From: Paraburkholderia acidisoli
GTDB taxonomy: Bacteria; Pseudomonadota; Gammaproteobacteria; Burkholderiales; Burkholderiaceae
Assembly (NCBI RefSeq): GCF_009789675.1
Contig: NZ_CP046913.1
Coordinates: forward strand, 310,001 to 374,000
Direction: 5' to 3'
Length of the DNA stretch: 64,000 nt
Part shown: piece by piece, positions 1-64,000 of the stretch
How the letters are laid out: each line of letters begins with the position of its first letter
How positions within the stretch are numbered: the first letter of the stretch is position 1
Notes under the pieces: model-generated
Database searches by the model: none
The model's input: only the letters and a program-made list of their open reading frames with translations
Told to the model about the DNA's origin: nothing
Program-made: the position numbers and the translations under genes

Positions 1-2
1 GT

Positions 3-503
3 TCGACCGGCGAATTCCCGTATCCGGGCCAGTCGAAGAACGTGCACTTCGAGATGGAACTCGTCGCGGCCATCGGCAAGGGCGGCAAGGACATTCCCGT
101 GGCGAGCGCGCTCGATCACGTCTACGGCTATGCGCTCGGTCTCGACATGACGCGTCGCGACCTGCAGGCCGAGGCGAAGAAACTGGGCCGTCCGTGGGAC
201 ACCGCGAAGGGCTTCGACCGCTCGGCGCCCATCGGCCCGATCCATCCGGTGGCGAAGATCGGCCAGCTTTCGGCAGGCGACATCTGGCTCAAGGTGAATG
301 GCGAAGAAAAGCAGCGCTCGGATATTTCGCAGATGATCTGGCCGGTTGCCGACACGATCGCGTTCCTTTCCTCGCTGTTCGAGCTGCAAGCAGGCGACCT
401 GATCTTTACGGGCACGCCCGAAGGCGTGGGCGCCGTGGTGCCGGGCGACGTGATGACGGGCGGCGTGGCGGGCATCGGCGAATTCGAGGTGCGCGTGGTG
501 TAA
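3..503 (+). CDS. Fumarylacetoacetate hydrolase family protein, 5'-truncated (fumarylpyruvate hydrolase-like)
   Basis: The C-terminal part of an FAH-superfamily hydrolase; the start lies left of the window. These metal-dependent enzymes cleave a C-C bond in beta-diketo acids such as fumarylpyruvate or fumarylacetoacetate. The conserved stretch DHVYGYALGLDMTRRDLQ and the end motif FTGTPEGVGAV are typical of the superfamily. The next gene is a zeta-class isomerase that would supply its substrate, which supports a role in gentisate or homogentisate ring-cleavage catabolism. The family is clear; the exact substrate cannot be told from the fragment. Confidence 0.85.
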   Translation, partial: STGEFPYPGQSKNVHFEMELVAAIGKGGKDIPVASALDHVYGYALGLDMTRRDLQAEAKKLGRPWDTAKGFDRSAPIGPIHPVAKIGQLSAGDIWLKVNGEEKQRSDISQMIWPVADTIAFLSSLFELQAGDLIFTGTPEGVGAVVPGDVMTGGVAGIGEFEVRVV

Positions 504-596
504 GCGCGCGTGGCAGAAAGCCGGGTGCGCCCGGTTTTCTCCGCCGGAACCACGAGATCACGAGACCACGAAGAACGAGAGGAGCAAGAGAGGAGC

Positions 597-1244
597 ATGA
601 AGCTTTACAGCTATTTCCGCAGTTCGGCGTCGTATCGCGTGCGCATTGCGCTGAACTTGAAGAATTTGCCGTACGAATACGTGCCGGTGCACCTCGTGCG
701 CGAGGGCGGCGAGCAGTTGAAGCCCGCGTACCGGCAGGTGAATCCCGAGGCAATCGTGCCGTCTTTCGTCGACGACGAGCACCACACGATTCATCAATCG
801 CTCGCGATCATCGAGTACCTGGAAGAGACGCAGCCCGAACCGCCGCTGCTGCCGAAGTCGGCGCTCGACCGCGCCTACGTGCGCTCGCTGGCACTGCAGA
901 TCGCGTGCGAGATCCATCCGGTGAACAACCTGCGCGTGCTCAAGTATCTGAAGCACACCGTGGGCGTGGACGACGCGACCAAGGACGCGTGGTACCGCCA
1001 CTGGATCGAGTCGGGTTTCGAGACGCTGGAGCAGCGCCTCGCCCAGGACCCGCGCACCGGCAAGCTGTCGTTCGGCGATACGCCGACCGTGGCCGATTTG
1101 TGCCTCGTTCCGCAGGTGTACAACGCCAATCGCTTCAAGATCGACACCACGCGCTATCCGACAATCCAGCGCATCAACGACTACGCGCTCACGCTGGACG
1201 CGTTCGCCCGCGCCGAACCGGGCGTGCAACCCGATTCCGAATGA
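597..1244 (+). CDS. maiA: Maleylacetoacetate (maleylpyruvate) isomerase, zeta-class GST
   Basis: A 215-residue zeta-class glutathione transferase that isomerises maleylacetoacetate or maleylpyruvate to the fumaryl form using glutathione as cofactor. The glutathione-binding motif SSASYRVRIAL lies at about residues 9-19, and the N-terminal thioredoxin fold is followed by an all-helical domain ending near ARAEPG. The ATG at 597 has a strong purine-rich ribosome-binding site just upstream; an in-frame upstream ATG would add a low-complexity, unconserved extension. It lies 93 bp behind the FAH-family hydrolase that would use its product, probably in one operon. Confidence 0.9.
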   Translation: MKLYSYFRSSASYRVRIALNLKNLPYEYVPVHLVREGGEQLKPAYRQVNPEAIVPSFVDDEHHTIHQSLAIIEYLEETQPEPPLLPKSALDRAYVRSLALQIACEIHPVNNLRVLKYLKHTVGVDDATKDAWYRHWIESGFETLEQRLAQDPRTGKLSFGDTPTVADLCLVPQVYNANRFKIDTTRYPTIQRINDYALTLDAFARAEPGVQPDSE

Positions 1245-1266
1245 GCGCACGCGGTTCTTGCGCATG

Positions 1267-1303
1267 AAAAAAGGGCGTCGTTCGCGAGAACGACGCCCTT
1301 CGT
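1267..1303. terminator. Bidirectional rho-independent terminator between maiA and ftsY
   Basis: A perfect 11-bp stem GGGCGTCGTTC / GAACGACGCCC with a GCGA loop at 1273-1298. An A run precedes it, so it gives a T run for the minus-strand ftsY transcript, and it sits between two convergent genes. Confidence 0.85.
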
Positions 1304-1337
1304 GTTGCTATCGGCGCTAAAACGCTGCCTGAATCAC

Positions 1338-2516
1338 TCAACCGCCGAGCAGAGCGTCCGCGAATTCCTCGGCCACGAACGGCTGCAAGTCTTCGACCTT
1401 TTCGCCCACGCCGATGAAGTACACCGGAATCGGGCGCTGGCGCGCGATGGCCGCGAGAATGCCGCCCTTCGCCGTGCCGTCGAGCTTGGTGACGATGAGA
1501 CCGGTGAGGCCGAGCGCGTCGTCGAAGGCTTTCACCTGCGCGAGGGCGTTCTGCCCCGTGTTGGCGTCGATCACGAGCAGCACTTCGTGCGGCGCGCCTT
1601 CGTAGGCCTTGCCGATCACGCGCTTGACCTTCTTCAGCTCGTCCATGAGGTGCAGCTGCGTGGGCAGACGGCCGGCGGTATCGGCCATCACCACGTCGAT
1701 ACGGCGCGCGCGCGCGGCGCTCACCGCGTCGAAGATCACGGCGGCCGGATCGCCGCTTTCCTGCTGCACGACCGTGACGTTGTTGCGCTCGCCCCAGATT
1801 GCCAGTTGCTCGCGCGCGGCGGCGCGGAACGTGTCGCCGGCGGCCAGCAGCACGCTCTGGTTGAAGCTCTGCAGATGCTTGGCGAGCTTGCCGATGCTGG
1901 TGGTCTTGCCCGCGCCGTTCACGCCCGCGATCATCATCACGAGCGGTTGGGCGCGGCCGAGCATCAGCGACTTTTCGAGCGGCTTGAGCAGGTCGATCAG
2001 CAGGCCGCGCAGCGCGACCTTCACCTGCTGCGCTTCGGTGAGACGGTCGGCGCGCACCTTCTGACGCAGCGTTTCGAGCAGATATTCGGTGGCGTCCACG
2101 CCCGCGTCGGACATCAGCAACGCCGTTTCCAGTTCCTCGTAGAGGTCGTCGTCGATCTTCGCGTTGACGAAGATGCTCTGGATGTTCGAACTCGTCTTGG
2201 AGAGCCCGCTCTTCAGGCGCGTGAGCCACGAGCGCTTCGCGGCGGCCTCCAGCGGCGGCGGCGGCACGATCTCGACGGCTTCGGGTTCGTCGATGCGAGC
2301 GGGGACCTGCGGCGCGGGGGCGACGGGTTTGGCGGCGGGCGTTACCGGCACGACCGGCGTGATCGGCGCGACCGGCGCGACCGGCTCGGCGATGTCAGCG
2401 GGCGCGTCGATCTCGCCGGCGGTGTGTTCGTCGAGGGCGTCCTGCGCCTCGGGCGCTTCGGCCTGCGCGTTCTCGGCGTCGTCCTTGCCGCGGAATCGTT
2501 TGAAGAAACTGAACAT
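1338..2516 (-). CDS. ftsY: Signal recognition particle receptor FtsY
   Basis: The SRP receptor GTPase that docks ribosome-SRP complexes at the inner membrane for co-translational insertion. The 392-residue protein has an acidic, Pro/Ala-rich N-terminal A domain, an NG domain with P-loop [24 protein letters not shown], the G3 motif DTAGRLPTQ, and TKLDGTAKGG. The chosen start (MFSFFKRF) matches the family N-terminus; the open frame continues upstream with unconserved sequence. It is divergent from rsmD, the usual arrangement in this group. Confidence 0.95.
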   Translation of the reverse strand: MFSFFKRFRGKDDAENAQAEAPEAQDALDEHTAGEIDAPADIAEPVAPVAPITPVVPVTPAAKPVAPAPQVPARIDEPEAVEIVPPPPLEAAAKRSWLTRLKSGLSKTSSNIQSIFVNAKIDDDLYEELETALLMSDAGVDATEYLLETLRQKVRADRLTEAQQVKVALRGLLIDLLKPLEKSLMLGRAQPLVMMIAGVNGAGKTTSIGKLAKHLQSFNQSVLLAAGDTFRAAAREQLAIWGERNNVTVVQQESGDPAAVIFDAVSAARARRIDVVMADTAGRLPTQLHLMDELKKVKRVIGKAYEGAPHEVLLVIDANTGQNALAQVKAFDDALGLTGLIVTKLDGTAKGGILAAIARQRPIPVYFIGVGEKVEDLQPFVAEEFADALLGG

Positions 2517-2866
2517 GATCTGGTGTGGGTCTGACGCGTGCGGGGCGGACCGAGTGGCCGGCGACGCGTTGAATGGCGCGCTCCAGTTGGTAACGCGCGG
2601 AAAACACGGCATTTTATCAGGCGGCCCCGGGCGCGTCGTGGCCCCGCCCACGCGCAAGTCGGGCATGTCCCCACGCGCGAGCGAGGGTATCCGACGCGGC
2701 ACGGCTGTAACCCTGTGGTAACGTGCGCGGATTGGGGGGCGCGATGCAGTCCCGCTGTCACGCCGTATCGCCGTCCGGCCGCCGCGTTGCAAACGCCACG
2801 CGACTTCCGGCGAGCGCGCCACGAAACCGTAACGCACCCGCCATCCGCATTCACTAGCCGAAACGC
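2517..2866. other. Divergent intergenic region ftsY / rsmD
   Basis: About 350 bp between two divergent housekeeping genes, which must hold both promoters. No convincing hexamer pair, hairpin or extra gene could be picked out. Confidence 0.4.
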
Positions 2867-3508
2867 ATGACCCGTACTTCATCTCCGCGAGGCCAAGGCG
2901 CCCGCTCATCGCCCTCCGACACGCGCACGCGCGGTGGCGGCGGCGCGCACACGATCCGCATCATCGGCGGCGACTGGAAGCGCACGCCGCTGCCGGTGCT
3001 CGACCTCGACGGCCTGCGTCCCACGCCCGACCGGGTACGCGAGACGCTCTTCAACTGGCTTGGCCAGCGGCTCGACGGCCTGCGCTGTCTCGACCTGTTC
3101 GCGGGGAGTGGGGCGCTCGGCTTCGAAGCCGCGTCGCGCGGCGCGGCACGTGTGGTCATGGTGGAGCGCAGCGGCCGCGCGGCCGCGCAGTTGCGTGCGA
3201 ACCAGACGCGCCTGAACGCGCGCAGCATCGAAATTGCCGAAGCCGACGCGCTGCGCCTCGCGGCCAATCTCGCGCCGGCTTCGTTCGACATCGTATTTCT
3301 CGATCCGCCCTTTGGCGACACGGCGTTGCTCGACCGCTCGCTCGCGCTGGCCGTGCCGCTCGTCGCCCCCGAGGGTTGGCTCTACGTCGAGTCGGGCGCG
3401 CGCCTCGATCCGGCCGCGCAGCCTGCGCTGGCGGGCTGGAGCGTGGTGAAGGAAGGCAAGGCAGGCGCGGTTTTCTATCATTTGCTGCGGTGCGAAAATG
3501 AGGAATAA
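2867..3508 (+). CDS. rsmD: 16S rRNA (guanine(966)-N2)-methyltransferase RsmD
   Basis: A SAM-dependent methyltransferase that modifies G966 of 16S rRNA during 30S assembly. The 213-residue protein shows RIIGGDWKRTPLPV, the family signature RPTPDRVRETLFNWL, SAM motif I LDLFAGSGALGFEA and the catalytic FLDPPFGD motif. The first 25 residues are a basic, low-complexity lead-in. It is followed by coaD on the same strand, as in many proteobacteria. Confidence 0.93.
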   Translation: MTRTSSPRGQGARSSPSDTRTRGGGGAHTIRIIGGDWKRTPLPVLDLDGLRPTPDRVRETLFNWLGQRLDGLRCLDLFAGSGALGFEAASRGAARVVMVERSGRAAAQLRANQTRLNARSIEIAEADALRLAANLAPASFDIVFLDPPFGDTALLDRSLALAVPLVAPEGWLYVESGARLDPAAQPALAGWSVVKEGKAGAVFYHLLRCENEE

Positions 3509-3612
3509 TGCGCGTTCGATAAGAACCGGCGGACGGCTCGGCCTTCACGCCCGCACGCGCGCATGCGAAGTCACACGCATTGCGCCCCATTTCTGTTGAG
3601 AGGAGAAGCCTC

Positions 3613-4104
3613 ATGGTAGTCGCCGTGTACCCCGGTACCTTCGATCCGCTCACGCGCGGTCACGAAGATCTCGTGCGGCGCGCGTCGAGCATTTTCGACA
3701 CGCTGGTGGTCGGCGTCGCCGACAGCCGCAACAAGAAGCCGTTCTTCTCGCTCGACGAGCGGCTCGAGATCGCGCATGAGGTTCTCGGCCACTATCCGAA
3801 CGTGCAGGTCATGAGCTTCAAGGGCCTGCTCAAGGATTTCGTGCGCAGCAACAACGCGCGCGTGATCGTGCGCGGCCTGCGTGCCGTTTCCGACTTCGAA
3901 TACGAGTTTCAGATGGCGGGCATGAACCGTTATTTGCTGCCCGATGTCGAAACGATGTTCATGACGCCTTCGGACCAATACCAGTTCATCTCGGGCACGA
4001 TCGTGCGCGAAATCGCCCAGTTGGGCGGCGATGTCAGCAAGTTCGTGTTTCCCTCGGTGGAAAAGCGCTTGCAGGACAAGGTCGCTTCGCTCGTTAAGGG
4101 CTGA
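3613..4104 (+). CDS. coaD: Phosphopantetheine adenylyltransferase
   Basis: Transfers AMP from ATP to 4'-phosphopantetheine, the penultimate step of coenzyme A synthesis. The 163-residue length is typical. The nucleotidyltransferase motif TRGH is at residues 14-17 and the C-terminal [10 protein letters not shown] motif (ISSTxVR type) is present. The ATG at 3613 follows a GAGAGGAG ribosome-binding site. A strong terminator follows, so rsmD-coaD ends here. Confidence 0.95.
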
Positions 4105-4133
4105 TTGCGTCGATCGGGCCAGCCATACGAAAA

Positions 4134-4168
4134 CGCCCCGTGCGCTGTCGCGCCGGGGCGTTTTTCTT
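4134..4168 (+). terminator. Rho-independent terminator after coaD
   Basis: Stem CGCCCCG (4134-4140) / CGGGGCG (4154-4160) followed by TTTTTCTT, 30 bp behind the coaD stop. The A run on the left could also serve the minus-strand gene ending at 4189. Confidence 0.8.
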
Positions 4169-4188
4169 GTCCGCGAGACCTACCGCCA

Positions 4189-5376
4189 TCACGCCGATGC
4201 TTTTTCCCATTCGAGTTCGGGATGCGCCTCGTGCGCGGCCTCGTCACGCGACGTGCGCGTGGCCGGCCGGGGCGCCGGCTCGAAAATCTCGCCAAACGAC
4301 GTCGCGCCATGCAACGCGATCAGCACGAGCGCCGGAAACGCGAGCGCGAGCGCGCGAAATTCGTCCTCGAAGCCGAAGAAGATGAAAAGCGGCGCGAGCG
4401 GGAGGGCCGAGGCCAGCAAATATCGTCGATACGCCGCTGGCGAGCGCCGCCACGCCGCGCGGAAGAAGACCGCCAACGGAATCAGCACGAGCGGGGTCTG
4501 CACGCCCGGCGTGGGATTGCCGGCGAAGAGGCGGTGAAACTTCAGGTACGACATCGGGTTCACCCAGAACCGCAGGTTCGACCACAGATGCTGCTCGACG
4601 AAGGCGCCGCCATTCGCGTCGTAGCCGTGCATGATGTAAAGGCGCGTGGCGATGCAGAGCGCGAGTTGCAGGCCGGTCCAGCCGAGACGCGTCTTGAGCG
4701 GCATGGCGCGATCGAGCAGGAAAAACAGCGCGAGCGGCACGAGGAAAAAGGTTTCCTTGTTGAGCGAAAAGAGCGCGATCGACACCGTAGCCAGCACCAG
4801 GCGGCGTTTGAGCGTGAAATAGCAGGCCGAGAGCACGCCCAGCAGCTCGATGAAATCGTAGTAATAGCCCGCCACTTCGAAGGTCAGCGAATACACAAAG
4901 CTGAACGCGACCAGAAACCCGAGCGCGCGGCCGAACGACAGGCCAAAGGACCGCGCCATCTTGTAGACGATGAGCAGCGAGAGAAACGCCGAAAGCAGCA
5001 CACCGAAATACGCGACGCGATAAACCGGCGCGGTGACGGGCGTCCACGCGGCATCGGGTAAATCCTTGAAATAGGTGTCGTGCAGGGAATCGTGCTCGGC
5101 GATGTGACGATAGAGCCGCGCGCGCGTGGCTTCGGGAAGCTGCTCGACGACCCATTTCACCGCTTTCGGGAACGAGGACCGGTAGACGAAGGGCTTGGGC
5201 GCGGTGCCGTCCATCATCGCGACGAGGCTCAGGTCGCGCTCGCGGTTGCCGTAAGTGTTTTCGCCAAAGCCCGAATGGAGCAAATCGAGCGTGACGACGT
5301 GAGAGGCGCAGAGAAACAGGACGACGTAGACAATGGCGAAGCGGCAAAAATGCAGCAGCCGGTGGGTGGGCTTCAT
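4189..5376 (-). CDS. Polytopic inner-membrane protein of unknown function
   Basis: A 395-residue protein with an N-terminal hydrophobic segment (about residues 10-30), a long polar loop containing FGENTYGNRERDLS, and then about eight further membrane segments ending in an Ala-rich one near residue 355. The layout (one helix, a large extracytoplasmic loop, then a helical bundle) resembles GT-C type glycosyltransferases or polysaccharide-related membrane proteins, but no catalytic motif was recognised. It is last in a minus-strand set with an FkbM methyltransferase and a methyltransferase/glycosyltransferase fusion, which suggests surface-glycan work. That role is inferred from context only. 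Confidence 0.6.
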   Translation of the reverse strand: MKPTHRLLHFCRFAIVYVVLFLCASHVVTLDLLHSGFGENTYGNRERDLSLVAMMDGTAPKPFVYRSSFPKAVKWVVEQLPEATRARLYRHIAEHDSLHDTYFKDLPDAAWTPVTAPVYRVAYFGVLLSAFLSLLIVYKMARSFGLSFGRALGFLVAFSFVYSLTFEVAGYYYDFIELLGVLSACYFTLKRRLVLATVSIALFSLNKETFFLVPLALFFLLDRAMPLKTRLGWTGLQLALCIATRLYIMHGYDANGGAFVEQHLWSNLRFWVNPMSYLKFHRLFAGNPTPGVQTPLVLIPLAVFFRAAWRRSPAAYRRYLLASALPLAPLFIFFGFEDEFRALALAFPALVLIALHGATSFGEIFEPAPRPATRTSRDEAAHEAHPELEWEKASA

Positions 5377-5544
5377 GCGGACAACAGGAGAGCGGTGATC
5401 CCGTTGTTATCGGCCCTGATTTGCCGGACTTAAGGGTGCAATCGACACGTGCTCGTGATTTCGATCGCGAAGCGAGCCGGGCACCGCGCCCGGTCACCCC
5501 CAAAGTCCGTTGCCCGCCGGTTGCGCGCCGGCAGGGCAGGCGGC

Positions 5545-6315
5545 TTAACGAAGTCGCCCGTACGACATGCCGTTCTCGCCTTTCACGAGGGCGATTTCCA
5601 CCGGCCAGTCGCCGTGCTGCGCCAGCCAGTCTTCATCGGCGTATTGGGACAACTTGTAGCCCGCCGATGTGAGCAGAGTCTTCACCTCGGCGCTTCGCGG
5701 ATCTTGCGTCAGCGATTCGAACAGGATGGGCGGAAAGCCGTCTTTCGCGATGCGGTTCATGGCGCCGCCCAAGACCTCGATCTCCATGCCTTCCACGTCG
5801 AGCTTGATGAGGGTGATGCGCGCGGCGAGTTCGAGATCGTCCAGCTTGCGGAATTCGCACGGGTCCTTCGTCTCCAGCTTTTGCTGGGGGTCGACGTCGG
5901 GCACGAGCGAGTAAGCGCCGATATTCCACGCGGTGTCGAAATTCATGCGCGGGATTTCGCGGAATTCGTTCGCGCTCGACAGCGCCATGTTGTTCGCCCA
6001 GACATTGTCGAGGCGATTCAGAAAAATGTTTCCGCAGAGCTGGTAGAAGACGATTTTCTGCGGCTCGAACGAGTGGACCTGACCGCCGCGACCCGCCACG
6101 TGTTTGGCGACCGGCACCGTGAACGTGCCCATGTTCGCGCCGATGTCCATGATGACCGGCGGCAGGTCCGTGATGTCGACGAGCGTTCGCGCGAGCGCGA
6201 TCGTCAATTCATCCCATGCGCCAAATGCGGTGAGTACCCCGGAAATGCCTTTTTGTTCGAAAAACGAGAGAAAGTCGCCGTTGTTGGCTCGAATGATATT
6301 GACTTGGGGCAGCAT
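5545..6315 (-). CDS. FkbM family SAM-dependent methyltransferase
   Basis: A 256-residue methyltransferase with SAM-binding motif I IMDIGANMGTF near residues 55-65, a following acidic SFEPQ motif, and IKLDVEGMEIEVLGGA, the hallmark of the FkbM family. FkbM proteins O-methylate sugars or polyketides and are common in LPS, capsule and glycan clusters. It lies between a polytopic membrane protein and a glycosyltransferase-like gene with gaps of about 170 bp, so it may be transcribed with them. The acceptor is unknown. Confidence 0.85.
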   Translation of the reverse strand: MLPQVNIIRANNGDFLSFFEQKGISGVLTAFGAWDELTIALARTLVDITDLPPVIMDIGANMGTFTVPVAKHVAGRGGQVHSFEPQKIVFYQLCGNIFLNRLDNVWANNMALSSANEFREIPRMNFDTAWNIGAYSLVPDVDPQQKLETKDPCEFRKLDDLELAARITLIKLDVEGMEIEVLGGAMNRIAKDGFPPILFESLTQDPRSAEVKTLLTSAGYKLSQYADEDWLAQHGDWPVEIALVKGENGMSYGRLR

Positions 6316-6491
6316 TTTTCCGATCTACGAGGATGGGTTTTGTTAGTGTGATGCTGGCACGGCGCAGCGTCCGCAAGTCATTGTAGTGCGGACGGATCTC
6401 CTGGTGTTGCCGTTCCCGTCGTGTGCATTGTCGCCATTGACGCGGGCTTCCGTTCGAATTGGCGGCGCGTTGCGATCCGGGTGAGGCGGCG

Positions 6492-8372
6492 TCAATTCCC
6501 CCGTGTAAATTCGCGAAGCGCGTGACCCAGATGCGCAACGGGCGGCTGCCAGTCGCCCAGTGTGTGCTGGCGGAACAGCTTCATCGCCGCGTACCAGGGC
6601 GTTGTCTCGCCTTCCGTCATCCAAACCCACGACGCATTGGTCGAAAGCATCAAAAAAGTGGGAATGCCGAGGGCGCCACTCAGGTGAGGGATCATCGTGC
6701 AGGTCGACACGACGAGATCCATGCAGGAGAGCAGCCCCGCGGTATCCTCGATGCAGTTGATTTCACCGGTTGGTATATGAATCCACTCATGGAGCGCGAT
6801 GATTTCGCGTTCCGCCTCGTTGAGGTCTTTCTGAACGACCACACAGTCATATTTTTCCGGATCGAATGCACCCAGCAGCATGGAAAGATCCATGCTTCGT
6901 TTGCTCGCCCAACCCGAAGTGCGCTCATTGGAGCTACGCCAGCTGATCCCCACGCGAATTTTCCTGCTAGCCGGAAGTCTCGCTTTCCAGTACGCGATCT
7001 TTTCCTCCGACGCCGCCAGGTAATGAGGAAACGATGGAATCGTCTCGCGCCTCGTCTCGAAGGCACCCGGTAGATTGTGGAGCGGAATGCGGTAAAGAAA
7101 GGGAATGGGCACGTCACCCACGGCGGCGGCGTGGGTAATCCAGCTGGCGTTGTCGAACAGGCTGTGAAAAATCGGATTGCATTCCACCACGACCCGAACA
7201 CCGACTTCGTGTAGCAGGACGCCGTATCGCACGAGCCACAGCAGATCGCCAATACCCGCGTCGCTGACGATGACGACCAGCTTGCCCTCGAACTCGGACG
7301 CGCGCGCTTTGAGATCGCGGAAAACGCCACGCTGGGAAATCATCGATCCCTTGTAGAAATATTCCATGTCGTCCAGCGCGTCGGCAATCGCACCGGATTT
7401 CATGCGCAGCAGCCCGCGGTCCATATGCAGGTCGCGATTGAACGGTTGAGTCTCGAGCAGGTTGTCGAGAATGCGGATCGCCTCGGAAACGTGGCCTTCA
7501 GCGGCCGTTCTCAACGCCGCTTGAATGGGTTCGTAAAGCGTAATGTCGCTGGTGACGATTTCCCGGCCCCGCAACATCTCACGGGCGGCATCGGGCTGGT
7601 CGTGAGGGAAATATTTATTGGCCCAGGCCGGTCGATCCGGTTTGAAGAGCGCGTAAAAATCATGCGAGTCGAACGATTCGAGACTCAACTGAAATTCACT
7701 CGCCAGAATGGAAAGCGACTCGCGGGTGTGAAGCGAGACGTAACCATTTCTGGGTAAAAGAAGTGTTTTATTGCTCGCTTCCGAATTTTCCGGGAAATCG
7801 GCAAGTCGTGCTGAAAACAGTATCGCGCCATCATGATTAAGCAGCGATACCAGATTTTCAAAAAGCTGTCTGGGTTCGGGATGATGCTCGAGCGCGTCGA
7901 ACGCCAGAATCGTATCGAATTTTTTCCCCGCCAGGGAAGGGTACGATTCAGGCCCGGTTGACGTGACATCGCCAAAACCGGCCTCCTGAAGGCGAATCTG
8001 GAAGGCGTTGTCGATGGGTACTGCGCCGTAGACAAGGATCGAGCCCGGCGCAATTTCAGGAAAATTCTGACTTAACAGAAATACGTTCTTTTTCAGCCGG
8101 GTGGAAAAATAATCCGGATCGTGATGAATGTAATTATCGTTATAAACGTATTGCCGGAACATTTCCGGCGTCCATTCATCGAATTGCGTCGAAAAGGTGA
8201 ATCCGCATTTCGTGCAGGAGTAGTAATAAACCGGTATGCCCGCAAAAGGCTCGATTTTCTTTCCGGCCTTGACGTCGGCCATGGAGAAAGAGAAGTCTTG
8301 AATTCCCGATATTTCGCTTGTTGAGCCGCAGCATTTACATGGGATTTTCTTTCGGTACATACTCGGCAGCAC
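6492..8372 (-). CDS. Fusion protein: zinc ribbon + class I methyltransferase + heptosyltransferase-like domain
   Basis: A 626-residue multidomain protein. A zinc ribbon (Cys12/Cys15 and Cys52/Cys55) leads a methyltransferase-like region with a weak glycine loop and FDTILAFDALEHHPEP at about 151-166. A linker with possible helical repeats follows (about 285-340). The C-terminal half (about 370-620) resembles GT9/ADP-heptose glycosyltransferases (GISWRSSN, then a late STCTMIPHLSGALGIPTFLM motif). The GTG start at 8372 has AGGGAG 8 nt upstream; the ATG four codons later has no such site. Base composition is more AT-rich than the flanking housekeeping genes, suggesting transfer. Domain limits are approximate. 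Confidence 0.7.
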   Translation of the reverse strand: MLPSMYRKKIPCKCCGSTSEISGIQDFSFSMADVKAGKKIEPFAGIPVYYYSCTKCGFTFSTQFDEWTPEMFRQYVYNDNYIHHDPDYFSTRLKKNVFLLSQNFPEIAPGSILVYGAVPIDNAFQIRLQEAGFGDVTSTGPESYPSLAGKKFDTILAFDALEHHPEPRQLFENLVSLLNHDGAILFSARLADFPENSEASNKTLLLPRNGYVSLHTRESLSILASEFQLSLESFDSHDFYALFKPDRPAWANKYFPHDQPDAAREMLRGREIVTSDITLYEPIQAALRTAAEGHVSEAIRILDNLLETQPFNRDLHMDRGLLRMKSGAIADALDDMEYFYKGSMISQRGVFRDLKARASEFEGKLVVIVSDAGIGDLLWLVRYGVLLHEVGVRVVVECNPIFHSLFDNASWITHAAAVGDVPIPFLYRIPLHNLPGAFETRRETIPSFPHYLAASEEKIAYWKARLPASRKIRVGISWRSSNERTSGWASKRSMDLSMLLGAFDPEKYDCVVVQKDLNEAEREIIALHEWIHIPTGEINCIEDTAGLLSCMDLVVSTCTMIPHLSGALGIPTFLMLSTNASWVWMTEGETTPWYAAMKLFRQHTLGDWQPPVAHLGHALREFTRGN

Positions 8373-8523
8373 GTGGAATACTCCCTGAATCGATCTCTAT
8401 AAGCGGGCGCGTCGATTATAACGGACTCCCGAACGCCCAGTGACGCCTGGCCGGACCCGCTAGGAGCCCCTGCGCGGCTGGCTTTGCGGGCGCGGCGCGC
8501 ACCCCGTCTCCCGAATATCGCGC

Positions 8524-8845
<322 letters not shown>

Positions 8846-8910
8846 ATCTCGCGATCCATCGCGCGCTTTCCCCGTTCGTTCCCCGCTTGTTCTTGCCACG
8901 CGGGTCGGCA

Positions 8911-8941
8911 AAAAAAACGCGCCTCGAAGGGCGCGTTTTTG
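8911..8941. terminator. Bidirectional terminator between ferredoxin gene and hisC
   Basis: Stem CGCGCC / GGCGCG at 8918-8935, extended by A:T pairs, with an A run on the left and T run on the right. It sits between convergent genes. Confidence 0.8.
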
Positions 8942-8973
8942 TTTCCTGCCGGCTTTTCGCTATGGCTGCGATC

Positions 8974-10050
8974 TCAACCCACGATGCCCTTGAGCGCCGC
9001 GACGAGCGTGTCGCATTCGGCGTCCGTGCCGATCGAAATGCGCAGATGCTGGTTCACGCGCGGCGCGTTGAAATGGCGCACGAAAATCTCCTGCTCGCGC
9101 AACTTCGCCGAAATGGCCGCCGCGTCGTGCGCCGGATGCGTCGCGAACACGAAGTTGGCCGCGGAGGGCACGACGTTAAAGCCCACGGCCGCGAGCGCGG
9201 CCGTCAGCCGCTCGCGGCTCGCGATCACGCGCGCGCTCGTGCTGGCGAGCCAGTCGGCGTCCTCGTAGGCGGCCGTCGCGGCGGCTTGCGCCAGGCGGTC
9301 GAGCGGATACGAGTTGAAGCTGTCCTTCACGCGGTTGAGCGCGTCGATCAGGTCGGCGTGACCGAACGCGAAACCCACTCGCATGCCCGCGAGCGAGCGC
9401 GACTTCGAAGTCGTGTGCACCACGAGCAGATTCGGATAACGGTCGATCAGCGCGATCGCCGATTGCGCGCCGAAATCGACATAGGCCTCGTCGACGATCA
9501 CCACCGAGTCCGGATTGCCCGCCACCAGGCGCTCGACTTCCGCGAGCGGGAGCGCATGGCCCGTGGGCGCGTTCGGGTTCGGGAAGATCACGCCGCCGTT
9601 CGGAGCGTTCGCCGCGAGGTAATCGTCGACACGAATCGCGAACTGCTCGTCGAGCGGCACCGTGCGGTATTCGACGTCGTAGAGACGCGCGTAGGTCGGA
9701 TAGAAGCTGTAGGTGATGTCGGGGAAGAGAATGGGCTTCTCGTGCTTGAGCAGCGCCTGAAACGCGTGCGCGAGCACTTCGTCCGAACCGTTGCCGACGA
9801 ACACCTGGTCCGCGCGAATGCCGTGGTGCGCGGCCACGGCGGCGCGCAGGCCCTTCGCGAGCGGGTCGGGATAGCGGCGCAGCGACTCGCCGTGCTCGCC
9901 GAGTTCCGCGCGAATCGCGTCGAGCACGCGCGGCGAGGGCGCGTACGGGTTCTCGTTGGTGTTGAGTTTGACCGGCTTCGCGAGCGCGGGCTGTTCGCCC
10001 GGCACATACGGCACCAGGCGGCGGACGATGTCACTCCAGAAACGACTCAA
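8974..10050 (-). CDS. hisC: Histidinol-phosphate aminotransferase (class II PLP aminotransferase)
   Basis: A 358-residue PLP enzyme that converts imidazole acetol-phosphate and glutamate to histidinol-phosphate. Visible motifs are [20 protein letters not shown], the [13 protein letters not shown] loop and the PLP-lysine region [16 protein letters not shown]. It stands outside a his operon, upstream of nothing else in histidine synthesis, so it is probably a second HisC or a relative with aromatic amino acid substrates. The family assignment is firm; the in vivo substrate is inferred. Confidence 0.88.
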
Positions 10051-10127
10051 GACACTCTCCTCAAACGGGCTATTTGACGCGATTCGGCCCGGCGATCAAT
10101 CGAACTCGTGGGCGCGATCGGACGCAA

Positions 10128-10730
10128 TCAGGCGTTGCGATGCAGCAGCATCACGGCGCGTTCGGTTTCGCCTTTCACGAACGTCGGCATCACGGCGAGC
10201 GCGCGTTCGATCGACTGGTCGATCACGTCCTGCTCCTCGCGGCGCGGCGGCTTGAGCACGAAGTTCGCCACGTCGGGCTTGGCGCCGGCGCGTGCGCCTT
10301 CGGGAATCAGGTCGCGCGGATGGCCGATGCCGATACGCAGACGCCAGTATTGCTGCGTCGACAGATGCGCGGAAATGTCCTTCAGGCCGTTGTGGCCGCC
10401 GCTGCCGCCGCCGAGCTTGAACTTGACGCTGCCGGGCGGCAGGTCGAGTTCGTCGTGCGCGACGAGAATCTCGTCGGGCAGGATCTTGAAGAACGCCGCG
10501 ACCGCGACGACCGACTGCCCCGAGCGATTCATATAGGTCTGCGGTTCGAGCAGATGCACTTCCTCGCCGTAGAGGCGCGCTTTCGCGTAGTGGCCGTGGA
10601 AGCGGCGCTCGTCGCGCAGCGTCGCGCCGGCTTCGCGCGCGAGCTGGTCCACGAGCCAGAAGCCCGCGTTGTGGCGCGTTGCCGTGTATTCGGCGCCCGG
10701 ATTGCCGAGCCCGACGATCAACCTGATCAT
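10128..10730 (-). CDS. pth: Peptidyl-tRNA hydrolase
   Basis: A 200-residue Pth that releases tRNA from prematurely dropped peptidyl-tRNA. The family N-terminus [24 protein letters not shown] contains the catalytic His in the RHNAGF motif; Asn and Asp positions follow in [10 protein letters not shown] and [11 protein letters not shown], with [13 protein letters not shown]. It lies downstream of rplY and prs in the order usual for Burkholderia. Confidence 0.95.
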
Positions 10731-10798
10731 GGTGATATTCCGCCTGCGGATGAAACTGACCGAATCCGCAAGTGTACGAAAGAGTGGAACCGCGTGCG

Positions 10799-10831
10799 AA
10801 AAAAAACCCGCCGGGGCGAACCGCGGCGGGT
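10799..10831 (-). terminator. Rho-independent terminator after rplY
   Basis: On the minus strand a stem ACCCGCCG / CGGCGGGT followed by a run of at least seven T, about 80 bp behind the rplY stop. Confidence 0.8.
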
Positions 10832-10910
10832 CACGTCGACCGTTTCATGGAAACGGATCGAGAGGATCGGCTTGGCGGCGCTGCGAGGCGCCACCCAACG
10901 CCGCTGCGAT

Positions 10911-11522
10911 TTACTCAGCAGCCGGCGTTTCTTCTTCGCCTTCAGCAGCCGACACGGCAGCAGCCGGGACAGCGGCCAGTGCGACGACCGGGTTTTCCTG
11001 TTCGACGTGTTGAACCAGCGTGACGCCGTTCGGCAGCTTGATGTCGCTCGCGTGCAGCGATTGACCAGCTTCGATCGCTGCGAGGTCGACTTCGAGGAAT
11101 TCCGGCAGCGCGCCCGGCAGGCACACCACTTCGATTTCGTTGACGACGTGCGAGATGATCGCGCCGCCCAGCTTCACAGCCGGGTTGGTTTCCTGGTTCA
11201 TGAAGTGCAGGGGCACCTTCGTGTGGATCTTCTTGCTCGGATCCACGCGCTGGAAGTCCACGTGCAGCACGAGCTGACGGAACGGGTGATATTGCACGTC
11301 GCGCAGCAGAACTTGCTGCGTCTTGCCTGCCACTTCGAGTTCGAGGATCGAAGCGTGGAAGGATTCCTTCTTCAGGGCGTGCCACAGCGCGTTGTGATCG
11401 ACTTCGATCAGTTGCGGCTCGGCGCCAACACCGTACACGATGCCGGGCGTCTTGCCAGCATTGCGCAGGCGGCGGCTCGCACCCGTACCTTGCAGATTGC
11501 GCTCAAAAGCGACGACTTTCAT
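10911..11522 (-). CDS. rplY: 50S ribosomal protein L25/general stress protein Ctc
   Basis: A 203-residue long-form L25 (CTC type) that binds 5S rRNA. The N-terminal L25 domain ([20 protein letters not shown], then GIVYG) is followed by the C-terminal TL5-like beta domain and an acidic Ala/Glu-rich tail. The ATG at 11522 follows a GGAG site 8 nt upstream; a TTG four codons earlier overlaps that site and is less likely. It lies downstream of prs. Confidence 0.95.
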
Positions 11523-11631
11523 GTGATTCTCCAATGCACTGCCCGCGACCAGGCAGTAAAACGGGGCCCGTATGACAGGCCCCCAGGTGATGCAGCGCGA
11601 ACCATCGTCCGTTCGCGCCGATTACGTGCAA

Positions 11632-11664
11632 AGGCGCGGCATCCTCGCGAATGCCGCGCCTCGC
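11632..11664 (-). terminator. Hairpin between prs and rplY
   Basis: A perfect 11-bp stem AGGCGCGGCAT / ATGCCGCGCCT with an 8-nt loop at 11632-11661, just behind the prs stop. Only a short TTT follows on the minus strand, so it may attenuate rather than fully stop transcription. Confidence 0.5.
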
Positions 11665-11677
11665 GCGTCAATTCTTT

Positions 11678-12634
11678 TTAGCTTTCGGCGAACAGCGACA
11701 TCACCGAGTCGCCGCGACGGATACGCGAGAACGTCTCGGCCAGCAGACCGGCGCTCGTGAGCGAGCGGATCTTGGGGCACGAGCGCGCTTCTTCGCCCAG
11801 CGGGATCGTGTCGGTGACAACGAGTTCGTCGAGTTCCGAGGCGGCGATACGCTCGCCCGCGCCACCCGAGAGAACCGGGTGCGTGGCGTAAGCGAACACC
11901 TTCTTCGCGCCGCGTTGCTTCAGCACTTGCGCTGCCTTGCAGAGCGTGCCGGCGGTGTCGACCATGTCGTCCATGATCACGCAGGTGCGGCCTTCGACTT
12001 CACCGATGATGTTCATCACCTCGGCGACGTTCGCCTTCGGGCGACGCTTGTCGATGATCGCGAGATCGCAGTTCAGTTGCTTGGCGAGCGCACGGGCGCG
12101 CACCACGCCGCCGACGTCCGGCGAAACGACCAGCAGGTTCTCGTGATTCTGCTTGCGCAGATCGCCGAGCAGCACGGGCGTTGCGTAGATGTTGTCGACG
12201 GGAATGTCGAAGAAGCCTTGAATCTGGTCGGCGTGCAGATCCATCGTGATGATCCGCTCGACGCCGGCGATTTCCAGCATGTTCGCCACGACCTTCGCCG
12301 AGATGGCCACACGCGCCGAACGCGGGCGGCGGTCCTGACGGGCATAGCCGAAGTAGGGGATGGCTGCGGTGATCCGGCCGGCGGAGGCGCGTTTGAGCGC
12401 ATCGACCATGATCATCAGTTCCATCAGGTTGTCATTGGTCGGCGCGCAGGTCGACTGCAGGACGAAGACGTCCTTGCCGCGCACGTTTTCCTGGATTTCA
12501 ACCTGGATTTCACCGTCGGAGAAGCGGCTAACCATAGCCTTGCCGAGGGGAATACCGAGGATCTTGACGACTTCCTGTGCAAGCGCGGGATTCGCGTTGC
12601 CAGTAAAAACCATCAGGCCGTCATGGCTGCTCAT
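11678..12634 (-). CDS. prs: Ribose-phosphate pyrophosphokinase
   Basis: Makes PRPP from ribose 5-phosphate and ATP for nucleotide, histidine and tryptophan synthesis. The 318-residue protein has the N-terminal [17 protein letters not shown], the catalytic loop region [31 protein letters not shown], and the PRPP-binding motif [13 protein letters not shown]. Two ATG codons are adjacent; the second gives better spacing to the AGG upstream. tRNA-Gln lies immediately upstream, so both may share a transcript. Confidence 0.95.
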
Positions 12635-12698
12635 CATGCACCTGCTGCGGACTTGGGGGGGCGAGAGGAACTACTTTTGGCGAACTGCCTGGAATTTT

Positions 12699-12775
12699 TG
12701 GCAGGGGAGGAAGGACTCGAACCCTCGCATGCCGGAATCAAAATCCGGTGCCTTGACCAACTTGGCGACTCCCCT
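12699..12775 (-). tRNA. tRNA-Gln (anticodon UUG)
   Basis: A complete cloverleaf on the minus strand. The 7-bp acceptor stem AGGGGAG / CTCCCCT has discriminator G and encoded CCA. The anticodon stem CCGGA / TCCGG encloses a TTTTGAT loop with anticodon TTG, and the T arm holds GTTCGAGTC. It lies between ispE and prs, the usual place in Burkholderia. Confidence 0.93.
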
Positions 12776-12825
12776 ACACAACTTCGAGCCTGATTGATCG
12801 GCTAGGTCCGATCAACCCTGCAAAA

Positions 12826-13716
12826 CTATGCCGCGAAAGTGAAGAGTGGATGTGTGTCCAGACTCGGGGTCACTGCGCTTCGCCAGCCGGGGTGTTCCGT
12901 GAGCAGTCTGGCGTGCGCCGATTCTGCTTCGGACCGACTGCCGAACGCTGCGAAAACACTAGCGCCCGATCCGGTCATCCGCGCGGGTGCGATGTCGTCA
13001 AACCATCTCAGCACCTGCGCTACTTCCGCGTATTTTCCTGCGACAACCGCTTGCATGTCGTTTTGACCGAAACTATCTGGCCAACCGTTTTGCGTTGCTT
13101 GCTGTGCAAGAAAGACTGCTATTGTGCAGGCCTTTGTGTCCCTTGTCAACGACTTTTCAGAGAAAATCGCGGCGGTAGGAACATGAACCTGCGGCGTCAC
13201 CACCAAAAAATGACGCGGAGGCAATTGTACTGCCTCCAGCGCCTCTCCAACACCCTCGGCAAACGCATTTTTCCCGAACACGAAGAACGGGACGTCGGCG
13301 CCCAGCTTGAGGGCGAGGGCTTGCAATTCCGCGCGCGGCAGATGCAGTTTCCAGAGGCGATTGAGCGCGAGCAGCGTGGTGGCGGCATCCGAACTGCCGC
13401 CGCCGAGACCCGCGCCCATCGGCAGACGTTTTTCGATGTCGATCTCGACGCCTTCCCGCGTGCCCGTATGCGCCTTGAGCAACTGGGCCGCGCGCACGGT
13501 GAGATCGTGCTCGGCGGGCACGCCTTCCACTTCGGTCGCGCGCGTGACGCGGCCGTCGTCACGACGCGTGAAATGCAGCGTGTCGCCCCAGTCGAGCAAC
13601 TGGAACACGGTCTGCAGATCGTGATAGCCGTCGGGGCGGCGGCCCGTGATGTGCAGGAAAAGATTGAGTTTCGCGGGCGCGAGACAGTCGCGCAGCGAGT
13701 CCGGGGTTTCGATCAT
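12826..13716 (-). CDS. ispE: 4-diphosphocytidyl-2-C-methyl-D-erythritol kinase
   Basis: A GHMP kinase that phosphorylates CDP-methylerythritol in the MEP isoprenoid pathway. It shows the substrate motif [20 protein letters not shown] and the ATP-binding loop [15 protein letters not shown]. The 296-residue product from the ATG at 13716 ([16 protein letters not shown]) matches the family; 14 extra basic residues upstream look unconserved. It lies downstream of lolB in the same direction. No clear ribosome-binding site is seen, so translation may depend on coupling. Confidence 0.93.
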
Positions 13717-13831
13717 GATGCGGTTGAGGCGGGCCGGCGCGCGCGGGGCGCGCGTCACGGCCGTGAAGTCGGGAAAGCGGTGAAACGGCGGCGTTGAAAT
13801 CGCGGCATTGAAACATGCCGATACAGCGAGC

Positions 13832-14461
13832 TTACTGGTCGATCACGAGCTTGATCGTGAGCGGCGGGTTGTCGCGCGAAAGATTCACGCGCTTCACGCC
13901 CGTTGCCGGTGCGTCGGCATAAGCCACGTAGTCGATCGTCCAGCCGTCTTGCTCGATGCGCGACAGGCGCTGCGGATTTTGCGGATCGGGCGTCGTGCGT
14001 GCGCGCGACGTGGGCGCCGCCGAAGGTTGCAGCCAGTAACGCAGCCCTTCCACCGGCAGCGCGAAACCGAGCGCCTGCTGCATCAGCGTGCTGACGTTGT
14101 CGGCGGTGAGCGGCTGGCGATTCGGCAACTCGAGCGTGGCCTGCGAAGGCGACGAGGTCACGATCGCCAGCGACGACCCGAGCGGATTGAGCAGGTTCAG
14201 CGTGACGGTCGCACCGTTCTCGCGCCAGTCGAAATTGCCGTACGCGTTGCGCTGCTGGCCGTTCTGGTCGACGTACTGCACCGCGAAGCGGCCATGCCAC
14301 GCGCGATTCGTCTGCGTGGTGAGCGAGGTGGTCGCGTTGGCCGTGGACGGCTGATGCGGCGGCTGGGTGGCACAGCCCGCGAGCGCGAGCAGCGCGGCGG
14401 CGGCCGCGCCGAGGGTCGAGCGGCGCGCCGCCGTGAGAGCGTTGGGGAACAGGTCGGCCAT
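13832..14461 (-). CDS. lolB: Outer-membrane lipoprotein LolB
   Basis: The outer-membrane acceptor that takes lipoproteins from LolA. The 209-residue precursor has a lipoprotein signal with lipobox LAGC (Cys30). The mature part begins near WHGRFAVQY and continues through [19 protein letters not shown], typical of LolB. The ATG overlaps the stop codon of the upstream TPR gene (TGATG), so translation is probably coupled. Confidence 0.92.
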
Positions 14462-16296
14462 CAGAGATCGTTGATCTGGAAGCGCTGGAGCGTCTTCAGA
14501 AGCGTGTCGTTGTCGGGTTCGAGCTTGCGGGCTTCGCGCCAGGCTTCGCGCGCGCCGTTCTGGTCGCCGTTTTTCCACAGGACTTCGCCGAGATGGGCGC
14601 CGATTTCGGCGTTCGGCTGCATCGTGTAGGCCTTGCGCAGCAGCTTGATGGCGTCGGTGTTGTCGCCCATGCGGTACTTGACCCAGCCCACGCTGTCCAT
14701 GATGAACGCGTCGTCGGGCGCGAGCGCCGAAGCTTTCTCGACCAGCTTGTCCGCCTCTTGCAGGCGCTGGCCGCGGTCGGCGAGCGAGTAGCCGAGCGCG
14801 TTGTACGCCTGCGGATTGTCGGGCTGCGTCTTGATGAGCTTGCGCAGCTGCGCTTCCATGACTTCGTAGTGGCCGTTCTTTTCGGCGGCCATCGCGTAGT
14901 CGTAGGTGAGGTCGGGATCGTCCGGGAAGTCGGCGGTCGCTTTCGCGAGACGGCCTTCGGCGTCGGTGTAGCGCTTCGCGTCGAACAGGATCGCGGCGTC
15001 GGTGCGCGCGATCAGCGCCTGGTCGCGCGGATCGTCGGTCTGGATGGCCGCGAGCTGGCGGCGCGCGTCGTCGGTCTTGCCTTCCTTGTCCAGAATCTGC
15101 GCGCGCGTGATCTGGGCGGGCACGTATTGCTGGCTGTTCGGCTGGATCTTGTCGAGCCACTTCTGCGCGCCCGCGTCGTCTTTTTGCTCGACGGCGAGTT
15201 GCGCCAGATAGATGTAAGCCTGCCCCGCGTCGGCGGTCGGGCTCTTCTCCGCGACCTGCGCGTATTGCGTCAAATACTTCTGCGCGACGTCGAACTTCTT
15301 TTCCTGCACGTTGATGAGCGCGAGCGCCATGAGCGGCATGAGGTCGTTCGCGTTGTCCTTGTGCAGGATCTCGAACTGCTTCTGCGCGTCGTCGAGGCGG
15401 TTCGCCGCGAGATAGGTTTGCGCGAGCGCGAGCCGGCCTTCGCGCGACTTCGGATTCTGCTGCACGTACTTTTCGATCGACGCGATGCCTTCGTTGCGCT
15501 CTTCCGTGCCCATTTGCGCGAGCATGAGCGCGGCGGGCAGGTAGTCGGGCTTGAGCGCGAGCGCCTGCTCGAACGACTTGCGCGCACCGGGCACGTCGTC
15601 GGCGAGCAGTTGCTGACGGCCGACGGCGAGTTGCGCTTCCGGACGGTTCATGTCGTCCTTGAGCAGCGTCTTGAGCACGTTCAGGCCGCCCACGCGGTTC
15701 GGGCCGCGCGAGATCAGCAGTTGCAGCGAGAGGATGGCCTGGCCGCGGCTGTCCGCGGGCACGCGCGCGAGTTCACGCGCGAGCAGCGGCTGGGCGTCGT
15801 CGGGCTTGCCGGCGAGCACGAGCAGCGAGGCGTCGAGCTGCGCGGCACGCTCCGAATCCGGCGCGTACTGTTGCCAGAGCTGCACGGCCGTGAGCGCGTC
15901 GGTCGGGCTTTGCGCCGCGAGCGCGATCTCGGTCGCACGCTGCGCCATGCGCGGGTCGTGCGTGTCGCGCGCGAGCGCGAGATAAGTCTGGAACGCGGGC
16001 GCGGGTTGATTGCGCTGCAACGCAACCTCCGCCGCGAGCACCTGGAAGACGACCTGGCTCGACAGCGCGACGCCCGGCAGATCCTTCTTCTCGTCCGGCG
16101 AGGCAGGCCCGAACGCGTCCGGCATGGTCACGGAAGTGTCGTCCGTGTCCGGGGACGGATCCTGTGCGTAGGCGCCCGGCGAGGTCAAGGCCCAGGCCGC
16201 GAGCACGGCCGCGCCAACCAGGCGGCGTGCGAAAGAGGCGGGCAGGCGCGGCGTGGTGAGACGCGTGGCGAACAGCTTCACGAAAGACAGTTCCAT
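14461..16296 (-). CDS. Exported TPR-repeat protein upstream of lolB
   Basis: A 611-residue protein with an N-terminal signal peptide (hydrophobic core about residues 20-38, cleavage after GAYAQ) and many tetratricopeptide repeats across the rest, such as YNALGYSLADRGQRLQEADKLVEKA and YRMGDNTDAIKLLRKAY near the C-terminus. It is probably a periplasmic or outer-membrane-associated scaffold; linkage to lolB suggests a link to envelope biogenesis. The start at 16296 (MELSFVKLF) gives a proper signal peptide; the in-frame extension upstream does not. Confidence 0.85.
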   Translation of the reverse strand: MELSFVKLFATRLTTPRLPASFARRLVGAAVLAAWALTSPGAYAQDPSPDTDDTSVTMPDAFGPASPDEKKDLPGVALSSQVVFQVLAAEVALQRNQPAPAFQTYLALARDTHDPRMAQRATEIALAAQSPTDALTAVQLWQQYAPDSERAAQLDASLLVLAGKPDDAQPLLARELARVPADSRGQAILSLQLLISRGPNRVGGLNVLKTLLKDDMNRPEAQLAVGRQQLLADDVPGARKSFEQALALKPDYLPAALMLAQMGTEERNEGIASIEKYVQQNPKSREGRLALAQTYLAANRLDDAQKQFEILHKDNANDLMPLMALALINVQEKKFDVAQKYLTQYAQVAEKSPTADAGQAYIYLAQLAVEQKDDAGAQKWLDKIQPNSQQYVPAQITRAQILDKEGKTDDARRQLAAIQTDDPRDQALIARTDAAILFDAKRYTDAEGRLAKATADFPDDPDLTYDYAMAAEKNGHYEVMEAQLRKLIKTQPDNPQAYNALGYSLADRGQRLQEADKLVEKASALAPDDAFIMDSVGWVKYRMGDNTDAIKLLRKAYTMQPNAEIGAHLGEVLWKNGDQNGAREAWREARKLEPDNDTLLKTLQRFQINDL

Positions 16297-16418
16297 GGAA
16301 TTCCGTCGAATGTTTCGGTCGATTGTAACGCGCTGGCTACAATACGCGCACAACGCGCACATCCTGATTACGCAAGTTGCAGACCATCTCCTTTCATCAT
16401 CGCGCCAGCCTGTAAGCC

Positions 16419-17249
16419 ATGCCAGAGTTGCCAGAAGTCGAGGTTACCCGAAGGGGAATCGAACCGTGGGTCGCCGGGCGCCGCGTCGAGCGCGTGGAGG
16501 TGCGCAATCCCGCACTGCGCTGGCCCGTACCGGCCACGCTCGCGCGCTCGCTACGCGGTCGCACGATCCGCTCGGTCGGGCGGCGCGGCAAATATCTGCT
16601 GTTCGAAGTCGACGAAGGCTGGTTCATCGTCCATCTCGGCATGACGGGCACGCTACGCGTGCTGCGCAATCTGCCCAAGCCGCCCGCCGCCGAAAAGCAC
16701 GATCACGTCGACTGGCTGTTCGACGACTTCACGCTGCGCTACCGCGATCCGCGCCGCTTCGGCGCCGTGCTCTGGCATCCGCGCGAGGCCGGCGACGTGC
16801 TCGGCCATCCGCTGCTCGCGAGTCTCGGCATCGAGCCGTTCACGCCCGCCTTCGACGGCGCGCTGCTGTTTCGCGAGACACGCGGCCGCAAGGTCGCGGT
16901 GAAGCAGGCGCTGCTCGCGGGCGATATCGTGGTGGGTGTCGGCAATATCTACGCGTCTGAGAGTCTCTTTCGCGCGGGTATCCGGCCGACCACGCCGGCG
17001 GGCCGCGTCTCGCTCGCGCGTTACGAACTGCTTGCGGACGCCGTGCGCGCCGTGCTCGCCTCGGCCATCGAAAAGGGCGGCAGCACGTTGCGCGACTTCG
17101 TCGGCAGCAACGGCGAGAGCGGCTATTTCCAGCTCGAATACTTCGTCTACGACCGCGCGGGCCAACCTTGCCGCGTGTGCGGCACGCCGATCAAGCAGAT
17201 CGTGCAGGGCCAGCGGTCCACTTATTTTTGTCCGCGCTGCCAGCGCTGA
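16419..17249 (+). CDS. mutM: Formamidopyrimidine-DNA glycosylase
   Basis: A base-excision repair enzyme that removes 8-oxoguanine and FaPy lesions and nicks the abasic site. The 276-residue protein starts with [15 protein letters not shown]; the N-terminal Pro is the catalytic nucleophile. It has [10 protein letters not shown] and ends with a zinc finger of the CxxC-x16-CxxC type (CRVCG ... CPRC). mutY follows 14 bp later, coupling two steps of the GO repair system. Confidence 0.96.
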
Positions 17250-17263
17250 CTCGCCTCGCATTC

Positions 17264-18394
17264 ATGTACAAAACGTCTTCCCCCAAGGTCCAACTGCCCG
17301 CCGGTACCTATCCCGCCGGTTTGCTCGCGAGCTTCGCGCCGCGCCTGATCGCATGGCAGCGCGAGCACGGCCGCCACGACCTGCCGTGGCAGAACACGCG
17401 CGACCCGTATCGCATCTGGCTCTCGGAAATCATGCTCCAGCAGACCCAGGTCTCGACCGTGATCCCGTACTACGCGCGCTTTCTCGAACGCTTTCCCACG
17501 GTCGAGGCGCTCGCCGCCGCGCCCAGCGACGACGTCATGGCGCTCTGGGCCGGCCTCGGCTACTACACGCGCGCGCGCAATCTGCATCGCTGCGCGCAGG
17601 TGGTGACGGACGAGCACGGCGGCCAGTTTCCGTCGACGGGCGAGGCGCTCGCCGAATTGCCCGGCATCGGCCGCTCGACCGGCGCGGCGATCGCCTCGTT
17701 CGCGTTCGGCGCGCGCGAGACGATCCTGGACGGCAACGTGAAGCGCGTGCTCGCCCGCGTGTTCGGCGTGGAAGGATTTCCGGGCGAAAAGCGCGTGGAG
17801 AACGCGATGTGGACGCTCGCCGAATCCATCGTGCCGGGCGCGGCCGCGAGCGACGCCGAGGTGAGCGCCTACACGCAAGGGCTGATGGATCTGGGCGCGA
17901 CGCTGTGCGGACGCGGCAAGCCCGACTGCGCGCGCTGCCCGTTTGCGGCCGATTGCGTGGCGAACGCCACGGGGCGCCAGCGCGAATTGCCGGCCGCGCG
18001 CCCGAAAAAGGTCGTGCCGCAACGGCGCACGTGGATGCTCGTGCTGATGGACGGCGACGCGGTGATGCTGGAGAAACGCCCGCCTTCGGGCATTTGGGGC
18101 GGCCTGTGGAGCCTGCCCGAAGCCGCCGACGAAGCCGCGCTCGCCGAGCGCGCGCAGGCGTATGGCGCCAGCGATGCCGCCGCGAAAGGCATTCCGCTGA
18201 TGCCGCTCACGCACACCTTCACGCACTTCAAGCTCGACATCGAACCGCGTCTGGTGGAAGTGATGCGCGACGCCGCCGCGCTGGAGGCGAACGACGGCGC
18301 CTTCGCGTGGGTGCCGCTCGCGCAGATCGACGCGTACGGCGTGCCCGCGCCCGTGCGCAAGCTGCTCGACGGCTTGCGCGGCCCGCTGCTCTAA
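17264..18394 (+). CDS. mutY: A/G-specific adenine DNA glycosylase
   Basis: Removes adenine opposite 8-oxoguanine. The 376-residue protein has the catalytic Glu in SEIMLQQTQV, a helix-hairpin-helix LPGIGRSTGAAIASFAFG, the catalytic Asp in ILDGNVKRVLAR, a 4Fe-4S ligand set C-x6-C-x2-C-x5-C (CGRGKPDCARCPFAADC) and a C-terminal Nudix-like recognition domain (GGLWSLPE, HTFTHFKL). It follows mutM closely, in an apparent two-gene repair operon. Confidence 0.95.
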   Translation: MYKTSSPKVQLPAGTYPAGLLASFAPRLIAWQREHGRHDLPWQNTRDPYRIWLSEIMLQQTQVSTVIPYYARFLERFPTVEALAAAPSDDVMALWAGLGYYTRARNLHRCAQVVTDEHGGQFPSTGEALAELPGIGRSTGAAIASFAFGARETILDGNVKRVLARVFGVEGFPGEKRVENAMWTLAESIVPGAAASDAEVSAYTQGLMDLGATLCGRGKPDCARCPFAADCVANATGRQRELPAARPKKVVPQRRTWMLVLMDGDAVMLEKRPPSGIWGGLWSLPEAADEAALAERAQAYGASDAAAKGIPLMPLTHTFTHFKLDIEPRLVEVMRDAAALEANDGAFAWVPLAQIDAYGVPAPVRKLLDGLRGPLL

Positions 18395-18410
18395 CGCGCG
18401 CGCGGGCGCA

Positions 18411-19046
18411 TCACAGCAACTGATGCTGCTGCATGTAGTGATGCACGACGTCGATGCGCTCGCCGGCGTCGTCGAGTTCCATGAGCTTCTGGCGCGCGCG
18501 CAGCGCGATCGGCAGCACTTCGGCGAGACGGTTGGAGACCCACGTAGGATCGTCGAAACGGTACGGCTCCGCGAACGGCAAACCGGTGGGGTCGCGCTCG
18601 CTGATGGTGGCGATGATGCGTTCGAGCACTTCCGAGCAGGCGCCGAAGCGCGCTTGCCGTTCGCCGCCCTCGAGCGGGATGTCTTCGGGCAGCACTTCCG
18701 CCATGCCCACCAGCAGACCGTTGTTTTCCGCGCGATGCGAGAGCAGCCGGAAACGCTTCGTGCCGTGCGCGCGAATGTGCAGCATGCCGACGGTTTCGAC
18801 GTCGCATGCCTCGATCGTGGCGAGACAGCCGATGGCTTCGGGCACCGAGGGTTCGTCGGGCAGGGCGACTTCGGCGCCGCTTTTGAGCAGGCACACGCCG
18901 AACGGCGTGCGCTCGCGCAAACACGCGCTCGCCATGTCCAGATAACGCGCTTCGAAGATCTTGAGCGGCAGCAGGCCGCCGGGAAACAGCACCGTATGCA
19001 GCGGGAACAGCGGCAAATCGGCAAGCACGGCAGGAGACGGAGACAT
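18411..19046 (-). CDS. LON peptidase substrate-binding-domain protein
   Basis: A 211-residue stand-alone LON N-terminal domain, with PLFPLHTVLFPGGLLPLKIFEARYLDM at the start and GCLATIEACDVETVGMLHIRAHGTKRFRLL in the middle. No ATPase or protease domain is present. Such proteins are widespread in beta-proteobacteria but their function is not well defined. It is convergent with mutY and downstream of rapZ. Confidence 0.9.
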   Translation of the reverse strand: MSPSPAVLADLPLFPLHTVLFPGGLLPLKIFEARYLDMASACLRERTPFGVCLLKSGAEVALPDEPSVPEAIGCLATIEACDVETVGMLHIRAHGTKRFRLLSHRAENNGLLVGMAEVLPEDIPLEGGERQARFGACSEVLERIIATISERDPTGLPFAEPYRFDDPTWVSNRLAEVLPIALRARQKLMELDDAGERIDVVHHYMQQHQLL

Positions 19047-19087
19047 GGCGCAACGCTTCGGTTAAAGGCCGCGCGACACGCAGCCGG

Positions 19088-19981
19088 TTAGGCGATCAGG
19101 CGCGCCGCTTCGCCCACGTCGAGCGGCGCATCGCGGTGACGCACGATCACGTTCGACTCGCCCGCGAAGCGCGTGGCGAGCGTCTGGGCGATGTACACCG
19201 AACGGTGCTGGCCACCCGTGCAACCGATGGCGACCGTGAGGTAGCTGCGGTTGTCGGCGCGAAAATGCGGCAGCCATTTGGCGACGAACGCGTAGACATC
19301 GTCGATCATTTCGTGGACGGCCGGTTGCGCGGTGAGAAAGTCGATCACGGGCTGATCGAGCCCGGTGAGCGGACGCAGACGGGCGTCGTAATGCGGATTG
19401 GGCAGCGTGCGCACGTCGAACACGAAGTCCGCGTCGAGCGGCACGCCGCGCTTGAAACCGAACGATTCGAACGTGAGCATGAGCGAACCGCGCTCGCGTT
19501 CGACGAACACCTTGACCCAGGCGCGCAGCGCGTTCGCGCTCAGATTGCTGGTGTCGATCTGATGGCCGAACTCGGCGAGATTCGAGACGAGTTCGCGCTC
19601 GTGCTCGATGGCCTCTTCGATCGACTTCATCATGCCGACGTTCGCGGCGTGCGCGGCGGAACCCGAAAGCGGATGGCGGCGGCGCGTTTCCGAAAAGCGC
19701 TGGATGAGCGACTGCGTGCTCGCGTTGAGAAACAGCACGCGCACGTCGTGCCGTTGCGAGAGGTCGCGGATCATCTCCGGCATGTCGTCGAACGAGGCGC
19801 TCGAACGCGCGTCGATAGCAACCGCGAGGCGTTCGTAACCGTCGTCGGAGAGATATTGCGCGAGTTGCGGCAAAAAGCGCGGCGGCAGGTTGTCGACACA
19901 GAAATAGCCGACGTCTTCGAGCGCGTTCAGCGCCACTGACTTGCCGGAACCCGAGATGCCGGTGATCAGGATGATACGCAT
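19088..19981 (-). CDS. rapZ: RNase adapter protein RapZ (YvcJ family nucleotide-binding)
   Basis: A 297-residue P-loop protein with Walker [19 protein letters not shown] at the N-terminus, [11 protein letters not shown], and the C-terminal signature [14 protein letters not shown]. In enterobacteria RapZ controls glucosamine-6-phosphate synthase through sRNA turnover; the role in Burkholderiaceae is less clear. It sits in the conserved rpoN-hpf-ptsN-hprK-rapZ cluster, linking it to the nitrogen PTS. Confidence 0.93.
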
Positions 19982-20102
19982 GGGAAATAGGATGACTCCG
20001 ATGGGGTCATCATAGCATCCGATTTGCGCGACCGTACTCGCCAGCCGGCCGCGCCACCTGCGTCTCAGCCGCGCGGGCCGTGGCTCGCGCGGGTGGCTAA
20101 GG

Positions 20103-21071
20103 TCAGATCAGCTTGCCGGGAAACTGGCTGTCGGGGTCCTGCATGGCGAGGCGCTGGCGGTCCATGAAGTCGCGCAACGTGTCGATGCCGCGCAGTTGCA
20201 GGATCGTGTTGCGCACGGCCGCTTCGACCAGCACGGCGAGGTTGCGGCCCGCGGCCACCTGGATCGTCACCTTGCTGATCGGCAGGCCGAGCACGTCCAC
20301 CGTCTGGCTTTCGAGCGGCAGGCGCTGGAACTCGCCGTCGGGGCGGCGCACCAGTTGCACGATAAGCTTGAGCTTCATCTTCCGACGCACGGCCGTTTCA
20401 CCAAAGATCGTCTTGATGTCGAGCAAACCCAGGCCGCGCACTTCGAGCAGGTTTTGCAGCAGCGGCGGGCAACGGCCTTCCACGAAATCGGGGCCGAGGC
20501 GCACGAAGTCCACGGCGTCGTCGGCCACGAGACCGTGGCCGCGGCTGATCAGTTCGAGACCGAGTTCGCTCTTGCCGAGACCCGAGTCGCCCGTGAGCAG
20601 CACGCCCATGCCGAGAATGTCGAGAAACACGCCGTGCAGCGTCGCGCGCGGCGCGAGGATGCGCGACATGTAGAGGCGCAGGCTGTCGATGACCGTGGCC
20701 GCCGACATGGGCGTGGTGAAGAGCGGCGTGGAGGAGCGCGTGCAGCGAAGCACGAGTTCGGGCGGCGCGGTCATGCCGTCGGCGACCACGAGGAACGGCG
20801 GTTCCAGCGCGATCAATTCGGCCATGTGGCGCGAACGGTCTTCGTCGGTCTGGCGCTGGTAGTAATGGATTTCGGCGTCGCCGAGCACCTGGATGCGGTT
20901 CGGGTGGATCAGGTTCAAGTGGCCGACGAGGTCGGCGCTCGCCGTGGCTGTGGCCACCGTCTCCGTCGAAAAACCGCGCTCCCAGCCCTCGTGCCCCGTC
21001 AGCCAGCTCAGCTTGAGCGTGGTGGCGTTGTCGTCGAAGATGCTTTGGGCGTTGATGCTGGAAGTGTCCAT
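20103..21071 (-). CDS. hprK: HPr kinase/phosphorylase
   Basis: A bifunctional enzyme that phosphorylates and dephosphorylates HPr-type proteins on serine. The 322-residue protein has the P-loop [25 protein letters not shown] and the HprK signature [16 protein letters not shown]. In proteobacteria it works with the nitrogen PTS, and ptsN lies directly upstream. Rho-independent structures are not obvious around it. Confidence 0.95.
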
Positions 21072-21256
21072 GAGTCGGTGACTCCGCGAGATGACTCGCT
21101 CAACTGGCTAAGGCGAAAGAAGGGCAAACGTGAGGCGGGCGGGAAGACCGGGGCGGGAAGCGCGCCGGGCGGCGCCTTGCAAACCGGCCTCACAAGCGGG
21201 TTAACGACGCTGAAAGCCGGATGGTGCACCGGGTTTATCCCGGCTCGCGCGTGCCG

Positions 21257-21712
21257 TCAAGGTTGCCATTGCGTGAGCAGGCGATGCAACGTTTCGCGGT
21301 CTTCTTCCGTGTGAAGGCGCTCACGCGTCTCGCGATCCGATAGCAACTGGGCAATTTCGGACAGAATTTCGAGATGCTGCTGCGTGGCCTGTTCGGGCAC
21401 GAGCAGGAAGATGAGCAGCGAGACGGGCTGACCGTCGGGCGCCTCGAACGCGATGGGTTCGGCGAGACGCACGAACGCGGCGAGCGGCTGCTTCAGGCCC
21501 TTGATGCGGCCGTGCGGGATCGCGACGCCTTCGCCGAGGCCCGTGGAGCCGAGGCGCTCGCGCGCGAAAAGATTGTCGGTAACGGTGCTGCGAGCGATGC
21601 CGTTCTGGTTTTCGAAGATCAGGCCAGCCTGCTCGAAGACGCGTTTCTTGCTGGTAACGGACAGGCCGACGACGACGTTCTCGATGGGAAGTATTTTGGC
21701 TAAACGATTCAT
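21257..21712 (-). CDS. ptsN: Nitrogen-regulatory PTS EIIA component (EIIA-Ntr)
   Basis: A 151-residue EIIA domain of the fructose/mannitol family, with the phospho-acceptor His in GEGVAIPHGRIKGL. It takes phosphate from NPr and regulates potassium, nitrogen and envelope processes by protein contact. The start MNRLAKILPIENVVVG matches the family; the frame also stays open upstream. Neighbours hpf, rpoN and hprK are the usual partners. Confidence 0.94.
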   Translation of the reverse strand: MNRLAKILPIENVVVGLSVTSKKRVFEQAGLIFENQNGIARSTVTDNLFARERLGSTGLGEGVAIPHGRIKGLKQPLAAFVRLAEPIAFEAPDGQPVSLLIFLLVPEQATQQHLEILSEIAQLLSDRETRERLHTEEDRETLHRLLTQWQP

Positions 21713-22155
21713 GTTGGCAGGCGAAAACGTGGCCTGAATGCTCCTCACCTCGACAATGGCTGCATATGCCGCGCCCGCTGCGCGGGCCGTCATGGCAAAC
21801 AAGTGGATCTGGCGACGAAGCCCGGTGCCGGGACCGCAGGGAATTCGATTGTGTCAGAAAACCCCGAAAACGACTGGACCATTATAGAACAAGCGTACGC
21901 GCCGATGGTGCGATGCGCCATGCATCAGCGCAACCTGGACTGCCGGGTTGCACCTCGTAGCACGTATGTGCAACCGTCCCCGTAAAAATCAAGAATGTAA
22001 AAAAGCGGGGCAGAAAAGCGCCCATGAAAAAGCCGCCCCGTTTGGGCGGCCAGGTGCTTGGGCACGGTATTGCTCATGCTCGAAGCGGCGAGGGTCGGAG
22101 GGTGAGCGTTCAGCTCCGGCTCGCGTCCCTCGTCATTGCATGGATCGCTCGCGCC
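21713..22155. other. Intergenic region between hpf and ptsN
   Basis: About 440 bp. It holds the hpf terminator near 22026-22050 and, on the minus strand, a perfect TATAAT at 21881-21886 with only a weak -35, a possible ptsN promoter. No gene is supported in the rest. Confidence 0.4.
22026..22050 (-). terminator. Rho-independent terminator after hpf
   Basis: On the minus strand a stem GCCGCCC / GGGCGGC with a 5-nt loop followed by a T run, about 105 bp behind the hpf stop. Confidence 0.75.
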
Positions 22156-22518
22156 TTACTGCGGCGGGATCTCGATGCCGGGCACCGGTACGGGCTGGTG
22201 CTTGATCGCCTCGTGGGCATGACCCTGCAGACGATCCTTGTGGCGCACGACCTGGCGATCGAGCTTGTCGACCACGAGATCGATGGCGGCATACATGTCG
22301 CCATTGCAGCTTTCCACGAAGATGTCCTTGCCTTTCAGATGAAGGTTCACTTCCACCTTCTGTCTCTTGTCCTTTTCCTTGATGTTGTCGACCGAGAGGA
22401 CCACATTGCCATCGATGACCTGATCGAAATGCCTTAGCACCCTGTCCAGTTTGGTGATCACATATTCTCGCAACGCTGGCGTTACTTCGAGATGGTGTCC
22501 ACTGATCTTCAGATTCAT
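22156..22518 (-). CDS. hpf: Ribosome hibernation-promoting factor (short form)
   Basis: A 120-residue HPF/YfiA family protein that binds the 30S A/P-site region in resting cells. It begins [20 protein letters not shown], and the central [34 protein letters not shown] is typical. It lacks the long-form C-terminal dimerisation domain; the tail is short and Pro-rich. It lies directly downstream of rpoN, as in many proteobacteria. Confidence 0.93.
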
Positions 22519-22691
22519 AGTGCTTCTCCAGGCTGATGGCCGCGTGACGCGTGAAGCGCGGCAATGCCGGTCGACTGACTGCCTGTGCGCGGCTCCCCGA
22601 AAGGCCTGCGACTACGGGCTAGCGCGGCCGGCCATTTCCGCCAACGGGCGTAGCGGCCGGAAAGTGCCCATTCCGTAAAAGCCGGAACAGG

Positions 22692-24203
22692 CTAAAGAGA
22701 CTTGCGCAAGTTGACGGCTGGAATCTTCAGCGCTTCACGGTACTTGGCGACGGTACGTCGCGCCACGACGAAGCCCTGTTCTGCCAGCAATTCAGCAATG
22801 CGGCTGTCCGAAAGAGGAGATTTGGGGTTTTCGGCTCCTATCAGTTGCTTGATGAGCGCACGTATCGCGGTGGACGATGCCGCGCCTCCCGTATCGGTCG
22901 ACACATGCGAACCGAAGAAGTATTTGAACTCAAGCGTCCCGAATGGCGTGAGCATATATTTGCCCGTTGTCACACGCGAGACAGTTGATTCGTGTAGGCC
23001 CAGCGTATCAGCAATCTCCCTCAAAACCAAGGGGCGCATGGCGATTTCGCCGTGCACGAAAAAGTTCTTCTGACGCTCGACGATAGCCTGCGCGACCCGC
23101 AGGATCGTCTCGAAGCGCTGCTGGATGTTCTTGATCAGCCAGCGCGCTTCCTGCAACTGCTGGCGCAGCGAGCCGCTGCCCGGATCGCCGCGGTTGTTGC
23201 GCAGGATGTTCGCGTACAGATGGTTGATGCGCAGCTTCGGTACCACTTCGGGGTTGAGCTCCGCGTGCCAGTTCTGCCCCGTTTTTTTGACCATGATGTC
23301 GGGCACCACGTAGTCGGCTTCCGCCTTGCCGTATGCCGCGCCGGGGAAGGGCTCGAGCGAGCGGATCAGCATGTGCGCGTCGCGGAGTTCGTCGTCGCCG
23401 GTCTTCAGTTGCTTGCGCAGGCGCGTGAAGTCGCGCGCGGCCAGCAGTTCGAGGTGATTCGCGACGATCTCCAGCGCGAGCGTGCGCGTAGCCGTCGACG
23501 TCATGCGCAGCAATTGCAGCTTCAGGCATTCGGACGCCGAGCGCGCGCCCACGCCCGCCGGGTCGAAGCTGTGCAGCAGCGCGAGCGCCGCGTTGAGTTC
23601 GTCGCCGTCGACTTCCAGCTCTGCGGGAATATCGGCAAGAATTTCCTCGCACGTGGCGCTCAGGTAACCGTCTTCGTCGAGCGACTCGATGAGGAAGGTG
23701 ATGAGCGCGCGATCGCGCAGGCTCGCGTTGGTTTCGCGCAGCTGCGCCATCAGGTGATCGCGCAGCGTGGTGGTCGATTCGTGGATCTGCAGCGGCGGCA
23801 GGTCGTCGTCGTCGGAGGCGTTGCCGGAGCGGCCGTAGTCGTCGAGGTTCCACTGGCTCGAATCGCCGTTGGTGTCGCCCGACATGCCGTCGTATTCGTC
23901 GACGCCGCGCGGCTCGCGTTCGCTGTCGTCGCTGCCGTTGGAGGCGCTCGACGTGCTCGCGCCTTGCATGGGCTCCGCGCCCGAAGACGCGGGCGGCTGG
24001 GCGATGAGCGAGCCGTCGGCGGCCACGCGCAGGGGGCTGGCGATCCAGTCGTCTTCGTTCTCGAGCAAGGGATTCTGCGCGATCGCCGTGGCGACCTCCT
24101 GTTGCAGTTCGAGCGTCGACAACTGCAGCAGCCGGATGGACTGTTGCAGTTGGGGAGTCAGCGCAAGATGCTGCGAGAGGCGGAGTTGGAGGCTGGCTTT
24201 CAT
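22692..24203 (-). CDS. rpoN: RNA polymerase sigma-54 factor
   Basis: The sigma factor for enhancer-dependent promoters. The 503-residue protein has region I ([27 protein letters not shown]), an acidic Ser/Gly/Asp-rich region II (about residues 60-130), the core-binding domain, and a C-terminal DNA-binding part with a HTH ([15 protein letters not shown]) and the RpoN box [12 protein letters not shown]. The ATG at 24203 gives the canonical N-terminus; the frame remains open upstream but is not conserved. Confidence 0.96.
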
Positions 24204-24718
24204 GGCGATGTGCGAATCATTGTAAAGAGTTTGCCACGTACGCGGTACCCGCGGTACTAAACCGCTTGCACGCCGGCGCAGCCATGCCGCACCCTCGAAT
24301 TTGGTGCGCAAACACGGGGCCGCGCACACCGGAGCGTGCGCGGTCGATCCCGCAGACTTCCTGAAAAAAGCGCTGAAAAAAAGCGGAAAAAAAGACAGAA
24401 AAATCAGACAGCACGACGCGACGCAGGCGCCGGTCCGCGCCGCGAGTCGCCGGGGGAAAACGGTACGGATCGCCGCCTTTCGTCGAGGCGCGGCGAGCAC
24501 GCCGTGAGCAGCGACGAAAGCCCATGCAGCCCGCTAGCGGGGTTGCCCGAGGCGAGCGCGGCGCGAGGCGCATGCCGCACGCTCGATCGCGTCACGCGTT
24601 GCCGCGCCAGCGTCGCGCGAAAGCACGCGACTCGCCAGGCGCTTAAGACAAAGCCGGAAGGTTGGAACAGCATGCGGGCGCGAGGCCTGCAAATGCAGGC
24701 GCGCCCGCCTGCGCGGCA
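24204..24718. other. Intergenic region between lptB and rpoN
   Basis: About 515 bp, expected to hold the rpoN promoter and the end of the lpt transcript. It contains A-rich tracts near 24364-24410 and a GC-rich hairpin at 24674-24708 (GCGGGCGCG / CGCGCCCGC with an inner stem) right behind lptB, without a T run. No gene is supported. Confidence 0.4.
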
Positions 24719-25510
24719 TTACATGCGGAAATGCTCGCCGAGATAGACGCGACGCACGCTTTCGTTCTCGATGATGTCGCCGGGCGCGCCGGCCGCGAGC
24801 ACGGTGCCGTCGCTGATGATGTACGCGTGATCGCAGATGCCGAGCGTCTCGCGCACGTTGTGGTCGGTGATCAGCACGCCGATGTTGCGCTGCTTCAGGA
24901 ACTTCACGATCTTCTGGATTTCGAGCACGGCGATCGGGTCCACGCCCGCGAACGGCTCGTCCAGCAGGATGAAGCTCGGATCGGTCGCGAGCGCGCGCGC
25001 GATTTCCACGCGCCGGCGTTCGCCGCCCGAGAGCGAGAGCGCCGGATTGTCGCGCAGATGCGCGATCTGCAGCTCTTCGAGCAGCGCCTCGGCGCGTTGC
25101 GTGATGACGTCTTTCGAAAGCCGCTTGCCGTTGCCGTCCACCTGGAGTTCGAGCACCGCGCGGATGTTTTCCTCGACGGTGAGCTTGCGGAACACCGAAG
25201 CTTCCTGCGGCAGGTACGACAGACCCAGCGCGGCGCGCTTGTGGATCGGCAACAGGCTGATGGACTGGCCGTCGAGGTCGATCTCGCCCGCGTCGAGCGG
25301 CACGAGGCCCACGATCATGTAGAACGAGGTGGTCTTGCCCGCGCCGTTCGGCCCGAGCAGGCCGACGACTTCGCCGCTCTTCACGTCGAGCGAGACGTCC
25401 TTGACGACCGTGCGCGAGCCGTAGCGCTTCTTCAGATTGCGCACGACGAGCGAGCTGGTCTTGCCGGCAAGCTGGCGGCCCTGGCTTTGGATGGCGGTCA
25501 CGGTATTCAC
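24719..25510 (-). CDS. lptB: LPS export ABC transporter ATP-binding protein LptB
   Basis: The ATPase that drives LPS extraction from the inner membrane together with LptFG. The 263-residue protein has Walker [11 protein letters not shown]-loop [11 protein letters not shown] signature [15 protein letters not shown], Walker [16 protein letters not shown] and the H-loop in [10 protein letters not shown]. It begins with about 20 residues not seen in shorter homologues. Its start overlaps the lptA stop by 4 bp (ATGA). Confidence 0.96.
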
Positions 25511-26217
25511 TGTTGCGGCGTTCCCTGCAGCGAGTTCGACGGAACGAGCGGCGCCGAAGCGCCGGTGAGCGGCTGCGCGCCGCCGTTGCGCGGCGACAGC
25601 GTCGCGCGCACCCGGCCGCCGGGGTTGCCCGGACCGGCGACGTCCTTGCCCGACTTCGCGGTGTAGAAGTCGTTCTGCCCGTCATAGGTGATGACGCTGC
25701 CGTGGACCGTGTCCATCAGCGTCGAGAGGCCTTGCAGGCGGCGCACCGTCGCGTTCGTGGTGAGCGTGGTGAGATCCTGCTTGCCGTCGTAGTCGATGCG
25801 CTCCGCCGTGCCGTCGACGTATTCGTTCAGGCCTTCGCGTTTCTGGCGGAAATAGGCGAGCTTGTCGCCGGTGCTGCCCGCCGGCACCGTGCCCACGGCG
25901 TACTGGTAGCCCTGCGGATCTTGCGTGACGACGAGGCGGTCGGCCTTGATGAGGATCGTGCCCTTCGTCGCGACCACGTGGCCGATAAAGACGGTCTGCT
26001 GCTTCAGATCGTCGTACGTCATATTGTCCGCTTCGATATTGAGCGGTTTGTCCTTGTCCGCGCGTTCGGCGTGCGCCGCGGGCGCGAACGCGCCGAGCGA
26101 CAGCGCGGCGGCGAGCGCAGCGAAAGCCGCGCGCACGGCGCCGCCGGAGCGGCTGACGCGTCCGGCGTGCGCCGTGCGCAGGCTGCCGGACTCAGGACGG
26201 GGAAGCGATTCGTTCAT
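25507..26217 (-). CDS. lptA: LPS transport periplasmic protein LptA
   Basis: The periplasmic beta-jellyroll bridge protein that carries LPS between LptC and LptD. The 236-residue precursor has an N-terminal signal with a rather long basic lead (hydrophobic core about residues 29-48, cleavage after AHAE) and the OstA-like core starting [25 protein letters not shown]. It lies between lptC and lptB in the standard operon order. Confidence 0.93.
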
Positions 26218-26249
26218 GCAATCGTGCCTTGCGTGGACGGCCCGGCCGT

Positions 26250-26849
26250 TCAGGACGAGCCGCCGGAGTCAGCCGGGGCGATCGCGCCACGGACGTTGCC
26301 GTAGAGCTGGATGACCCGGGTGACGTTGTTGTAGTTCATGCCGTTGGTGGCCGTCATGACCGACAGGCCGCGACGAAGTTTAACCGGCTTTTCGGTCAGG
26401 ATCACATCGTCGTTCACGAGCACCCGGAAATGCTCCGAATCGGCCTGCATTTCCGGGTCGCCGGCGCCGGCCGCGCGCAGGATGCGGGCGTTGTCGTACA
26501 GATTGACGATGGAGGCGTCGCCGTTGACGGTGCCGCGCAGTCCCGTGGCGGTCACGATCGGCTTGCCGGGCTGGAAAGCGCGTACGGCCGGATTCGTGAG
26601 GTCGCTGTTTTCGTCGTCCTCGTAATGCACCATGTGCGAGGCCGTGAGCCGGTACTGCGTCGCGCCCGACTGGTCGAGCTCGGACACCGAAAAATTATCG
26701 GCGAAATAATCGGGCGTATGCGTGAGCGCGCGCGGCGCCGCCTCGTGTTCGCGCGGCTGCACCGCTTGCAGCAGCCACCACGTGAAGCCGGCAAGCGCCG
26801 CCACGCAGATCAGCGGGACGAGCGAAACGAGGCGGAACTTCGGGTTCAT
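26250..26849 (-). CDS. lptC: LPS export protein LptC
   Basis: A 199-residue single-span inner-membrane protein that passes LPS from LptBFG to LptA. It has one N-terminal transmembrane helix (LVSLVPLICVAALAGFTWWLL) and a periplasmic LptC domain with YFADNFSVSELDQSGATQYRLTA type sequence. Its start overlaps the kdsC stop by 4 bp. Confidence 0.92.
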   Translation of the reverse strand: MNPKFRLVSLVPLICVAALAGFTWWLLQAVQPREHEAAPRALTHTPDYFADNFSVSELDQSGATQYRLTASHMVHYEDDENSDLTNPAVRAFQPGKPIVTATGLRGTVNGDASIVNLYDNARILRAAGAGDPEMQADSEHFRVLVNDDVILTEKPVKLRRGLSVMTATNGMNYNNVTRVIQLYGNVRGAIAPADSGGSS

Positions 26850-27418
26850 CGCGCTTGTGCCTCGTGCGCCTCGTGCGGCGACTGCGGGGAACAGGCGGCC
26901 GCGAGCAGCGCGTCGTACTGGTTCTGCGCGCGCAGGATCAGGTCGGTGACTTCACGCACGGCGCCGTGGCCGCCCGTTTTGTCCGATACCCAATGGGCGC
27001 GCGAGAGCACGTCCGGGTGCGCGTTCGCCGGCGCGGCCGCGAAGCCGCACTGGAGCATGACCGCGAGGTCGGGCCAGTCGTCGCCCATGTAGCCGCATTG
27101 CCCGGCCGCGAGACCGGTCTGTTGCAGCAGTTCGGCGAACGCCACGCGCTTGTCTTCCACGCCTTGCCACAAGTGCGTGATGCGCAGTTCCTTCGCGCGC
27201 ACCGCGACGATCTCGGACTTGCGGCCCGTGATGATGGCCGTGTCGATGCCGGCTTCGCGCAGGAGCTTCGCGCCGTGGCCGTCGAGCGAGTTGAAGCCCT
27301 TCATGGTGTCGCCTTGACCCGTGAAGAGCAGACCGCCGTCGGTGAGTACGCCGTCGACGTCGAAGATCATCAGTCGCACGCGCGCCGCGCGCGCCGTTGC
27401 GTCGGGTGGGAGAGCCAT
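26846..27418 (-). CDS. kdsC: 3-deoxy-D-manno-octulosonate 8-phosphate phosphatase KdsC
   Basis: A HAD-family phosphatase that makes Kdo from Kdo-8-phosphate for the LPS core. The 190-residue protein has HAD motif I FDVDGVLTDG, motif II in IITGRKS, and motif IV MGDDWPDLAVM. The ATG shares its A with the kdsD stop (TGATG), so the two are coupled. The C-terminus is a low-complexity tail. Confidence 0.94.
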   Translation of the reverse strand: MALPPDATARAARVRLMIFDVDGVLTDGGLLFTGQGDTMKGFNSLDGHGAKLLREAGIDTAIITGRKSEIVAVRAKELRITHLWQGVEDKRVAFAELLQQTGLAAGQCGYMGDDWPDLAVMLQCGFAAAPANAHPDVLSRAHWVSDKTGGHGAVREVTDLILRAQNQYDALLAAACSPQSPHEAHEAQAR

Positions 27419-28404
27419 CAGATCACCTTCTTCGAAAAGAGGTCGTGCATGTTGAGTGCGCCGATCAGCGTGCCTTCGGTATCGACGACCAGCATTTGAT
27501 TGATGCGGTGACGCTCCATCAGTTCCACGGCTTCCACCGCGAGCTGGTCCGGACCGATCGTGCGCGGGTTTTTCGTCATGACCTGCGAGAGCGGCAGTTC
27601 GCGGAAGTCGCCCACGCGTTCGAGCACGCGGCGCAGGTCGCCGTCGGTGAAGATGCCTTCCACACGCCCCGCCTCGCCCACCACGGCCGTCATGCCCATG
27701 CGCTTGGCCGTGAGTTGGAACAGCGCGTCGCGCACCGTCACGTCGCTCGTGACCTTCGGCACTTCGTCGCCGGTGCGCATGACGTCGCGCACGTAGGTGA
27801 GCAGGCGCCGGCCGAGCGCGCCGCCCGGATGCGAGCGGGCGAAGTCGTCGGCGCCGAAGCCGCGCGCGTCGAGCACCGCGACCGCGAGCGCGTCGGAGAG
27901 CGCGAGCGCCGCCGTGGTGCTGGCGGTGGGCGCGAGATTGAGCGGGCAGGCTTCTTTTTCGACGCCGGCGTCCAGATGGAAGTCCGAGAGCTTGCCGAGC
28001 GTGGAGTGCGGGCGGTTGCCCGTGATGCCGATGAGTTTCGCGCCGATGCGCTTGACGAGCGGCAGGATCGCGACGAGTTCTTCCGATTCGCCGGAATTCG
28101 ACAGGCCGATGAAGATGTCGTCTTCGGTGACCATGCCGAGGTCGCCGTGGCTTGCTTCGGCGGGATGCACGAAGAATGCGGGCGTACCCGTGGAAGCCAG
28201 CGTGGCGGCGAATTTGCGGGCAATGTGACCCGATTTGCCGATGCCGGAAACCACCACGCGCCCGCGACAACCCAGGATGAGGTCGACCGCGCCGACGAAG
28301 TTGTCGTCGAGCCGGTCGCGAAGACCGCGCACGGCGTCGGCTTCGATGTCGAGCACGTCGCGAGCGAGCTTCAGCGCCCGGTCGCCATTGATTTTCGCTA
28401 TCAT
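27418..28404 (-). CDS. kdsD: D-arabinose 5-phosphate isomerase KdsD
   Basis: Converts ribulose 5-phosphate to arabinose 5-phosphate, the first committed step to Kdo. The 328-residue protein has an N-terminal SIS domain (VVVSGIGKSGHIARKFAATLASTGTPAFFVHPAEASHGDLG, GLSNSGESEEL) and two CBS domains at the C-terminus. It heads the kdsD-kdsC-lptC-lptA-lptB run. No Shine-Dalgarno sequence precedes the ATG; an extended -10 element ends only 6 nt before it. Confidence 0.94.
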   Translation of the reverse strand: MIAKINGDRALKLARDVLDIEADAVRGLRDRLDDNFVGAVDLILGCRGRVVVSGIGKSGHIARKFAATLASTGTPAFFVHPAEASHGDLGMVTEDDIFIGLSNSGESEELVAILPLVKRIGAKLIGITGNRPHSTLGKLSDFHLDAGVEKEACPLNLAPTASTTAALALSDALAVAVLDARGFGADDFARSHPGGALGRRLLTYVRDVMRTGDEVPKVTSDVTVRDALFQLTAKRMGMTAVVGEAGRVEGIFTDGDLRRVLERVGDFRELPLSQVMTKNPRTIGPDQLAVEAVELMERHRINQMLVVDTEGTLIGALNMHDLFSKKVI

Positions 28405-28410
28405 TCGCGG

Positions 28411-28419
28411 AGTATAGCA
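28411..28419 (-). promoter_or_regulatory. Extended -10 promoter element directly before kdsD
   Basis: On the minus strand TGCTATACT, with the hexamer TATACT at 28416-28411. Six bases separate it from the kdsD ATG, so the expected transcription start is the A of the start codon. No clear -35 is seen, which extended -10 promoters can tolerate. Confidence 0.5.
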
Positions 28420-28640
28420 AAGGCGTCTGCGCGCCGCGCCGACGCCCCAGCGCGTCGGCCTCGTGCGCGCGCCGCGCGGCGCGCCTCGCCGCGCATCCCG
28501 AGCGGACTTCGTCAGCACCGGCCAGCGGGCCGCCTGGCGGTGCTCCGCAGCCCTTTCCCTGGAACCGGCTTTGCGCCGATCATGGACCCCGGACCGGGGC
28601 AACCCGGCGCGGGTGGTCATCGAGTATCGCAAGTCATTGC

Positions 28641-28710
28641 GATTCAAGGCCGTCGATTCAAGGCCGATGATTCGAGGCCGTCGATTCGAGGCCGATGATT
28701 CAGGACCGAT
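28641..28710 (+). repeat. Five tandem copies of a 14-bp repeat
   Basis: Exact 14-bp register: GATTCAAGGCCGTC, GATTCAAGGCCGAT, GATTCGAGGCCGTC, GATTCGAGGCCGAT and a diverged GATTCAGGACCGAT. Copies alternate at the last two bases, so a 28-bp unit was probably duplicated. Confidence 0.9.
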
Positions 28711-28868
28711 TGAAAATCCGGTCCCAAAGCCGCTTCAACACCGATTAACCGCACCGACCCGCTTTAAAACGCACGATAAACGCACGACTCGACGCCCGAT
28801 TCAAAACCGCCCGAACGCAGTAGCCGCCGCCGCAACCCCGACGCAGACGAAAGAGGACGCTTCACACG

Positions 28869-30875
28869 ATGATTTCTCCGCTGGAAATGACGCTGTTCCT
28901 GTTGCTCGCCTCGGTGGTCGGCGTCGTGCTGTTCCGTTATCTGAACCTGCCGCCCATGCTCGGCTATCTCTCGGTCGGCATTCTGGTCGGGCCGCGGGCG
29001 TTCGGCATCGTGCCGAACACGGACGGCGCGCAGAATCTCGCCGAGTTCGGCGTCGTGTTCCTGATGTTCTCGATCGGCCTGGAGTTTTCGCTCTCCAAGC
29101 TGCGCAGCATGCGGCGCGCGGTGTTCGGGCTCGGGCTCTCGCAGGTGCTCGGCACCATTCTGGTCGCGCTCGCGCTCGGTCTCGCGCTGGCGCCGTGGGT
29201 GCACATCACGTGGCAGGCCTGCGTGGCGCTCGGCGGCGCGCTCGCGATGTCGTCCACGGCCATCGTCAGCAAGATGCTTTCCGAGCGGCTCGAGATCGAG
29301 TCGGAGCACGGCCGCAACATTCTGGGCGTGCTGCTGTTCCAGGATCTGGCCGTGGTGCCGCTGCTCATCGTGATCGCGGCGTTCGGCGGTTCGTCGAAGT
29401 CGCTGTTCGAATCGCTCGGCATGGCGGCGATCAAGATCGTGCTCGCGCTCGGCATTCTGCTGTTCGTCGGCCAGAAGTTCATGACGCGCTGGTTCAACGT
29501 GGTCGCGCGGCGCCGCTCGCAGGAGCTGTTCGTGCTGAACGTGCTGCTCGTCACGCTGGGCGCGGCGTTCATCACCGATAAATTCGGCCTTTCGCTCGCG
29601 CTGGGCGCGTTCATCGCGGGCATGTTGATCGCCGAAACACCGTACAAGCACCAGGTGGAAGAGGACATCAAGCCGTTTCGCGACGTGCTGCTCGGCCTGT
29701 TCTTCATCACCACGGGCATGCTGCTCAATCCGCTCGTGATCTGGCAGCACCCGTTCATGGTGGCGGCGTTCTTCCTCGGGCCGGTCGTGCTCAAGGCCGT
29801 ACTGATCACGGCGCTCACGCGGCTCTTCGGCGCCTCGCCGGGCGTGGCGATGCGCACGGGCCTCGGTCTCGCGCAGGCGGGCGAATTCGGCTTCGTGCTG
29901 CTGAACCTCATTCTCGACAAGCATCTCGTCGATCCCACGCTGCTCCAGGCCATTCTGGCGGCGATGCTGCTCTCCATGCTGGCCGCGCCGTTCCTCATCC
30001 AGAACGCCGATCGCATCGTGCTGCGGCTGTCGTCGACGGAATGGATGCAACAGTCGCTGATGATGACGCGCATCGCCACGCAGAGCCTCAAGCAGAGCGG
30101 CCACGTGATCGTCTGCGGCTATGGCCGCGCGGGGCAGAATCTGGCGCGCATGCTGGAAAACGAAGGCCTCTCGTACGTCGCGCTCGACCTCGACCCGGAC
30201 CGCGTGGCGGCGGCCGCGGCGGCCGGCGAATCGGTGGTGTTCGGCGACGCGGCGCGGCGCGAGTCGCTGGTCGCGGCGGGCATTCACCGCGCGGCCGCGG
30301 TGGCGATCACCTATGCGAACACGCAGTCGGCGTTTCGCGTGCTGCATCACATCCACGAACTCGAGCCCACGCTGCCGACGATCGTGCGCACGGTGGACGA
30401 CGCCGATCTCGAGCGCCTGCTGGCGGCGGGCGCGACCGAGGTGATCCCGGAGATCGTCGAGGGCAGCCTGATGCTGGCGTCGCACATGCTCGTGCTGATG
30501 GGCGTGCCGATGCGGCGCGTGGTGCGCCGCGTGGAAGAGCTGCGCGACGAGCGTTACAGCCTGCTGCGCGGCTACTTCCACGGCACCGACGATGCCGGCG
30601 AGGACGGTCACGAGCAGGTGCGGCTACAATCCGTACCGGTCGACTCCCGCGCCGACGCGGTGGGCCGCACGCTCGCGGAACTCGGTCTGTACGAGCTGGG
30701 CGTGGAAGTCACGGCGATCCGCCGGCACGGCATTCGCGGCGTGGAGCCCGACCCGTCGACCAAGCTGCGCGAAGCCGACATCGTCGTGATTCGCGGTCTG
30801 CCCGAGCAATTGGCGCAGGCCGAGGAGCGGCTGTCGCGGCATCGCCGCCAGGGCGCGGGCGCCGCGGCGGCCTGA
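28869..30875 (+). CDS. CPA2 family cation:proton antiporter with TrkA-N and TrkA-C domains (YbaL/KefB-like)
   Basis: A 668-residue membrane protein. The first 390 residues form a Na+/H+ exchanger-type bundle of about 12 helices (LGYLSVGILVGPRAFG, AMSSTAIVSKML). A cytoplasmic TrkA-N Rossmann domain follows (HVIVCGYGRAGQNLARMLENEG, about 408-530) and then a TrkA-C domain (about 580-655). It should exchange K+ or Na+ for protons under ligand control. It is divergent from kdsD. The KefB/KefC versus YbaL subtype is not settled. Confidence 0.88.
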   Translation: MISPLEMTLFLLLASVVGVVLFRYLNLPPMLGYLSVGILVGPRAFGIVPNTDGAQNLAEFGVVFLMFSIGLEFSLSKLRSMRRAVFGLGLSQVLGTILVALALGLALAPWVHITWQACVALGGALAMSSTAIVSKMLSERLEIESEHGRNILGVLLFQDLAVVPLLIVIAAFGGSSKSLFESLGMAAIKIVLALGILLFVGQKFMTRWFNVVARRRSQELFVLNVLLVTLGAAFITDKFGLSLALGAFIAGMLIAETPYKHQVEEDIKPFRDVLLGLFFITTGMLLNPLVIWQHPFMVAAFFLGPVVLKAVLITALTRLFGASPGVAMRTGLGLAQAGEFGFVLLNLILDKHLVDPTLLQAILAAMLLSMLAAPFLIQNADRIVLRLSSTEWMQQSLMMTRIATQSLKQSGHVIVCGYGRAGQNLARMLENEGLSYVALDLDPDRVAAAAAAGESVVFGDAARRESLVAAGIHRAAAVAITYANTQSAFRVLHHIHELEPTLPTIVRTVDDADLERLLAAGATEVIPEIVEGSLMLASHMLVLMGVPMRRVVRRVEELRDERYSLLRGYFHGTDDAGEDGHEQVRLQSVPVDSRADAVGRTLAELGLYELGVEVTAIRRHGIRGVEPDPSTKLREADIVVIRGLPEQLAQAEERLSRHRRQGAGAAAA

Positions 30876-30900
30876 ATCCCGCGGCGGGAATCCCCCGGCG

Positions 30901-30964
30901 TGAAGCTTGCGGCGTGAAGCTTGCGGCGAAATACGCGGCCCAATATGCGGCCAAATACGCGGCG
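30901..30964 (+). repeat. Short tandem repeats after the antiporter gene
   Basis: Two exact copies of TGAAGCTTGCGGCG (14 bp) followed by three 12-bp copies of the type AAATACGCGGCC. The block lies in the 228-bp gap before apt, which otherwise shows nothing recognisable. Confidence 0.75.
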
Positions 30965-31103
30965 CCAACTCGCGGCTTAACATTCGCGTCGTAAATCGCG
31001 GCTTGAATGGGGCGTGGGGCGCGCCGTGAGACGCGTGGCGAATCCCGCCCCGTTTTACGCATCATTTTCATCCATACAGTTAGTCAGAGCCCCCGGAGAA
31101 ACC

Positions 31104-31670
31104 ATGTCCCACGCACCCGCGAACCCGAGCGCCGATCCCGCGCAGTTCGTGCACAGCCTCATTCGCACGGTGCCCGACTGGCCGCAGCCGGGCGTGCAGT
31201 TTCGCGACATCACGCCGCTCATCGGTCATCCGAAGGGTTTGCGCGTGCTGATCGACCTGTTCGTGGAGCGTTATGTCGATGCCAGGCTCGACTACGTCGC
31301 GGGCCTCGACGCGCGCGGTTTCATCATCGGGCCGATCGTGGCCTACGAACTGAACGTGGGCTTCATCCCGATCCGCAAGATCGGCAAGCTGCCGTACAAG
31401 ACGGTCGCGGAGACCTACAAGCTCGAATACGGCGAATCGACCGTGGAGATTCACGAGGACGCGTGCGGCAAGGGCGACCGCGTGGTGATCGTCGACGACC
31501 TGATCGCCACGGGCGGCACGATGATGGCGGGCAAGTTGCTGCTCGAACGCCTCGGCGCGACGGTGGTGGAAGGCGCGGCGATCATCGACCTGCCCGACCT
31601 GGGCGGCTCGAAGATGCTCGACGAAGCGGGTCTCCCGCTCTTCACCGTGACCACGTTCGGCGGCCATTGA
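31104..31670 (+). CDS. apt: Adenine phosphoribosyltransferase
   Basis: Salvages adenine to AMP using PRPP. The 188-residue protein shows [30 protein letters not shown] and the PRPP-binding motif [14 protein letters not shown]. The ATG at 31104 follows CGGAGAAACC and gives the usual length. A LysE-family exporter follows 65 bp downstream. Confidence 0.95.
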
Positions 31671-31735
31671 GCGCACGCCGCGCGTCCACGCATCACGTCA
31701 ACGCATCGAGCCACCGCAGCGATCATCAACAAGCC

Positions 31736-32359
31736 ATGCCGAATTTCGCGCTTTTCCTCGCCACCTCCATCGCGATCACGTTCGCGCCCGGCCCCGACAA
31801 TCTTCAGGTGCTCGCGCGCGGCATCTCGCAGGGCCGCGCCGCGGGCCTCGTCGCCGCGCTCGGCTTTGCCGCGGGCGTGACGTTCCACACCATGCTCGCC
31901 GCGCTCGGCGTGGCGGCGGTGCTGCGCTCCTCGCCGGTCGCGTTCCAGATTCTCAAGCTCGCGGGCGCCGCCTACCTGATCTGGATCGGCGTGAAGGCGC
32001 TGCGCAGCCAGGGGCTCGCCGCGGCGGGCGACCGGCCGCGTCAGCCGCTGTCGGCGATCTTTCGCCAGAGCGTGCTCGGCAACGTCATGAATCCGAAGGT
32101 CACGCTGTTCTTCGTGGTGTTCCTGCCGCAGTTCATCGACACGACCGGCGCGCGCGGCGCGCAGCCCGTCACGTTGCAAATGCTGGAACTGGGCCTCGTG
32201 TTCATGGCTCAGACGCTCGTCGTATTCTCGATTTTCGGGCTCTGCGCGGGCGCGATCGGCGGCTGGTTGAAGCGCCGGCCGCGCGCGGGCGTGTGGCTCG
32301 ACCGCCTGGCTGGACTGACTTTCATCGCAATCGGCATTCGCGTCGCGTTGCGCGATTAA
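31736..32359 (+). CDS. LysE/RhtB family amino acid exporter
   Basis: A 207-residue inner-membrane protein with about six helices and the family motifs FAPGPDNLQVLARGISQGRAAGL, AAYLIWIGVKALRS and FRQSVLGNVMNPKVTLFFVVFLPQFI. The family exports amino acids or homoserine-type molecules; the substrate cannot be read from sequence. It lies between apt and a Nudix gene without evident functional link. Confidence 0.9.
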   Translation: MPNFALFLATSIAITFAPGPDNLQVLARGISQGRAAGLVAALGFAAGVTFHTMLAALGVAAVLRSSPVAFQILKLAGAAYLIWIGVKALRSQGLAAAGDRPRQPLSAIFRQSVLGNVMNPKVTLFFVVFLPQFIDTTGARGAQPVTLQMLELGLVFMAQTLVVFSIFGLCAGAIGGWLKRRPRAGVWLDRLAGLTFIAIGIRVALRD

Positions 32360-32420
32360 TTCGCGCGCAGTGAAACCTCACCGGGATTTCACCGAGCGGC
32401 GTCACCAGGAGCCATCCACG

Positions 32421-33281
32421 ATGACTTTGCCCTGCATCATTGCCGCGCGCCGCTTCGACGCGAGCGCGCACCTGCCGTTTCATTTCGGCGACGAACGCGT
32501 TGGCTGGATCCGCGAGGACGATGTCGCGCTGCTCGCGCGCTGGCCCGACGTGTTCGAGATCGACGGCGACGCCGGCAGCGCGCGCGTCTCGCTCGCGAGC
32601 GAGTTCGACACCGTGACGGCGCGCAGCGCGGCGCTCGCCTCGGTGATCGGCGCGCTGGCCGCCGAAGGCCGCATTCCGGGCTGGCGCAACGAAACCTACG
32701 CGATCCGCAACGCCTTCGCTGCACCGCCGCTCGCCTACATCGAGCGCGCCGCCTCGCGCTTCTTCGGCACGATGACGTACGCGGTGCACGTGAACGGCGT
32801 CGTAGAATATGGCGATTCCGGCGCGCCGCAACTGTGGATCGCGCGGCGCAGCGGCACCAAGGCCACCGACCCGGGCATGCTCGACAACGTGGTCGCGGGC
32901 GGCATCGGCTGGGGCTTCGGCGTCGAGGCCACGCTCGTGAAGGAATGCTGGGAAGAGGCGGGCATTGCCGCCGATCTCGCGCGCACGGCGCGCGCGGGCC
33001 GCACGGCGCACGTGTTGCAGTCGCTGCCCGAAGGCACCCAGGCCGAGCAGATCTTCATCTACGATCTCGCGTTGCCCGCCGACTTCGTGCCGCTCAATCA
33101 GGACGGCGAAGTGGGCGAGCACCGCCTCGCGCGCATCGACGAAACGGCGCGCTGGATCGAGGAAGGCGCGATGACGGTGGACGCGAGCCTCGCGACGCTC
33201 GACTGCCTGCTGCGCCGCCAATGGATCGACGAAGACGCGTGCGAAGGCATTGCCGCGATCTTCGAACCACCGACGCTGTGA
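32421..33281 (+). CDS. DUF4743-type Nudix hydrolase
   Basis: A 286-residue protein with an N-terminal DUF4743-like region (about 1-110) and a Nudix domain (about 115-260). The Nudix box is recognisable by KECWEEAGI preceded by AGGIGWGFG, but Phe stands where the first conserved Glu (GX5E) usually is. Relatives include thiamine pyrophosphokinase-associated Nudix proteins of yeast and plants. The start at 32421 follows CCAGGAGCCATCC. The substrate is unknown. Confidence 0.8.
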   Translation: MTLPCIIAARRFDASAHLPFHFGDERVGWIREDDVALLARWPDVFEIDGDAGSARVSLASEFDTVTARSAALASVIGALAAEGRIPGWRNETYAIRNAFAAPPLAYIERAASRFFGTMTYAVHVNGVVEYGDSGAPQLWIARRSGTKATDPGMLDNVVAGGIGWGFGVEATLVKECWEEAGIAADLARTARAGRTAHVLQSLPEGTQAEQIFIYDLALPADFVPLNQDGEVGEHRLARIDETARWIEEGAMTVDASLATLDCLLRRQWIDEDACEGIAAIFEPPTL

Positions 33282-33340
33282 AAGGGCGTTTTCACCAAAC
33301 CCTTTGAAATACCGGGTCATAGATGGGAGTTACCAAGGTC

Positions 33341-34210
33341 ATGTCGACCGATCACAGCTTCATCCTCAAACTGTCGTGCGCCGACCGGCCGGGCATCGTG
33401 CATGCCGTGTCGGGTTTCCTGTTCGAGCGCGGCAGCAACATTCTCGACTCGGCCCAGTTCGGCGACAGCCACACGGGCGAATTCTTCATGCGCGTGCACT
33501 TCCAGCAAGTGGGCGGCGACCCGGGCCTCGAGGGCCTGCGCGAGCTGTTCGCGCCGCTCGCACAGGAGTTCGGCATGCGCTGGGAGCTGCATGACGCGAA
33601 CGTGAAGCCGCGCGTGGTGCTGATGGTGTCGAAGATCGGTCACTGCCTGAACGACCTGCTGTTCCGCTACCGCACGGGCCAGCTGCCGATCGAGATTCCG
33701 GCGATCATCTCGAACCACAAGGATTTTTATCAGCTCGCCGCGAGCTACAACATCCCGTTCCACCACTTCCCGCTGCTCGGCGGCACGGCGGCGGACAAGG
33801 CCGCGCAGGAAGCGCGCGTGCTCGACGTGGTGAACAACGAGAAGGCCGATCTCGTGGTGCTCGCGCGCTACATGCAGATCCTCTCGCCGCAGTTGTGCGG
33901 CGCGCTCGAAGGCCGCGCGATCAACATCCATCACTCGTTCCTGCCGAGCTTCAAGGGCGCGAAGCCGTACTACCAGGCGTTCGACCGCGGCGTGAAGCTG
34001 ATCGGCGCCACGGCGCACTACGTGACGTCGGATCTCGACGAAGGCCCGATCATCGAGCAGGAAGTCGAGCGCGTGGATCACAACATGACGCCGGACCAGC
34101 TCACGGCCATCGGTCGCGACGTCGAATGCGTGACGCTCGCGCGCGCGGTGAAATGGCATGTCGAGCAGCGTATTTTGCTCAACGGCCACAAGACCGTCGT
34201 TTTCCGCTGA
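33341..34210 (+). CDS. purU: Formyltetrahydrofolate deformylase
   Basis: Hydrolyses 10-formyl-THF to formate and THF, balancing one-carbon pools and supplying formate for PurT. The 289-residue protein has an N-terminal ACT domain (ILKLSCADRPGIVHAVSGFLFERG) and a formyltransferase-fold domain with the catalytic NIHHSFLPSFKGAKPY and the Asp in TSDLDEGPIIEQ. An ATG six codons upstream is possible. A strong terminator follows. Confidence 0.94.
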   Translation: MSTDHSFILKLSCADRPGIVHAVSGFLFERGSNILDSAQFGDSHTGEFFMRVHFQQVGGDPGLEGLRELFAPLAQEFGMRWELHDANVKPRVVLMVSKIGHCLNDLLFRYRTGQLPIEIPAIISNHKDFYQLAASYNIPFHHFPLLGGTAADKAAQEARVLDVVNNEKADLVVLARYMQILSPQLCGALEGRAINIHHSFLPSFKGAKPYYQAFDRGVKLIGATAHYVTSDLDEGPIIEQEVERVDHNMTPDQLTAIGRDVECVTLARAVKWHVEQRILLNGHKTVVFR

Positions 34211-34256
34211 TGTGTCGCTGATGTGCCGCTGATCCCGTCAGCTTCTGAAGCACCAT

Positions 34257-34289
34257 GAAAAATGGCCCCTCGAGGGGCCATTTTTTTCG
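34257..34289. terminator. Bidirectional terminator between purU and the AI-2E family permease
   Basis: Stem AAAATGGCCCC / GGGGCCATTTT with a TCGA loop at about 34258-34281, T run on the right and A run on the left, between convergent genes. Confidence 0.88.
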
Positions 34290-34310
34290 TCCGGCGACGA
34301 GATCGGCGGC

Positions 34311-35417
34311 TCAAACCAGCCGCAGATAAATCAGCTCGCGCTTGATATATGCGTAAAAAATGGGCGCGGCGATCACGCCTTGCAGGCCGAACGCGGCTTC
34401 CATCACCAGCATCGCCACGAGCAATTCCCACGTGCGCGCCTCGATCTGGCCGCCCACGATGCGCGCGTTCAGGAAGTATTCGAGCTTGTGAATGAGGATC
34501 AGGAAGGCGAGCGCCGTGACCGCCGCGGGCAGGCTCACGGTGAGCGCGATGGCCACGATCAGCGTATTCGAGATCAGATTGCCGATCACGGGCAGGAGGC
34601 CCACCACGAACGTCACCACCACGAGCATCTTCGCGAGCGGCAGCGGTGCGTGAAAAATGGGCAGCACGAGCAGCAGGAACAGGCCCGTGAACACCGTGTT
34701 GATGGCCGAGATCTTCACCTGCGCGAACACGATGCGGCGGAACGCGTCGGCGAAACGCGCCACCCGCGTGACGAACGCCGTGGAGAGCGGCAGGCGCGTG
34801 GCGTTCTTCTGCGCGCCGATCGCCACGATCGCGCCAATGATCATGCCGATCACGATATGGCCGACGATACGCGCGGCGTTCTTGCCGCCCTGACCGAGCT
34901 GGGTGGCGTGCTCGTGCATGAGCGCGAGCGCCTTGAGCTTCATCTGCGCGACGTCCACGGGCAGGTAGGCCGCGATGGGGTCGGGAATGCGCCCGCGCGC
35001 CTGATCGACGAAGGTCATCATTTGCGCCATGACCTTCTGCACGCTCGGCACGTCGTTCTCGAACTGCTCGATCACGCCCACCGTGAGACCGGTGAGGATG
35101 CCCACGATCACCACCGAAACCAGCACGACCGAGAGCCAGCGCGCGCGGCTGCTCGACATGCGCCGCTCGATTAGCGGCGAAATGGTGTGGACGAGCTGAT
35201 AGACGAGCATGCCCGCGAGCAGGGCGCCGAGCAGGTTCAGATGCAGGATCGCCAACATGCCGGCGACCGCGGCCAGATAGCTGCCGATTTCCACCGCCGA
35301 CAGCTTCGGCAGGCTCATGTCGCTCGTGAGCCTGACCGGTCGCGGCCGCAGATCGCGCACCTGCTGCTTGTCGCCCGTGGAGCCGGTCGTGTCGGTCGCT
35401 TCGTTGCGCTTACCCAT
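34311..35417 (-). CDS. AI-2E family transporter (PerM/TqsA family)
   Basis: A 368-residue permease with about eight transmembrane helices; typical stretches are LLGALLAGMLVYQLVHTISPLIERR and GGQIEARTWELLVAMLVMEAAFGLQGVIAAPIFYAYIKREL at the end. Some family members export autoinducer-2; others are Na+/H+ exchangers or uncharacterised, so the name does not prove an AI-2 role. The first 35 residues are polar and cytoplasmic. Confidence 0.85.
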   Translation of the reverse strand: MGKRNEATDTTGSTGDKQQVRDLRPRPVRLTSDMSLPKLSAVEIGSYLAAVAGMLAILHLNLLGALLAGMLVYQLVHTISPLIERRMSSSRARWLSVVLVSVVIVGILTGLTVGVIEQFENDVPSVQKVMAQMMTFVDQARGRIPDPIAAYLPVDVAQMKLKALALMHEHATQLGQGGKNAARIVGHIVIGMIIGAIVAIGAQKNATRLPLSTAFVTRVARFADAFRRIVFAQVKISAINTVFTGLFLLLVLPIFHAPLPLAKMLVVVTFVVGLLPVIGNLISNTLIVAIALTVSLPAAVTALAFLILIHKLEYFLNARIVGGQIEARTWELLVAMLVMEAAFGLQGVIAAPIFYAYIKRELIYLRLV

Positions 35418-35486
35418 GTTGGATCTTTTCCGTCTCCAGACCTCGGGCGCGCGAGGGCGCCCGATTCGTTGTTGCCACGACTGGTT

Positions 35487-38399
<2,913 letters not shown>

Positions 38400-38964
38400 G
38401 AACCTGCGGGAGAAAGGGGGGCTAAACCTGCTACTATAACGACTTTTCCAGACCGCCGTTATGGCTTGCCGACGGTCTTCGAAAGGCGCCTGAACCTGCC
38501 TGAAAGCCGGTATTGGCGGGCTTTCGGCACGAGGGTCCACAGCAGGGCTACGGGAGGCTTCGGCGTCGAGACGGGTGTTGCGTCACGAGCGCGGCAACCG
38601 CCGGTCGTCGAGGGCGCTACGGGCGGCATCGTGCGCATCGTGTGATTCGCGGGCCGGGTTTGCATGGTGCTCGTGTCTCAACCCGGGCACGGTACTTTCG
38701 CAGATGGGGTGCCTCGTTCGCGTTGCAAGACCCGCGTGCTTTTGCCCGCTGTGAGCGATACGAGTGATGCACGCGATACATGCGATACACACGCGCTTCG
38801 CCTGTCTCGTCTACCGTTCGTGTTCGCGCGGCGTTCCCGTCGCATCATCCGTTATTTCGTGCCACCTTCGTTCCCGTTCATGCAAGACCGCCGCGGCAAC
38901 AACGAAGCTCGCCTTCGCCCGCTCACGTGAGCCGGCAGCGGCGAACCACATTTACCACGCTCCG
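38400..38964. other. Divergent intergenic region uvrA / MFS gene
   Basis: About 565 bp. On the minus strand TATAGT at about 38443-38448 could be a uvrA -10. No inverted repeat of the CTGT-N8-ACAG type was seen. The right half contains alternating ATGCGATAC-like sequence but no supported gene. Confidence 0.4.
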
Positions 38965-40159
38965 ATGTCCTCCAATTCACCCGCCACCTCCACACGCATG
39001 AGCGCGCCCGAAGTGCGCGCGACCGTGTCGCTCGCCGCGATCTTCGCGCTGCGCATGCTGGGCCTCTTCATGATCATGCCGGTGTTTTCGGTCTACGCGA
39101 AAACCGTTCCCGGCGGCGACAACCTGCTGCTCGTCGGCATCGCGCTCGGCGCGTACGGCGTCACGCAGTCACTCCTGTACATCTTCTACGGCTGGGTCTC
39201 CGACCGCATTGGCCGCAAACCGGTGATCGCCACGGGCCTCGTGATCTTCGCCATCGGCAGCTTCGTGGCCGCGGGCGCGCACGACATGGTGTGGATCATC
39301 GTCGGGCGCGTCATTCAGGGCATGGGCGCGGTCTCGTCGGCGGTGCTCGCGTTCATCGCCGACCTGACTTCCGAGGAGCATCGCACCAAGGCCATGGCGA
39401 TGGTGGGCGGCTCGATCGGCATGTCGTTCGCCGTGGCCATCGTGGGCGCGCCCATCGTGTTCCACTGGCTCGGCATGAGCGGCCTGTTCGCGCTGGTCGG
39501 CGTGTTCTCGATCCCTGGCCGTGGGCGTGGTGATCTGGGTCGTCCCCGACGCGCCCAGCAAACCCGTGCACGTGCGCGCGCCGTTCGCCGAGGTGCTGCA
39601 CAACGTCGAGCTGCTGCGTTTGAATTTTGGCGTGCTCGTGCTGCATGCCACGCAGACCGCGCTGTTTTTGGTGGTGCCGCGCCTGCTCGTCGACGCCGGT
39701 CTGCCGGTGGCCTCGCACTGGAAGGTGTATCTGCCGGTCATGGGCCTCTCATTCGTGCTGATGGTGCCCGCCATCATCGCCGCGGAGAAGCGCGGCAAGA
39801 TGAAGGCCGTGGTGGTCTCGGCAATCGCGCTTATCCTGATCGGCCAGTTGTTGCTCGGCTCGCTCGCGCATACATTGGCAATCGTGGCGGCGGTGCTGTT
39901 CGTGTACTTCCTCGGTTTCAACATCCTCGAGGCGTCGCAGCCTTCGCTCGTCTCGAAGCTCGCGCCGGGCAACCGCAAGGGCGCGGCCACGGGCGTGTAC
40001 AACACCACGCAGTCGCTCGGGCTCGCGCTCGGCGGCGTGGTGGGCGGCTGGCTGCTCAAGCACGACGGCGCCAGTACGGTGTTTTACGCGTGTTCGGGGC
40101 TCGTATTGTGCTGGCTTATAATCGCGGCCAATATGAAGGTGCCGCTCAAGCGCGCCTGA
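38965..40159 (+). pseudogene. MFS transporter disrupted by a single-base frameshift
   Basis: Two overlapping frames together encode one 12-helix major facilitator. The first (from MSSNSPATS) covers MLGLFMIMPVFSVYA, the motif GWVSDRIGRKPVI and continues to LFALVGVFSI. The second resumes with LAVGVVIWVVPDAPSKPV and runs to NMKVPLKRA. The junction is at 39513-39515, where one extra C in ATCCCTGG shifts the frame; removing it restores a continuous protein of about 397 residues. The gene lies between uvrA and ssb, its usual neighbours in Burkholderia, so it was functional in ancestors. A sequencing error is the main alternative. Confidence 0.85.
40117..40122 (+). promoter_or_regulatory. Candidate -10 element of ssb
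   Basis: A perfect TATAAT within the 3' end of the MFS gene, about 155 bp before the ssb start. The -35 is poor (TTCGGG, 18 bp upstream). Because the MFS reading frame is broken, an own promoter for ssb would matter. Confidence 0.4.
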
Positions 40160-40276
40160 TCCGAACCCAGCGTTCGCATTAACGACATTCGCGGAGGCGG
40201 TCCGCACCGGGCGAAAGCGCATGATGCGCGCGCCGCGCGGCCGCTCCTCTCAACGGAATCAACAGGAGAGAAATTC

Positions 40277-40822
40277 ATGGCATCCGTGAACAAGGTCATT
40301 CTCGTCGGCAACCTCGGCGCCGAGCCGGAAGTGCGCTATCTGCCGAGCGGCGACGCCGTGGCGAACATCCGCCTGGCAACGACGGACCGCTACAAGGACA
40401 AGGCGTCCGGCGAATTCAAGGAAATGACCGAATGGCACCGCGTGGCGTTCTTCGGCCGTCTCGCCGAAATCGTCTCGGAATATCTGAAGAAGGGCTCGTC
40501 GGTGTATATCGAAGGCCGCATCCGCACGCGCAAGTGGCAGGCGCAAGACGGCACGGACCGTTACTCGACGGAAATCGTGGCTGACCAGATGCAGATGCTG
40601 GGCGGCCGCGGCGGCGCCTCGGCGGGCGGCGGCGACATGGGCGACGACGGCGGCTACAGCCAGCAGTCGGCGCCGCGCGGCGGCGGCCGGGCTTCGGGCG
40701 GCGGCGGTGGTGGTGGTGGCGCACCGCGTTCGTCGGGCGGCAACGCCGGCGGTGGCGGCGGTCGTTCGAACGCGCCGGCTGGCGGCGGTTTCGACGAAAT
40801 GGACGACGATATTCCGTTCTAG
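40277..40822 (+). CDS. ssb: Single-stranded DNA-binding protein
   Basis: Essential ssDNA-binding protein for replication and repair. The 181-residue protein has an N-terminal OB fold ([48 protein letters not shown]), a Gly-rich linker and the acidic tip DEMDDDIPF that binds partner proteins. A good ribosome-binding site (ACAGGAGAG) precedes the ATG. An integrated element begins directly after its terminator. Confidence 0.96.
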
Positions 40823-40850
40823 ACCAGAAAAAACAAATTTTCTGTTGATT

Positions 40851-40885
40851 AAAGCCCGCACTCCGCGAGGAGGCGGGCTTTTTCC
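40851..40885 (+). terminator. Rho-independent terminator after ssb
   Basis: Stem AAAGCCCGC / GCGGGCTTT followed by TTTTT. It lies directly left of the element boundary. Confidence 0.85.
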
Positions 40886-40887
40886 TT

Positions 40888-40901
40888 TACCAACACTTTT
40901 T
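40888..40901 (+). repeat. Left end repeat of the element (candidate att half)
   Basis: TACCAACACTTTTT, matching 13 of 14 bases at 49881-49894 in direct orientation; both are followed a few bases later by GTGG. It starts just after the T run of the ssb terminator. Confidence 0.55.
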
Positions 40902-40956
40902 CTCGTGGTTTAATTCGTCAAAAGCTTAACCCTTACTAGGCGAAAATGGTGGGTTG

Positions 40957-42219
40957 ATGGCCGAGTACGTTGCTATGCGGGTTCGTTTTCAGAATGGAGA
41001 ACGCCTTTCGGTTCTCCAGGTTCCCTATGGACTTCCGGTCCACGAAGTTACGTTGTACCTGGACAAATACAGACGGAAGGGGCGTGCAGCAAACACCATT
41101 CACTTTGTTTGCCTGACCTTGGCATTGCTGTACCGAGAACTCGATAAAACAAAGGTGGCCCTGCTCGGGCGATTGGCCGCCGGGCATTTCCTAACTGCCC
41201 CCGAACTGAACCGGCTCGCATCTGCTGTTCAGTATCGAATGGATGACCTCGATGCGGACGAAGCAGACAAGGGCAAGTCCAATGTCATAAATCTGCTGCG
41301 AGTCCGACTCCGCCGGAAGAGTGGCGAGACGGAGCGTGAAGCGGTTGATGTTGCGACGCAAGCCTCCCGGCTCCGATACATGGCCGACTTTCTGAATTTC
41401 CTGTCGGACTATGTCGGAAGCACGCTGTCACAGTCTGAGCGCAGGTCCCTCAAGGCCGAGAAAGAAGATGCTCTTACGGCATTCCGCGCAAACATCCCGA
41501 AGGTTCCAAAGCGAGCCAAATTAAATGCCCGCGTCGGTCTGAGTGAAGAGGAGATGGAGCGAGTTCTCGCTGTCGTTCATCCCGCATCACCCAATAATCC
41601 GTGGGAGCGCGGTTTCGTCCGTCTGCGTAACTGGCTGATTGTTGTGCTCCTGCTGGCAACCGGGATGCGGCGCGGAGAACTCCTGGGGCTCCAGATTGGG
41701 GACCTGAACCCTAGCCAGCCGAAGCTGCGCATCATCCGCCGTGCGGACGCTGCAGAGGACCTTCGTCGCATTCAAGCCAATACCAAAACGAACGACCGCG
41801 AGATTGAGCTCAGACCCGCCATCATGAGGAGGCTGTGGAGCTTCATCAACACAGAACGTCGCGCAATCAAGGCAGCCCGGAAGGTTCCGCAAATCATAGT
41901 CTCTGATGAGGGCGATGCGCTATCGGAGTCCAGCATCGACAAGCTGTTCGCACAGCTGCGCACGGCGTGTCCAGGTTTGCCGGTGAGGCTGACGAGCCAC
42001 GTCATGCGTCACACCTGGAACGACCGATTCTCCGAGCAGGCCGAGGCGCTCGGGCTAACCGATACGGTCGAAGAAAAGGCCCGCAATGCCCAGCAGGGCT
42101 GGAGTGATAACTCGGCGATGGCCGCCACTTACACGCGCCGACATACCGCCCGCAAAGGGCGAGAGGTTGCACTGAAGCTGCAAGAGCGACTCGATGAAAA
42201 ACTCAAACAAGATAAATGA
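40957..42219 (+). CDS. Tyrosine recombinase A of the element (GinA-like)
   Basis: A 420-residue site-specific recombinase. The catalytic domain shows Arg I in ATGMRRGELLGLQIGDL (about residue 238), the HxxR box in SHVMRHTWNDRF (about 348-351) and a tyrosine in ATYTRRHT (about 392), all in the expected order. The N-terminal half should be the SAM-like core-binding domain. ATG 40957 is preceded by an in-frame TTG; neither has a clear ribosome-binding site. The end overlaps the next gene by 26 bp. Confidence 0.88.
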   Translation: MAEYVAMRVRFQNGERLSVLQVPYGLPVHEVTLYLDKYRRKGRAANTIHFVCLTLALLYRELDKTKVALLGRLAAGHFLTAPELNRLASAVQYRMDDLDADEADKGKSNVINLLRVRLRRKSGETEREAVDVATQASRLRYMADFLNFLSDYVGSTLSQSERRSLKAEKEDALTAFRANIPKVPKRAKLNARVGLSEEEMERVLAVVHPASPNNPWERGFVRLRNWLIVVLLLATGMRRGELLGLQIGDLNPSQPKLRIIRRADAAEDLRRIQANTKTNDREIELRPAIMRRLWSFINTERRAIKAARKVPQIIVSDEGDALSESSIDKLFAQLRTACPGLPVRLTSHVMRHTWNDRFSEQAEALGLTDTVEEKARNAQQGWSDNSAMAATYTRRHTARKGREVALKLQERLDEKLKQDK

Positions 42220-43738
42220 AGACCTCTCAACCCCACTCGCGCTTCCATTGCCGAACACAGCGTTCACACGACGGGGCATTGCATTCAATCCGAACGACGA
42301 TATTTGGGCTTGGGTTGATGGGCCGTTCGGGCTTCGCTTGGACTACCGCAGGTTCGTTGGTCAGTACAGATTCTTTCGAGAGCCATTAAAGCACGCGCTT
42401 CTGTTTTTTGCGAAAAGCAGCTCTGCGAGCCATTTGTCCAATCTCTTCCAAGAGTTCGTACACTTTCTCTCGCTCAGAGACGAGGCGATTCCTCTTCCGA
42501 CTATCACGGCTGCGGACGTTGGGAACTATGCGGCGCGCCTCGATGAGCACGAGCGATGGCGCGTGGGGAGGTTGAACGTTCTGCTACAAAAGTGGGGTGC
42601 ACTACGTATTCCCGGCGTCGAGCCTGATTGCATCAAGTATTTGCGTGAGCGGCGTAAGCCGGGCAACACTAAGGGAAAAGCAGTTCTCACCCGAGACCCT
42701 GAGGAGGGGCCTTTTACCGAAGCAGAATACACGGCGCTGTATAAGGCCGTTGACGCAGCGTATGGCACGGGTGACGTGCCCAAGTGGGTTGCCGTGCTAA
42801 CTCGGCTACTCTTTGCCTGCGGAGGTCGTATCTCACAGTATGCGTCGTTGAAAGTTAAAGACCTGACTGTCCGAGACGGCTCGTTCGCGCTTCTTCTCCC
42901 TCAAGCAAAGACGCGCGAGGCGCACGCTCGCACGTCTTTCAAAGAGTTTGATTTGAGCCCTCAGACGGGGCGGCTCGCCCAAGAGTACATCACTGACCTC
43001 AACATGTTAGGGCACGGTGACGATTCGGCACTGTTTCCAGAGAGCATCGTAATGATGCTGGGCACATCTGAAAACCGCCGTGCGGAAGCCGACCTGTTCC
43101 TTGGTCATTGCACCAGTCCCGCGCTTTCGAGAATATTTAGCAAAAGTTTGCACGCCATTGCCCCGCCTACTGAGCGCCTCGCGTTCTCGCCTATTCCAGT
43201 TGTGCCCAGGCGGTTTCGCTACACCTTCGGTGTACGCCTCGCAGAAGAGGGCGCGAGCAAGACCGTCATCGCTGACCGGCTGGGGCACGCGGACCTCCAG
43301 CACGTGGGCGTCTACGTGCAGGCTTCGCCCAAAATTGTCGAGAACATCGACAAGGCGATAGGCGCCCAACTGGCTCCTCTTGCTCGCGCTTTCAAAGGTC
43401 AGTTGGTGGAGGGGGAGGAGCATTCGACTTACAAAGACGCGCCTGGAAGCCGAATCATTGACTTTCGGGTTTCGAAGGACCCGGTCGGTAGTTGCGCTGG
43501 CAAGGGTAGCGGATGCGCCTTCAACAAGCCGGTTGCGTGCTACACCTGTTTCAAATTCGAGCCATGGCTCAATGCCCCTCATCAAAAGGTGCTTCTACGC
43601 CTGCAGGTTGAGCGCGAAAAGTGGGTAAGCGACGAGAGGCTTGCAGCAATCAACGACGACGCCATTCTGGCGGTCCAAGAGGTGATTGCTGAATGTGCCG
43701 TGGTATGGGCACAGCGTGAGCAGGAGACGACCTCGTGA
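42194..43738 (+). CDS. Tyrosine recombinase B of the element (GinB-like)
   Basis: A 514-residue recombinase. Arg I is in ACGGRISQYASLKVKDL (about 212); box II is PRRFRYTFGVRLAEEGASKTVIADRLGHADLQHVGVYVQ with Tyr near 373. The usual first His of HxxR is replaced by Arg (RRFR). After the catalytic domain a Cys-rich segment C-x6-C-x7-C-x2-C (SCAGKGSGCAFN, ACYTCFKFEP) may bind zinc. The start lies within the end of recombinase A; the end shares GTGA with recombinase C. Confidence 0.85.
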   Translation: MKNSNKINEDLSTPLALPLPNTAFTRRGIAFNPNDDIWAWVDGPFGLRLDYRRFVGQYRFFREPLKHALLFFAKSSSASHLSNLFQEFVHFLSLRDEAIPLPTITAADVGNYAARLDEHERWRVGRLNVLLQKWGALRIPGVEPDCIKYLRERRKPGNTKGKAVLTRDPEEGPFTEAEYTALYKAVDAAYGTGDVPKWVAVLTRLLFACGGRISQYASLKVKDLTVRDGSFALLLPQAKTREAHARTSFKEFDLSPQTGRLAQEYITDLNMLGHGDDSALFPESIVMMLGTSENRRAEADLFLGHCTSPALSRIFSKSLHAIAPPTERLAFSPIPVVPRRFRYTFGVRLAEEGASKTVIADRLGHADLQHVGVYVQASPKIVENIDKAIGAQLAPLARAFKGQLVEGEEHSTYKDAPGSRIIDFRVSKDPVGSCAGKGSGCAFNKPVACYTCFKFEPWLNAPHQKVLLRLQVEREKWVSDERLAAINDDAILAVQEVIAECAVVWAQREQETTS

Positions 43739-45753
43739 GCGTCGCAGTTCTCCACTTTACGCCGCGTGCTGAACTGAGGCCGCAGGTCAATCTCGAGGCC
43801 TTCATTGCGCTTTGCAGGAACTCGGACGTGCTGGGCGCGCGGGGGCAGTTCGATAAGAATGTTTGGGATGTTGGATACCTCAAAGGGCAAAACAAAGTAA
43901 ATCGGGCCGTGTTCAGCACCCTCGAAGCGTCCCGCGAAGACAAGCCCGAGCCGAGTTTGCCGCATCCGTTTCTGGACTTCGCGAAGGCGACTCTCATCTA
44001 TCTTCAAGATAAGCGGCCGGTCACCTCCAAAGGTAACCGCATCGCGGCTCTTCGATGTTTGGAGGCCGCGTTGCGAGAGTGGAGCAAGGGCTCCAGGCCG
44101 ACGGCGGTGAACCCTGATGTGCTGGACACTGCCGTGGAACTGGCCAAGAAGCAGGTTTCGCCAACAGTTGCGTACCGGATTGCAGGGCAGCTCGAGATGA
44201 TTGCGGAGCTGATGAACTCCAACGGCTTCATTTCGTTACGACATCCGTGGTTTCACGGTATGAAAAAGCCGCAGGAGCTGGGGTCCAGAATATCGAAGGA
44301 GGCCTTGGCCGCGCGACAGGAGAAGCTGCCTTCGGCAGCGGCGCTTCGCGCGCTGGCCGGCATCTTCCATCAGGCTACTGAAACGCCGGATTTGCTGGTG
44401 TCCAGCTACACCGCGTTGATGGTCTGTGCGCCAGAACGTATCAATGAGGTTCTCAGGCTGCAGCGCAATTGTATCGTTGAGGGAGAAAGCGAATTTCTCG
44501 GCAAGCTAGGGGTGCGATGGCCAGGTTCCAAAGGATTTGACGACACAACGAAATGGCTTCCGTCCGAGATGGCGCCGGTCGCCAGGCAGGCCGTCGCGAA
44601 CCTGCTAAAGGTGACCGCGTCGGCGCAGCAGATTGCAACTTGGTACACCGCAAACCCTGGGAAGCTGTACCTGCATGAGGGTGCAGCGCACCTCCGTGAC
44701 CAAGAGGTGCTGACAGCCGAGGAGCTGGGGTTAGTCTTATGGGGCGACGGCACTACGAAGAAGTCGAGGAACTCCGCGAGCACTTGGGCACGAACCAATC
44801 AACTTGCCGGAGTGCCGCTGAGCGGCCGCCGGACTGGTTACCGTTTCGCCGATGTGGAGCGTGCGGTGGTCGCGATGCTACCGGCAACGTTTCCCTATGT
44901 TCCGGGAGCCCCCGAGCTCCTTTGTGAAGACGCGATGGCTCTTGTAAAGACCCATGAGGTGCATTCTCGGAAGGCAAGTTACCTCTGCATGTTCAGCTGC
45001 GTCGACTACAGCACTATCTTGAACCGCCTCGGTGGCCGGGACGACCTTACCGCCATCTCCATCTTTGAGCGTTTCGGCTACACGGAAGACGACGGCTCGC
45101 CTATCGAACTTGCGAGTCATAGCCTGAGACACTATCTGAATATGCTCGCCCAGATGGGCGGCCTCAGCAGCACAGAGATTGCCATCTTCTCTGGACGCAA
45201 GGACGTGAAGCAGAACCGCGCCTACGACCACATGAGTTCGGACGAGGTGCAGGCGCCCATCAGTGCGGCTCTGAAGGCCGGGTTCACTTCGAATTTGGTG
45301 GCCAAGGGCGGACGGGAGCTCATCTTACGCAGTGAGTTCCAGGGAATTGGTATCGTCGCCGCCCACACAACCGAGTACGGCTGGTGCACCCACAACTTTG
45401 CCAGCGAACCTTGCCAGATGTACCGCGACTGCATGAACTGTGAGGAGCAGGAGTGCGTCAAGGGCGAAAAACACAAGGAAGCCAATCTTCGTTTGCTGAA
45501 GGGCGAGACGGAATACCTGCTCGGCCAGGCTCGAGAAGCCCTGAGCGACGAGGAGTTCGGCGCCGACAATTGGGTAAAGCATCAGTCCCAGACGCTTGAG
45601 CGAGTCAATGCCATGCTGTCCATTCTGGAGGACCCATCGGTGCCGCTTGGCGCTCGAATCCGGCTCGACCTGGCCAACGCTCCGCTCATCTCCGATGCCA
45701 ATGCGCGACCCGTCAACGTCCTCAAGAACACTGAGCGAAACGTGCTGCCATGA
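43735..45753 (+). CDS. Tyrosine recombinase C of the element (GinC-like)
   Basis: A 672-residue protein, the largest of the three. Arg I is in CAPERINEVLRLQ (about 235), HxLRH in SHSLRHYLNMLAQMGG (about 461-465) and Tyr in RAYDHMS (about 496). The C-terminal part carries a Cys/His cluster (WCTHNF, EPCQMYRDCMNCEEQEC), a probable zinc site. The GTG start overlaps the previous stop (GTGA). Long N-terminal region (about 1-200) has no recognised domain beyond helical content. Confidence 0.85.
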   Translation: MSVAVLHFTPRAELRPQVNLEAFIALCRNSDVLGARGQFDKNVWDVGYLKGQNKVNRAVFSTLEASREDKPEPSLPHPFLDFAKATLIYLQDKRPVTSKGNRIAALRCLEAALREWSKGSRPTAVNPDVLDTAVELAKKQVSPTVAYRIAGQLEMIAELMNSNGFISLRHPWFHGMKKPQELGSRISKEALAARQEKLPSAAALRALAGIFHQATETPDLLVSSYTALMVCAPERINEVLRLQRNCIVEGESEFLGKLGVRWPGSKGFDDTTKWLPSEMAPVARQAVANLLKVTASAQQIATWYTANPGKLYLHEGAAHLRDQEVLTAEELGLVLWGDGTTKKSRNSASTWARTNQLAGVPLSGRRTGYRFADVERAVVAMLPATFPYVPGAPELLCEDAMALVKTHEVHSRKASYLCMFSCVDYSTILNRLGGRDDLTAISIFERFGYTEDDGSPIELASHSLRHYLNMLAQMGGLSSTEIAIFSGRKDVKQNRAYDHMSSDEVQAPISAALKAGFTSNLVAKGGRELILRSEFQGIGIVAAHTTEYGWCTHNFASEPCQMYRDCMNCEEQECVKGEKHKEANLRLLKGETEYLLGQAREALSDEEFGADNWVKHQSQTLERVNAMLSILEDPSVPLGARIRLDLANAPLISDANARPVNVLKNTERNVLP

Positions 45754-46184
45754 AGAAGACTCGCGCGCCCGACCTGACCGAAGAGCGAATCAAGGTCGTA
45801 ATCGATATCCTTGACGGTTGGACGGGCAAGCTCACGTGGGACTTGCTGCTAGACGCAGTGGAGGAGGCCTCCGGCGTCAGGTATTCACGCTTCACGTTTG
45901 CAGAGTATGCGGAAATAGCCAACGCCTTCTCGCTCAAGAAGGATGCGCTACGCGGTACGTGGAAGGGCGAACCTAGTCAGCCTCGGGATGAGCGGGTCCG
46001 GGCAGCGCTGGAGCAAGCGGCCCGCTACAAGGCCAAGGTAGAGCGCCTGGAGAAGGAGAATCAGCTACTCCTCGAGCAGTTCGTCACGTGGGCAACCAAT
46101 GCTGAGCGGAAAGGCGTGACGATGGCTATGCTCAATGCCCCGCTGCCCAAGCCCGAACGGGACCGAACCAAAAGGGTGAAGTGA
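45750..46184 (+). CDS. Small putative DNA-binding protein of the recombinase operon (GinD-like)
   Basis: A 144-residue protein. The N-terminal half is helical and may form a helix-turn-helix-like fold; residues about 85-118 (RVRAALEQAARYKAKVERLEKENQLLLEQF in part) are a heptad-patterned coiled coil. The tail is basic (RDRTKRVK). In GInt islands the fourth gene is a small helix-loop-helix-type protein needed for integration and excision, and this gene holds that place. Overlap with recombinase C is 4 bp (ATGA). Function inferred from position. Confidence 0.7.
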   Translation: MKKTRAPDLTEERIKVVIDILDGWTGKLTWDLLLDAVEEASGVRYSRFTFAEYAEIANAFSLKKDALRGTWKGEPSQPRDERVRAALEQAARYKAKVERLEKENQLLLEQFVTWATNAERKGVTMAMLNAPLPKPERDRTKRVK

Positions 46185-46624
46185 TGGCGAGCGGACAGCA
46201 ACTGGCGGAAGAAAACGTCCGGAAGTTTGCGACCTGGGCTGCTTCGAAAACGGATGAGGACTTCCGTAACATGGTGGCACGTGGAGTCCTGTCACGGACG
46301 GAAATTGCTGCCGAATGTGGTTTTGCCAAGTCGGCGCTGGCACAGAATCCTCGCATACGCGATGCGCTGAAGGCTCTCGAGACATCGCTGCGAGAGCGTG
46401 GCGTGCTCCCGCCTGTCGCGTCGGTTGGGGAATCGGAGGCTGACGCAGCCATTCCGGTGCGACGAGTTGAACCCATGCGTGCAGCGCGGGATGCGGAGCG
46501 TCTGTCGCGGTTGGAGCAAGAAAACGCTAGCCTGCGCGCGGAAAACGCCGAGCTTAAGCGGCTGTTAGCTCGCTTCTCAGTGCTGCAGGACGCCTTGGCT
46601 GAGACCGGGAGGCTGCCTCGATGA
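46184..46624 (+). CDS. Small HTH/coiled-coil protein of the element (VPA1267-like)
   Basis: A 146-residue protein. It opens MASGQQLAEENVRKFATWAASKTDEDF, followed by a possible helix-turn-helix LSRTEIAAECGFAKSALAQN (about 36-55) and ends with a leucine-zipper-like coiled coil (SRLEQENASLRAENAELKRLL). From memory it resembles the VPA1267 family found next to multi-recombinase elements; this was not checked by search. The ATG has AGGG 7 nt upstream; a GTG one codon earlier is also possible. Both ends overlap neighbours. Confidence 0.65.
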   Translation: MASGQQLAEENVRKFATWAASKTDEDFRNMVARGVLSRTEIAAECGFAKSALAQNPRIRDALKALETSLRERGVLPPVASVGESEADAAIPVRRVEPMRAARDAERLSRLEQENASLRAENAELKRLLARFSVLQDALAETGRLPR

Positions 46625-48864
46625 CGGAAGCCGTCACGGTGACGCTCCGGGTAACAGGCGTGCGCTCGCAGAATCCTCGCGGCTTCGGCGGTGCAATCTT
46701 CACCGGCGTTCCAATCGACGCGACCGGTTCAGTTCCTGACACGCGTGCGTACGTCGTAATCAAGGCTACCCGGACGGCGCTAGGCACCACGCGTGTGGAG
46801 CGCGGCCAGTGGTGGCATGTTAGCGGTCCGGTTACCGAGCGGCGTGTCGTCGTCGACGGCTTCGAGCTGCTTGAGCGGCAGGTGGAAGCTGCCGTCGTTC
46901 ATCTCGCGATGCCCGCCGGCGAGCACATCATCAAATATATAGCCGATAACCCCGCGTTTGAGGGCCTCGGTTCAGTCAAAGCGCGTCGGCTGTGGGAGCG
47001 ATTCGGCGAGCGCCTGTATTCCATCTTGGACGCGGGAGATGCGTCGACGTTAGTTGACGTGTTGACTGACGACGCCGCGCAGACTCTGGTCAACGCCTGG
47101 GCCGAGCACGGCCAGTCGCAGACACTTCAGTGGTTGCAGGTGCATGGCTTTGACTTGAGCGTCGGTCGCAAGGTATCGAGGTACTTTGGCCTCGAGGCGC
47201 AGGCCCGCATCGAAGAGGACCCTTACCGCCTCCTTTCTTTCCTCGGCAAATGGACAGATGTCGACCGGCTGGCGATGACGCGATTTGGCGTTTCGGCGGA
47301 TGACCCGCGACGCCTGCGCGGCGCGGTCGAGGAAGCATGCTACCGGATGTTTGCCAATGGCCATACGGCCATGCTCAAGTCTGACCTCGAGAAGCTGGTG
47401 GTCCCGCTTCTCGGCGAATCACGAGGCGTGTCCTGGCGAAGCCTGCTTGCCGAAGCTATGGACGAGGGTTTGGCCAATGGCAGCGTCGTGGAGAGCGCCT
47501 TCGGGTTGCAGCCGCTAGGCGCGCTGGTCATGGAGCGGCAGGTGGCCAAAGCGATTTGCGAACGGCTGACAAGCGATGCGCAGCAACTGCTCGACCGCGC
47601 TGCAGTAGACCGGGTAATCGCGGCGGTTCAGGCTGAAGATGGAATTAGCCTGAATCAGGAGCAGCAGGCCGCCATCCATCTGGCTGCGGAGCAAGCGTTC
47701 GCTTGCATCACGGGTGGGGCTGGTGTTGGCAAAACAACCGTCCTCAAGTCGCTCTACCGTATCTACGACGGTTCGGGTGTAAGAGTTCTCCAGGTCGCTC
47801 TCGCGGGACGTGCCGCCAAACGAATGCAGGAGGCAACCGGCCGCGCGGCCGTGACGATTGCTAGCTTCCTGAAGGCGATGCGAGATGCTGACTTCGACGG
47901 CCCCACCGTGCTCGTTATCGATGAAGCGAGCATGGTCGATATCGTTTCGATGAGTCGCATCTGCGCAGCGTTGCCCTCCCATGTGCGTTTGTTGTTGGCT
48001 GGTGACCCTCATCAATTGATGCCCGTTGGACCCGGGTTGGTTCTTCATTGCCTCGTGCAACTGGCGGCTATCCCAGCCATAGAGCTGAAGACCGTGAAGC
48101 GCTATGGCGGTGAGATAGCCAGGGTGGCGTCGGCGGTTCGTGCCGGACACTGGCCCACTGTAGCAACCGACCACACCGCCCCGGTCGCCTTCATTCCATG
48201 CGACGACCGGCAGATTGCCGAACTGGTTGTCCAACTGTATGCCATGGACCCTGAGCGCACTCAGGTGTTGTCTCCGTTGCGTAATGGGCCGGCGGGAACG
48301 AAAGTTCTAAATCAGCTGTGTCAGGAGCGCTTCACAAATGGGTGTGCTGCAGTAACTCGGTGGAATGACGAGTTCGAGAGGCCGGAGCACTGCGGGTTCA
48401 ATCAGGGCGATGTGCTCTTATGTACGCGCAATATGTGGGACAAGGCATTGCAAAACGGGTCGCTCGGTAAAGTCATGCGCGTAGAAGCCCCGCCCGTGGA
48501 GGCGTCAGCACTGTCGCCAGCCGTTCTCGCTTGGGTGGAATGGGACGACGGCATTCTCCGCGCGTTCACGGAGGACATGCTCGAGGATATCGAGCTGGGC
48601 CGTGCAGTTACCGTCCACAAGGCTCAAGGCTCGCAATGGCCTCGAGTCATCGTGCCCGTGACGGATTCGCGGCTCTTGGACCGCACGTTGCTCTACACCG
48701 CTATCACCCGCGCGCAGGTGCAGGTCCTACTGGTGGGCAATATGGCCGCCGCGCGCAAGGCAGTGCTTGGACCTCCCAAGGCACATACTCGCAAGGTCGC
48801 ATTGGAGCAGGCTCTAATGAGATACCTTGAGCCTATCGAAGTCAGTGCGCCTGAGACTGCGTAA
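46621..48864 (+). CDS. RecD2-like superfamily 1 DNA helicase
   Basis: A 747-residue helicase. An N-terminal OB-like domain (about 1-100) is followed by helix-hairpin-helix sequence (FEGLGSVKARRLWERFG, about 113-130), Walker A ITGGAGVGKTTVLKS (about 363), Walker B VLVIDEASMVD (about 430), LAGDPHQLMPVG and a C-terminal motif VTVHKAQGSQWPRV with TAITRAQ. The order matches RecD2/TraA-type 5'-3' helicases, but it is not a housekeeping recD. Its ATG overlaps the stop of the small upstream gene (ATGA), with GGGAGG as ribosome-binding site. Confidence 0.85.
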   Translation: MTEAVTVTLRVTGVRSQNPRGFGGAIFTGVPIDATGSVPDTRAYVVIKATRTALGTTRVERGQWWHVSGPVTERRVVVDGFELLERQVEAAVVHLAMPAGEHIIKYIADNPAFEGLGSVKARRLWERFGERLYSILDAGDASTLVDVLTDDAAQTLVNAWAEHGQSQTLQWLQVHGFDLSVGRKVSRYFGLEAQARIEEDPYRLLSFLGKWTDVDRLAMTRFGVSADDPRRLRGAVEEACYRMFANGHTAMLKSDLEKLVVPLLGESRGVSWRSLLAEAMDEGLANGSVVESAFGLQPLGALVMERQVAKAICERLTSDAQQLLDRAAVDRVIAAVQAEDGISLNQEQQAAIHLAAEQAFACITGGAGVGKTTVLKSLYRIYDGSGVRVLQVALAGRAAKRMQEATGRAAVTIASFLKAMRDADFDGPTVLVIDEASMVDIVSMSRICAALPSHVRLLLAGDPHQLMPVGPGLVLHCLVQLAAIPAIELKTVKRYGGEIARVASAVRAGHWPTVATDHTAPVAFIPCDDRQIAELVVQLYAMDPERTQVLSPLRNGPAGTKVLNQLCQERFTNGCAAVTRWNDEFERPEHCGFNQGDVLLCTRNMWDKALQNGSLGKVMRVEAPPVEASALSPAVLAWVEWDDGILRAFTEDMLEDIELGRAVTVHKAQGSQWPRVIVPVTDSRLLDRTLLYTAITRAQVQVLLVGNMAAARKAVLGPPKAHTRKVALEQALMRYLEPIEVSAPETA

Positions 48865-48911
48865 AATCGGTCAAAATTTCAAATCTGACATTTGCATAAA
48901 CGGGAGCTTCG

Positions 48912-49574
48912 ATGGAGTCGGTCAAGCACAAGGAACTGATTATTGGGTGCATCCGCCATCATTTCGACGGAGCGCTTCAGATGGTGAAAAATGTCGGTGG
49001 AGGCAGTGGCAAGGCCCCTCCGGCAATCGCGAACATTAAGTCTAGCCTTGTCAATGCCGCAGGTGGTGTCGACGCGTGTATCTATGACGACCACGACCTT
49101 TCCTCCAAGCTACTGGAGCCAGGGGTAGATTTGGCCTATCGCAGCGTCATTGTGAGCGACCTCAAGCGTGACGACGAATGGGTGGCTGTGCTTGCAGTAG
49201 GCTTGACCGAACTGGACGAGCATTCGAGAAAGGTGGTGCTGTCACACGTGCCGAAGCGCGACGGTGGTGAAGCCAGCCCTCGACGGCTCTTGGTGTTTAT
49301 TGCTTGTGCTGACGGGACAGTCACGATGAATCCGCGCTTCGTGATTGCGAGCGCAGTCGATAACAACTCGATTGCACTTTCACCGTGCGTGTTTCAATGG
49401 GCTATCCCCCAGCCCAACGGTCAGTCAGCGGTCGTGGGACGTATCGCACCGAGTGAACTGGGCCAGGCGTTTCTCGACTGGGCAGCTCTTATGCTTTCAG
49501 TGCTCGATAGCTCGCACGCCGCTCGATTGCACGAGGACCATGTGCGTGGCGAGACCCCGGGTGCGATTCAATAA
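48912..49574 (+). CDS. Orphan protein at the 3' end of the element
   Basis: A 220-residue soluble protein that is not recognised. No signal peptide, membrane segment or catalytic motif is obvious; it looks like a mixed alpha/beta fold (VIVSDLKRDDEWVAVLAVGLTELDE, RRLLVFIACADG). The ATG follows GGGAGCTTCG. A 47-bp gap separates it from the helicase, so it is likely to be on the same transcript. Possible cargo gene; no function is proposed. Confidence 0.6.
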   Translation: MESVKHKELIIGCIRHHFDGALQMVKNVGGGSGKAPPAIANIKSSLVNAAGGVDACIYDDHDLSSKLLEPGVDLAYRSVIVSDLKRDDEWVAVLAVGLTELDEHSRKVVLSHVPKRDGGEASPRRLLVFIACADGTVTMNPRFVIASAVDNNSIALSPCVFQWAIPQPNGQSAVVGRIAPSELGQAFLDWAALMLSVLDSSHAARLHEDHVRGETPGAIQ

Positions 49575-49612
49575 ATGAGACGTATCCACCTCTGCGCGAT
49601 AACGCTGAATGG

Positions 49613-49652
49613 GTCAAGGGCGGGCGTTAGCCCGGCGCAGCGGACCCTTGAC
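49613..49652. repeat. Nested palindrome in the element tail
   Basis: Outer arms GTCAAGGG / CCCTTGAC enclose an inner hairpin CGGGC-GTTA-GCCCG. No T run follows, so it is not a simple terminator. Confidence 0.7.
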
Positions 49653-49675
49653 GCGCGATGGGATTGATAGGCTGA

Positions 49676-49718
49676 GGCATGGTTGGAAGCTCGGCATTAT
49701 CGGGCTTCCAACCATGCC
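49676..49718. repeat. 15-bp perfect inverted repeat in the element tail
   Basis: Arms GGCATGGTTGGAAGC and GCTTCCAACCATGCC separated by 13 bp. There is no T run after it. Confidence 0.85.
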
Positions 49719-49880
49719 ATACATACGCGTTCTTGGCGTCTATAGCCGGGCAGGTACTACCCACAAAGTTGCAGTCTGACGCTCGGTATGCCCTGAAAAT
49801 GGCCTACGAGAACAACCCTACCAACAATCCTGTTTGGTGGGACTGCCGGAAAGCCTTTTACTCACTCACATCGAGCCATC

Positions 49881-49894
49881 TACCAACATTTTTT
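49881..49894 (+). repeat. Right end repeat of the element (candidate att half)
   Basis: TACCAACATTTTTT, direct counterpart of the repeat at 40888. Another TACCAACA lies 62 bp inside the element at 49819 as one arm of an inverted repeat with TGTTTGGTGGG. Confidence 0.55.
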
Positions 49895-49956
49895 AGTGGG
49901 GATAACCGTTTTAAGCCGCTTCGTGGCGCCGCTTGCGGCGCGGCGGCAAGATCATG

Positions 49957-49999
49957 AGCCCCGGATTCCGGCCACCTGGCCTGGCATCCGGGGCTTTTT
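49957..49999 (+). terminator. Rho-independent terminator right of the element
   Basis: Stem AGCCCCGGAT / ATCCGGGGCT with a 19-nt internal region, followed by TTTT. It faces rightwards and lies in host sequence. Confidence 0.75.
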
Positions 50000-50035
50000 G
50001 TTGGCGCGCCGCATCCGGCAGACTTTTTCTGTCGA

Positions 50036-50060
50036 TTGACAAACAGTCAGTAAGTGTCAA
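50036..50060. promoter_or_regulatory. Inverted repeat overlapping the start of the YheO-type regulator gene
   Basis: TTGACA and TGTCAA arms separated by 13 bp, ending one base before the ATG region at 50062. The position suits an autoregulatory operator; the left arm is also a perfect -35 hexamer. Confidence 0.45.
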
Positions 50061-50061
50061 A

Positions 50062-50751
50062 ATGTCGATCATGATACCCGACCGCGAACCCGCCCCGCGC
50101 GCCCCGGCTTCCCCATCGAGCGACGAAACCGCGCTTTTGCTGCGCGAAGGCCGCAAGATCGTGGAAGCGCTCGGCCAGACGCTCGCCCCGCTGGTCGAAG
50201 TCGTGCTGCACGACCTCACGCGGCCCGAGCATTCGGTGGTGGCGATCGCCAACAATCTGTCGGGACGGCAGGTCGGCGACGCGGCCACGGAAATGGGCCT
50301 CGCGCGCCTTGCCGACCCCGGTTTCCCCGACGTGGTGGCGAGCTACCCGAACCGCTTTCCCGACGGCCGCCCGGCCAAGAGCACGTCGATCGGCCTGAAG
50401 AACCACGCGGGCGAGTGCGTCGCCGCGCTCTGCCTGAACATGGACGTCTCGCTGCTCGGCGCCGTGACGGCGGGCCTCGGCCAGCTGATCCAGACCGGCG
50501 TGGCCGCGCCTGTCGCCGAAACGCTCGCGCAGCGCAGCAGCGGCGAAGTGCGCGCGGCGCTCGAACGCTTCGCCGCGGCGCGCAACACCACGCCCATCGG
50601 CATGACGCTCGCGCAGCGCCGCGAAGCCGTGCGCGAACTGGCCGCGAGCGGCCACCTGAACCTGCGCCACGCACTCGCCGACGTCGCCGCCACGCTCGGC
50701 GTCGCGCGCTCGACCGTCTACACCTACCTGCCCGCCGAACACCAATCATGA
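50062..50751 (+). CDS. YheO/DauR-type PAS-HTH transcriptional regulator
   Basis: A 229-residue regulator with an N-terminal YheO-like PAS domain (LGQTLAPLVEVVLHDLTRPEHSVVAIANNLSGRQVGDAATEMG, in part) and a C-terminal helix-turn-helix (ALADVAATLGVARSTVYTYL). Members such as DauR control amino acid catabolic genes and sense the substrate. It overlaps the following ammonia-lyase gene by 4 bp (ATGA), strongly suggesting that it controls that gene. A second ATG lies three codons into the frame. Confidence 0.88.
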   Translation: MSIMIPDREPAPRAPASPSSDETALLLREGRKIVEALGQTLAPLVEVVLHDLTRPEHSVVAIANNLSGRQVGDAATEMGLARLADPGFPDVVASYPNRFPDGRPAKSTSIGLKNHAGECVAALCLNMDVSLLGAVTAGLGQLIQTGVAAPVAETLAQRSSGEVRAALERFAAARNTTPIGMTLAQRREAVRELAASGHLNLRHALADVAATLGVARSTVYTYLPAEHQS

Positions 50752-51713
50752 CCCTGCCCATCACCTTCGAAGACGTCGTCGCCGCCCACGAACGCCTGCG
50801 CGGCATCGCGCACCGCACGCCCGTGCTCACTTCGCGCACCGCCAACGAACGCACGGGCGCGCAGGTGTTCTTCAAGTGCGAAAACTTCCAGCGCATGGGC
50901 GCGTTCAAGTTTCGCGGCGGCTACAACGCCATCGCGCAATTCACGCCCGAGCAGAAAGCGGGTGGCGTCATCACGTTTTCGTCGGGTAATCACGCGCAGG
51001 CCATTGCTTTATCGGCGAAATTGCAGGGCGTGAAAGCCGTGATCGTCATGCCGCACGACGCGCCCGCGGTGAAGGTCGAGGCCACGCGCGGCTACGGCGG
51101 CGAAGTCGTGTTCTACGACCGTTACACGGAAGACCGCGAAGCGCTGGGCAAGCGGCTCGCGGCCGAGCGCGGTCTCACGCTGATCCCGCCTTACGACCAC
51201 GCCCACGTGATGGCGGGCCAAGGCACGGCGGCCAAGGAATTGTTCGAGGAAACGGGCGAACTCGACCTGCTGCTCACGCCGCTCGGCGGCGGCGGCCTGC
51301 TCTCCGGCTGCGCGACGGCGGCGCACGCGATGTCGCCCGCCTGCACGGTGATCGGCGTGGAACCGGAAGCGGGCAACGACGGCCAGCGCAGCTTCCAGAG
51401 CGGCCAGATCGTCCATATCGACACGCCGAAGACGCTCGCCGACGGCGCGCAAACGCAGCATCTCGGCGAGCTGACCTTCGCCGTGATCCGCGAGCGCGTG
51501 AGCGAGATCGTCACGGTGAGCGACGCCGAACTCGTCGACACGATGAAGTTTTTCGCGAGCCGCATGAAGATCGTGGTCGAGCCCACCGGCTGCCTCGCGG
51601 CGGCGGCCGTACTGCACGGCAAGGTGGATGTGCGCGGCAAGCGCGTGGGCGTGGTGATCTCGGGCGGCAACGTCGATCTGCTGCGCTTCGCGGAACTCGT
51701 GCAGGCGGCTTGA
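50748..51713 (+). CDS. Threo-3-hydroxy-L-aspartate ammonia-lyase-like PLP enzyme
   Basis: A 321-residue fold-type II PLP enzyme of the serine/threonine dehydratase family. The PLP lysine is in ENFQRMGAFKFRGGYNA, with SSGNHAQAIA, and the phosphate-binding loop is TPLGGGGLLSG. It lacks the regulatory ACT domain of IlvA. The close family and the coupled YheO-type regulator point to threo-3-hydroxyaspartate ammonia-lyase or a serine/threonine dehydratase; exact substrate unsure. Confidence 0.85.
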   Translation: MTLPITFEDVVAAHERLRGIAHRTPVLTSRTANERTGAQVFFKCENFQRMGAFKFRGGYNAIAQFTPEQKAGGVITFSSGNHAQAIALSAKLQGVKAVIVMPHDAPAVKVEATRGYGGEVVFYDRYTEDREALGKRLAAERGLTLIPPYDHAHVMAGQGTAAKELFEETGELDLLLTPLGGGGLLSGCATAAHAMSPACTVIGVEPEAGNDGQRSFQSGQIVHIDTPKTLADGAQTQHLGELTFAVIRERVSEIVTVSDAELVDTMKFFASRMKIVVEPTGCLAAAAVLHGKVDVRGKRVGVVISGGNVDLLRFAELVQAA

Positions 51714-51819
51714 CGGTTTTTAGCCTCGCGCGCCTGATAAGTTGAGCGAATTTCGCCGATGGTGGGCGGGTTGGCCGCTAGCGGAGAAACATCGACGAAC
51801 ATCGGCGCATATTGGCCAG

Positions 51820-52728
51820 TCAGCCCAGCAGTTCGGCGAGCGCCACGCGCGCGTTCGTCACGTGAGCGGCCTCGCCCGGTTGCCCCGGCAGCAGATGGAA
51901 TTCCGCGGCCGGCAAATTCGGCAGTCCGAACGAAGCGGGGCAGGCCACGATGCCGTCGCCGATCGCCGATTCGTTCAAGCAGGAAATCCCCAACCCCGCC
52001 TTCAGCGCGAGCTGGAGCCCGGCCACCCCCGACGCCGAATGCGAGATCAGATACGGCATGCGCGCGTCGTCCAGCAGTTTCACCACACGGCGCTGCAACT
52101 GGCACGTGGACGGCAGCAGCACGAGCGGCCACGGCGCCCTGAACGGTGCTTGCGGCGCTTGCGGCATGAATGCGGGCCGCTCGCGCAGCATCGCCTCCGC
52201 ACCCACCCACACGAGCTTCTCGCGGCGAATCACCGTGCTCCTGCGCGCGCTCGCCCGCGCGCCGTCCTCCATGAGCCGCAGCGACAGGCCGATGTCGTAG
52301 GCGTTGTCCTCGGCGCCGCTGTCGATCACGGCGCTCGGCAGCACCGTCACATGCAGACGCAAACGCGGATGCTGGCTCGCGAAGCGGCGAATGATTTCGG
52401 CGACGTCGTGCGGCCGGTAGTAGTCGGTGATCGCGAGGCGCAACTCGCCGTCGAGCGAGCGGCCGAGCATGTCGTCGAAGGCGGCGTCGCACACCGCGAC
52501 GATGCGGCGCGCGTGGTCGAGCAGCTTCGCGCCCGCGGGCGTGGCCGCCATACCTTGCTTGCTGCGCACGAACAGCGGCTGGCCGACGCGCTCCTCGAGC
52601 TTCTTCAACTGCTCGCTCACCGACGACTGCGAGAGAAACACGCGTTCGGCGCCCGCCGACACGCTGCCCGCCTCCGTGACGGCAATAAAGGTGCGCAATT
52701 GCGCGAGATCGAAACCGCGTGTGCTCAT
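51820..52728 (-). CDS. LysR family transcriptional regulator
   Basis: A 302-residue regulator with the N-terminal winged HTH (LAQLRTFIAVTEAGSVSAGAERVFLSQSSVSEQLKKLEERVGQ, in part) and a C-terminal LysR substrate-binding domain. It is divergent from an MFS transporter, with a palindrome between them; the usual logic is control of that transporter. The effector is unknown. Confidence 0.92.
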   Translation of the reverse strand: MSTRGFDLAQLRTFIAVTEAGSVSAGAERVFLSQSSVSEQLKKLEERVGQPLFVRSKQGMAATPAGAKLLDHARRIVAVCDAAFDDMLGRSLDGELRLAITDYYRPHDVAEIIRRFASQHPRLRLHVTVLPSAVIDSGAEDNAYDIGLSLRLMEDGARASARRSTVIRREKLVWVGAEAMLRERPAFMPQAPQAPFRAPWPLVLLPSTCQLQRRVVKLLDDARMPYLISHSASGVAGLQLALKAGLGISCLNESAIGDGIVACPASFGLPNLPAAEFHLLPGQPGEAAHVTNARVALAELLG

Positions 52729-52789
52729 GGTCGTGATGTTTTGCGCTGATTGTGCCGTGAATCCGCCGAGAATCTGCCGATGCCGATGT

Positions 52790-52804
52790 TTCGGTAAAAC
52801 CGAA
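52790..52804. promoter_or_regulatory. LysR-type operator candidate
   Basis: Perfect palindrome TTCGGT-AAA-ACCGAA, which includes the T-N11-A pattern of LysR sites, within the 167-bp divergent region between the LysR gene and the MFS gene. Confidence 0.55.
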
Positions 52805-52895
52805 TCGAGCGATTGGAAATTCCCTCTTTTCCGATAGATAGTGCGCTTCTACGATGCCCTTGGTCAACCCTTTGCATCGGCATCAGGAGGTCGTC

Positions 52896-54269
52896 ATGAA
52901 ACGTGGGACAACGCGCGGCGCAACGCGTGGCGCATCGCATCGCTGGAAAGTGCTCGGCGTGGGTTTCGCCGCCAACGTGAGCTTCGCGGCGGCGTTCGGC
53001 GGCATTCCCGCCACGGCCGTCGTACTGCGCGCCGACTACCGTCTCGGCACGGGCGAACTCGGTTTCGTGCTCGGCATGCTCGGGCTCGGCATCGTGCTGT
53101 CCGAACTGCCGTGGGGATTGCTCACCGACCGATGGGGCGACCGGCGCGTGCTGCTCACGGGCCTCGGCACCACGGCGCTCGCGCTCGCGGTCATGGCGCT
53201 ATGGGGCGCGCCCACGCCCGCGCACGTGCCCGCGCCCACGACGCTCGCGCTCGGCCTGCTCGCGCTGGGCTTGCTCGGCGGTAGCGTGAATGGTTCGAGC
53301 GGGCGTGCCGTGATGACATGGTTCGCGGCGCGCGAACGCGGCCTCGCGATGAGCATCCGGCAGACGGCGGTGCCCGCAGGCGGCGGACTGGGCGCGCTCG
53401 TCCTGCCGGCGCTGGCGGTGCATGCGGGATTCGCGGCGGTGTTCGGCGTGCTGGCGGCGCTGTGCCTGGTGGCCCTGGCGCTCACCTTCGTGTGGCTGCA
53501 CGAACCGGCAGCGGAGCCCGGAAACGCCAACGCTACGCAGTCCGAAACGGCGCCTGCCGTCTCGCCGCTGCGCAGCGCGCCTGTATGGCGCATGGTGATC
53601 GGTATCGGCGCGCTTTGTATGCCGCAGGTCGCCGTGCTGTCGTTCGCGAGCATCTTCCTGCACGACGTGGGGCGCGCGGGCACGGTGGCCGTCAGCGCGA
53701 CGCTGTTCGCGGTGCAGGGCGGCGCGGCTTTCATGCGCGTCTGGAGCGGCCGCTGGACCGACCGGCGCGGCAATCGCGGCGCGTATCTGCGCGGCTGCGC
53801 GGCGCTCACCGTCACGCTATTCGCGGTGCTGGCGGTGCAGAGCGGCTTCGCATCGCACGGTCATGCGGCGCACGGCGTGGTCGTTGCGGCGATGGCGCTG
53901 GTGCTCGTGCTCGGCGGAGTGGCGGCTTCGGCGTGGCATGGCGTGGCGTTCACCGAACTCGCGACGCTCGCGGGTAACGGGCGCGTGGGCACCGCACTCG
54001 CGATGGGCAACACGGGCGCGTTCATCGCGTTCTGGGTCGCGCCCTCGGCCATTCCGGCGCTGCTGGCCTGGCATGCGTGGCCAGCCGTGTGGAGCGCGGC
54101 GGCGCTGTGCGCGGCACTCGCGTGGCCCGCGTTCGCCGGTCCGCGCAACGCGAACGCCGCGCACGGTGAGGACACGGGGCGTCGCTTCGATCGCCGGAAT
54201 CGTGGCGTCGAGGCAATCAAGATCGACGCGCTCGACACGATCACTCGCATCTCGCCGCCGCGCGTTTAG
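52896..54269 (+). CDS. MFS transporter
   Basis: A 457-residue, 12-helix major facilitator. Motif A is seen as PWGLLTDRWGDRRVLL; FGGIPATAVVL is in helix 1 and RQTAVPAGGGLGALVLP in the fourth to fifth helix region. The start has a very strong AGGAGGT 5-6 nt upstream. A polar C-terminal tail of about 40 residues follows the last helix. Divergence from the LysR gene suggests uptake or export of that regulator's ligand. Confidence 0.9.
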   Translation: MKRGTTRGATRGASHRWKVLGVGFAANVSFAAAFGGIPATAVVLRADYRLGTGELGFVLGMLGLGIVLSELPWGLLTDRWGDRRVLLTGLGTTALALAVMALWGAPTPAHVPAPTTLALGLLALGLLGGSVNGSSGRAVMTWFAARERGLAMSIRQTAVPAGGGLGALVLPALAVHAGFAAVFGVLAALCLVALALTFVWLHEPAAEPGNANATQSETAPAVSPLRSAPVWRMVIGIGALCMPQVAVLSFASIFLHDVGRAGTVAVSATLFAVQGGAAFMRVWSGRWTDRRGNRGAYLRGCAALTVTLFAVLAVQSGFASHGHAAHGVVVAAMALVLVLGGVAASAWHGVAFTELATLAGNGRVGTALAMGNTGAFIAFWVAPSAIPALLAWHAWPAVWSAAALCAALAWPAFAGPRNANAAHGEDTGRRFDRRNRGVEAIKIDALDTITRISPPRV

Positions 54270-54500
54270 CTCAGGCGAGCGAAATCGGCAGCGTCTTGCG
54301 CGCACGCAGCGCGGCGAGTCGGCCCGCGATTCAACACGCATAGCACGGTCGAAACATCATTAAGGAGAATTTAACGATTCAGAAATCTCCGATTCAGGCG
54401 AACGAGTTTCGATGTTCAGATAAAAGGCTTCGATTGCATGACGTTCCATGCATTCGCCATCGTGCCTGTTCACATTCGTTCGCAGCGCGAAAATCTATTC

Positions 54501-54552
54501 GAATCAGAGGAGAACCGCGTGAAGTCGAATCAGAGGAGAACCGCGTGAAGTT
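54501..54552 (+). repeat. 26-bp tandem duplication containing ribosome-binding site and GTG start
   Basis: Two adjacent 26-bp copies (54501-54526 and 54527-54552), identical except for the last base, each with AGAGGAG and GTGAAG. The second provides the start of the response regulator; the first opens a 9-codon frame that ends on it. Confidence 0.9.
54519..54548 (+). CDS. Possible 9-codon upstream ORF (leader) of the first response regulator
   Basis: GTG at 54519 has the same ribosome-binding site as the regulator start. The frame reads VKSNQRRTA and stops at a TGA that overlaps the regulator GTG (GTGA). It exists only because of the 26-bp duplication. Translation is unproven. Confidence 0.4.
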   Translation: MKSNQRRTA

Positions 54553-55186
54553 ACGTGCCGTCCTGGCGGACGACCATCCCTTCGTCCTGCTCGGCGTGCG
54601 TTCCGCGCTGGCCGCCGCCGGTGACATCGAGGTCGTCGGCGAAGCGTGTAACGCGAGCGAGTTGTTCACGCTGCTCGACACGGTGAACTGCGACGTCGTC
54701 GTTACCGACCTCACCATGCCCGAGCCCGCCGGCAACGCCGAAGACGGCCTGCGTCTCGTGCGCCGCCTGCGCCGCGACTGGCCCGAGCTGCGCGTGGTCG
54801 TGCTCACGAGCATCGCCAACGTCGCCATCCTGCGCGCGGTGATGCACACCGGCGTGATGGCCATGCTGCGCAAGAGCGAACCCATGGACGACCTTGCCGA
54901 CGCCGTGCGCGGCGCGGGTCGCGGGCGCGCGTGGCTGAGCCCGTCCATCCAGCATGAGCTGGCGGCGGGCGACCTGGGTATCGGCACGCCGCTGCCGCGT
55001 CTCACGCCGCGCGAATCCGAAGTGATCCGCAAATTCGTGAGCGGCAACACCATCACCGAAATCGCGCGCACGCTGGAGCGCGACGTGCGCACCGTGAGCC
55101 GCCAGAAACGCGACGCCATGGCAAAACTCGGCGTGAGCAACGACGCCGGCCTTTTTGCGTTCGTCAGGGCGCATGGACTGATATGA
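54545..55186 (+). CDS. RcsB-like response regulator 1
   Basis: A 213-residue NarL/RcsB-type regulator. The receiver has the acidic pair ADDHPF, phospho-Asp in VVTDLTMPEPAG, Thr in VLTS and Lys in LRKSE. The LuxR-type HTH LTPRESEVIRKFVSG ends in SRQKRDAMAKLGV, close to the RcsB recognition helix. The GTG start has AGGAG 6 nt upstream; an in-frame ATG at 54434 would add an unconserved 37 residues. The end overlaps the next regulator (ATGA). Confidence 0.88.
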   Translation: MKLRAVLADDHPFVLLGVRSALAAAGDIEVVGEACNASELFTLLDTVNCDVVVTDLTMPEPAGNAEDGLRLVRRLRRDWPELRVVVLTSIANVAILRAVMHTGVMAMLRKSEPMDDLADAVRGAGRGRAWLSPSIQHELAAGDLGIGTPLPRLTPRESEVIRKFVSGNTITEIARTLERDVRTVSRQKRDAMAKLGVSNDAGLFAFVRAHGLI

Positions 55187-56001
55187 CTACGTTCGCCGTT
55201 TCGCTCGCGCCGGGTTCCATGCGGCGCGCCACGCACCGGGCGCAGCCCTCGCACGCGATGCTCGAGTCGCCCGTTTCGCGCGGGCAACCGCCGGGCGCGC
55301 CGGACACGGCCGTCGCTGCCGCGCCCGAAACGCTCGATAGCGCGGCGCCCGTGCGCGTGATCGTCGCCGACGATCATCCGCTCGTGCTGCATGCGCTCGA
55401 CAGCCTGATCGCCAACTATCCCAACCTGCAGATCGTCGCGCGCGCGCAAAGCGTGTCCACGCTGTTCGAAGCCGCCGCGCTGCATGCGTTCGATCTCGTG
55501 CTGATGGACCTCCACATGGCGGGTCCGGGCCAGTTCGACGCGCATGAAGCGATCCGCGCATTTCGCAGCGAATTCGCGAACAAGCCCGTGGTCGTGCTCA
55601 CCATGGAAACCGACGCCCAGGCGCTGCGCAAGGCCATCTCGCTCGACGTGGAGGGCATGTTGAGCAAGCGCGACCGCATCGACCTGATTCCCGTGGCCAT
55701 CGTGTCGGCCATGGCGCGCGAGCATTACGTGGGGCCGGTCGTGCGCGATCTGCTCGCCGAAGCGGCGCGCAACGAACGCCGCGAGGAAGTGCATCGCCTG
55801 CTCACGCGGCGCGAATTCGAGGTGCTCACGCACTACGCGCGCGGCCTTGGCGTGACCGAAATCGCGGGGCGGCTCGGGCGCAGCGTGAAAACCATCAGCG
55901 CGCAAAAGTGTTCGGCAATGAAAAAGCTCGCGCTCACCAACGACATCGAGCTGTATCGATTCGCCGTGGAATGCGGCGTCACGCAGAGCGAGCTGACATG
56001 A
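55183..56001 (+). CDS. RcsB-like response regulator 2
   Basis: A 272-residue regulator with an extra N-terminal segment of about 50 Ala/Pro-rich residues. The receiver shows VADDHPLV, LMDLHMAG with the phospho-Asp, LTMET and SKRDR; the HTH contains REFEVLTHYARGLGVTEIAGRLGRSVKTIS and QKCSAMKKLAL, very like RcsB. Both ends overlap neighbouring regulators, so the three are translated in fixed linkage. Confidence 0.88.
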   Translation: MTTFAVSLAPGSMRRATHRAQPSHAMLESPVSRGQPPGAPDTAVAAAPETLDSAAPVRVIVADDHPLVLHALDSLIANYPNLQIVARAQSVSTLFEAAALHAFDLVLMDLHMAGPGQFDAHEAIRAFRSEFANKPVVVLTMETDAQALRKAISLDVEGMLSKRDRIDLIPVAIVSAMAREHYVGPVVRDLLAEAARNERREEVHRLLTRREFEVLTHYARGLGVTEIAGRLGRSVKTISAQKCSAMKKLALTNDIELYRFAVECGVTQSELT

Positions 56002-56741
56002 ATGAGGCGCTTTACGAGCGCGGGCTCGCTGCACAGGGGGAGCAGGCGAATTACCCGCAGCTCGTGGCTCGCCCCGCGACCCCGCCGGTCGAGCGCGCGC
56101 CTGCACCGTTGCGTGTGCTCGTCGCCGACGACCACGCCTGCGTGCGCCTTGGCGTGACGCAATTGCTGCGCGCCACACCGGGCGCCACCGTGGTGGGCGA
56201 AGCCGACGACACACTCGCGCTCGCCACCCAACTCGACATGACGCCTTGCGACGTCGTCATTTCGGATCTGTGCATGCCGGGGCTGCATGGCGAATACAGT
56301 TCGCTCGCGGTGTTGCGGCGGCTCGCGCAGGCGAGCGGCGCGCCGGCCGTGGTCGTACTCACGATGATGTCAACGCCGCAGATCCTCACCGGCCTGCTGC
56401 AGATCGGCCTCACCGTGATCGTCGATAAACGCGACGTCACGGTTGCGTTGCTGTCCGCACTCGCGGCAGCCTGCGCGGGTCAGGCGTTTCTGTCGGAGCA
56501 CGTGCGCGCCGCGCTCGACAACGCCGGCGCCGACTGCGCGCCCTGCGCCGGTATCCCGAGCGCGCGCGAGTGGGAAGTGTTCCAGCTCTACGCGCAGGGC
56601 ATGCCCGTCTGCGAGATCGCGAACCGCCTGCAACGCAGCGTGAAAACCATCAGCTCGCAAAAACGCAGCACCATGCGCAAGCTCGGGCTGGTCACCGAGC
56701 GCGATCTGATCGACTTCGCGACGCTCGTCGGCATCACCTGA
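55998..56741 (+). CDS. RcsB-like response regulator 3
   Basis: A 247-residue regulator. The receiver has VADDHACV, ISDLCMPG with the phospho-Asp, LTMMS and VDKRD; the HTH reads SAREWEVFQLYAQGMPVCEIANRLQRSVKTISSQK, nearly the RcsB pattern. Its ATG overlaps the stop of regulator 2. It is the last of the three; the aquaporin-family gene follows after about 270 bp. Confidence 0.88.
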   Translation: MNEALYERGLAAQGEQANYPQLVARPATPPVERAPAPLRVLVADDHACVRLGVTQLLRATPGATVVGEADDTLALATQLDMTPCDVVISDLCMPGLHGEYSSLAVLRRLAQASGAPAVVVLTMMSTPQILTGLLQIGLTVIVDKRDVTVALLSALAAACAGQAFLSEHVRAALDNAGADCAPCAGIPSAREWEVFQLYAQGMPVCEIANRLQRSVKTISSQKRSTMRKLGLVTERDLIDFATLVGIT

Positions 56742-57014
56742 AACGCCCGACCCGGATTTCAGCGCTTTTCCTACCGCCTGCCACGTAACGTCTGCCGTGT
56801 TTTCAGAGTTGTCCTATCTGATTGCGGGGATCGTCTCTCCATAATTTCAAGCTCGACGCGTGGTTCGTCAGATATTGCCGTCCCGGCACTCCGCGCGATG
56901 CAACCCCGGTCAGACAAACCATACGCGTCTCGCGACCGGTCCTACGACCGCGTCGCGCGATCTTGCGCGCTATCGGTGCAATCCCCGCAATGCCGATCAA
57001 ACACGGAGACACGA

Positions 57015-57755
57015 ATGAAGCTCGGAAAGCGGTTGGCGGTCGAGGGCGCGGGCACCGCGTGGCTCGTGTTCGCCGGTTGCGCGGCCACGGTGCTGAATGC
57101 GAGCGTCCCCGCGCAGGGCTGCAACGTGCTCGAAATGGCCATGGCGTTCGGGCTGGCGTTGACGGTGGCGAATTACGCGGCCGCGCGCCCGTCGAGCGCG
57201 CATTTCAATCCTGCCGTCACGATCGGCTACGCGATCTCGCGGCGCTTTCCCGTGCGCGACGTCGCGCCGTACATCGCGGCGCAAACCATCGGCGCAATCG
57301 TCGGCGCGGCGTTGCTGGTACGCATTGCGAGCGGCAGGCCCGGCTTTTCGGTAGCGGTGGCGGACTTCGCGAGTAACGGCTACGACGACCATTCGCCGGG
57401 CGAATACGCGCTCGCCGCTGTGTTCTCGCTCGAACTCGTACTGACGTTCGTGCTGGTTTTCGTGCATCTCGCGATGTCGAGCACGTCGGGCCGGCGCAAG
57501 TCGGCGCCCGTCGCGCTGGGCGCTTGCCTCATGGCCATCTATCTCGTCGCCGTACCGGTCAGCAACGGCGGCGCGAATCCCGCGCGCTCGACGGCGCCCG
57601 CGTTGTTTGTCGGCGACTGGGCGCTCGATCAACTCTGGCTGTTCTGGGCGGCGCCGCTGATCGGCGGCGCGGCGGCCGGTGTCGCGCATCGCTTCCTGGG
57701 CAAGCCGCGCGAACTCGCTGCGCCGGAAGCGGCGCCCTTGCGCGACGGCTCGTGA
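57015..57755 (+). CDS. Aquaporin-family (MIP) channel
   Basis: A 246-residue six-helix channel with both NPA boxes, HFNPAVT (Asn65) and GGANPARS near residue 185. The selectivity Arg follows the second box. Small residues around the filter and the length fit an aquaporin Z-like water channel more than a glycerol facilitator. It stands between three response regulators and a hybrid kinase, so it may be a target of, or bystander in, that circuit. Confidence 0.88.
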   Translation: MKLGKRLAVEGAGTAWLVFAGCAATVLNASVPAQGCNVLEMAMAFGLALTVANYAAARPSSAHFNPAVTIGYAISRRFPVRDVAPYIAAQTIGAIVGAALLVRIASGRPGFSVAVADFASNGYDDHSPGEYALAAVFSLELVLTFVLVFVHLAMSSTSGRRKSAPVALGACLMAIYLVAVPVSNGGANPARSTAPALFVGDWALDQLWLFWAAPLIGGAAAGVAHRFLGKPRELAAPEAAPLRDGS

Positions 57756-57888
57756 ACGCCGCTCGCCTCGCTGGCTTCGCCTGCCGGCGCTCGTCGTGGG
57801 CCTCGTGCTCACCATGCTTGACGTGCTTAATGTCCGCGTTGCGCTCGCCGTGCGCGTCGTGGTTTTCGTGCCGTTGTCATTTGTGTCG

Positions 57889-60800
57889 ATGAATCCGCTC
57901 CACCGCGTTTCCGCCTCGTTCGCGCGCGTTATCAGGCGTGCCGCGAGCGCGGCGAGCGTCGCGTACGGTCGCGACCTCGTGGCACGCGCGCTGGCGCGGC
58001 GTGGGGCGGCCGCAATCTGCATGTCGCCAACGCGCATGTCGCCAACGCGCACGTCGCCAACACGCACGTCGCCAACACGCACGTCGCCAACATTCACAGC
58101 GGCAACACTCACGACGACAACATTCACGGCGGCAACACTCACGTCGCCAACACTCACGTCGACAACACTCACGGCGGCAACACTCACGTCGACAACCCGC
58201 ACGTCGACAACCCGCACGTCGCCAACACGCACGTCGCCAACACGCACGTCGCCAACACGCACGTCGCCAACACGCACGTCGACAACCCGCGCCTTCGCGT
58301 CATGCGTGCTCACCGCCTGTGTCGTCGCCGCCGGTCTGCTCGCCGCGCCCGCAGCGCAAGCCGCACCCGCTGGAAACGCGCCTTCGCAAGGCATTGCCCA
58401 GTCGCAACTCGTGGTGGGCGTGCTGGCGGGCGGCTGGCCGCCGCTCGAAGACCTCGACGGAGCGACGCTCACCGGCTTCAGCGGCGACTATCTGCGTATG
58501 CTCGTCGGCGAAGGCGTCACCCTCGAACCGCGCGTCTTCGCCGACATGCCCGCGTTGCTCGCGGCCGCCTGCGCGGGCAACATCGACGTGGTGATGAGCT
58601 TTGCGCGCACGCCCACGCGCGAGCGCTGCCTCGCATTCACGACACCGTATCTCTCCGGCACCACGGCGTTCGTCACCCGTGCGGGTCACGAGACGCTCGC
58701 CACCGCCACGCCCCGGCTCGCCAGCGCGAGGATCGCGATCGAGCGCGGTTACGCGCTCGAAACGAGCTTGCGCGCGCGCTTTCCTCGCGCCCGCTTCCAC
58801 AGCTACGCGAACACGCCGGCCGCGCTGCAAGCCGTCGCGGAGGGCATCGCCGACGTCTATATCGGTTTTTCGCCGGTCGCGCGCTACGCACTTTCGCTCG
58901 AAGCGTTTGGCGATCTGCGCGTGGCATTCGAGGAGCGTGGCCGCACAAGTGAACTGCGCTTCGGCGTGCCGGCTCCGAAGCTCGCGTTGCGCGACCGTCT
59001 GAACACGCTGCTCGGCGGCGTACGGCCCGCGACGGCGGCGGCGCTGCGTTCGCGCTGGCTCGGCAACGCGGGCGAAAGCGCGGCGGCCACCCAGGCGTCG
59101 TTCACGCTCACCGCTCAGGAGCGCGCCTGGCTGCGCACGCTGCCGCCGCTCAAGGCCGGCTACGACGTCGGCTGGATGCCGTTCAGCTTCCTGAGCGCCG
59201 CGCGCCAGCCGTCGGGTATGGCCAACGACTATCTCGACTACCTCGGCCGCACGCTCGGCGTCACGTTCGAGCGTGTGCCCGTCGCGCCATGGGGCCGCAT
59301 CGTCGAAATGCTGGGGCGCGGCGAGATCGCGCTGGCCGCCACCTCCGCGAACGACGCCGTGCTCGGCACAGGCGTGGTGTACACGAAAGCGTTCGAGCAC
59401 TATCGGCTCGTCATGGTGGGCCGCCGCGACGAGCCGATGGCGCGTGCGCTCAGCGACTTCACCGGGCGTCGCATCGTACTCGCGCCGCACGCGAGCGCGC
59501 CGCCCGAACTCGGCGCGAGTGCGCCCGGTGTGCCGGTCGTGCGCGCGGAAAGCATCGATGCCGGTCTGTGGATGGTCGCGCACAACCAGGCCGACGTGCT
59601 GATCGGCAACGCCGCGGCGCTCGACGCGCCGCTGAGCGGGGTCTATCTCGACTCCCTCAAGGTATTGGGGGCGGTCGGCATGGACGATTCGACGGCGTTC
59701 GCCGTGCGCGCCGACCTCGCACCGCTCGCGCATCTGGTCGACCGCGCGCTCGACGCGATGCCGCCCGCCGAACAGCAGAAGATCCGCAATCGCTGGACGG
59801 CGCCCGCCGCTACGCGCACGGGCGGTTGGAGTGTCAACGCGCTGCGCCTGTTGCCGCTCGTGATCGTGTTCGGCGTGCTGCTCGTCGTGACGTTGCGCGC
59901 CTATGCGCTGTTGCAGCGCGAGATGCGCCGGCGGCGCCGCGCCGAGCGTGTGCTCGCGCGTCAGGTCGAGTTGCAGGACACGATGATGGAGATGATCCCG
60001 TATCCGCTCAGCGCGCGCGATCTGGAGAATCGCTATCTTGCGGTGAATCGCGCGTTCGAGGAGGTAACGGGCGTGCCGCGCGCCCAGGCGCTGGGCCGTT
60101 CGGGTACGGCGGTGGCGGCATGGGGGCCGGAAAACAGCCGCCGCATGGACGAGCAGTACCGGCGCACGATCGTCGCGGGCGAGGGTCAGCGTGTCGATAT
60201 CGTCTTCGAAACGCCGGAGGGCGAGCCGCGCCACGGCATCTTCTGGACACGCTTGTGCCGCGATCTGCACGGCGCGCCGTTCTGCGTGCTCGGCACGATG
60301 ATCGACGTGACCGACATCCGCTACGCCGAACTGCGCGCGCGCGAGTCCGAACGGCTGCTCTCCGAAGTCACGCGTTCGTTGCCCATCGTGGTGTTCCAGC
60401 TGCGGCGCGCGCGCGACGGCAGCTACACGTTTCCGTATATCGGCGGCGACACGTTGCGCCTGCTCGGCGAATCTGCCGACGCGCTCATGCGCACGCATAC
60501 CGTCGACCTCACGCGGGTATGCCGCCAGGACCGCGCGCGGCTCGCGGCCTGTCTCGAACGCTCGGCGCGCCGCGCGGTGTCCGTGCATACCGAGTTTCGT
60601 TTCCACGGCGCGGCCGGGCGCGTGTGGGTGCGCGCGGCGTTCGTGCCGCGCCGCGCCGAGGGCGGCGCGATCGTCTGGAGCGGCTATGCGGTCGACGCCA
60701 ACGTCGAACACGCGCGCGCCCACGAACTCGAACACGCGCGCGACAACGCCGAAGCGGCCTCGCGCGCGAAAGACGATTTTCTCGCCATGATGAGCCACGA

Positions 60801-62778
60801 AATCCGCACGCCGATGAACGGTGTACTGGGACTCGTCGAAGTGCTCGAACGCACGCCGCTCAACGCGGATCAAGGCCAGATGGTCGGCATGGTCCATGAA
60901 TCGGCGGGCGCGCTGCTGCAGATTCTCGACGACTTGCTCGACTACTCGAAGATCCAGGCCGGTCATCTCGTGATCGACTCGCAGCCGTTCGACGTGCGCG
61001 ACCTCGTCGACAACGCCGTGGGGCTGCTCGCCGCGCGCGCGCACGAAAAGGGGTTGAAGGTGCGCGTCGACATCGAGCCGGGCGTCGCGGCTACGCTGCG
61101 CGGCGACAGCGTGCGGCTGCGCCAGATTCTCTTCAATCTGCTCAGCAACGCGATCAAGTTCACGCTGCAAGGCGAGGTGAGCGTGCACGTGCGCGCGCGC
61201 GATATCGACGTGCCGGATGACCTCGCACTGGCGAGTCAGCAACTGTCGATCGCCGTGCTCGACACCGGCATCGGCATCGCGCCCGAAGCGCAGGCGCAAC
61301 TCTTCGAACCGTTCGTGCAGGCCGAAACCTCGACCACGCGCCGCTTCGGCGGCACCGGGCTCGGTCTCACCATTTGCCGCAAGCTCGCCGCGTTGATGGG
61401 CGGCGCGCTCACTCTGGAAAGCGCCGTGGGGCGCGGCACGCGTCTCACGCTGTCCATCGCGCTACCCGTGGAAGCCCGCGACAGCGCCAGCGACGGCTTG
61501 CGCGGCAAGCGCGGCGTGGTGGTGTGCGACGACGACGGCGTGGCGACCGCGGTGCTGAACTTCTGCACGGCGCTCGGCATGCGGATGCGGCGCGTCGAGG
61601 CGCAGCAGCTCACGCGCGGCGGGCGCGCGGACAACGTCGACATGGTCTTCGCTTCCGAGACGCTCGCGGCCGGGCTGGGTGCGCTCGGCGCGCCCGTGCT
61701 GATACTCACGGAGAAGCCCAAGCCGAGCGGCTACCGCGTGGCCGAGACCGGCGTGCGCGTGAGCGTCAACCCGCTGTCGTGGCGCGGGCTGAGCGCAGCC
61801 TGCGCGATGGCGCTCGCGGGCCTGCCGCTCAAGCCGGCGTGGCAGCCCCGCTCAGGCGCGAAGCGCGCTCCCGTGGCCAACGTGGCCGCGACCGGAGCGC
61901 TGCTCGCCGCGCCCGAACGCGATGGAGAACGCGCGGCGGGGCGTTTGATTCTCGTCGCCGAAGACCACCCCGTGAATCAGGAACTGATCCGCCATCAACT
62001 GGCGCTGCTCGGGTTCGCGTGCGATGTTGTCGACGATGGCGCGCAGGCACTCGCCGCGCTCGCATCCACGGATTACGGTTGTCTCATCACCGATTGCCAT
62101 ATGCCGAACGTATCGGGCTACGACCTCGCGCGTCGCATTCGCGAGCAGGAGCGCCACGCCGGCACCGAGCGGCATCTGCCCATCCTCGCCATCACGGCGA
62201 ACACCGCGCCCGAAAATCGCAGCCAGTGCGTGCAGGCGGGCATGGACGACTGCCTCATCAAACCCACGCGCGTGGCGACGTTGCGCGAGCATCTCGCGCG
62301 CTGGTTCGGCGTGGAAGGCGTGCAGCGTTCGGCGCAGGAGGAGGGCGGGCGCGACTCGGGCGTCGCCGAGCGCGTGATGGCGGGCGCCGATACCGGTACG
62401 GCCGCCGTGGTCGACAAGACCGCGAACACGCGCACGTTCGAGCCGCTCGATCTCGCGCACATGATCCAGGTGTGGGGCGGCGAAGCGACGGTGAAAACCT
62501 TGCTCGGCTCATTCGTTTCGGCAATGCGCGACGACCTCGACGCATTGCCGCCGCTGCTCGAAGAGGTCGATATTCCGCGTTTGCGGGAATGGCATCACCG
62601 GCTCGCGGGCGCGGTGGGCGTGTTGCAATATCCGGCGCTACTCGCCGAACTGGAAGCGTTTCGCGGGCATATGAACACGCATTCGGCCGAGCAACTGCGC
62701 GAGGAAGGCGAAGCGCTGATACGCATCTGTCATGCCATGCTGGGTAGCATCGAACAGCAGGCGGCGCTGCTCGCCTGA
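57889..62778 (+). CDS. BvgS/EvgS-like unorthodox hybrid histidine kinase
   Basis: About 1629 residues from this start. Order: Thr/Ser/Pro repeats (about 45-134), a signal-like hydrophobic helix ending APAAQAAP, two periplasmic Venus-flytrap domains (about 170-390 and 404-634), a membrane helix (about 653-675), two PAS domains, HisKA with His970 in MSHEIRTPMNG, HATPase (NLLSNAIKF, GGTGLGLTI), a degenerate receiver lacking the phospho-Asp (VFASE), a true receiver with Asp1402 in ITDCHMP, and an HPt domain with His1570 (HHRLAGAVGV). This gives a full His-Asp-His relay to RcsB-like regulators. The start is uncertain: in-frame ATGs occur at 57814, 57889 and 58021, none with a clear ribosome-binding site. 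Confidence 0.85.
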   Translation: MNPLHRVSASFARVIRRAASAASVAYGRDLVARALARRGAAAICMSPTRMSPTRTSPTRTSPTRTSPTFTAATLTTTTFTAATLTSPTLTSTTLTAATLTSTTRTSTTRTSPTRTSPTRTSPTRTSPTRTSTTRAFASCVLTACVVAAGLLAAPAAQAAPAGNAPSQGIAQSQLVVGVLAGGWPPLEDLDGATLTGFSGDYLRMLVGEGVTLEPRVFADMPALLAAACAGNIDVVMSFARTPTRERCLAFTTPYLSGTTAFVTRAGHETLATATPRLASARIAIERGYALETSLRARFPRARFHSYANTPAALQAVAEGIADVYIGFSPVARYALSLEAFGDLRVAFEERGRTSELRFGVPAPKLALRDRLNTLLGGVRPATAAALRSRWLGNAGESAAATQASFTLTAQERAWLRTLPPLKAGYDVGWMPFSFLSAARQPSGMANDYLDYLGRTLGVTFERVPVAPWGRIVEMLGRGEIALAATSANDAVLGTGVVYTKAFEHYRLVMVGRRDEPMARALSDFTGRRIVLAPHASAPPELGASAPGVPVVRAESIDAGLWMVAHNQADVLIGNAAALDAPLSGVYLDSLKVLGAVGMDDSTAFAVRADLAPLAHLVDRALDAMPPAEQQKIRNRWTAPAATRTGGWSVNALRLLPLVIVFGVLLVVTLRAYALLQREMRRRRRAERVLARQVELQDTMMEMIPYPLSARDLENRYLAVNRAFEEVTGVPRAQALGRSGTAVAAWGPENSRRMDEQYRRTIVAGEGQRVDIVFETPEGEPRHGIFWTRLCRDLHGAPFCVLGTMIDVTDIRYAELRARESERLLSEVTRSLPIVVFQLRRARDGSYTFPYIGGDTLRLLGESADALMRTHTVDLTRVCRQDRARLAACLERSARRAVSVHTEFRFHGAAGRVWVRAAFVPRRAEGGAIVWSGYAVDANVEHARAHELEHARDNAEAASRAKDDFLAMMSHEIRTPMNGVLGLVEVLERTPLNADQGQMVGMVHESAGALLQILDDLLDYSKIQAGHLVIDSQPFDVRDLVDNAVGLLAARAHEKGLKVRVDIEPGVAATLRGDSVRLRQILFNLLSNAIKFTLQGEVSVHVRARDIDVPDDLALASQQLSIAVLDTGIGIAPEAQAQLFEPFVQAETSTTRRFGGTGLGLTICRKLAALMGGALTLESAVGRGTRLTLSIALPVEARDSASDGLRGKRGVVVCDDDGVATAVLNFCTALGMRMRRVEAQQLTRGGRADNVDMVFASETLAAGLGALGAPVLILTEKPKPSGYRVAETGVRVSVNPLSWRGLSAACAMALAGLPLKPAWQPRSGAKRAPVANVAATGALLAAPERDGERAAGRLILVAEDHPVNQELIRHQLALLGFACDVVDDGAQALAALASTDYGCLITDCHMPNVSGYDLARRIREQERHAGTERHLPILAITANTAPENRSQCVQAGMDDCLIKPTRVATLREHLARWFGVEGVQRSAQEEGGRDSGVAERVMAGADTGTAAVVDKTANTRTFEPLDLAHMIQVWGGEATVKTLLGSFVSAMRDDLDALPPLLEEVDIPRLREWHHRLAGAVGVLQYPALLAELEAFRGHMNTHSAEQLREEGEALIRICHAMLGSIEQQAALLA
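58021..58290 (+). repeat. Minisatellite: 18 tandem 15-bp units inside the kinase reading frame
   Basis: Eighteen contiguous 15-bp units of the type ACGTCGCCAACACGC, with ordered variants, encoding pentapeptides TSPTR, TSTTR, TAATL, TSPTF and similar. The length is divisible by three, so copy number changes keep the frame. It lies just before the signal-like helix. Confidence 0.95.
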
Positions 62779-62870
62779 CGTCGCCTCGCGCTTTAGAGGG
62801 CGCGAGCGCGGTACCCGGCATTCCAACCCGGCGTCCCGAGGCCGTGTCCCCATTCCGCGTCCCAATAAAT

Positions 62871-62903
62871 GCGCAGTCGATGCGCAGTCGATGCGCAGTC
62901 GAT
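62871..62903 (+). repeat. Three tandem copies of GCGCAGTCGAT
   Basis: Three exact 11-bp copies between the kinase gene and the LysR gene. The surrounding 256 bp hold a terminator and no gene. Confidence 0.85.
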
Positions 62904-62920
62904 GCGCGAGATACAGGCGA

Positions 62921-62945
62921 AAAAAAACGCGGCCGAAGCCGCGTT
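62921..62945 (-). terminator. Rho-independent terminator after the last LysR gene
   Basis: On the minus strand a stem AACGCGGC / GCCGCGTT with a TTCG tetraloop, followed by a run of T, about 90 bp behind the LysR stop. Confidence 0.85.
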
Positions 62946-63034
62946 CAAGCTTGGAGACCCTTCGATGAAGAGTCACTTCTCGCAGGAAGAAGCTTAGTGG
63001 TCGCGCTGTCAGAAATCGAGACAATTTCGATCAA

Positions 63035-64000
63035 TTAACTGTTACCGGAAGTGCGGATAATCGCGGGCATCGAATTCGTTAACGCTGTGTCGGGCGAATT
63101 CACGGCGTAGCCGGCACGCGGCATGGCCACGTCACGCTTACGAAACCATTCGACCGTGAAATCGACGAACGAGCGCGTTTTCGCTGGCACGTGACGGCGC
63201 CCCGGATACACGAGCGACAACTCCTTGTCCGCCTCGCGAATCTCCCATCCGGCCAGCATGCGCACGAGCAAACCTTGCGCCAGATCAGCGGCCACGTGGT
63301 TGGCGGGCAGGATCGTGATGCCCATGCCCGCGAGCGCCGCCTGCCGCAACATCACCGAATTGTTGACCGCGTAAGCGGGCTCGATCAGCACCGTCTCGCG
63401 CGTACCGTCGGCGCGCTCGAAATGCCATTCGTTGCCGTGGATGTCGGCGGAAGGCGCCAGCAGCGTATGACGCGCGAGATCGGCCGGGCGCATGGGCGCG
63501 GCAATGCCTTCGGCAACGCCATTGACAGCGCGGTTTGCCACGCCGTTCGCCACGTGGCTGGCGAGGTAAGCGGGCGCGGCCACTGCGATAGGCGCAACGC
63601 TCACGAGCGGGCGCCGGATCAGTGTGCCGCCGCTCACCTGGCGCGGCGCGACGATACCCGCGTCGAAGCCTTCTTCGATCAGATCGACGGGCCGATGCAG
63701 CAGCGTGAGCGAAAGCCGCACTTTGGGAAACGCGGCGAGATAGTGCTGCAGCAGCGGCGTGAGATCGTGCAACGAAAACGACGCGTGCGCCACCACGCGC
63801 AAAATGCCCGACGGCACCGAGACACCATGCGCGATGTGGGTCTCGATGCGTTCGAGATCGTCGAGCACCTGGCGGCAACCCTGCGCATAAGCCGCGCCCG
63901 CCTCGGTCAAAGACGCGCTGCGGGTGTTGCGATTGATGAGCCGCGTTTCGAGATGCGCTTCCAGCAGCGCGACATAGCGCGTCACCACGGCATTCGACAT
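63035..64000 (-). CDS. LysR family transcriptional regulator, 5'-truncated
   Basis: The window ends inside the HTH: the visible start SNAVVTRYVALLEAHLETRLINRNTRSASLTEAG is the second half of a LysR winged helix. An ATG happens to stand at the edge, but the true start lies to the right. The substrate-binding domain is complete (321 residues seen), of the CrgA-like type (SGILRVVAHASFS, GMGITILPANHVAADLAQGLLVRML). Target unknown. Confidence 0.88.
   Translation of the reverse strand: MSNAVVTRYVALLEAHLETRLINRNTRSASLTEAGAAYAQGCRQVLDDLERIETHIAHGVSVPSGILRVVAHASFSLHDLTPLLQHYLAAFPKVRLSLTLLHRPVDLIEEGFDAGIVAPRQVSGGTLIRRPLVSVAPIAVAAPAYLASHVANGVANRAVNGVAEGIAAPMRPADLARHTLLAPSADIHGNEWHFERADGTRETVLIEPAYAVNNSVMLRQAALAGMGITILPANHVAADLAQGLLVRMLAGWEIREADKELSLVYPGRRHVPAKTRSFVDFTVEWFRKRDVAMPRAGYAVNSPDTALTNSMPAIIRTSGNS

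Follow-up and report, generated by a model that had tools for sequence, protein, structure and literature searches.

A probable GInt-type integrative island at the ssb stop codon of Paraburkholderia acidisoli carries a VPA1267 gene and a RecD2-like helicase gene

Introduction

What kind of element stands directly behind ssb in Paraburkholderia acidisoli, where does it begin and end, and what do the genes behind its recombinases do? We analysed a 64,000-nt stretch of this genome (GCF_009789675.1, NZ_CP046913.1, positions 310,001-374,000), hereafter the window, to which all coordinates refer. An initial annotation had proposed a GInt island at the small end of the size range, and this proposal is backed by the operon architecture, the gene order, the insertion at the ssb end, the imperfect direct repeats and the non-coding 3′ end. 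Taken as a whole, including its site at the ssb stop codon, its own terminator and its VPA1267-helicase accessory, the element, about 9.1 kb long, is very likely an integrative island of the GInt type. The assignment was made by architecture, and the relatives compared were GTDB genomes and PLSDB plasmids.

Results

The open reading frames confirm that three recombinase genes encoding 420, 514 and 672 residues and a gene for a 144-residue protein follow ssb on the forward strand. They form the order ginA-ginB-ginC-ginD that characterizes GInts, three tyrosine recombinases and then a small protein, with the cargo (46181-49574) starting at the end of ginD (Table 1). The catalytic residues claimed for all three recombinases are borne out: ginA and ginB exceed the Phage_integrase cut-off, the R, HxxR, W and Y of ginA are kept in 72-73 of 73 sequences, and in ginB RxxR replaces HxxR in 74/74. 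GinC has no Pfam or NCBIfam match and retains R, HxxR, R and Y (R235, H462-R465 and Y497 in the window) in all 83 sequences of an alignment restricted to proteins of at least 600 aa and leaving out the divergent gin-like operons L065-L072. Its first arginine, R235 within the segment APERINEV, is among the residues found in 83/83 GinC. The GinC of our alignment thus keeps the box I arginine, unlike the account given in the GInt paper (PMC5385486), where the first catalytic arginine is called missing as an observation and not as part of the definition.

As had been noted, the sequence lies between housekeeping regions and is lower in GC, at 0.52-0.63 compared to mostly 0.62-0.74 in the flanks. 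The view that almost all of its length is devoted to its own operon does not hold, as ginABCD occupies about 5.2 of 9.1 kb and three further genes, for VPA1267, a RecD2-like helicase and an orphan protein, were overlooked and account for 3.4 kb. The orphan has no Pfam match, and a single-sequence HMM found none in the other loci scanned. Published GInt traits include flanking imperfect direct repeats of 10-17 nt and a short 3′ end with AT-rich stretches (PMC5385486); here the GC intervals covering the 3′ end give 0.58-0.59, below the flank and not AT-rich.

Table 1. Features of the element and its surroundings in window coordinates.
Feature	Coordinates	Strand	Remarks
ssb, target gene	40277..40822	+	left attachment site made up of its last codons and stop (ATTCCGTTCTAG)
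attL core CCGTTCTAG	40814..40822	+	overlaps ssb stop TAG 40820-40822; inferred from comparison with L057 and L058
Inner site 1, TGTTGATTAA	40843..40852	+	before the hairpin
Element-borne terminator hairpin with T run	40851..40883	+	fold z -5.3 for 40820-40905
Inner site 2, TTTACCAACA	40886..40895	+	inverted relative to site 1; left repeat (40888) of the initial annotation
Inner site 3, GGTGGGTTGATG	40948..40959	+	overlaps ginA start codon
ginA, tyrosine recombinase, 420 aa	40957..42219	+	PF00589 41 bits, cut-off 27.1
ginB, tyrosine recombinase, 514 aa	42194..43738	+	PF00589 50.6 bits; NF041502 387.6 over 350
ginC, divergent tyrosine recombinase, 672 aa	43735..45753	+	C-terminal Cys/His cluster
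ginD, small coiled-coil protein, 144 aa	45750..46184	+	aligns with eight other GinD, 29-81% identity
VPA1267-family protein, 147 aa	46181..46624	+	NF040697 197.5 bits over 90, positions 1-143 of 143
RecD2-like SF1B helicase, 747 aa	46621..48864	+	motifs I, II, III, V and VI present
Orphan cargo gene, 220 aa	48912..49574	+	13 relatives in 5.8 billion proteins; model pLDDT 85.7
Non-coding 3′ end	49575..49905	+	further inner sites: TACCCACA 49758, TACCAACA 49819
Right-end inner site, TACCAACA	49881..49888	+	right repeat of the initial annotation
attR core CCGTTTTAA, right boundary	49906..49914	+	comparison with related genomes
Terminator-like hairpin, right flank	49957..49999	+	read from sequence; scan gives two overlapping stems at 49975-49995

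Two of the overlooked genes form a conserved pair. A structure model of the VPA1267 protein predicts a helical N-terminal domain, a long helix and a conserved TGRLPR tail. Judged from its sequence, the helicase is RecD2-like and not RecD2 proper, with 356.4 bits on TIGR01448, under the curated cut-off of 500, and a match to PDB 3e1s (E 2e-42). The pair lies directly 3′ of 25/69 ginD genes of the named loci and is absent from the other 44/69. RecD distances track those of the gin genes more loosely (r 0.66-0.73) than the gin genes track one another (0.94-0.97), and the pair has been swapped between gin lineages. The helicase ends less than 330 nt from the right site in three of four delimited Paraburkholderia elements; two other elements, delimited by candidate right ends, seemingly have no cargo at all.

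The pair could be a defence or exclusion cargo, directed against phage or competing elements and riding on recombinase islands with no part in their movement, a reading that we regard as possible. Gamma-mobile-trio (GMT) islands carry defence genes according to PMC12039261, and related gin operons carry Avs4 on an E. coli plasmid or a type ISP restriction enzyme on a P. aeruginosa plasmid. The helicase scores on PADLOC models (typeIV_RecD 8e-51, PDC-S68 1e-44), and exchange between gin lineages as well as absence from many islands would suit a cargo. These PADLOC matches may, however, come from the common helicase core, and VPA1267 has none. Moreover, no intact copy in the genus over the family cut-off stands away from a recombinase operon: all 18/18 adjoin one, ten gin and eight GMT-like, each with the helicase, and VPA1267 starts -25 to +21 nt from the ginD end in 34/35 places.

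A role of the helicase in movement, unwinding or replicating through the strand-exchange intermediate, is the likeliest function that we see for it, though no more than possible. Plasmid records from outside the genus weaken it: among five records with VPA1267 the helicase comes next in only one and insertion sequences interrupt three, and one intact GMT trio on a plasmid has VPA1267 without an annotated helicase. A minimal GInt moved with the gin genes alone (PMC5385486). The wider proposal, that multi-recombinase islands of several kinds (GInt, GMT and at least one rhizobial type) share the pair as a general and exchangeable module for movement that drives replicative copy-out, appears rather unlikely. 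The presence of the pair on GInt and GMT islands hints, at the level of sequence, at a shared step in island movement.

Is the island still mobile? GinC matches are confined to 12 of the 98 genomes, the strain's own among them; only four are close, and one of the four is broken. In G014, ssb adjoins the gene that forms the right flank in the window, and four other relatives have 3-4 kb of other genes between the two. The empty site anticipated behind ssb in sister strains is suggested only by the gene order of G014 and not found at sequence level: the right flank of the element in the window scored 37 against the post-ssb region of G014, below the best shuffle (47), and because these flanks do not align above shuffles, G014 provides gene-order evidence only. 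A genus-wide search with the right flank returned, besides the window itself, only 26-56-base matches (18 of 144 genomes, own included). A situation in which sister strains all carry the same genes at the same place with host-like composition, which would have spoken against an island, is not what we observe, given the GC difference, the restricted distribution of GinC and the gene order in G014.

It is improbable that the island is a decayed or domesticated, immobile remnant. Such decay is seen in relatives, as in G002 ginC is broken and the pair missing, and G003 keeps a left end with no gin genes within the stretch examined; the lack of an empty site for the window also fits. On the other hand, all seven reading frames of the window element are open, its catalytic residues are kept, and it has its inner sites as well as an att core at either end. 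Ten of 29 cut loci have a contig edge 2750-3250 nt before ginC, 1.45 being expected; this excess is confounded since five of the ten begin inside ssb, mostly in the low-complexity linker, and the interpretation of these edges as assembly breaks from circles was dropped. Separately, the MAG contig L152 runs from the end of ssb to the attR core, which is suggestive only.

Comparison with two related genomes places the insertion point at the ssb stop codon, and not in the T run where the initial annotation had put it. In P. elongata, which has two tandem elements, the sequence 3′ of the first matches the post-ssb-stop sequence of G016 (score 114, against at most 27 in 200 shuffles). Likewise, the sequence 3′ of the second matches the one behind an ssb stop in G036 (84, best shuffle 29). 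Behind the P. aspalathi element comes another element's left end, once more starting with the stop codon (81, best shuffle 39). The cores CCGTTCTAG and CCGTTTTAA form an imperfect direct repeat (7/9 identical) with partial matches alongside, the 9-nt core alone being shorter than the published repeats. A pattern search for right ends elsewhere gave 13 rows and missed the window's own right end; 11 rows were kept as candidates and two from L079, located within transposase-like sequence, were dropped.

The ssb end is a published GInt target, and attL overlaps the end of the target in six of eleven GInts (PMC5385486). Here also, attL overlaps the end of ssb without altering the product. Among the 79 named loci, ssb is directly upstream of 47 of the 57 ginA genes having 700 nt of upstream sequence, and 45 of these 47 ssb genes share the stop context AT.CC.TTYTRR. 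The distance from the ssb stop to the ginA start is 126-138 nt in 45/64 cases (duplicates of one record included), and plasmid ssb genes are also used as targets by gin operons. The C-terminal tail of SSB (Ile-Pro-Phe) is nearly invariant among SSB proteins, so that the element would find targets behind chromosomal and plasmid ssb genes alike while leaving SSB intact.

The initial annotation started the element past the T run, took the hairpin as the host's own ssb terminator and held that insertion keeps both ssb and this terminator. Its boundaries are very improbable, although very similar hairpins follow ssb in the GInt-free genomes G016 and G017 and the TACCAACA repeats do lie at those points. 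Against them, the sequence past the right ends of three related elements starts at the ssb stop codon, ssb genes of other genera are followed at a nearly fixed distance by similar left ends, and this hairpin type is absent from 23 of the 27 ssb loci without a GInt in the genus. The ssb product is indeed unaltered; the hairpin belongs to the element. The similar hairpins in the remaining four GInt-free genomes (G003, G016, G017 and G029) are read here as scars, though they may be native. A second hairpin type is common to five other GInt-free genomes and also precedes a divergent gin-like operon. The hairpin in the right flank, for which no counterpart was matched in any relative, is perhaps the original ssb terminator.

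With the boundaries at the stop codon, the repeats at 40888 and 49881 are inner sites, and they do exceed chance: TACCAACA[C/T]TTTTT has two matches in the window, a count reached in 0/100 shuffles. TACCMACA occurs four times in the window, always within the element (0/100 shuffles reach four). These inner sites probably bind recombinase. Of 46 left ends, 39 could be assigned to a class, using patterns picked after inspection, and in these the class tracks the gin lineage. The site after the hairpin has the same class as the one at the ginA start in 14/14 class A and 25/25 class B left ends, a match reached by none of 2000 permutations.

Discussion

In the mechanism that we propose, the GinA-D products would jointly act on a short site that consists of the final ssb codons (Ile-Pro-Phe) together with the stop. 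The element would supply a terminator of its own between inverted recombinase sites, and the third site, at the ginA start, suggests that the recombinases probably repress their own operon. Excision as a circle would proceed by recombination of two CCGTTYTA sites, which we infer from the GInt paper (PMC5385486), where published GInts excise as a circle and all four gin genes are essential. In the two-gene accessory behind ginD, also found with GMT-type recombinase trios, VPA1267 may be a DNA-binding partner of the RecD2-like helicase, aiding a copy-out form of movement.

Circles were detected with no empty donor site in several GInt strains (PMC5385486). Strand-biased circularizing elements (SEs) also yield circles without an empty donor site, and their authors consider that a further process is needed, which might require host and element-encoded factors (PMC10214605, PMC9345347); neither paper uses the word helicase in its main text, and that of PMC10214605 also lacks ssb. 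If true, copy-out driven by the pair would leave the donor site filled, which would explain GInts with circles and no detectable empty site. A helicase and a small partner behind two unrelated kinds of recombinase operon are a named candidate for such a factor. An attachment site at the stop codon would offer a reason why unrelated GInts choose ssb, chromosomal and plasmid alike, and helps to locate GInt ends from sequence.

Among known systems, GMT islands resemble the window element in their three-gene mobility operon with tyrosine recombinases (PMC12039261), and a GMT operon on Vibrio pMAO6 has VPA1267 and a RecD-like helicase behind it. However, the GMT models (NF040692, NF040693, NF047926) gave no GmtX or GmtZ match among the seven window proteins, and ginA and ginB reach 13.4 and 12.2 bits against the GmtY cut-off of 340; the window has no GMT gene. 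It is extremely unlikely that the island is another multi-recombinase element of the SE, RIT or Tn554 type: as described, each has a set of two or three tyrosine recombinases and, RIT excepted, a small partner (TnpC in Tn554), and SEs share possible copy-out movement (PMC10214605, PMC9345347), yet the A-B-C-D order puts the most divergent recombinase third, unlike the SE order intA-tfp-intB-srap, where it is second and the gene families differ, RIT recombinases (315-410 aa) with 34-bp terminal inverted repeats and no fourth gene contrast with 420/514/672 aa, imperfect direct repeats at the ssb end and ginD, and Tn554 has no counterpart of Tfp or GinC. The element departs from the GInts described by Bardaji et al. 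2017 (PMC5385486) in its VPA1267-RecD pair, in its own terminator with inverted inner sites, in the box I arginine of GinC as aligned here and in its make-up of 9.1 kb, 3.4 kb of which are other genes. With these same GInts it has in common the 5′ ginABCD operon, the cargo after ginD, the short non-coding 3′ end, the imperfect direct repeats and an attL that overlaps the end of ssb and leaves the encoded protein as it is.

Gene content of the element

Seven genes on one strand follow ssb in the window, which belongs to a 7.9-Mb genome, and the first six form a chain of genes joined by end-to-start overlaps. The initial annotation correctly recognized the first four and missed the VPA1267-family, helicase and orphan genes. 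The orphan protein has 13 relatives and a confident predicted model, which matched no solved structure at E 0.001. Upstream of ssb, an MFS transporter gene (window 38764-40182) is apparently split near 39500, its N-terminal and C-terminal parts lying in different frames.

Genes of the GInt-type island
Feature	Position in window	Product
gin recombinase genes	behind ssb	three tyrosine recombinases of 420, 514 and 672 aa
ginD		144-aa protein
VPA1267-family gene		147 aa
RecD2-like helicase (RecD) gene		747 aa
Orphan gene	48912-49574	220 aa

Insertion site and left end

The same-genus relatives are Paraburkholderia, among them P. elongata, P. aspalathi, P. eburnea, P. polaris, P. oxyphila and P. 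panacisoli. In P. elongata, two elements lie in tandem behind ssb. The sequence after the first matches that behind the ssb stop codon of genome G016 (score 114; best of 200 shuffles 27), where a search for a gin gene found none, and the sequence after the second matches that behind an ssb stop in genome G036 (84 versus a best shuffle of 29), which then leads to a divergent gin-like operon. Behind the P. aspalathi element stands the left end of a further one, likewise starting from the stop codon (81 versus a best shuffle of 39). Because these continuations start at the ssb stop, the crossover is predicted to fall within CCGTTYTRR, formed by the last ssb codons and the stop, and everything behind the stop, terminator included, would be part of the element. 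Insertion had initially been placed at the T run, with ssb keeping its terminator, a position that these junctions contradict. Further support for a terminator belonging to the element comes from the near-fixed spacing between the ssb stop and the beginning of ginA: across many genera, 45 of 64 cases, counted with repeats of a single record included, fall at 126-138 nt. A GinC search showed no gin genes at 27 of the 30 ssb loci listed (one for each genome), and the element's hairpin type was absent from 23 of these 27. The other four (G003, G016, G017 and G029) carry an element-like hairpin behind ssb, which counts against a travelling terminator; we read these hairpins as scars, and G003 also retains the inner sites. 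A second hairpin type is common to five of the 23 loci and also precedes the divergent operons of G036 and G022.

For the window itself, relatives give evidence of an empty site at the level of gene order only. In G014, the regulator gene of the window's right flank lies about 300 nt behind ssb, the two genes adjoining, but this stretch has diverged beyond recognition from the window; four other relatives have 3-4 kb of other genes between ssb and that regulator. The right flank found no long match across genomes of the genus.

At left ends, the ssb stop is followed by a site, the terminator hairpin, the T run and the same site in inverted orientation, and this site occurs for a third time at the ginA start. 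The hairpin region has a stable predicted fold (z -5.3). By patterns written after the sequences had been seen, 39 of 46 left ends could be classed. The first site reads TGTTGRTNA in class A and TGTAAACAA in class B, and the inverted site TTTACCMACA or TTGTTTACA, respectively. The class A motif recurs at ginA in all 14 class A ends (three also with a class B match), and the class B motif in all 25 class B ends, none of which has the class A motif. Class A ends correspond to the window's gin clade (GinC at least 61% identical to the window's). A pattern-free score between the post-hairpin site and the ginA start exceeded all 2000 permutations, and was reached by 44 of 2000 when permuted within classes. 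We infer that the inner sites serve the recombinases and that autorepression would follow from the copy at ginA.

Several other arrangements were observed. The tandem GInts of P. elongata (L057, G018, 1835-18300) belong to different families, and each carries ginABCD, VPA1267 and RecD; the one adjoining ssb is apparently the later insertion, made at the stop codon. Divergent gin-like operons with about 23-31% identity to ginA-C lie behind ssb genes at L065, L066 (G036) and L068 (G022), at ssb-ginA distances of 227-255 nt; in G036, C1 and C3 give the same alignment scores. Genome G513 holds two GInts (L115 and L116) with identical RecD, the second with no ssb found directly upstream. GInts also lie behind plasmid ssb genes of P. 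aeruginosa, Klebsiella and E. coli (L077, L079, L081), with cargo including a type ISP restriction enzyme and Avs4.

The VPA1267-RecD pair beside gin and GMT operons

GinC (best 80 of 276 relatives) retrieved 79 named loci, in which 69 ginD genes were followed by at least 2800 nt; the helicase is the second gene after ginD in 25 of these 69. In 34 of 35 places, counted with repeats of the same record included, VPA1267 starts -25 to +21 nt from where ginD ends; the remaining row, at -148, has an over-long, mechanically set start. Of 369 sampled genomes of the class, the window's own was alone in passing the VPA1267 family cut-off. Among 144 Paraburkholderia genomes, 13 (the window's own among them) passed it at a total of 19 places, a count that leaves out eight further genomes with weaker matches. 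One place, in G008, is interrupted, and the helicase is present at all 18 others, ten adjoining ginABCD and eight adjoining three GMT-type ORFs. NCBIfam models were applied to two of these eight, the other six being assigned by ORF size, order and visible N-termini: the first exceeded all three GMT cut-offs, the second only that of GmtX, its GmtY and GmtZ matches falling short of theirs. Yet another recombinase operon, of a third type (L130 in G550, 1820-9833), whose only GMT family match is a weak GmtY (19.3 bits), is followed first by a VPA1267-like protein (32.8 bits), then by a RecD-like helicase. Of four delimited Paraburkholderia elements, three (two of P. elongata, one of P. aspalathi) have less than 330 nt between helicase and right site; in the window's element the orphan gene additionally intervenes. 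Candidate right ends point to elements that lack the pair, and even to ones that lack any cargo (L065, L192).

VPA1267 matched in 54 plasmid records, overlapping an annotated gmtX in 32 of the 40 listed. The pairing is looser on plasmids, since only Vibrio pMAO6, of five VPA1267 records opened, shows the helicase next (gmtY, an integrase gene, gmtX, VPA1267 and helicase are consecutive). Three enterobacterial plasmids are interrupted by insertion sequences and have no annotated helicase, and V. alginolyticus pL280 has the trio and VPA1267, then other genes instead. One Salmonella IncC plasmid carries a related helicase but no annotated VPA1267. Rhizobial plasmids carry two recombinases, small proteins and a helicase, one of two also a 786-aa protein. 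Plasmid loci L215-L217 (rhizobial and Rhodovastum) hold different multi-recombinase operons that also include small proteins and a helicase of this kind, and are perhaps further element types.

In 30 complete operons, including two identical copies from one genome, the gin genes correlate with one another in pairwise distance at 0.94-0.97, and RecD with gin at r 0.66-0.73. A tree of 45 RecD rows, built by quick search with SH-aLRT as its only support and containing some very long branches, requires five changes for GInt rows (shuffled mean 12.8) and four for GMT rows (shuffled mean 8.4); starred branches force at least three and two, respectively. RecD thus appears clustered by system, yet exchanged between GInt and GMT, and the pair is not simply inherited along with gin.

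RecD2 enzymes are 5'-3' helicases, and each key motif residue occurs in 38 or all 39 of the sequences compared (divergent rows L131, L133 and four plasmid rows left out). The VPA1267 model (pTM 0.45), a small helical domain and a long helix with a conserved tail, is compatible with a DNA-binding partner. GInt excision and integration reportedly need all four gin products, with cuts staggered by 6-7 nt (PMC5385486). SEs, a neighbouring class of elements, are described as copying out one strand and leaving no empty site; in the view of the SE authors, some additional process is to be expected, for which host and element-encoded factors might be needed (PMC10214605, PMC9345347). A helicase behind a recombinase operon would fit such a further copy-out step, and the pair may thus act in movement; that it is defence cargo is the serious rival.

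Comparison with known elements

GInts, their ssb target and diverse cargo are already described (PMC5385486). "Helicase" is absent from the main texts of that paper and of two SE papers (PMC10214605, PMC9345347), as is "VPA1267" from the main texts searched, a search outside which the GMT paper lay; its authors may have reported the pair already. GinA and GinB match Phage_integrase, GinC matched nothing in Pfam or NCBIfam, and in GinB RxxR replaces HxxR in 74 of 74 sequences. The GInt paper calls the first arginine of GinC missing (PMC5385486). In contrast, R235, H462, R465, R488 and Y497 are invariant in all 83 relatives aligned here (divergent gin-like operons left out), in which GinC retains the full predicted catalytic set. 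"Terminator" and "inverted repeat" are absent from the main text of that paper (supplements outside the search), in which an attL overlapping the ssb end is already reported (PMC5385486); new here are the attachment position to the base and the putative travelling terminator.
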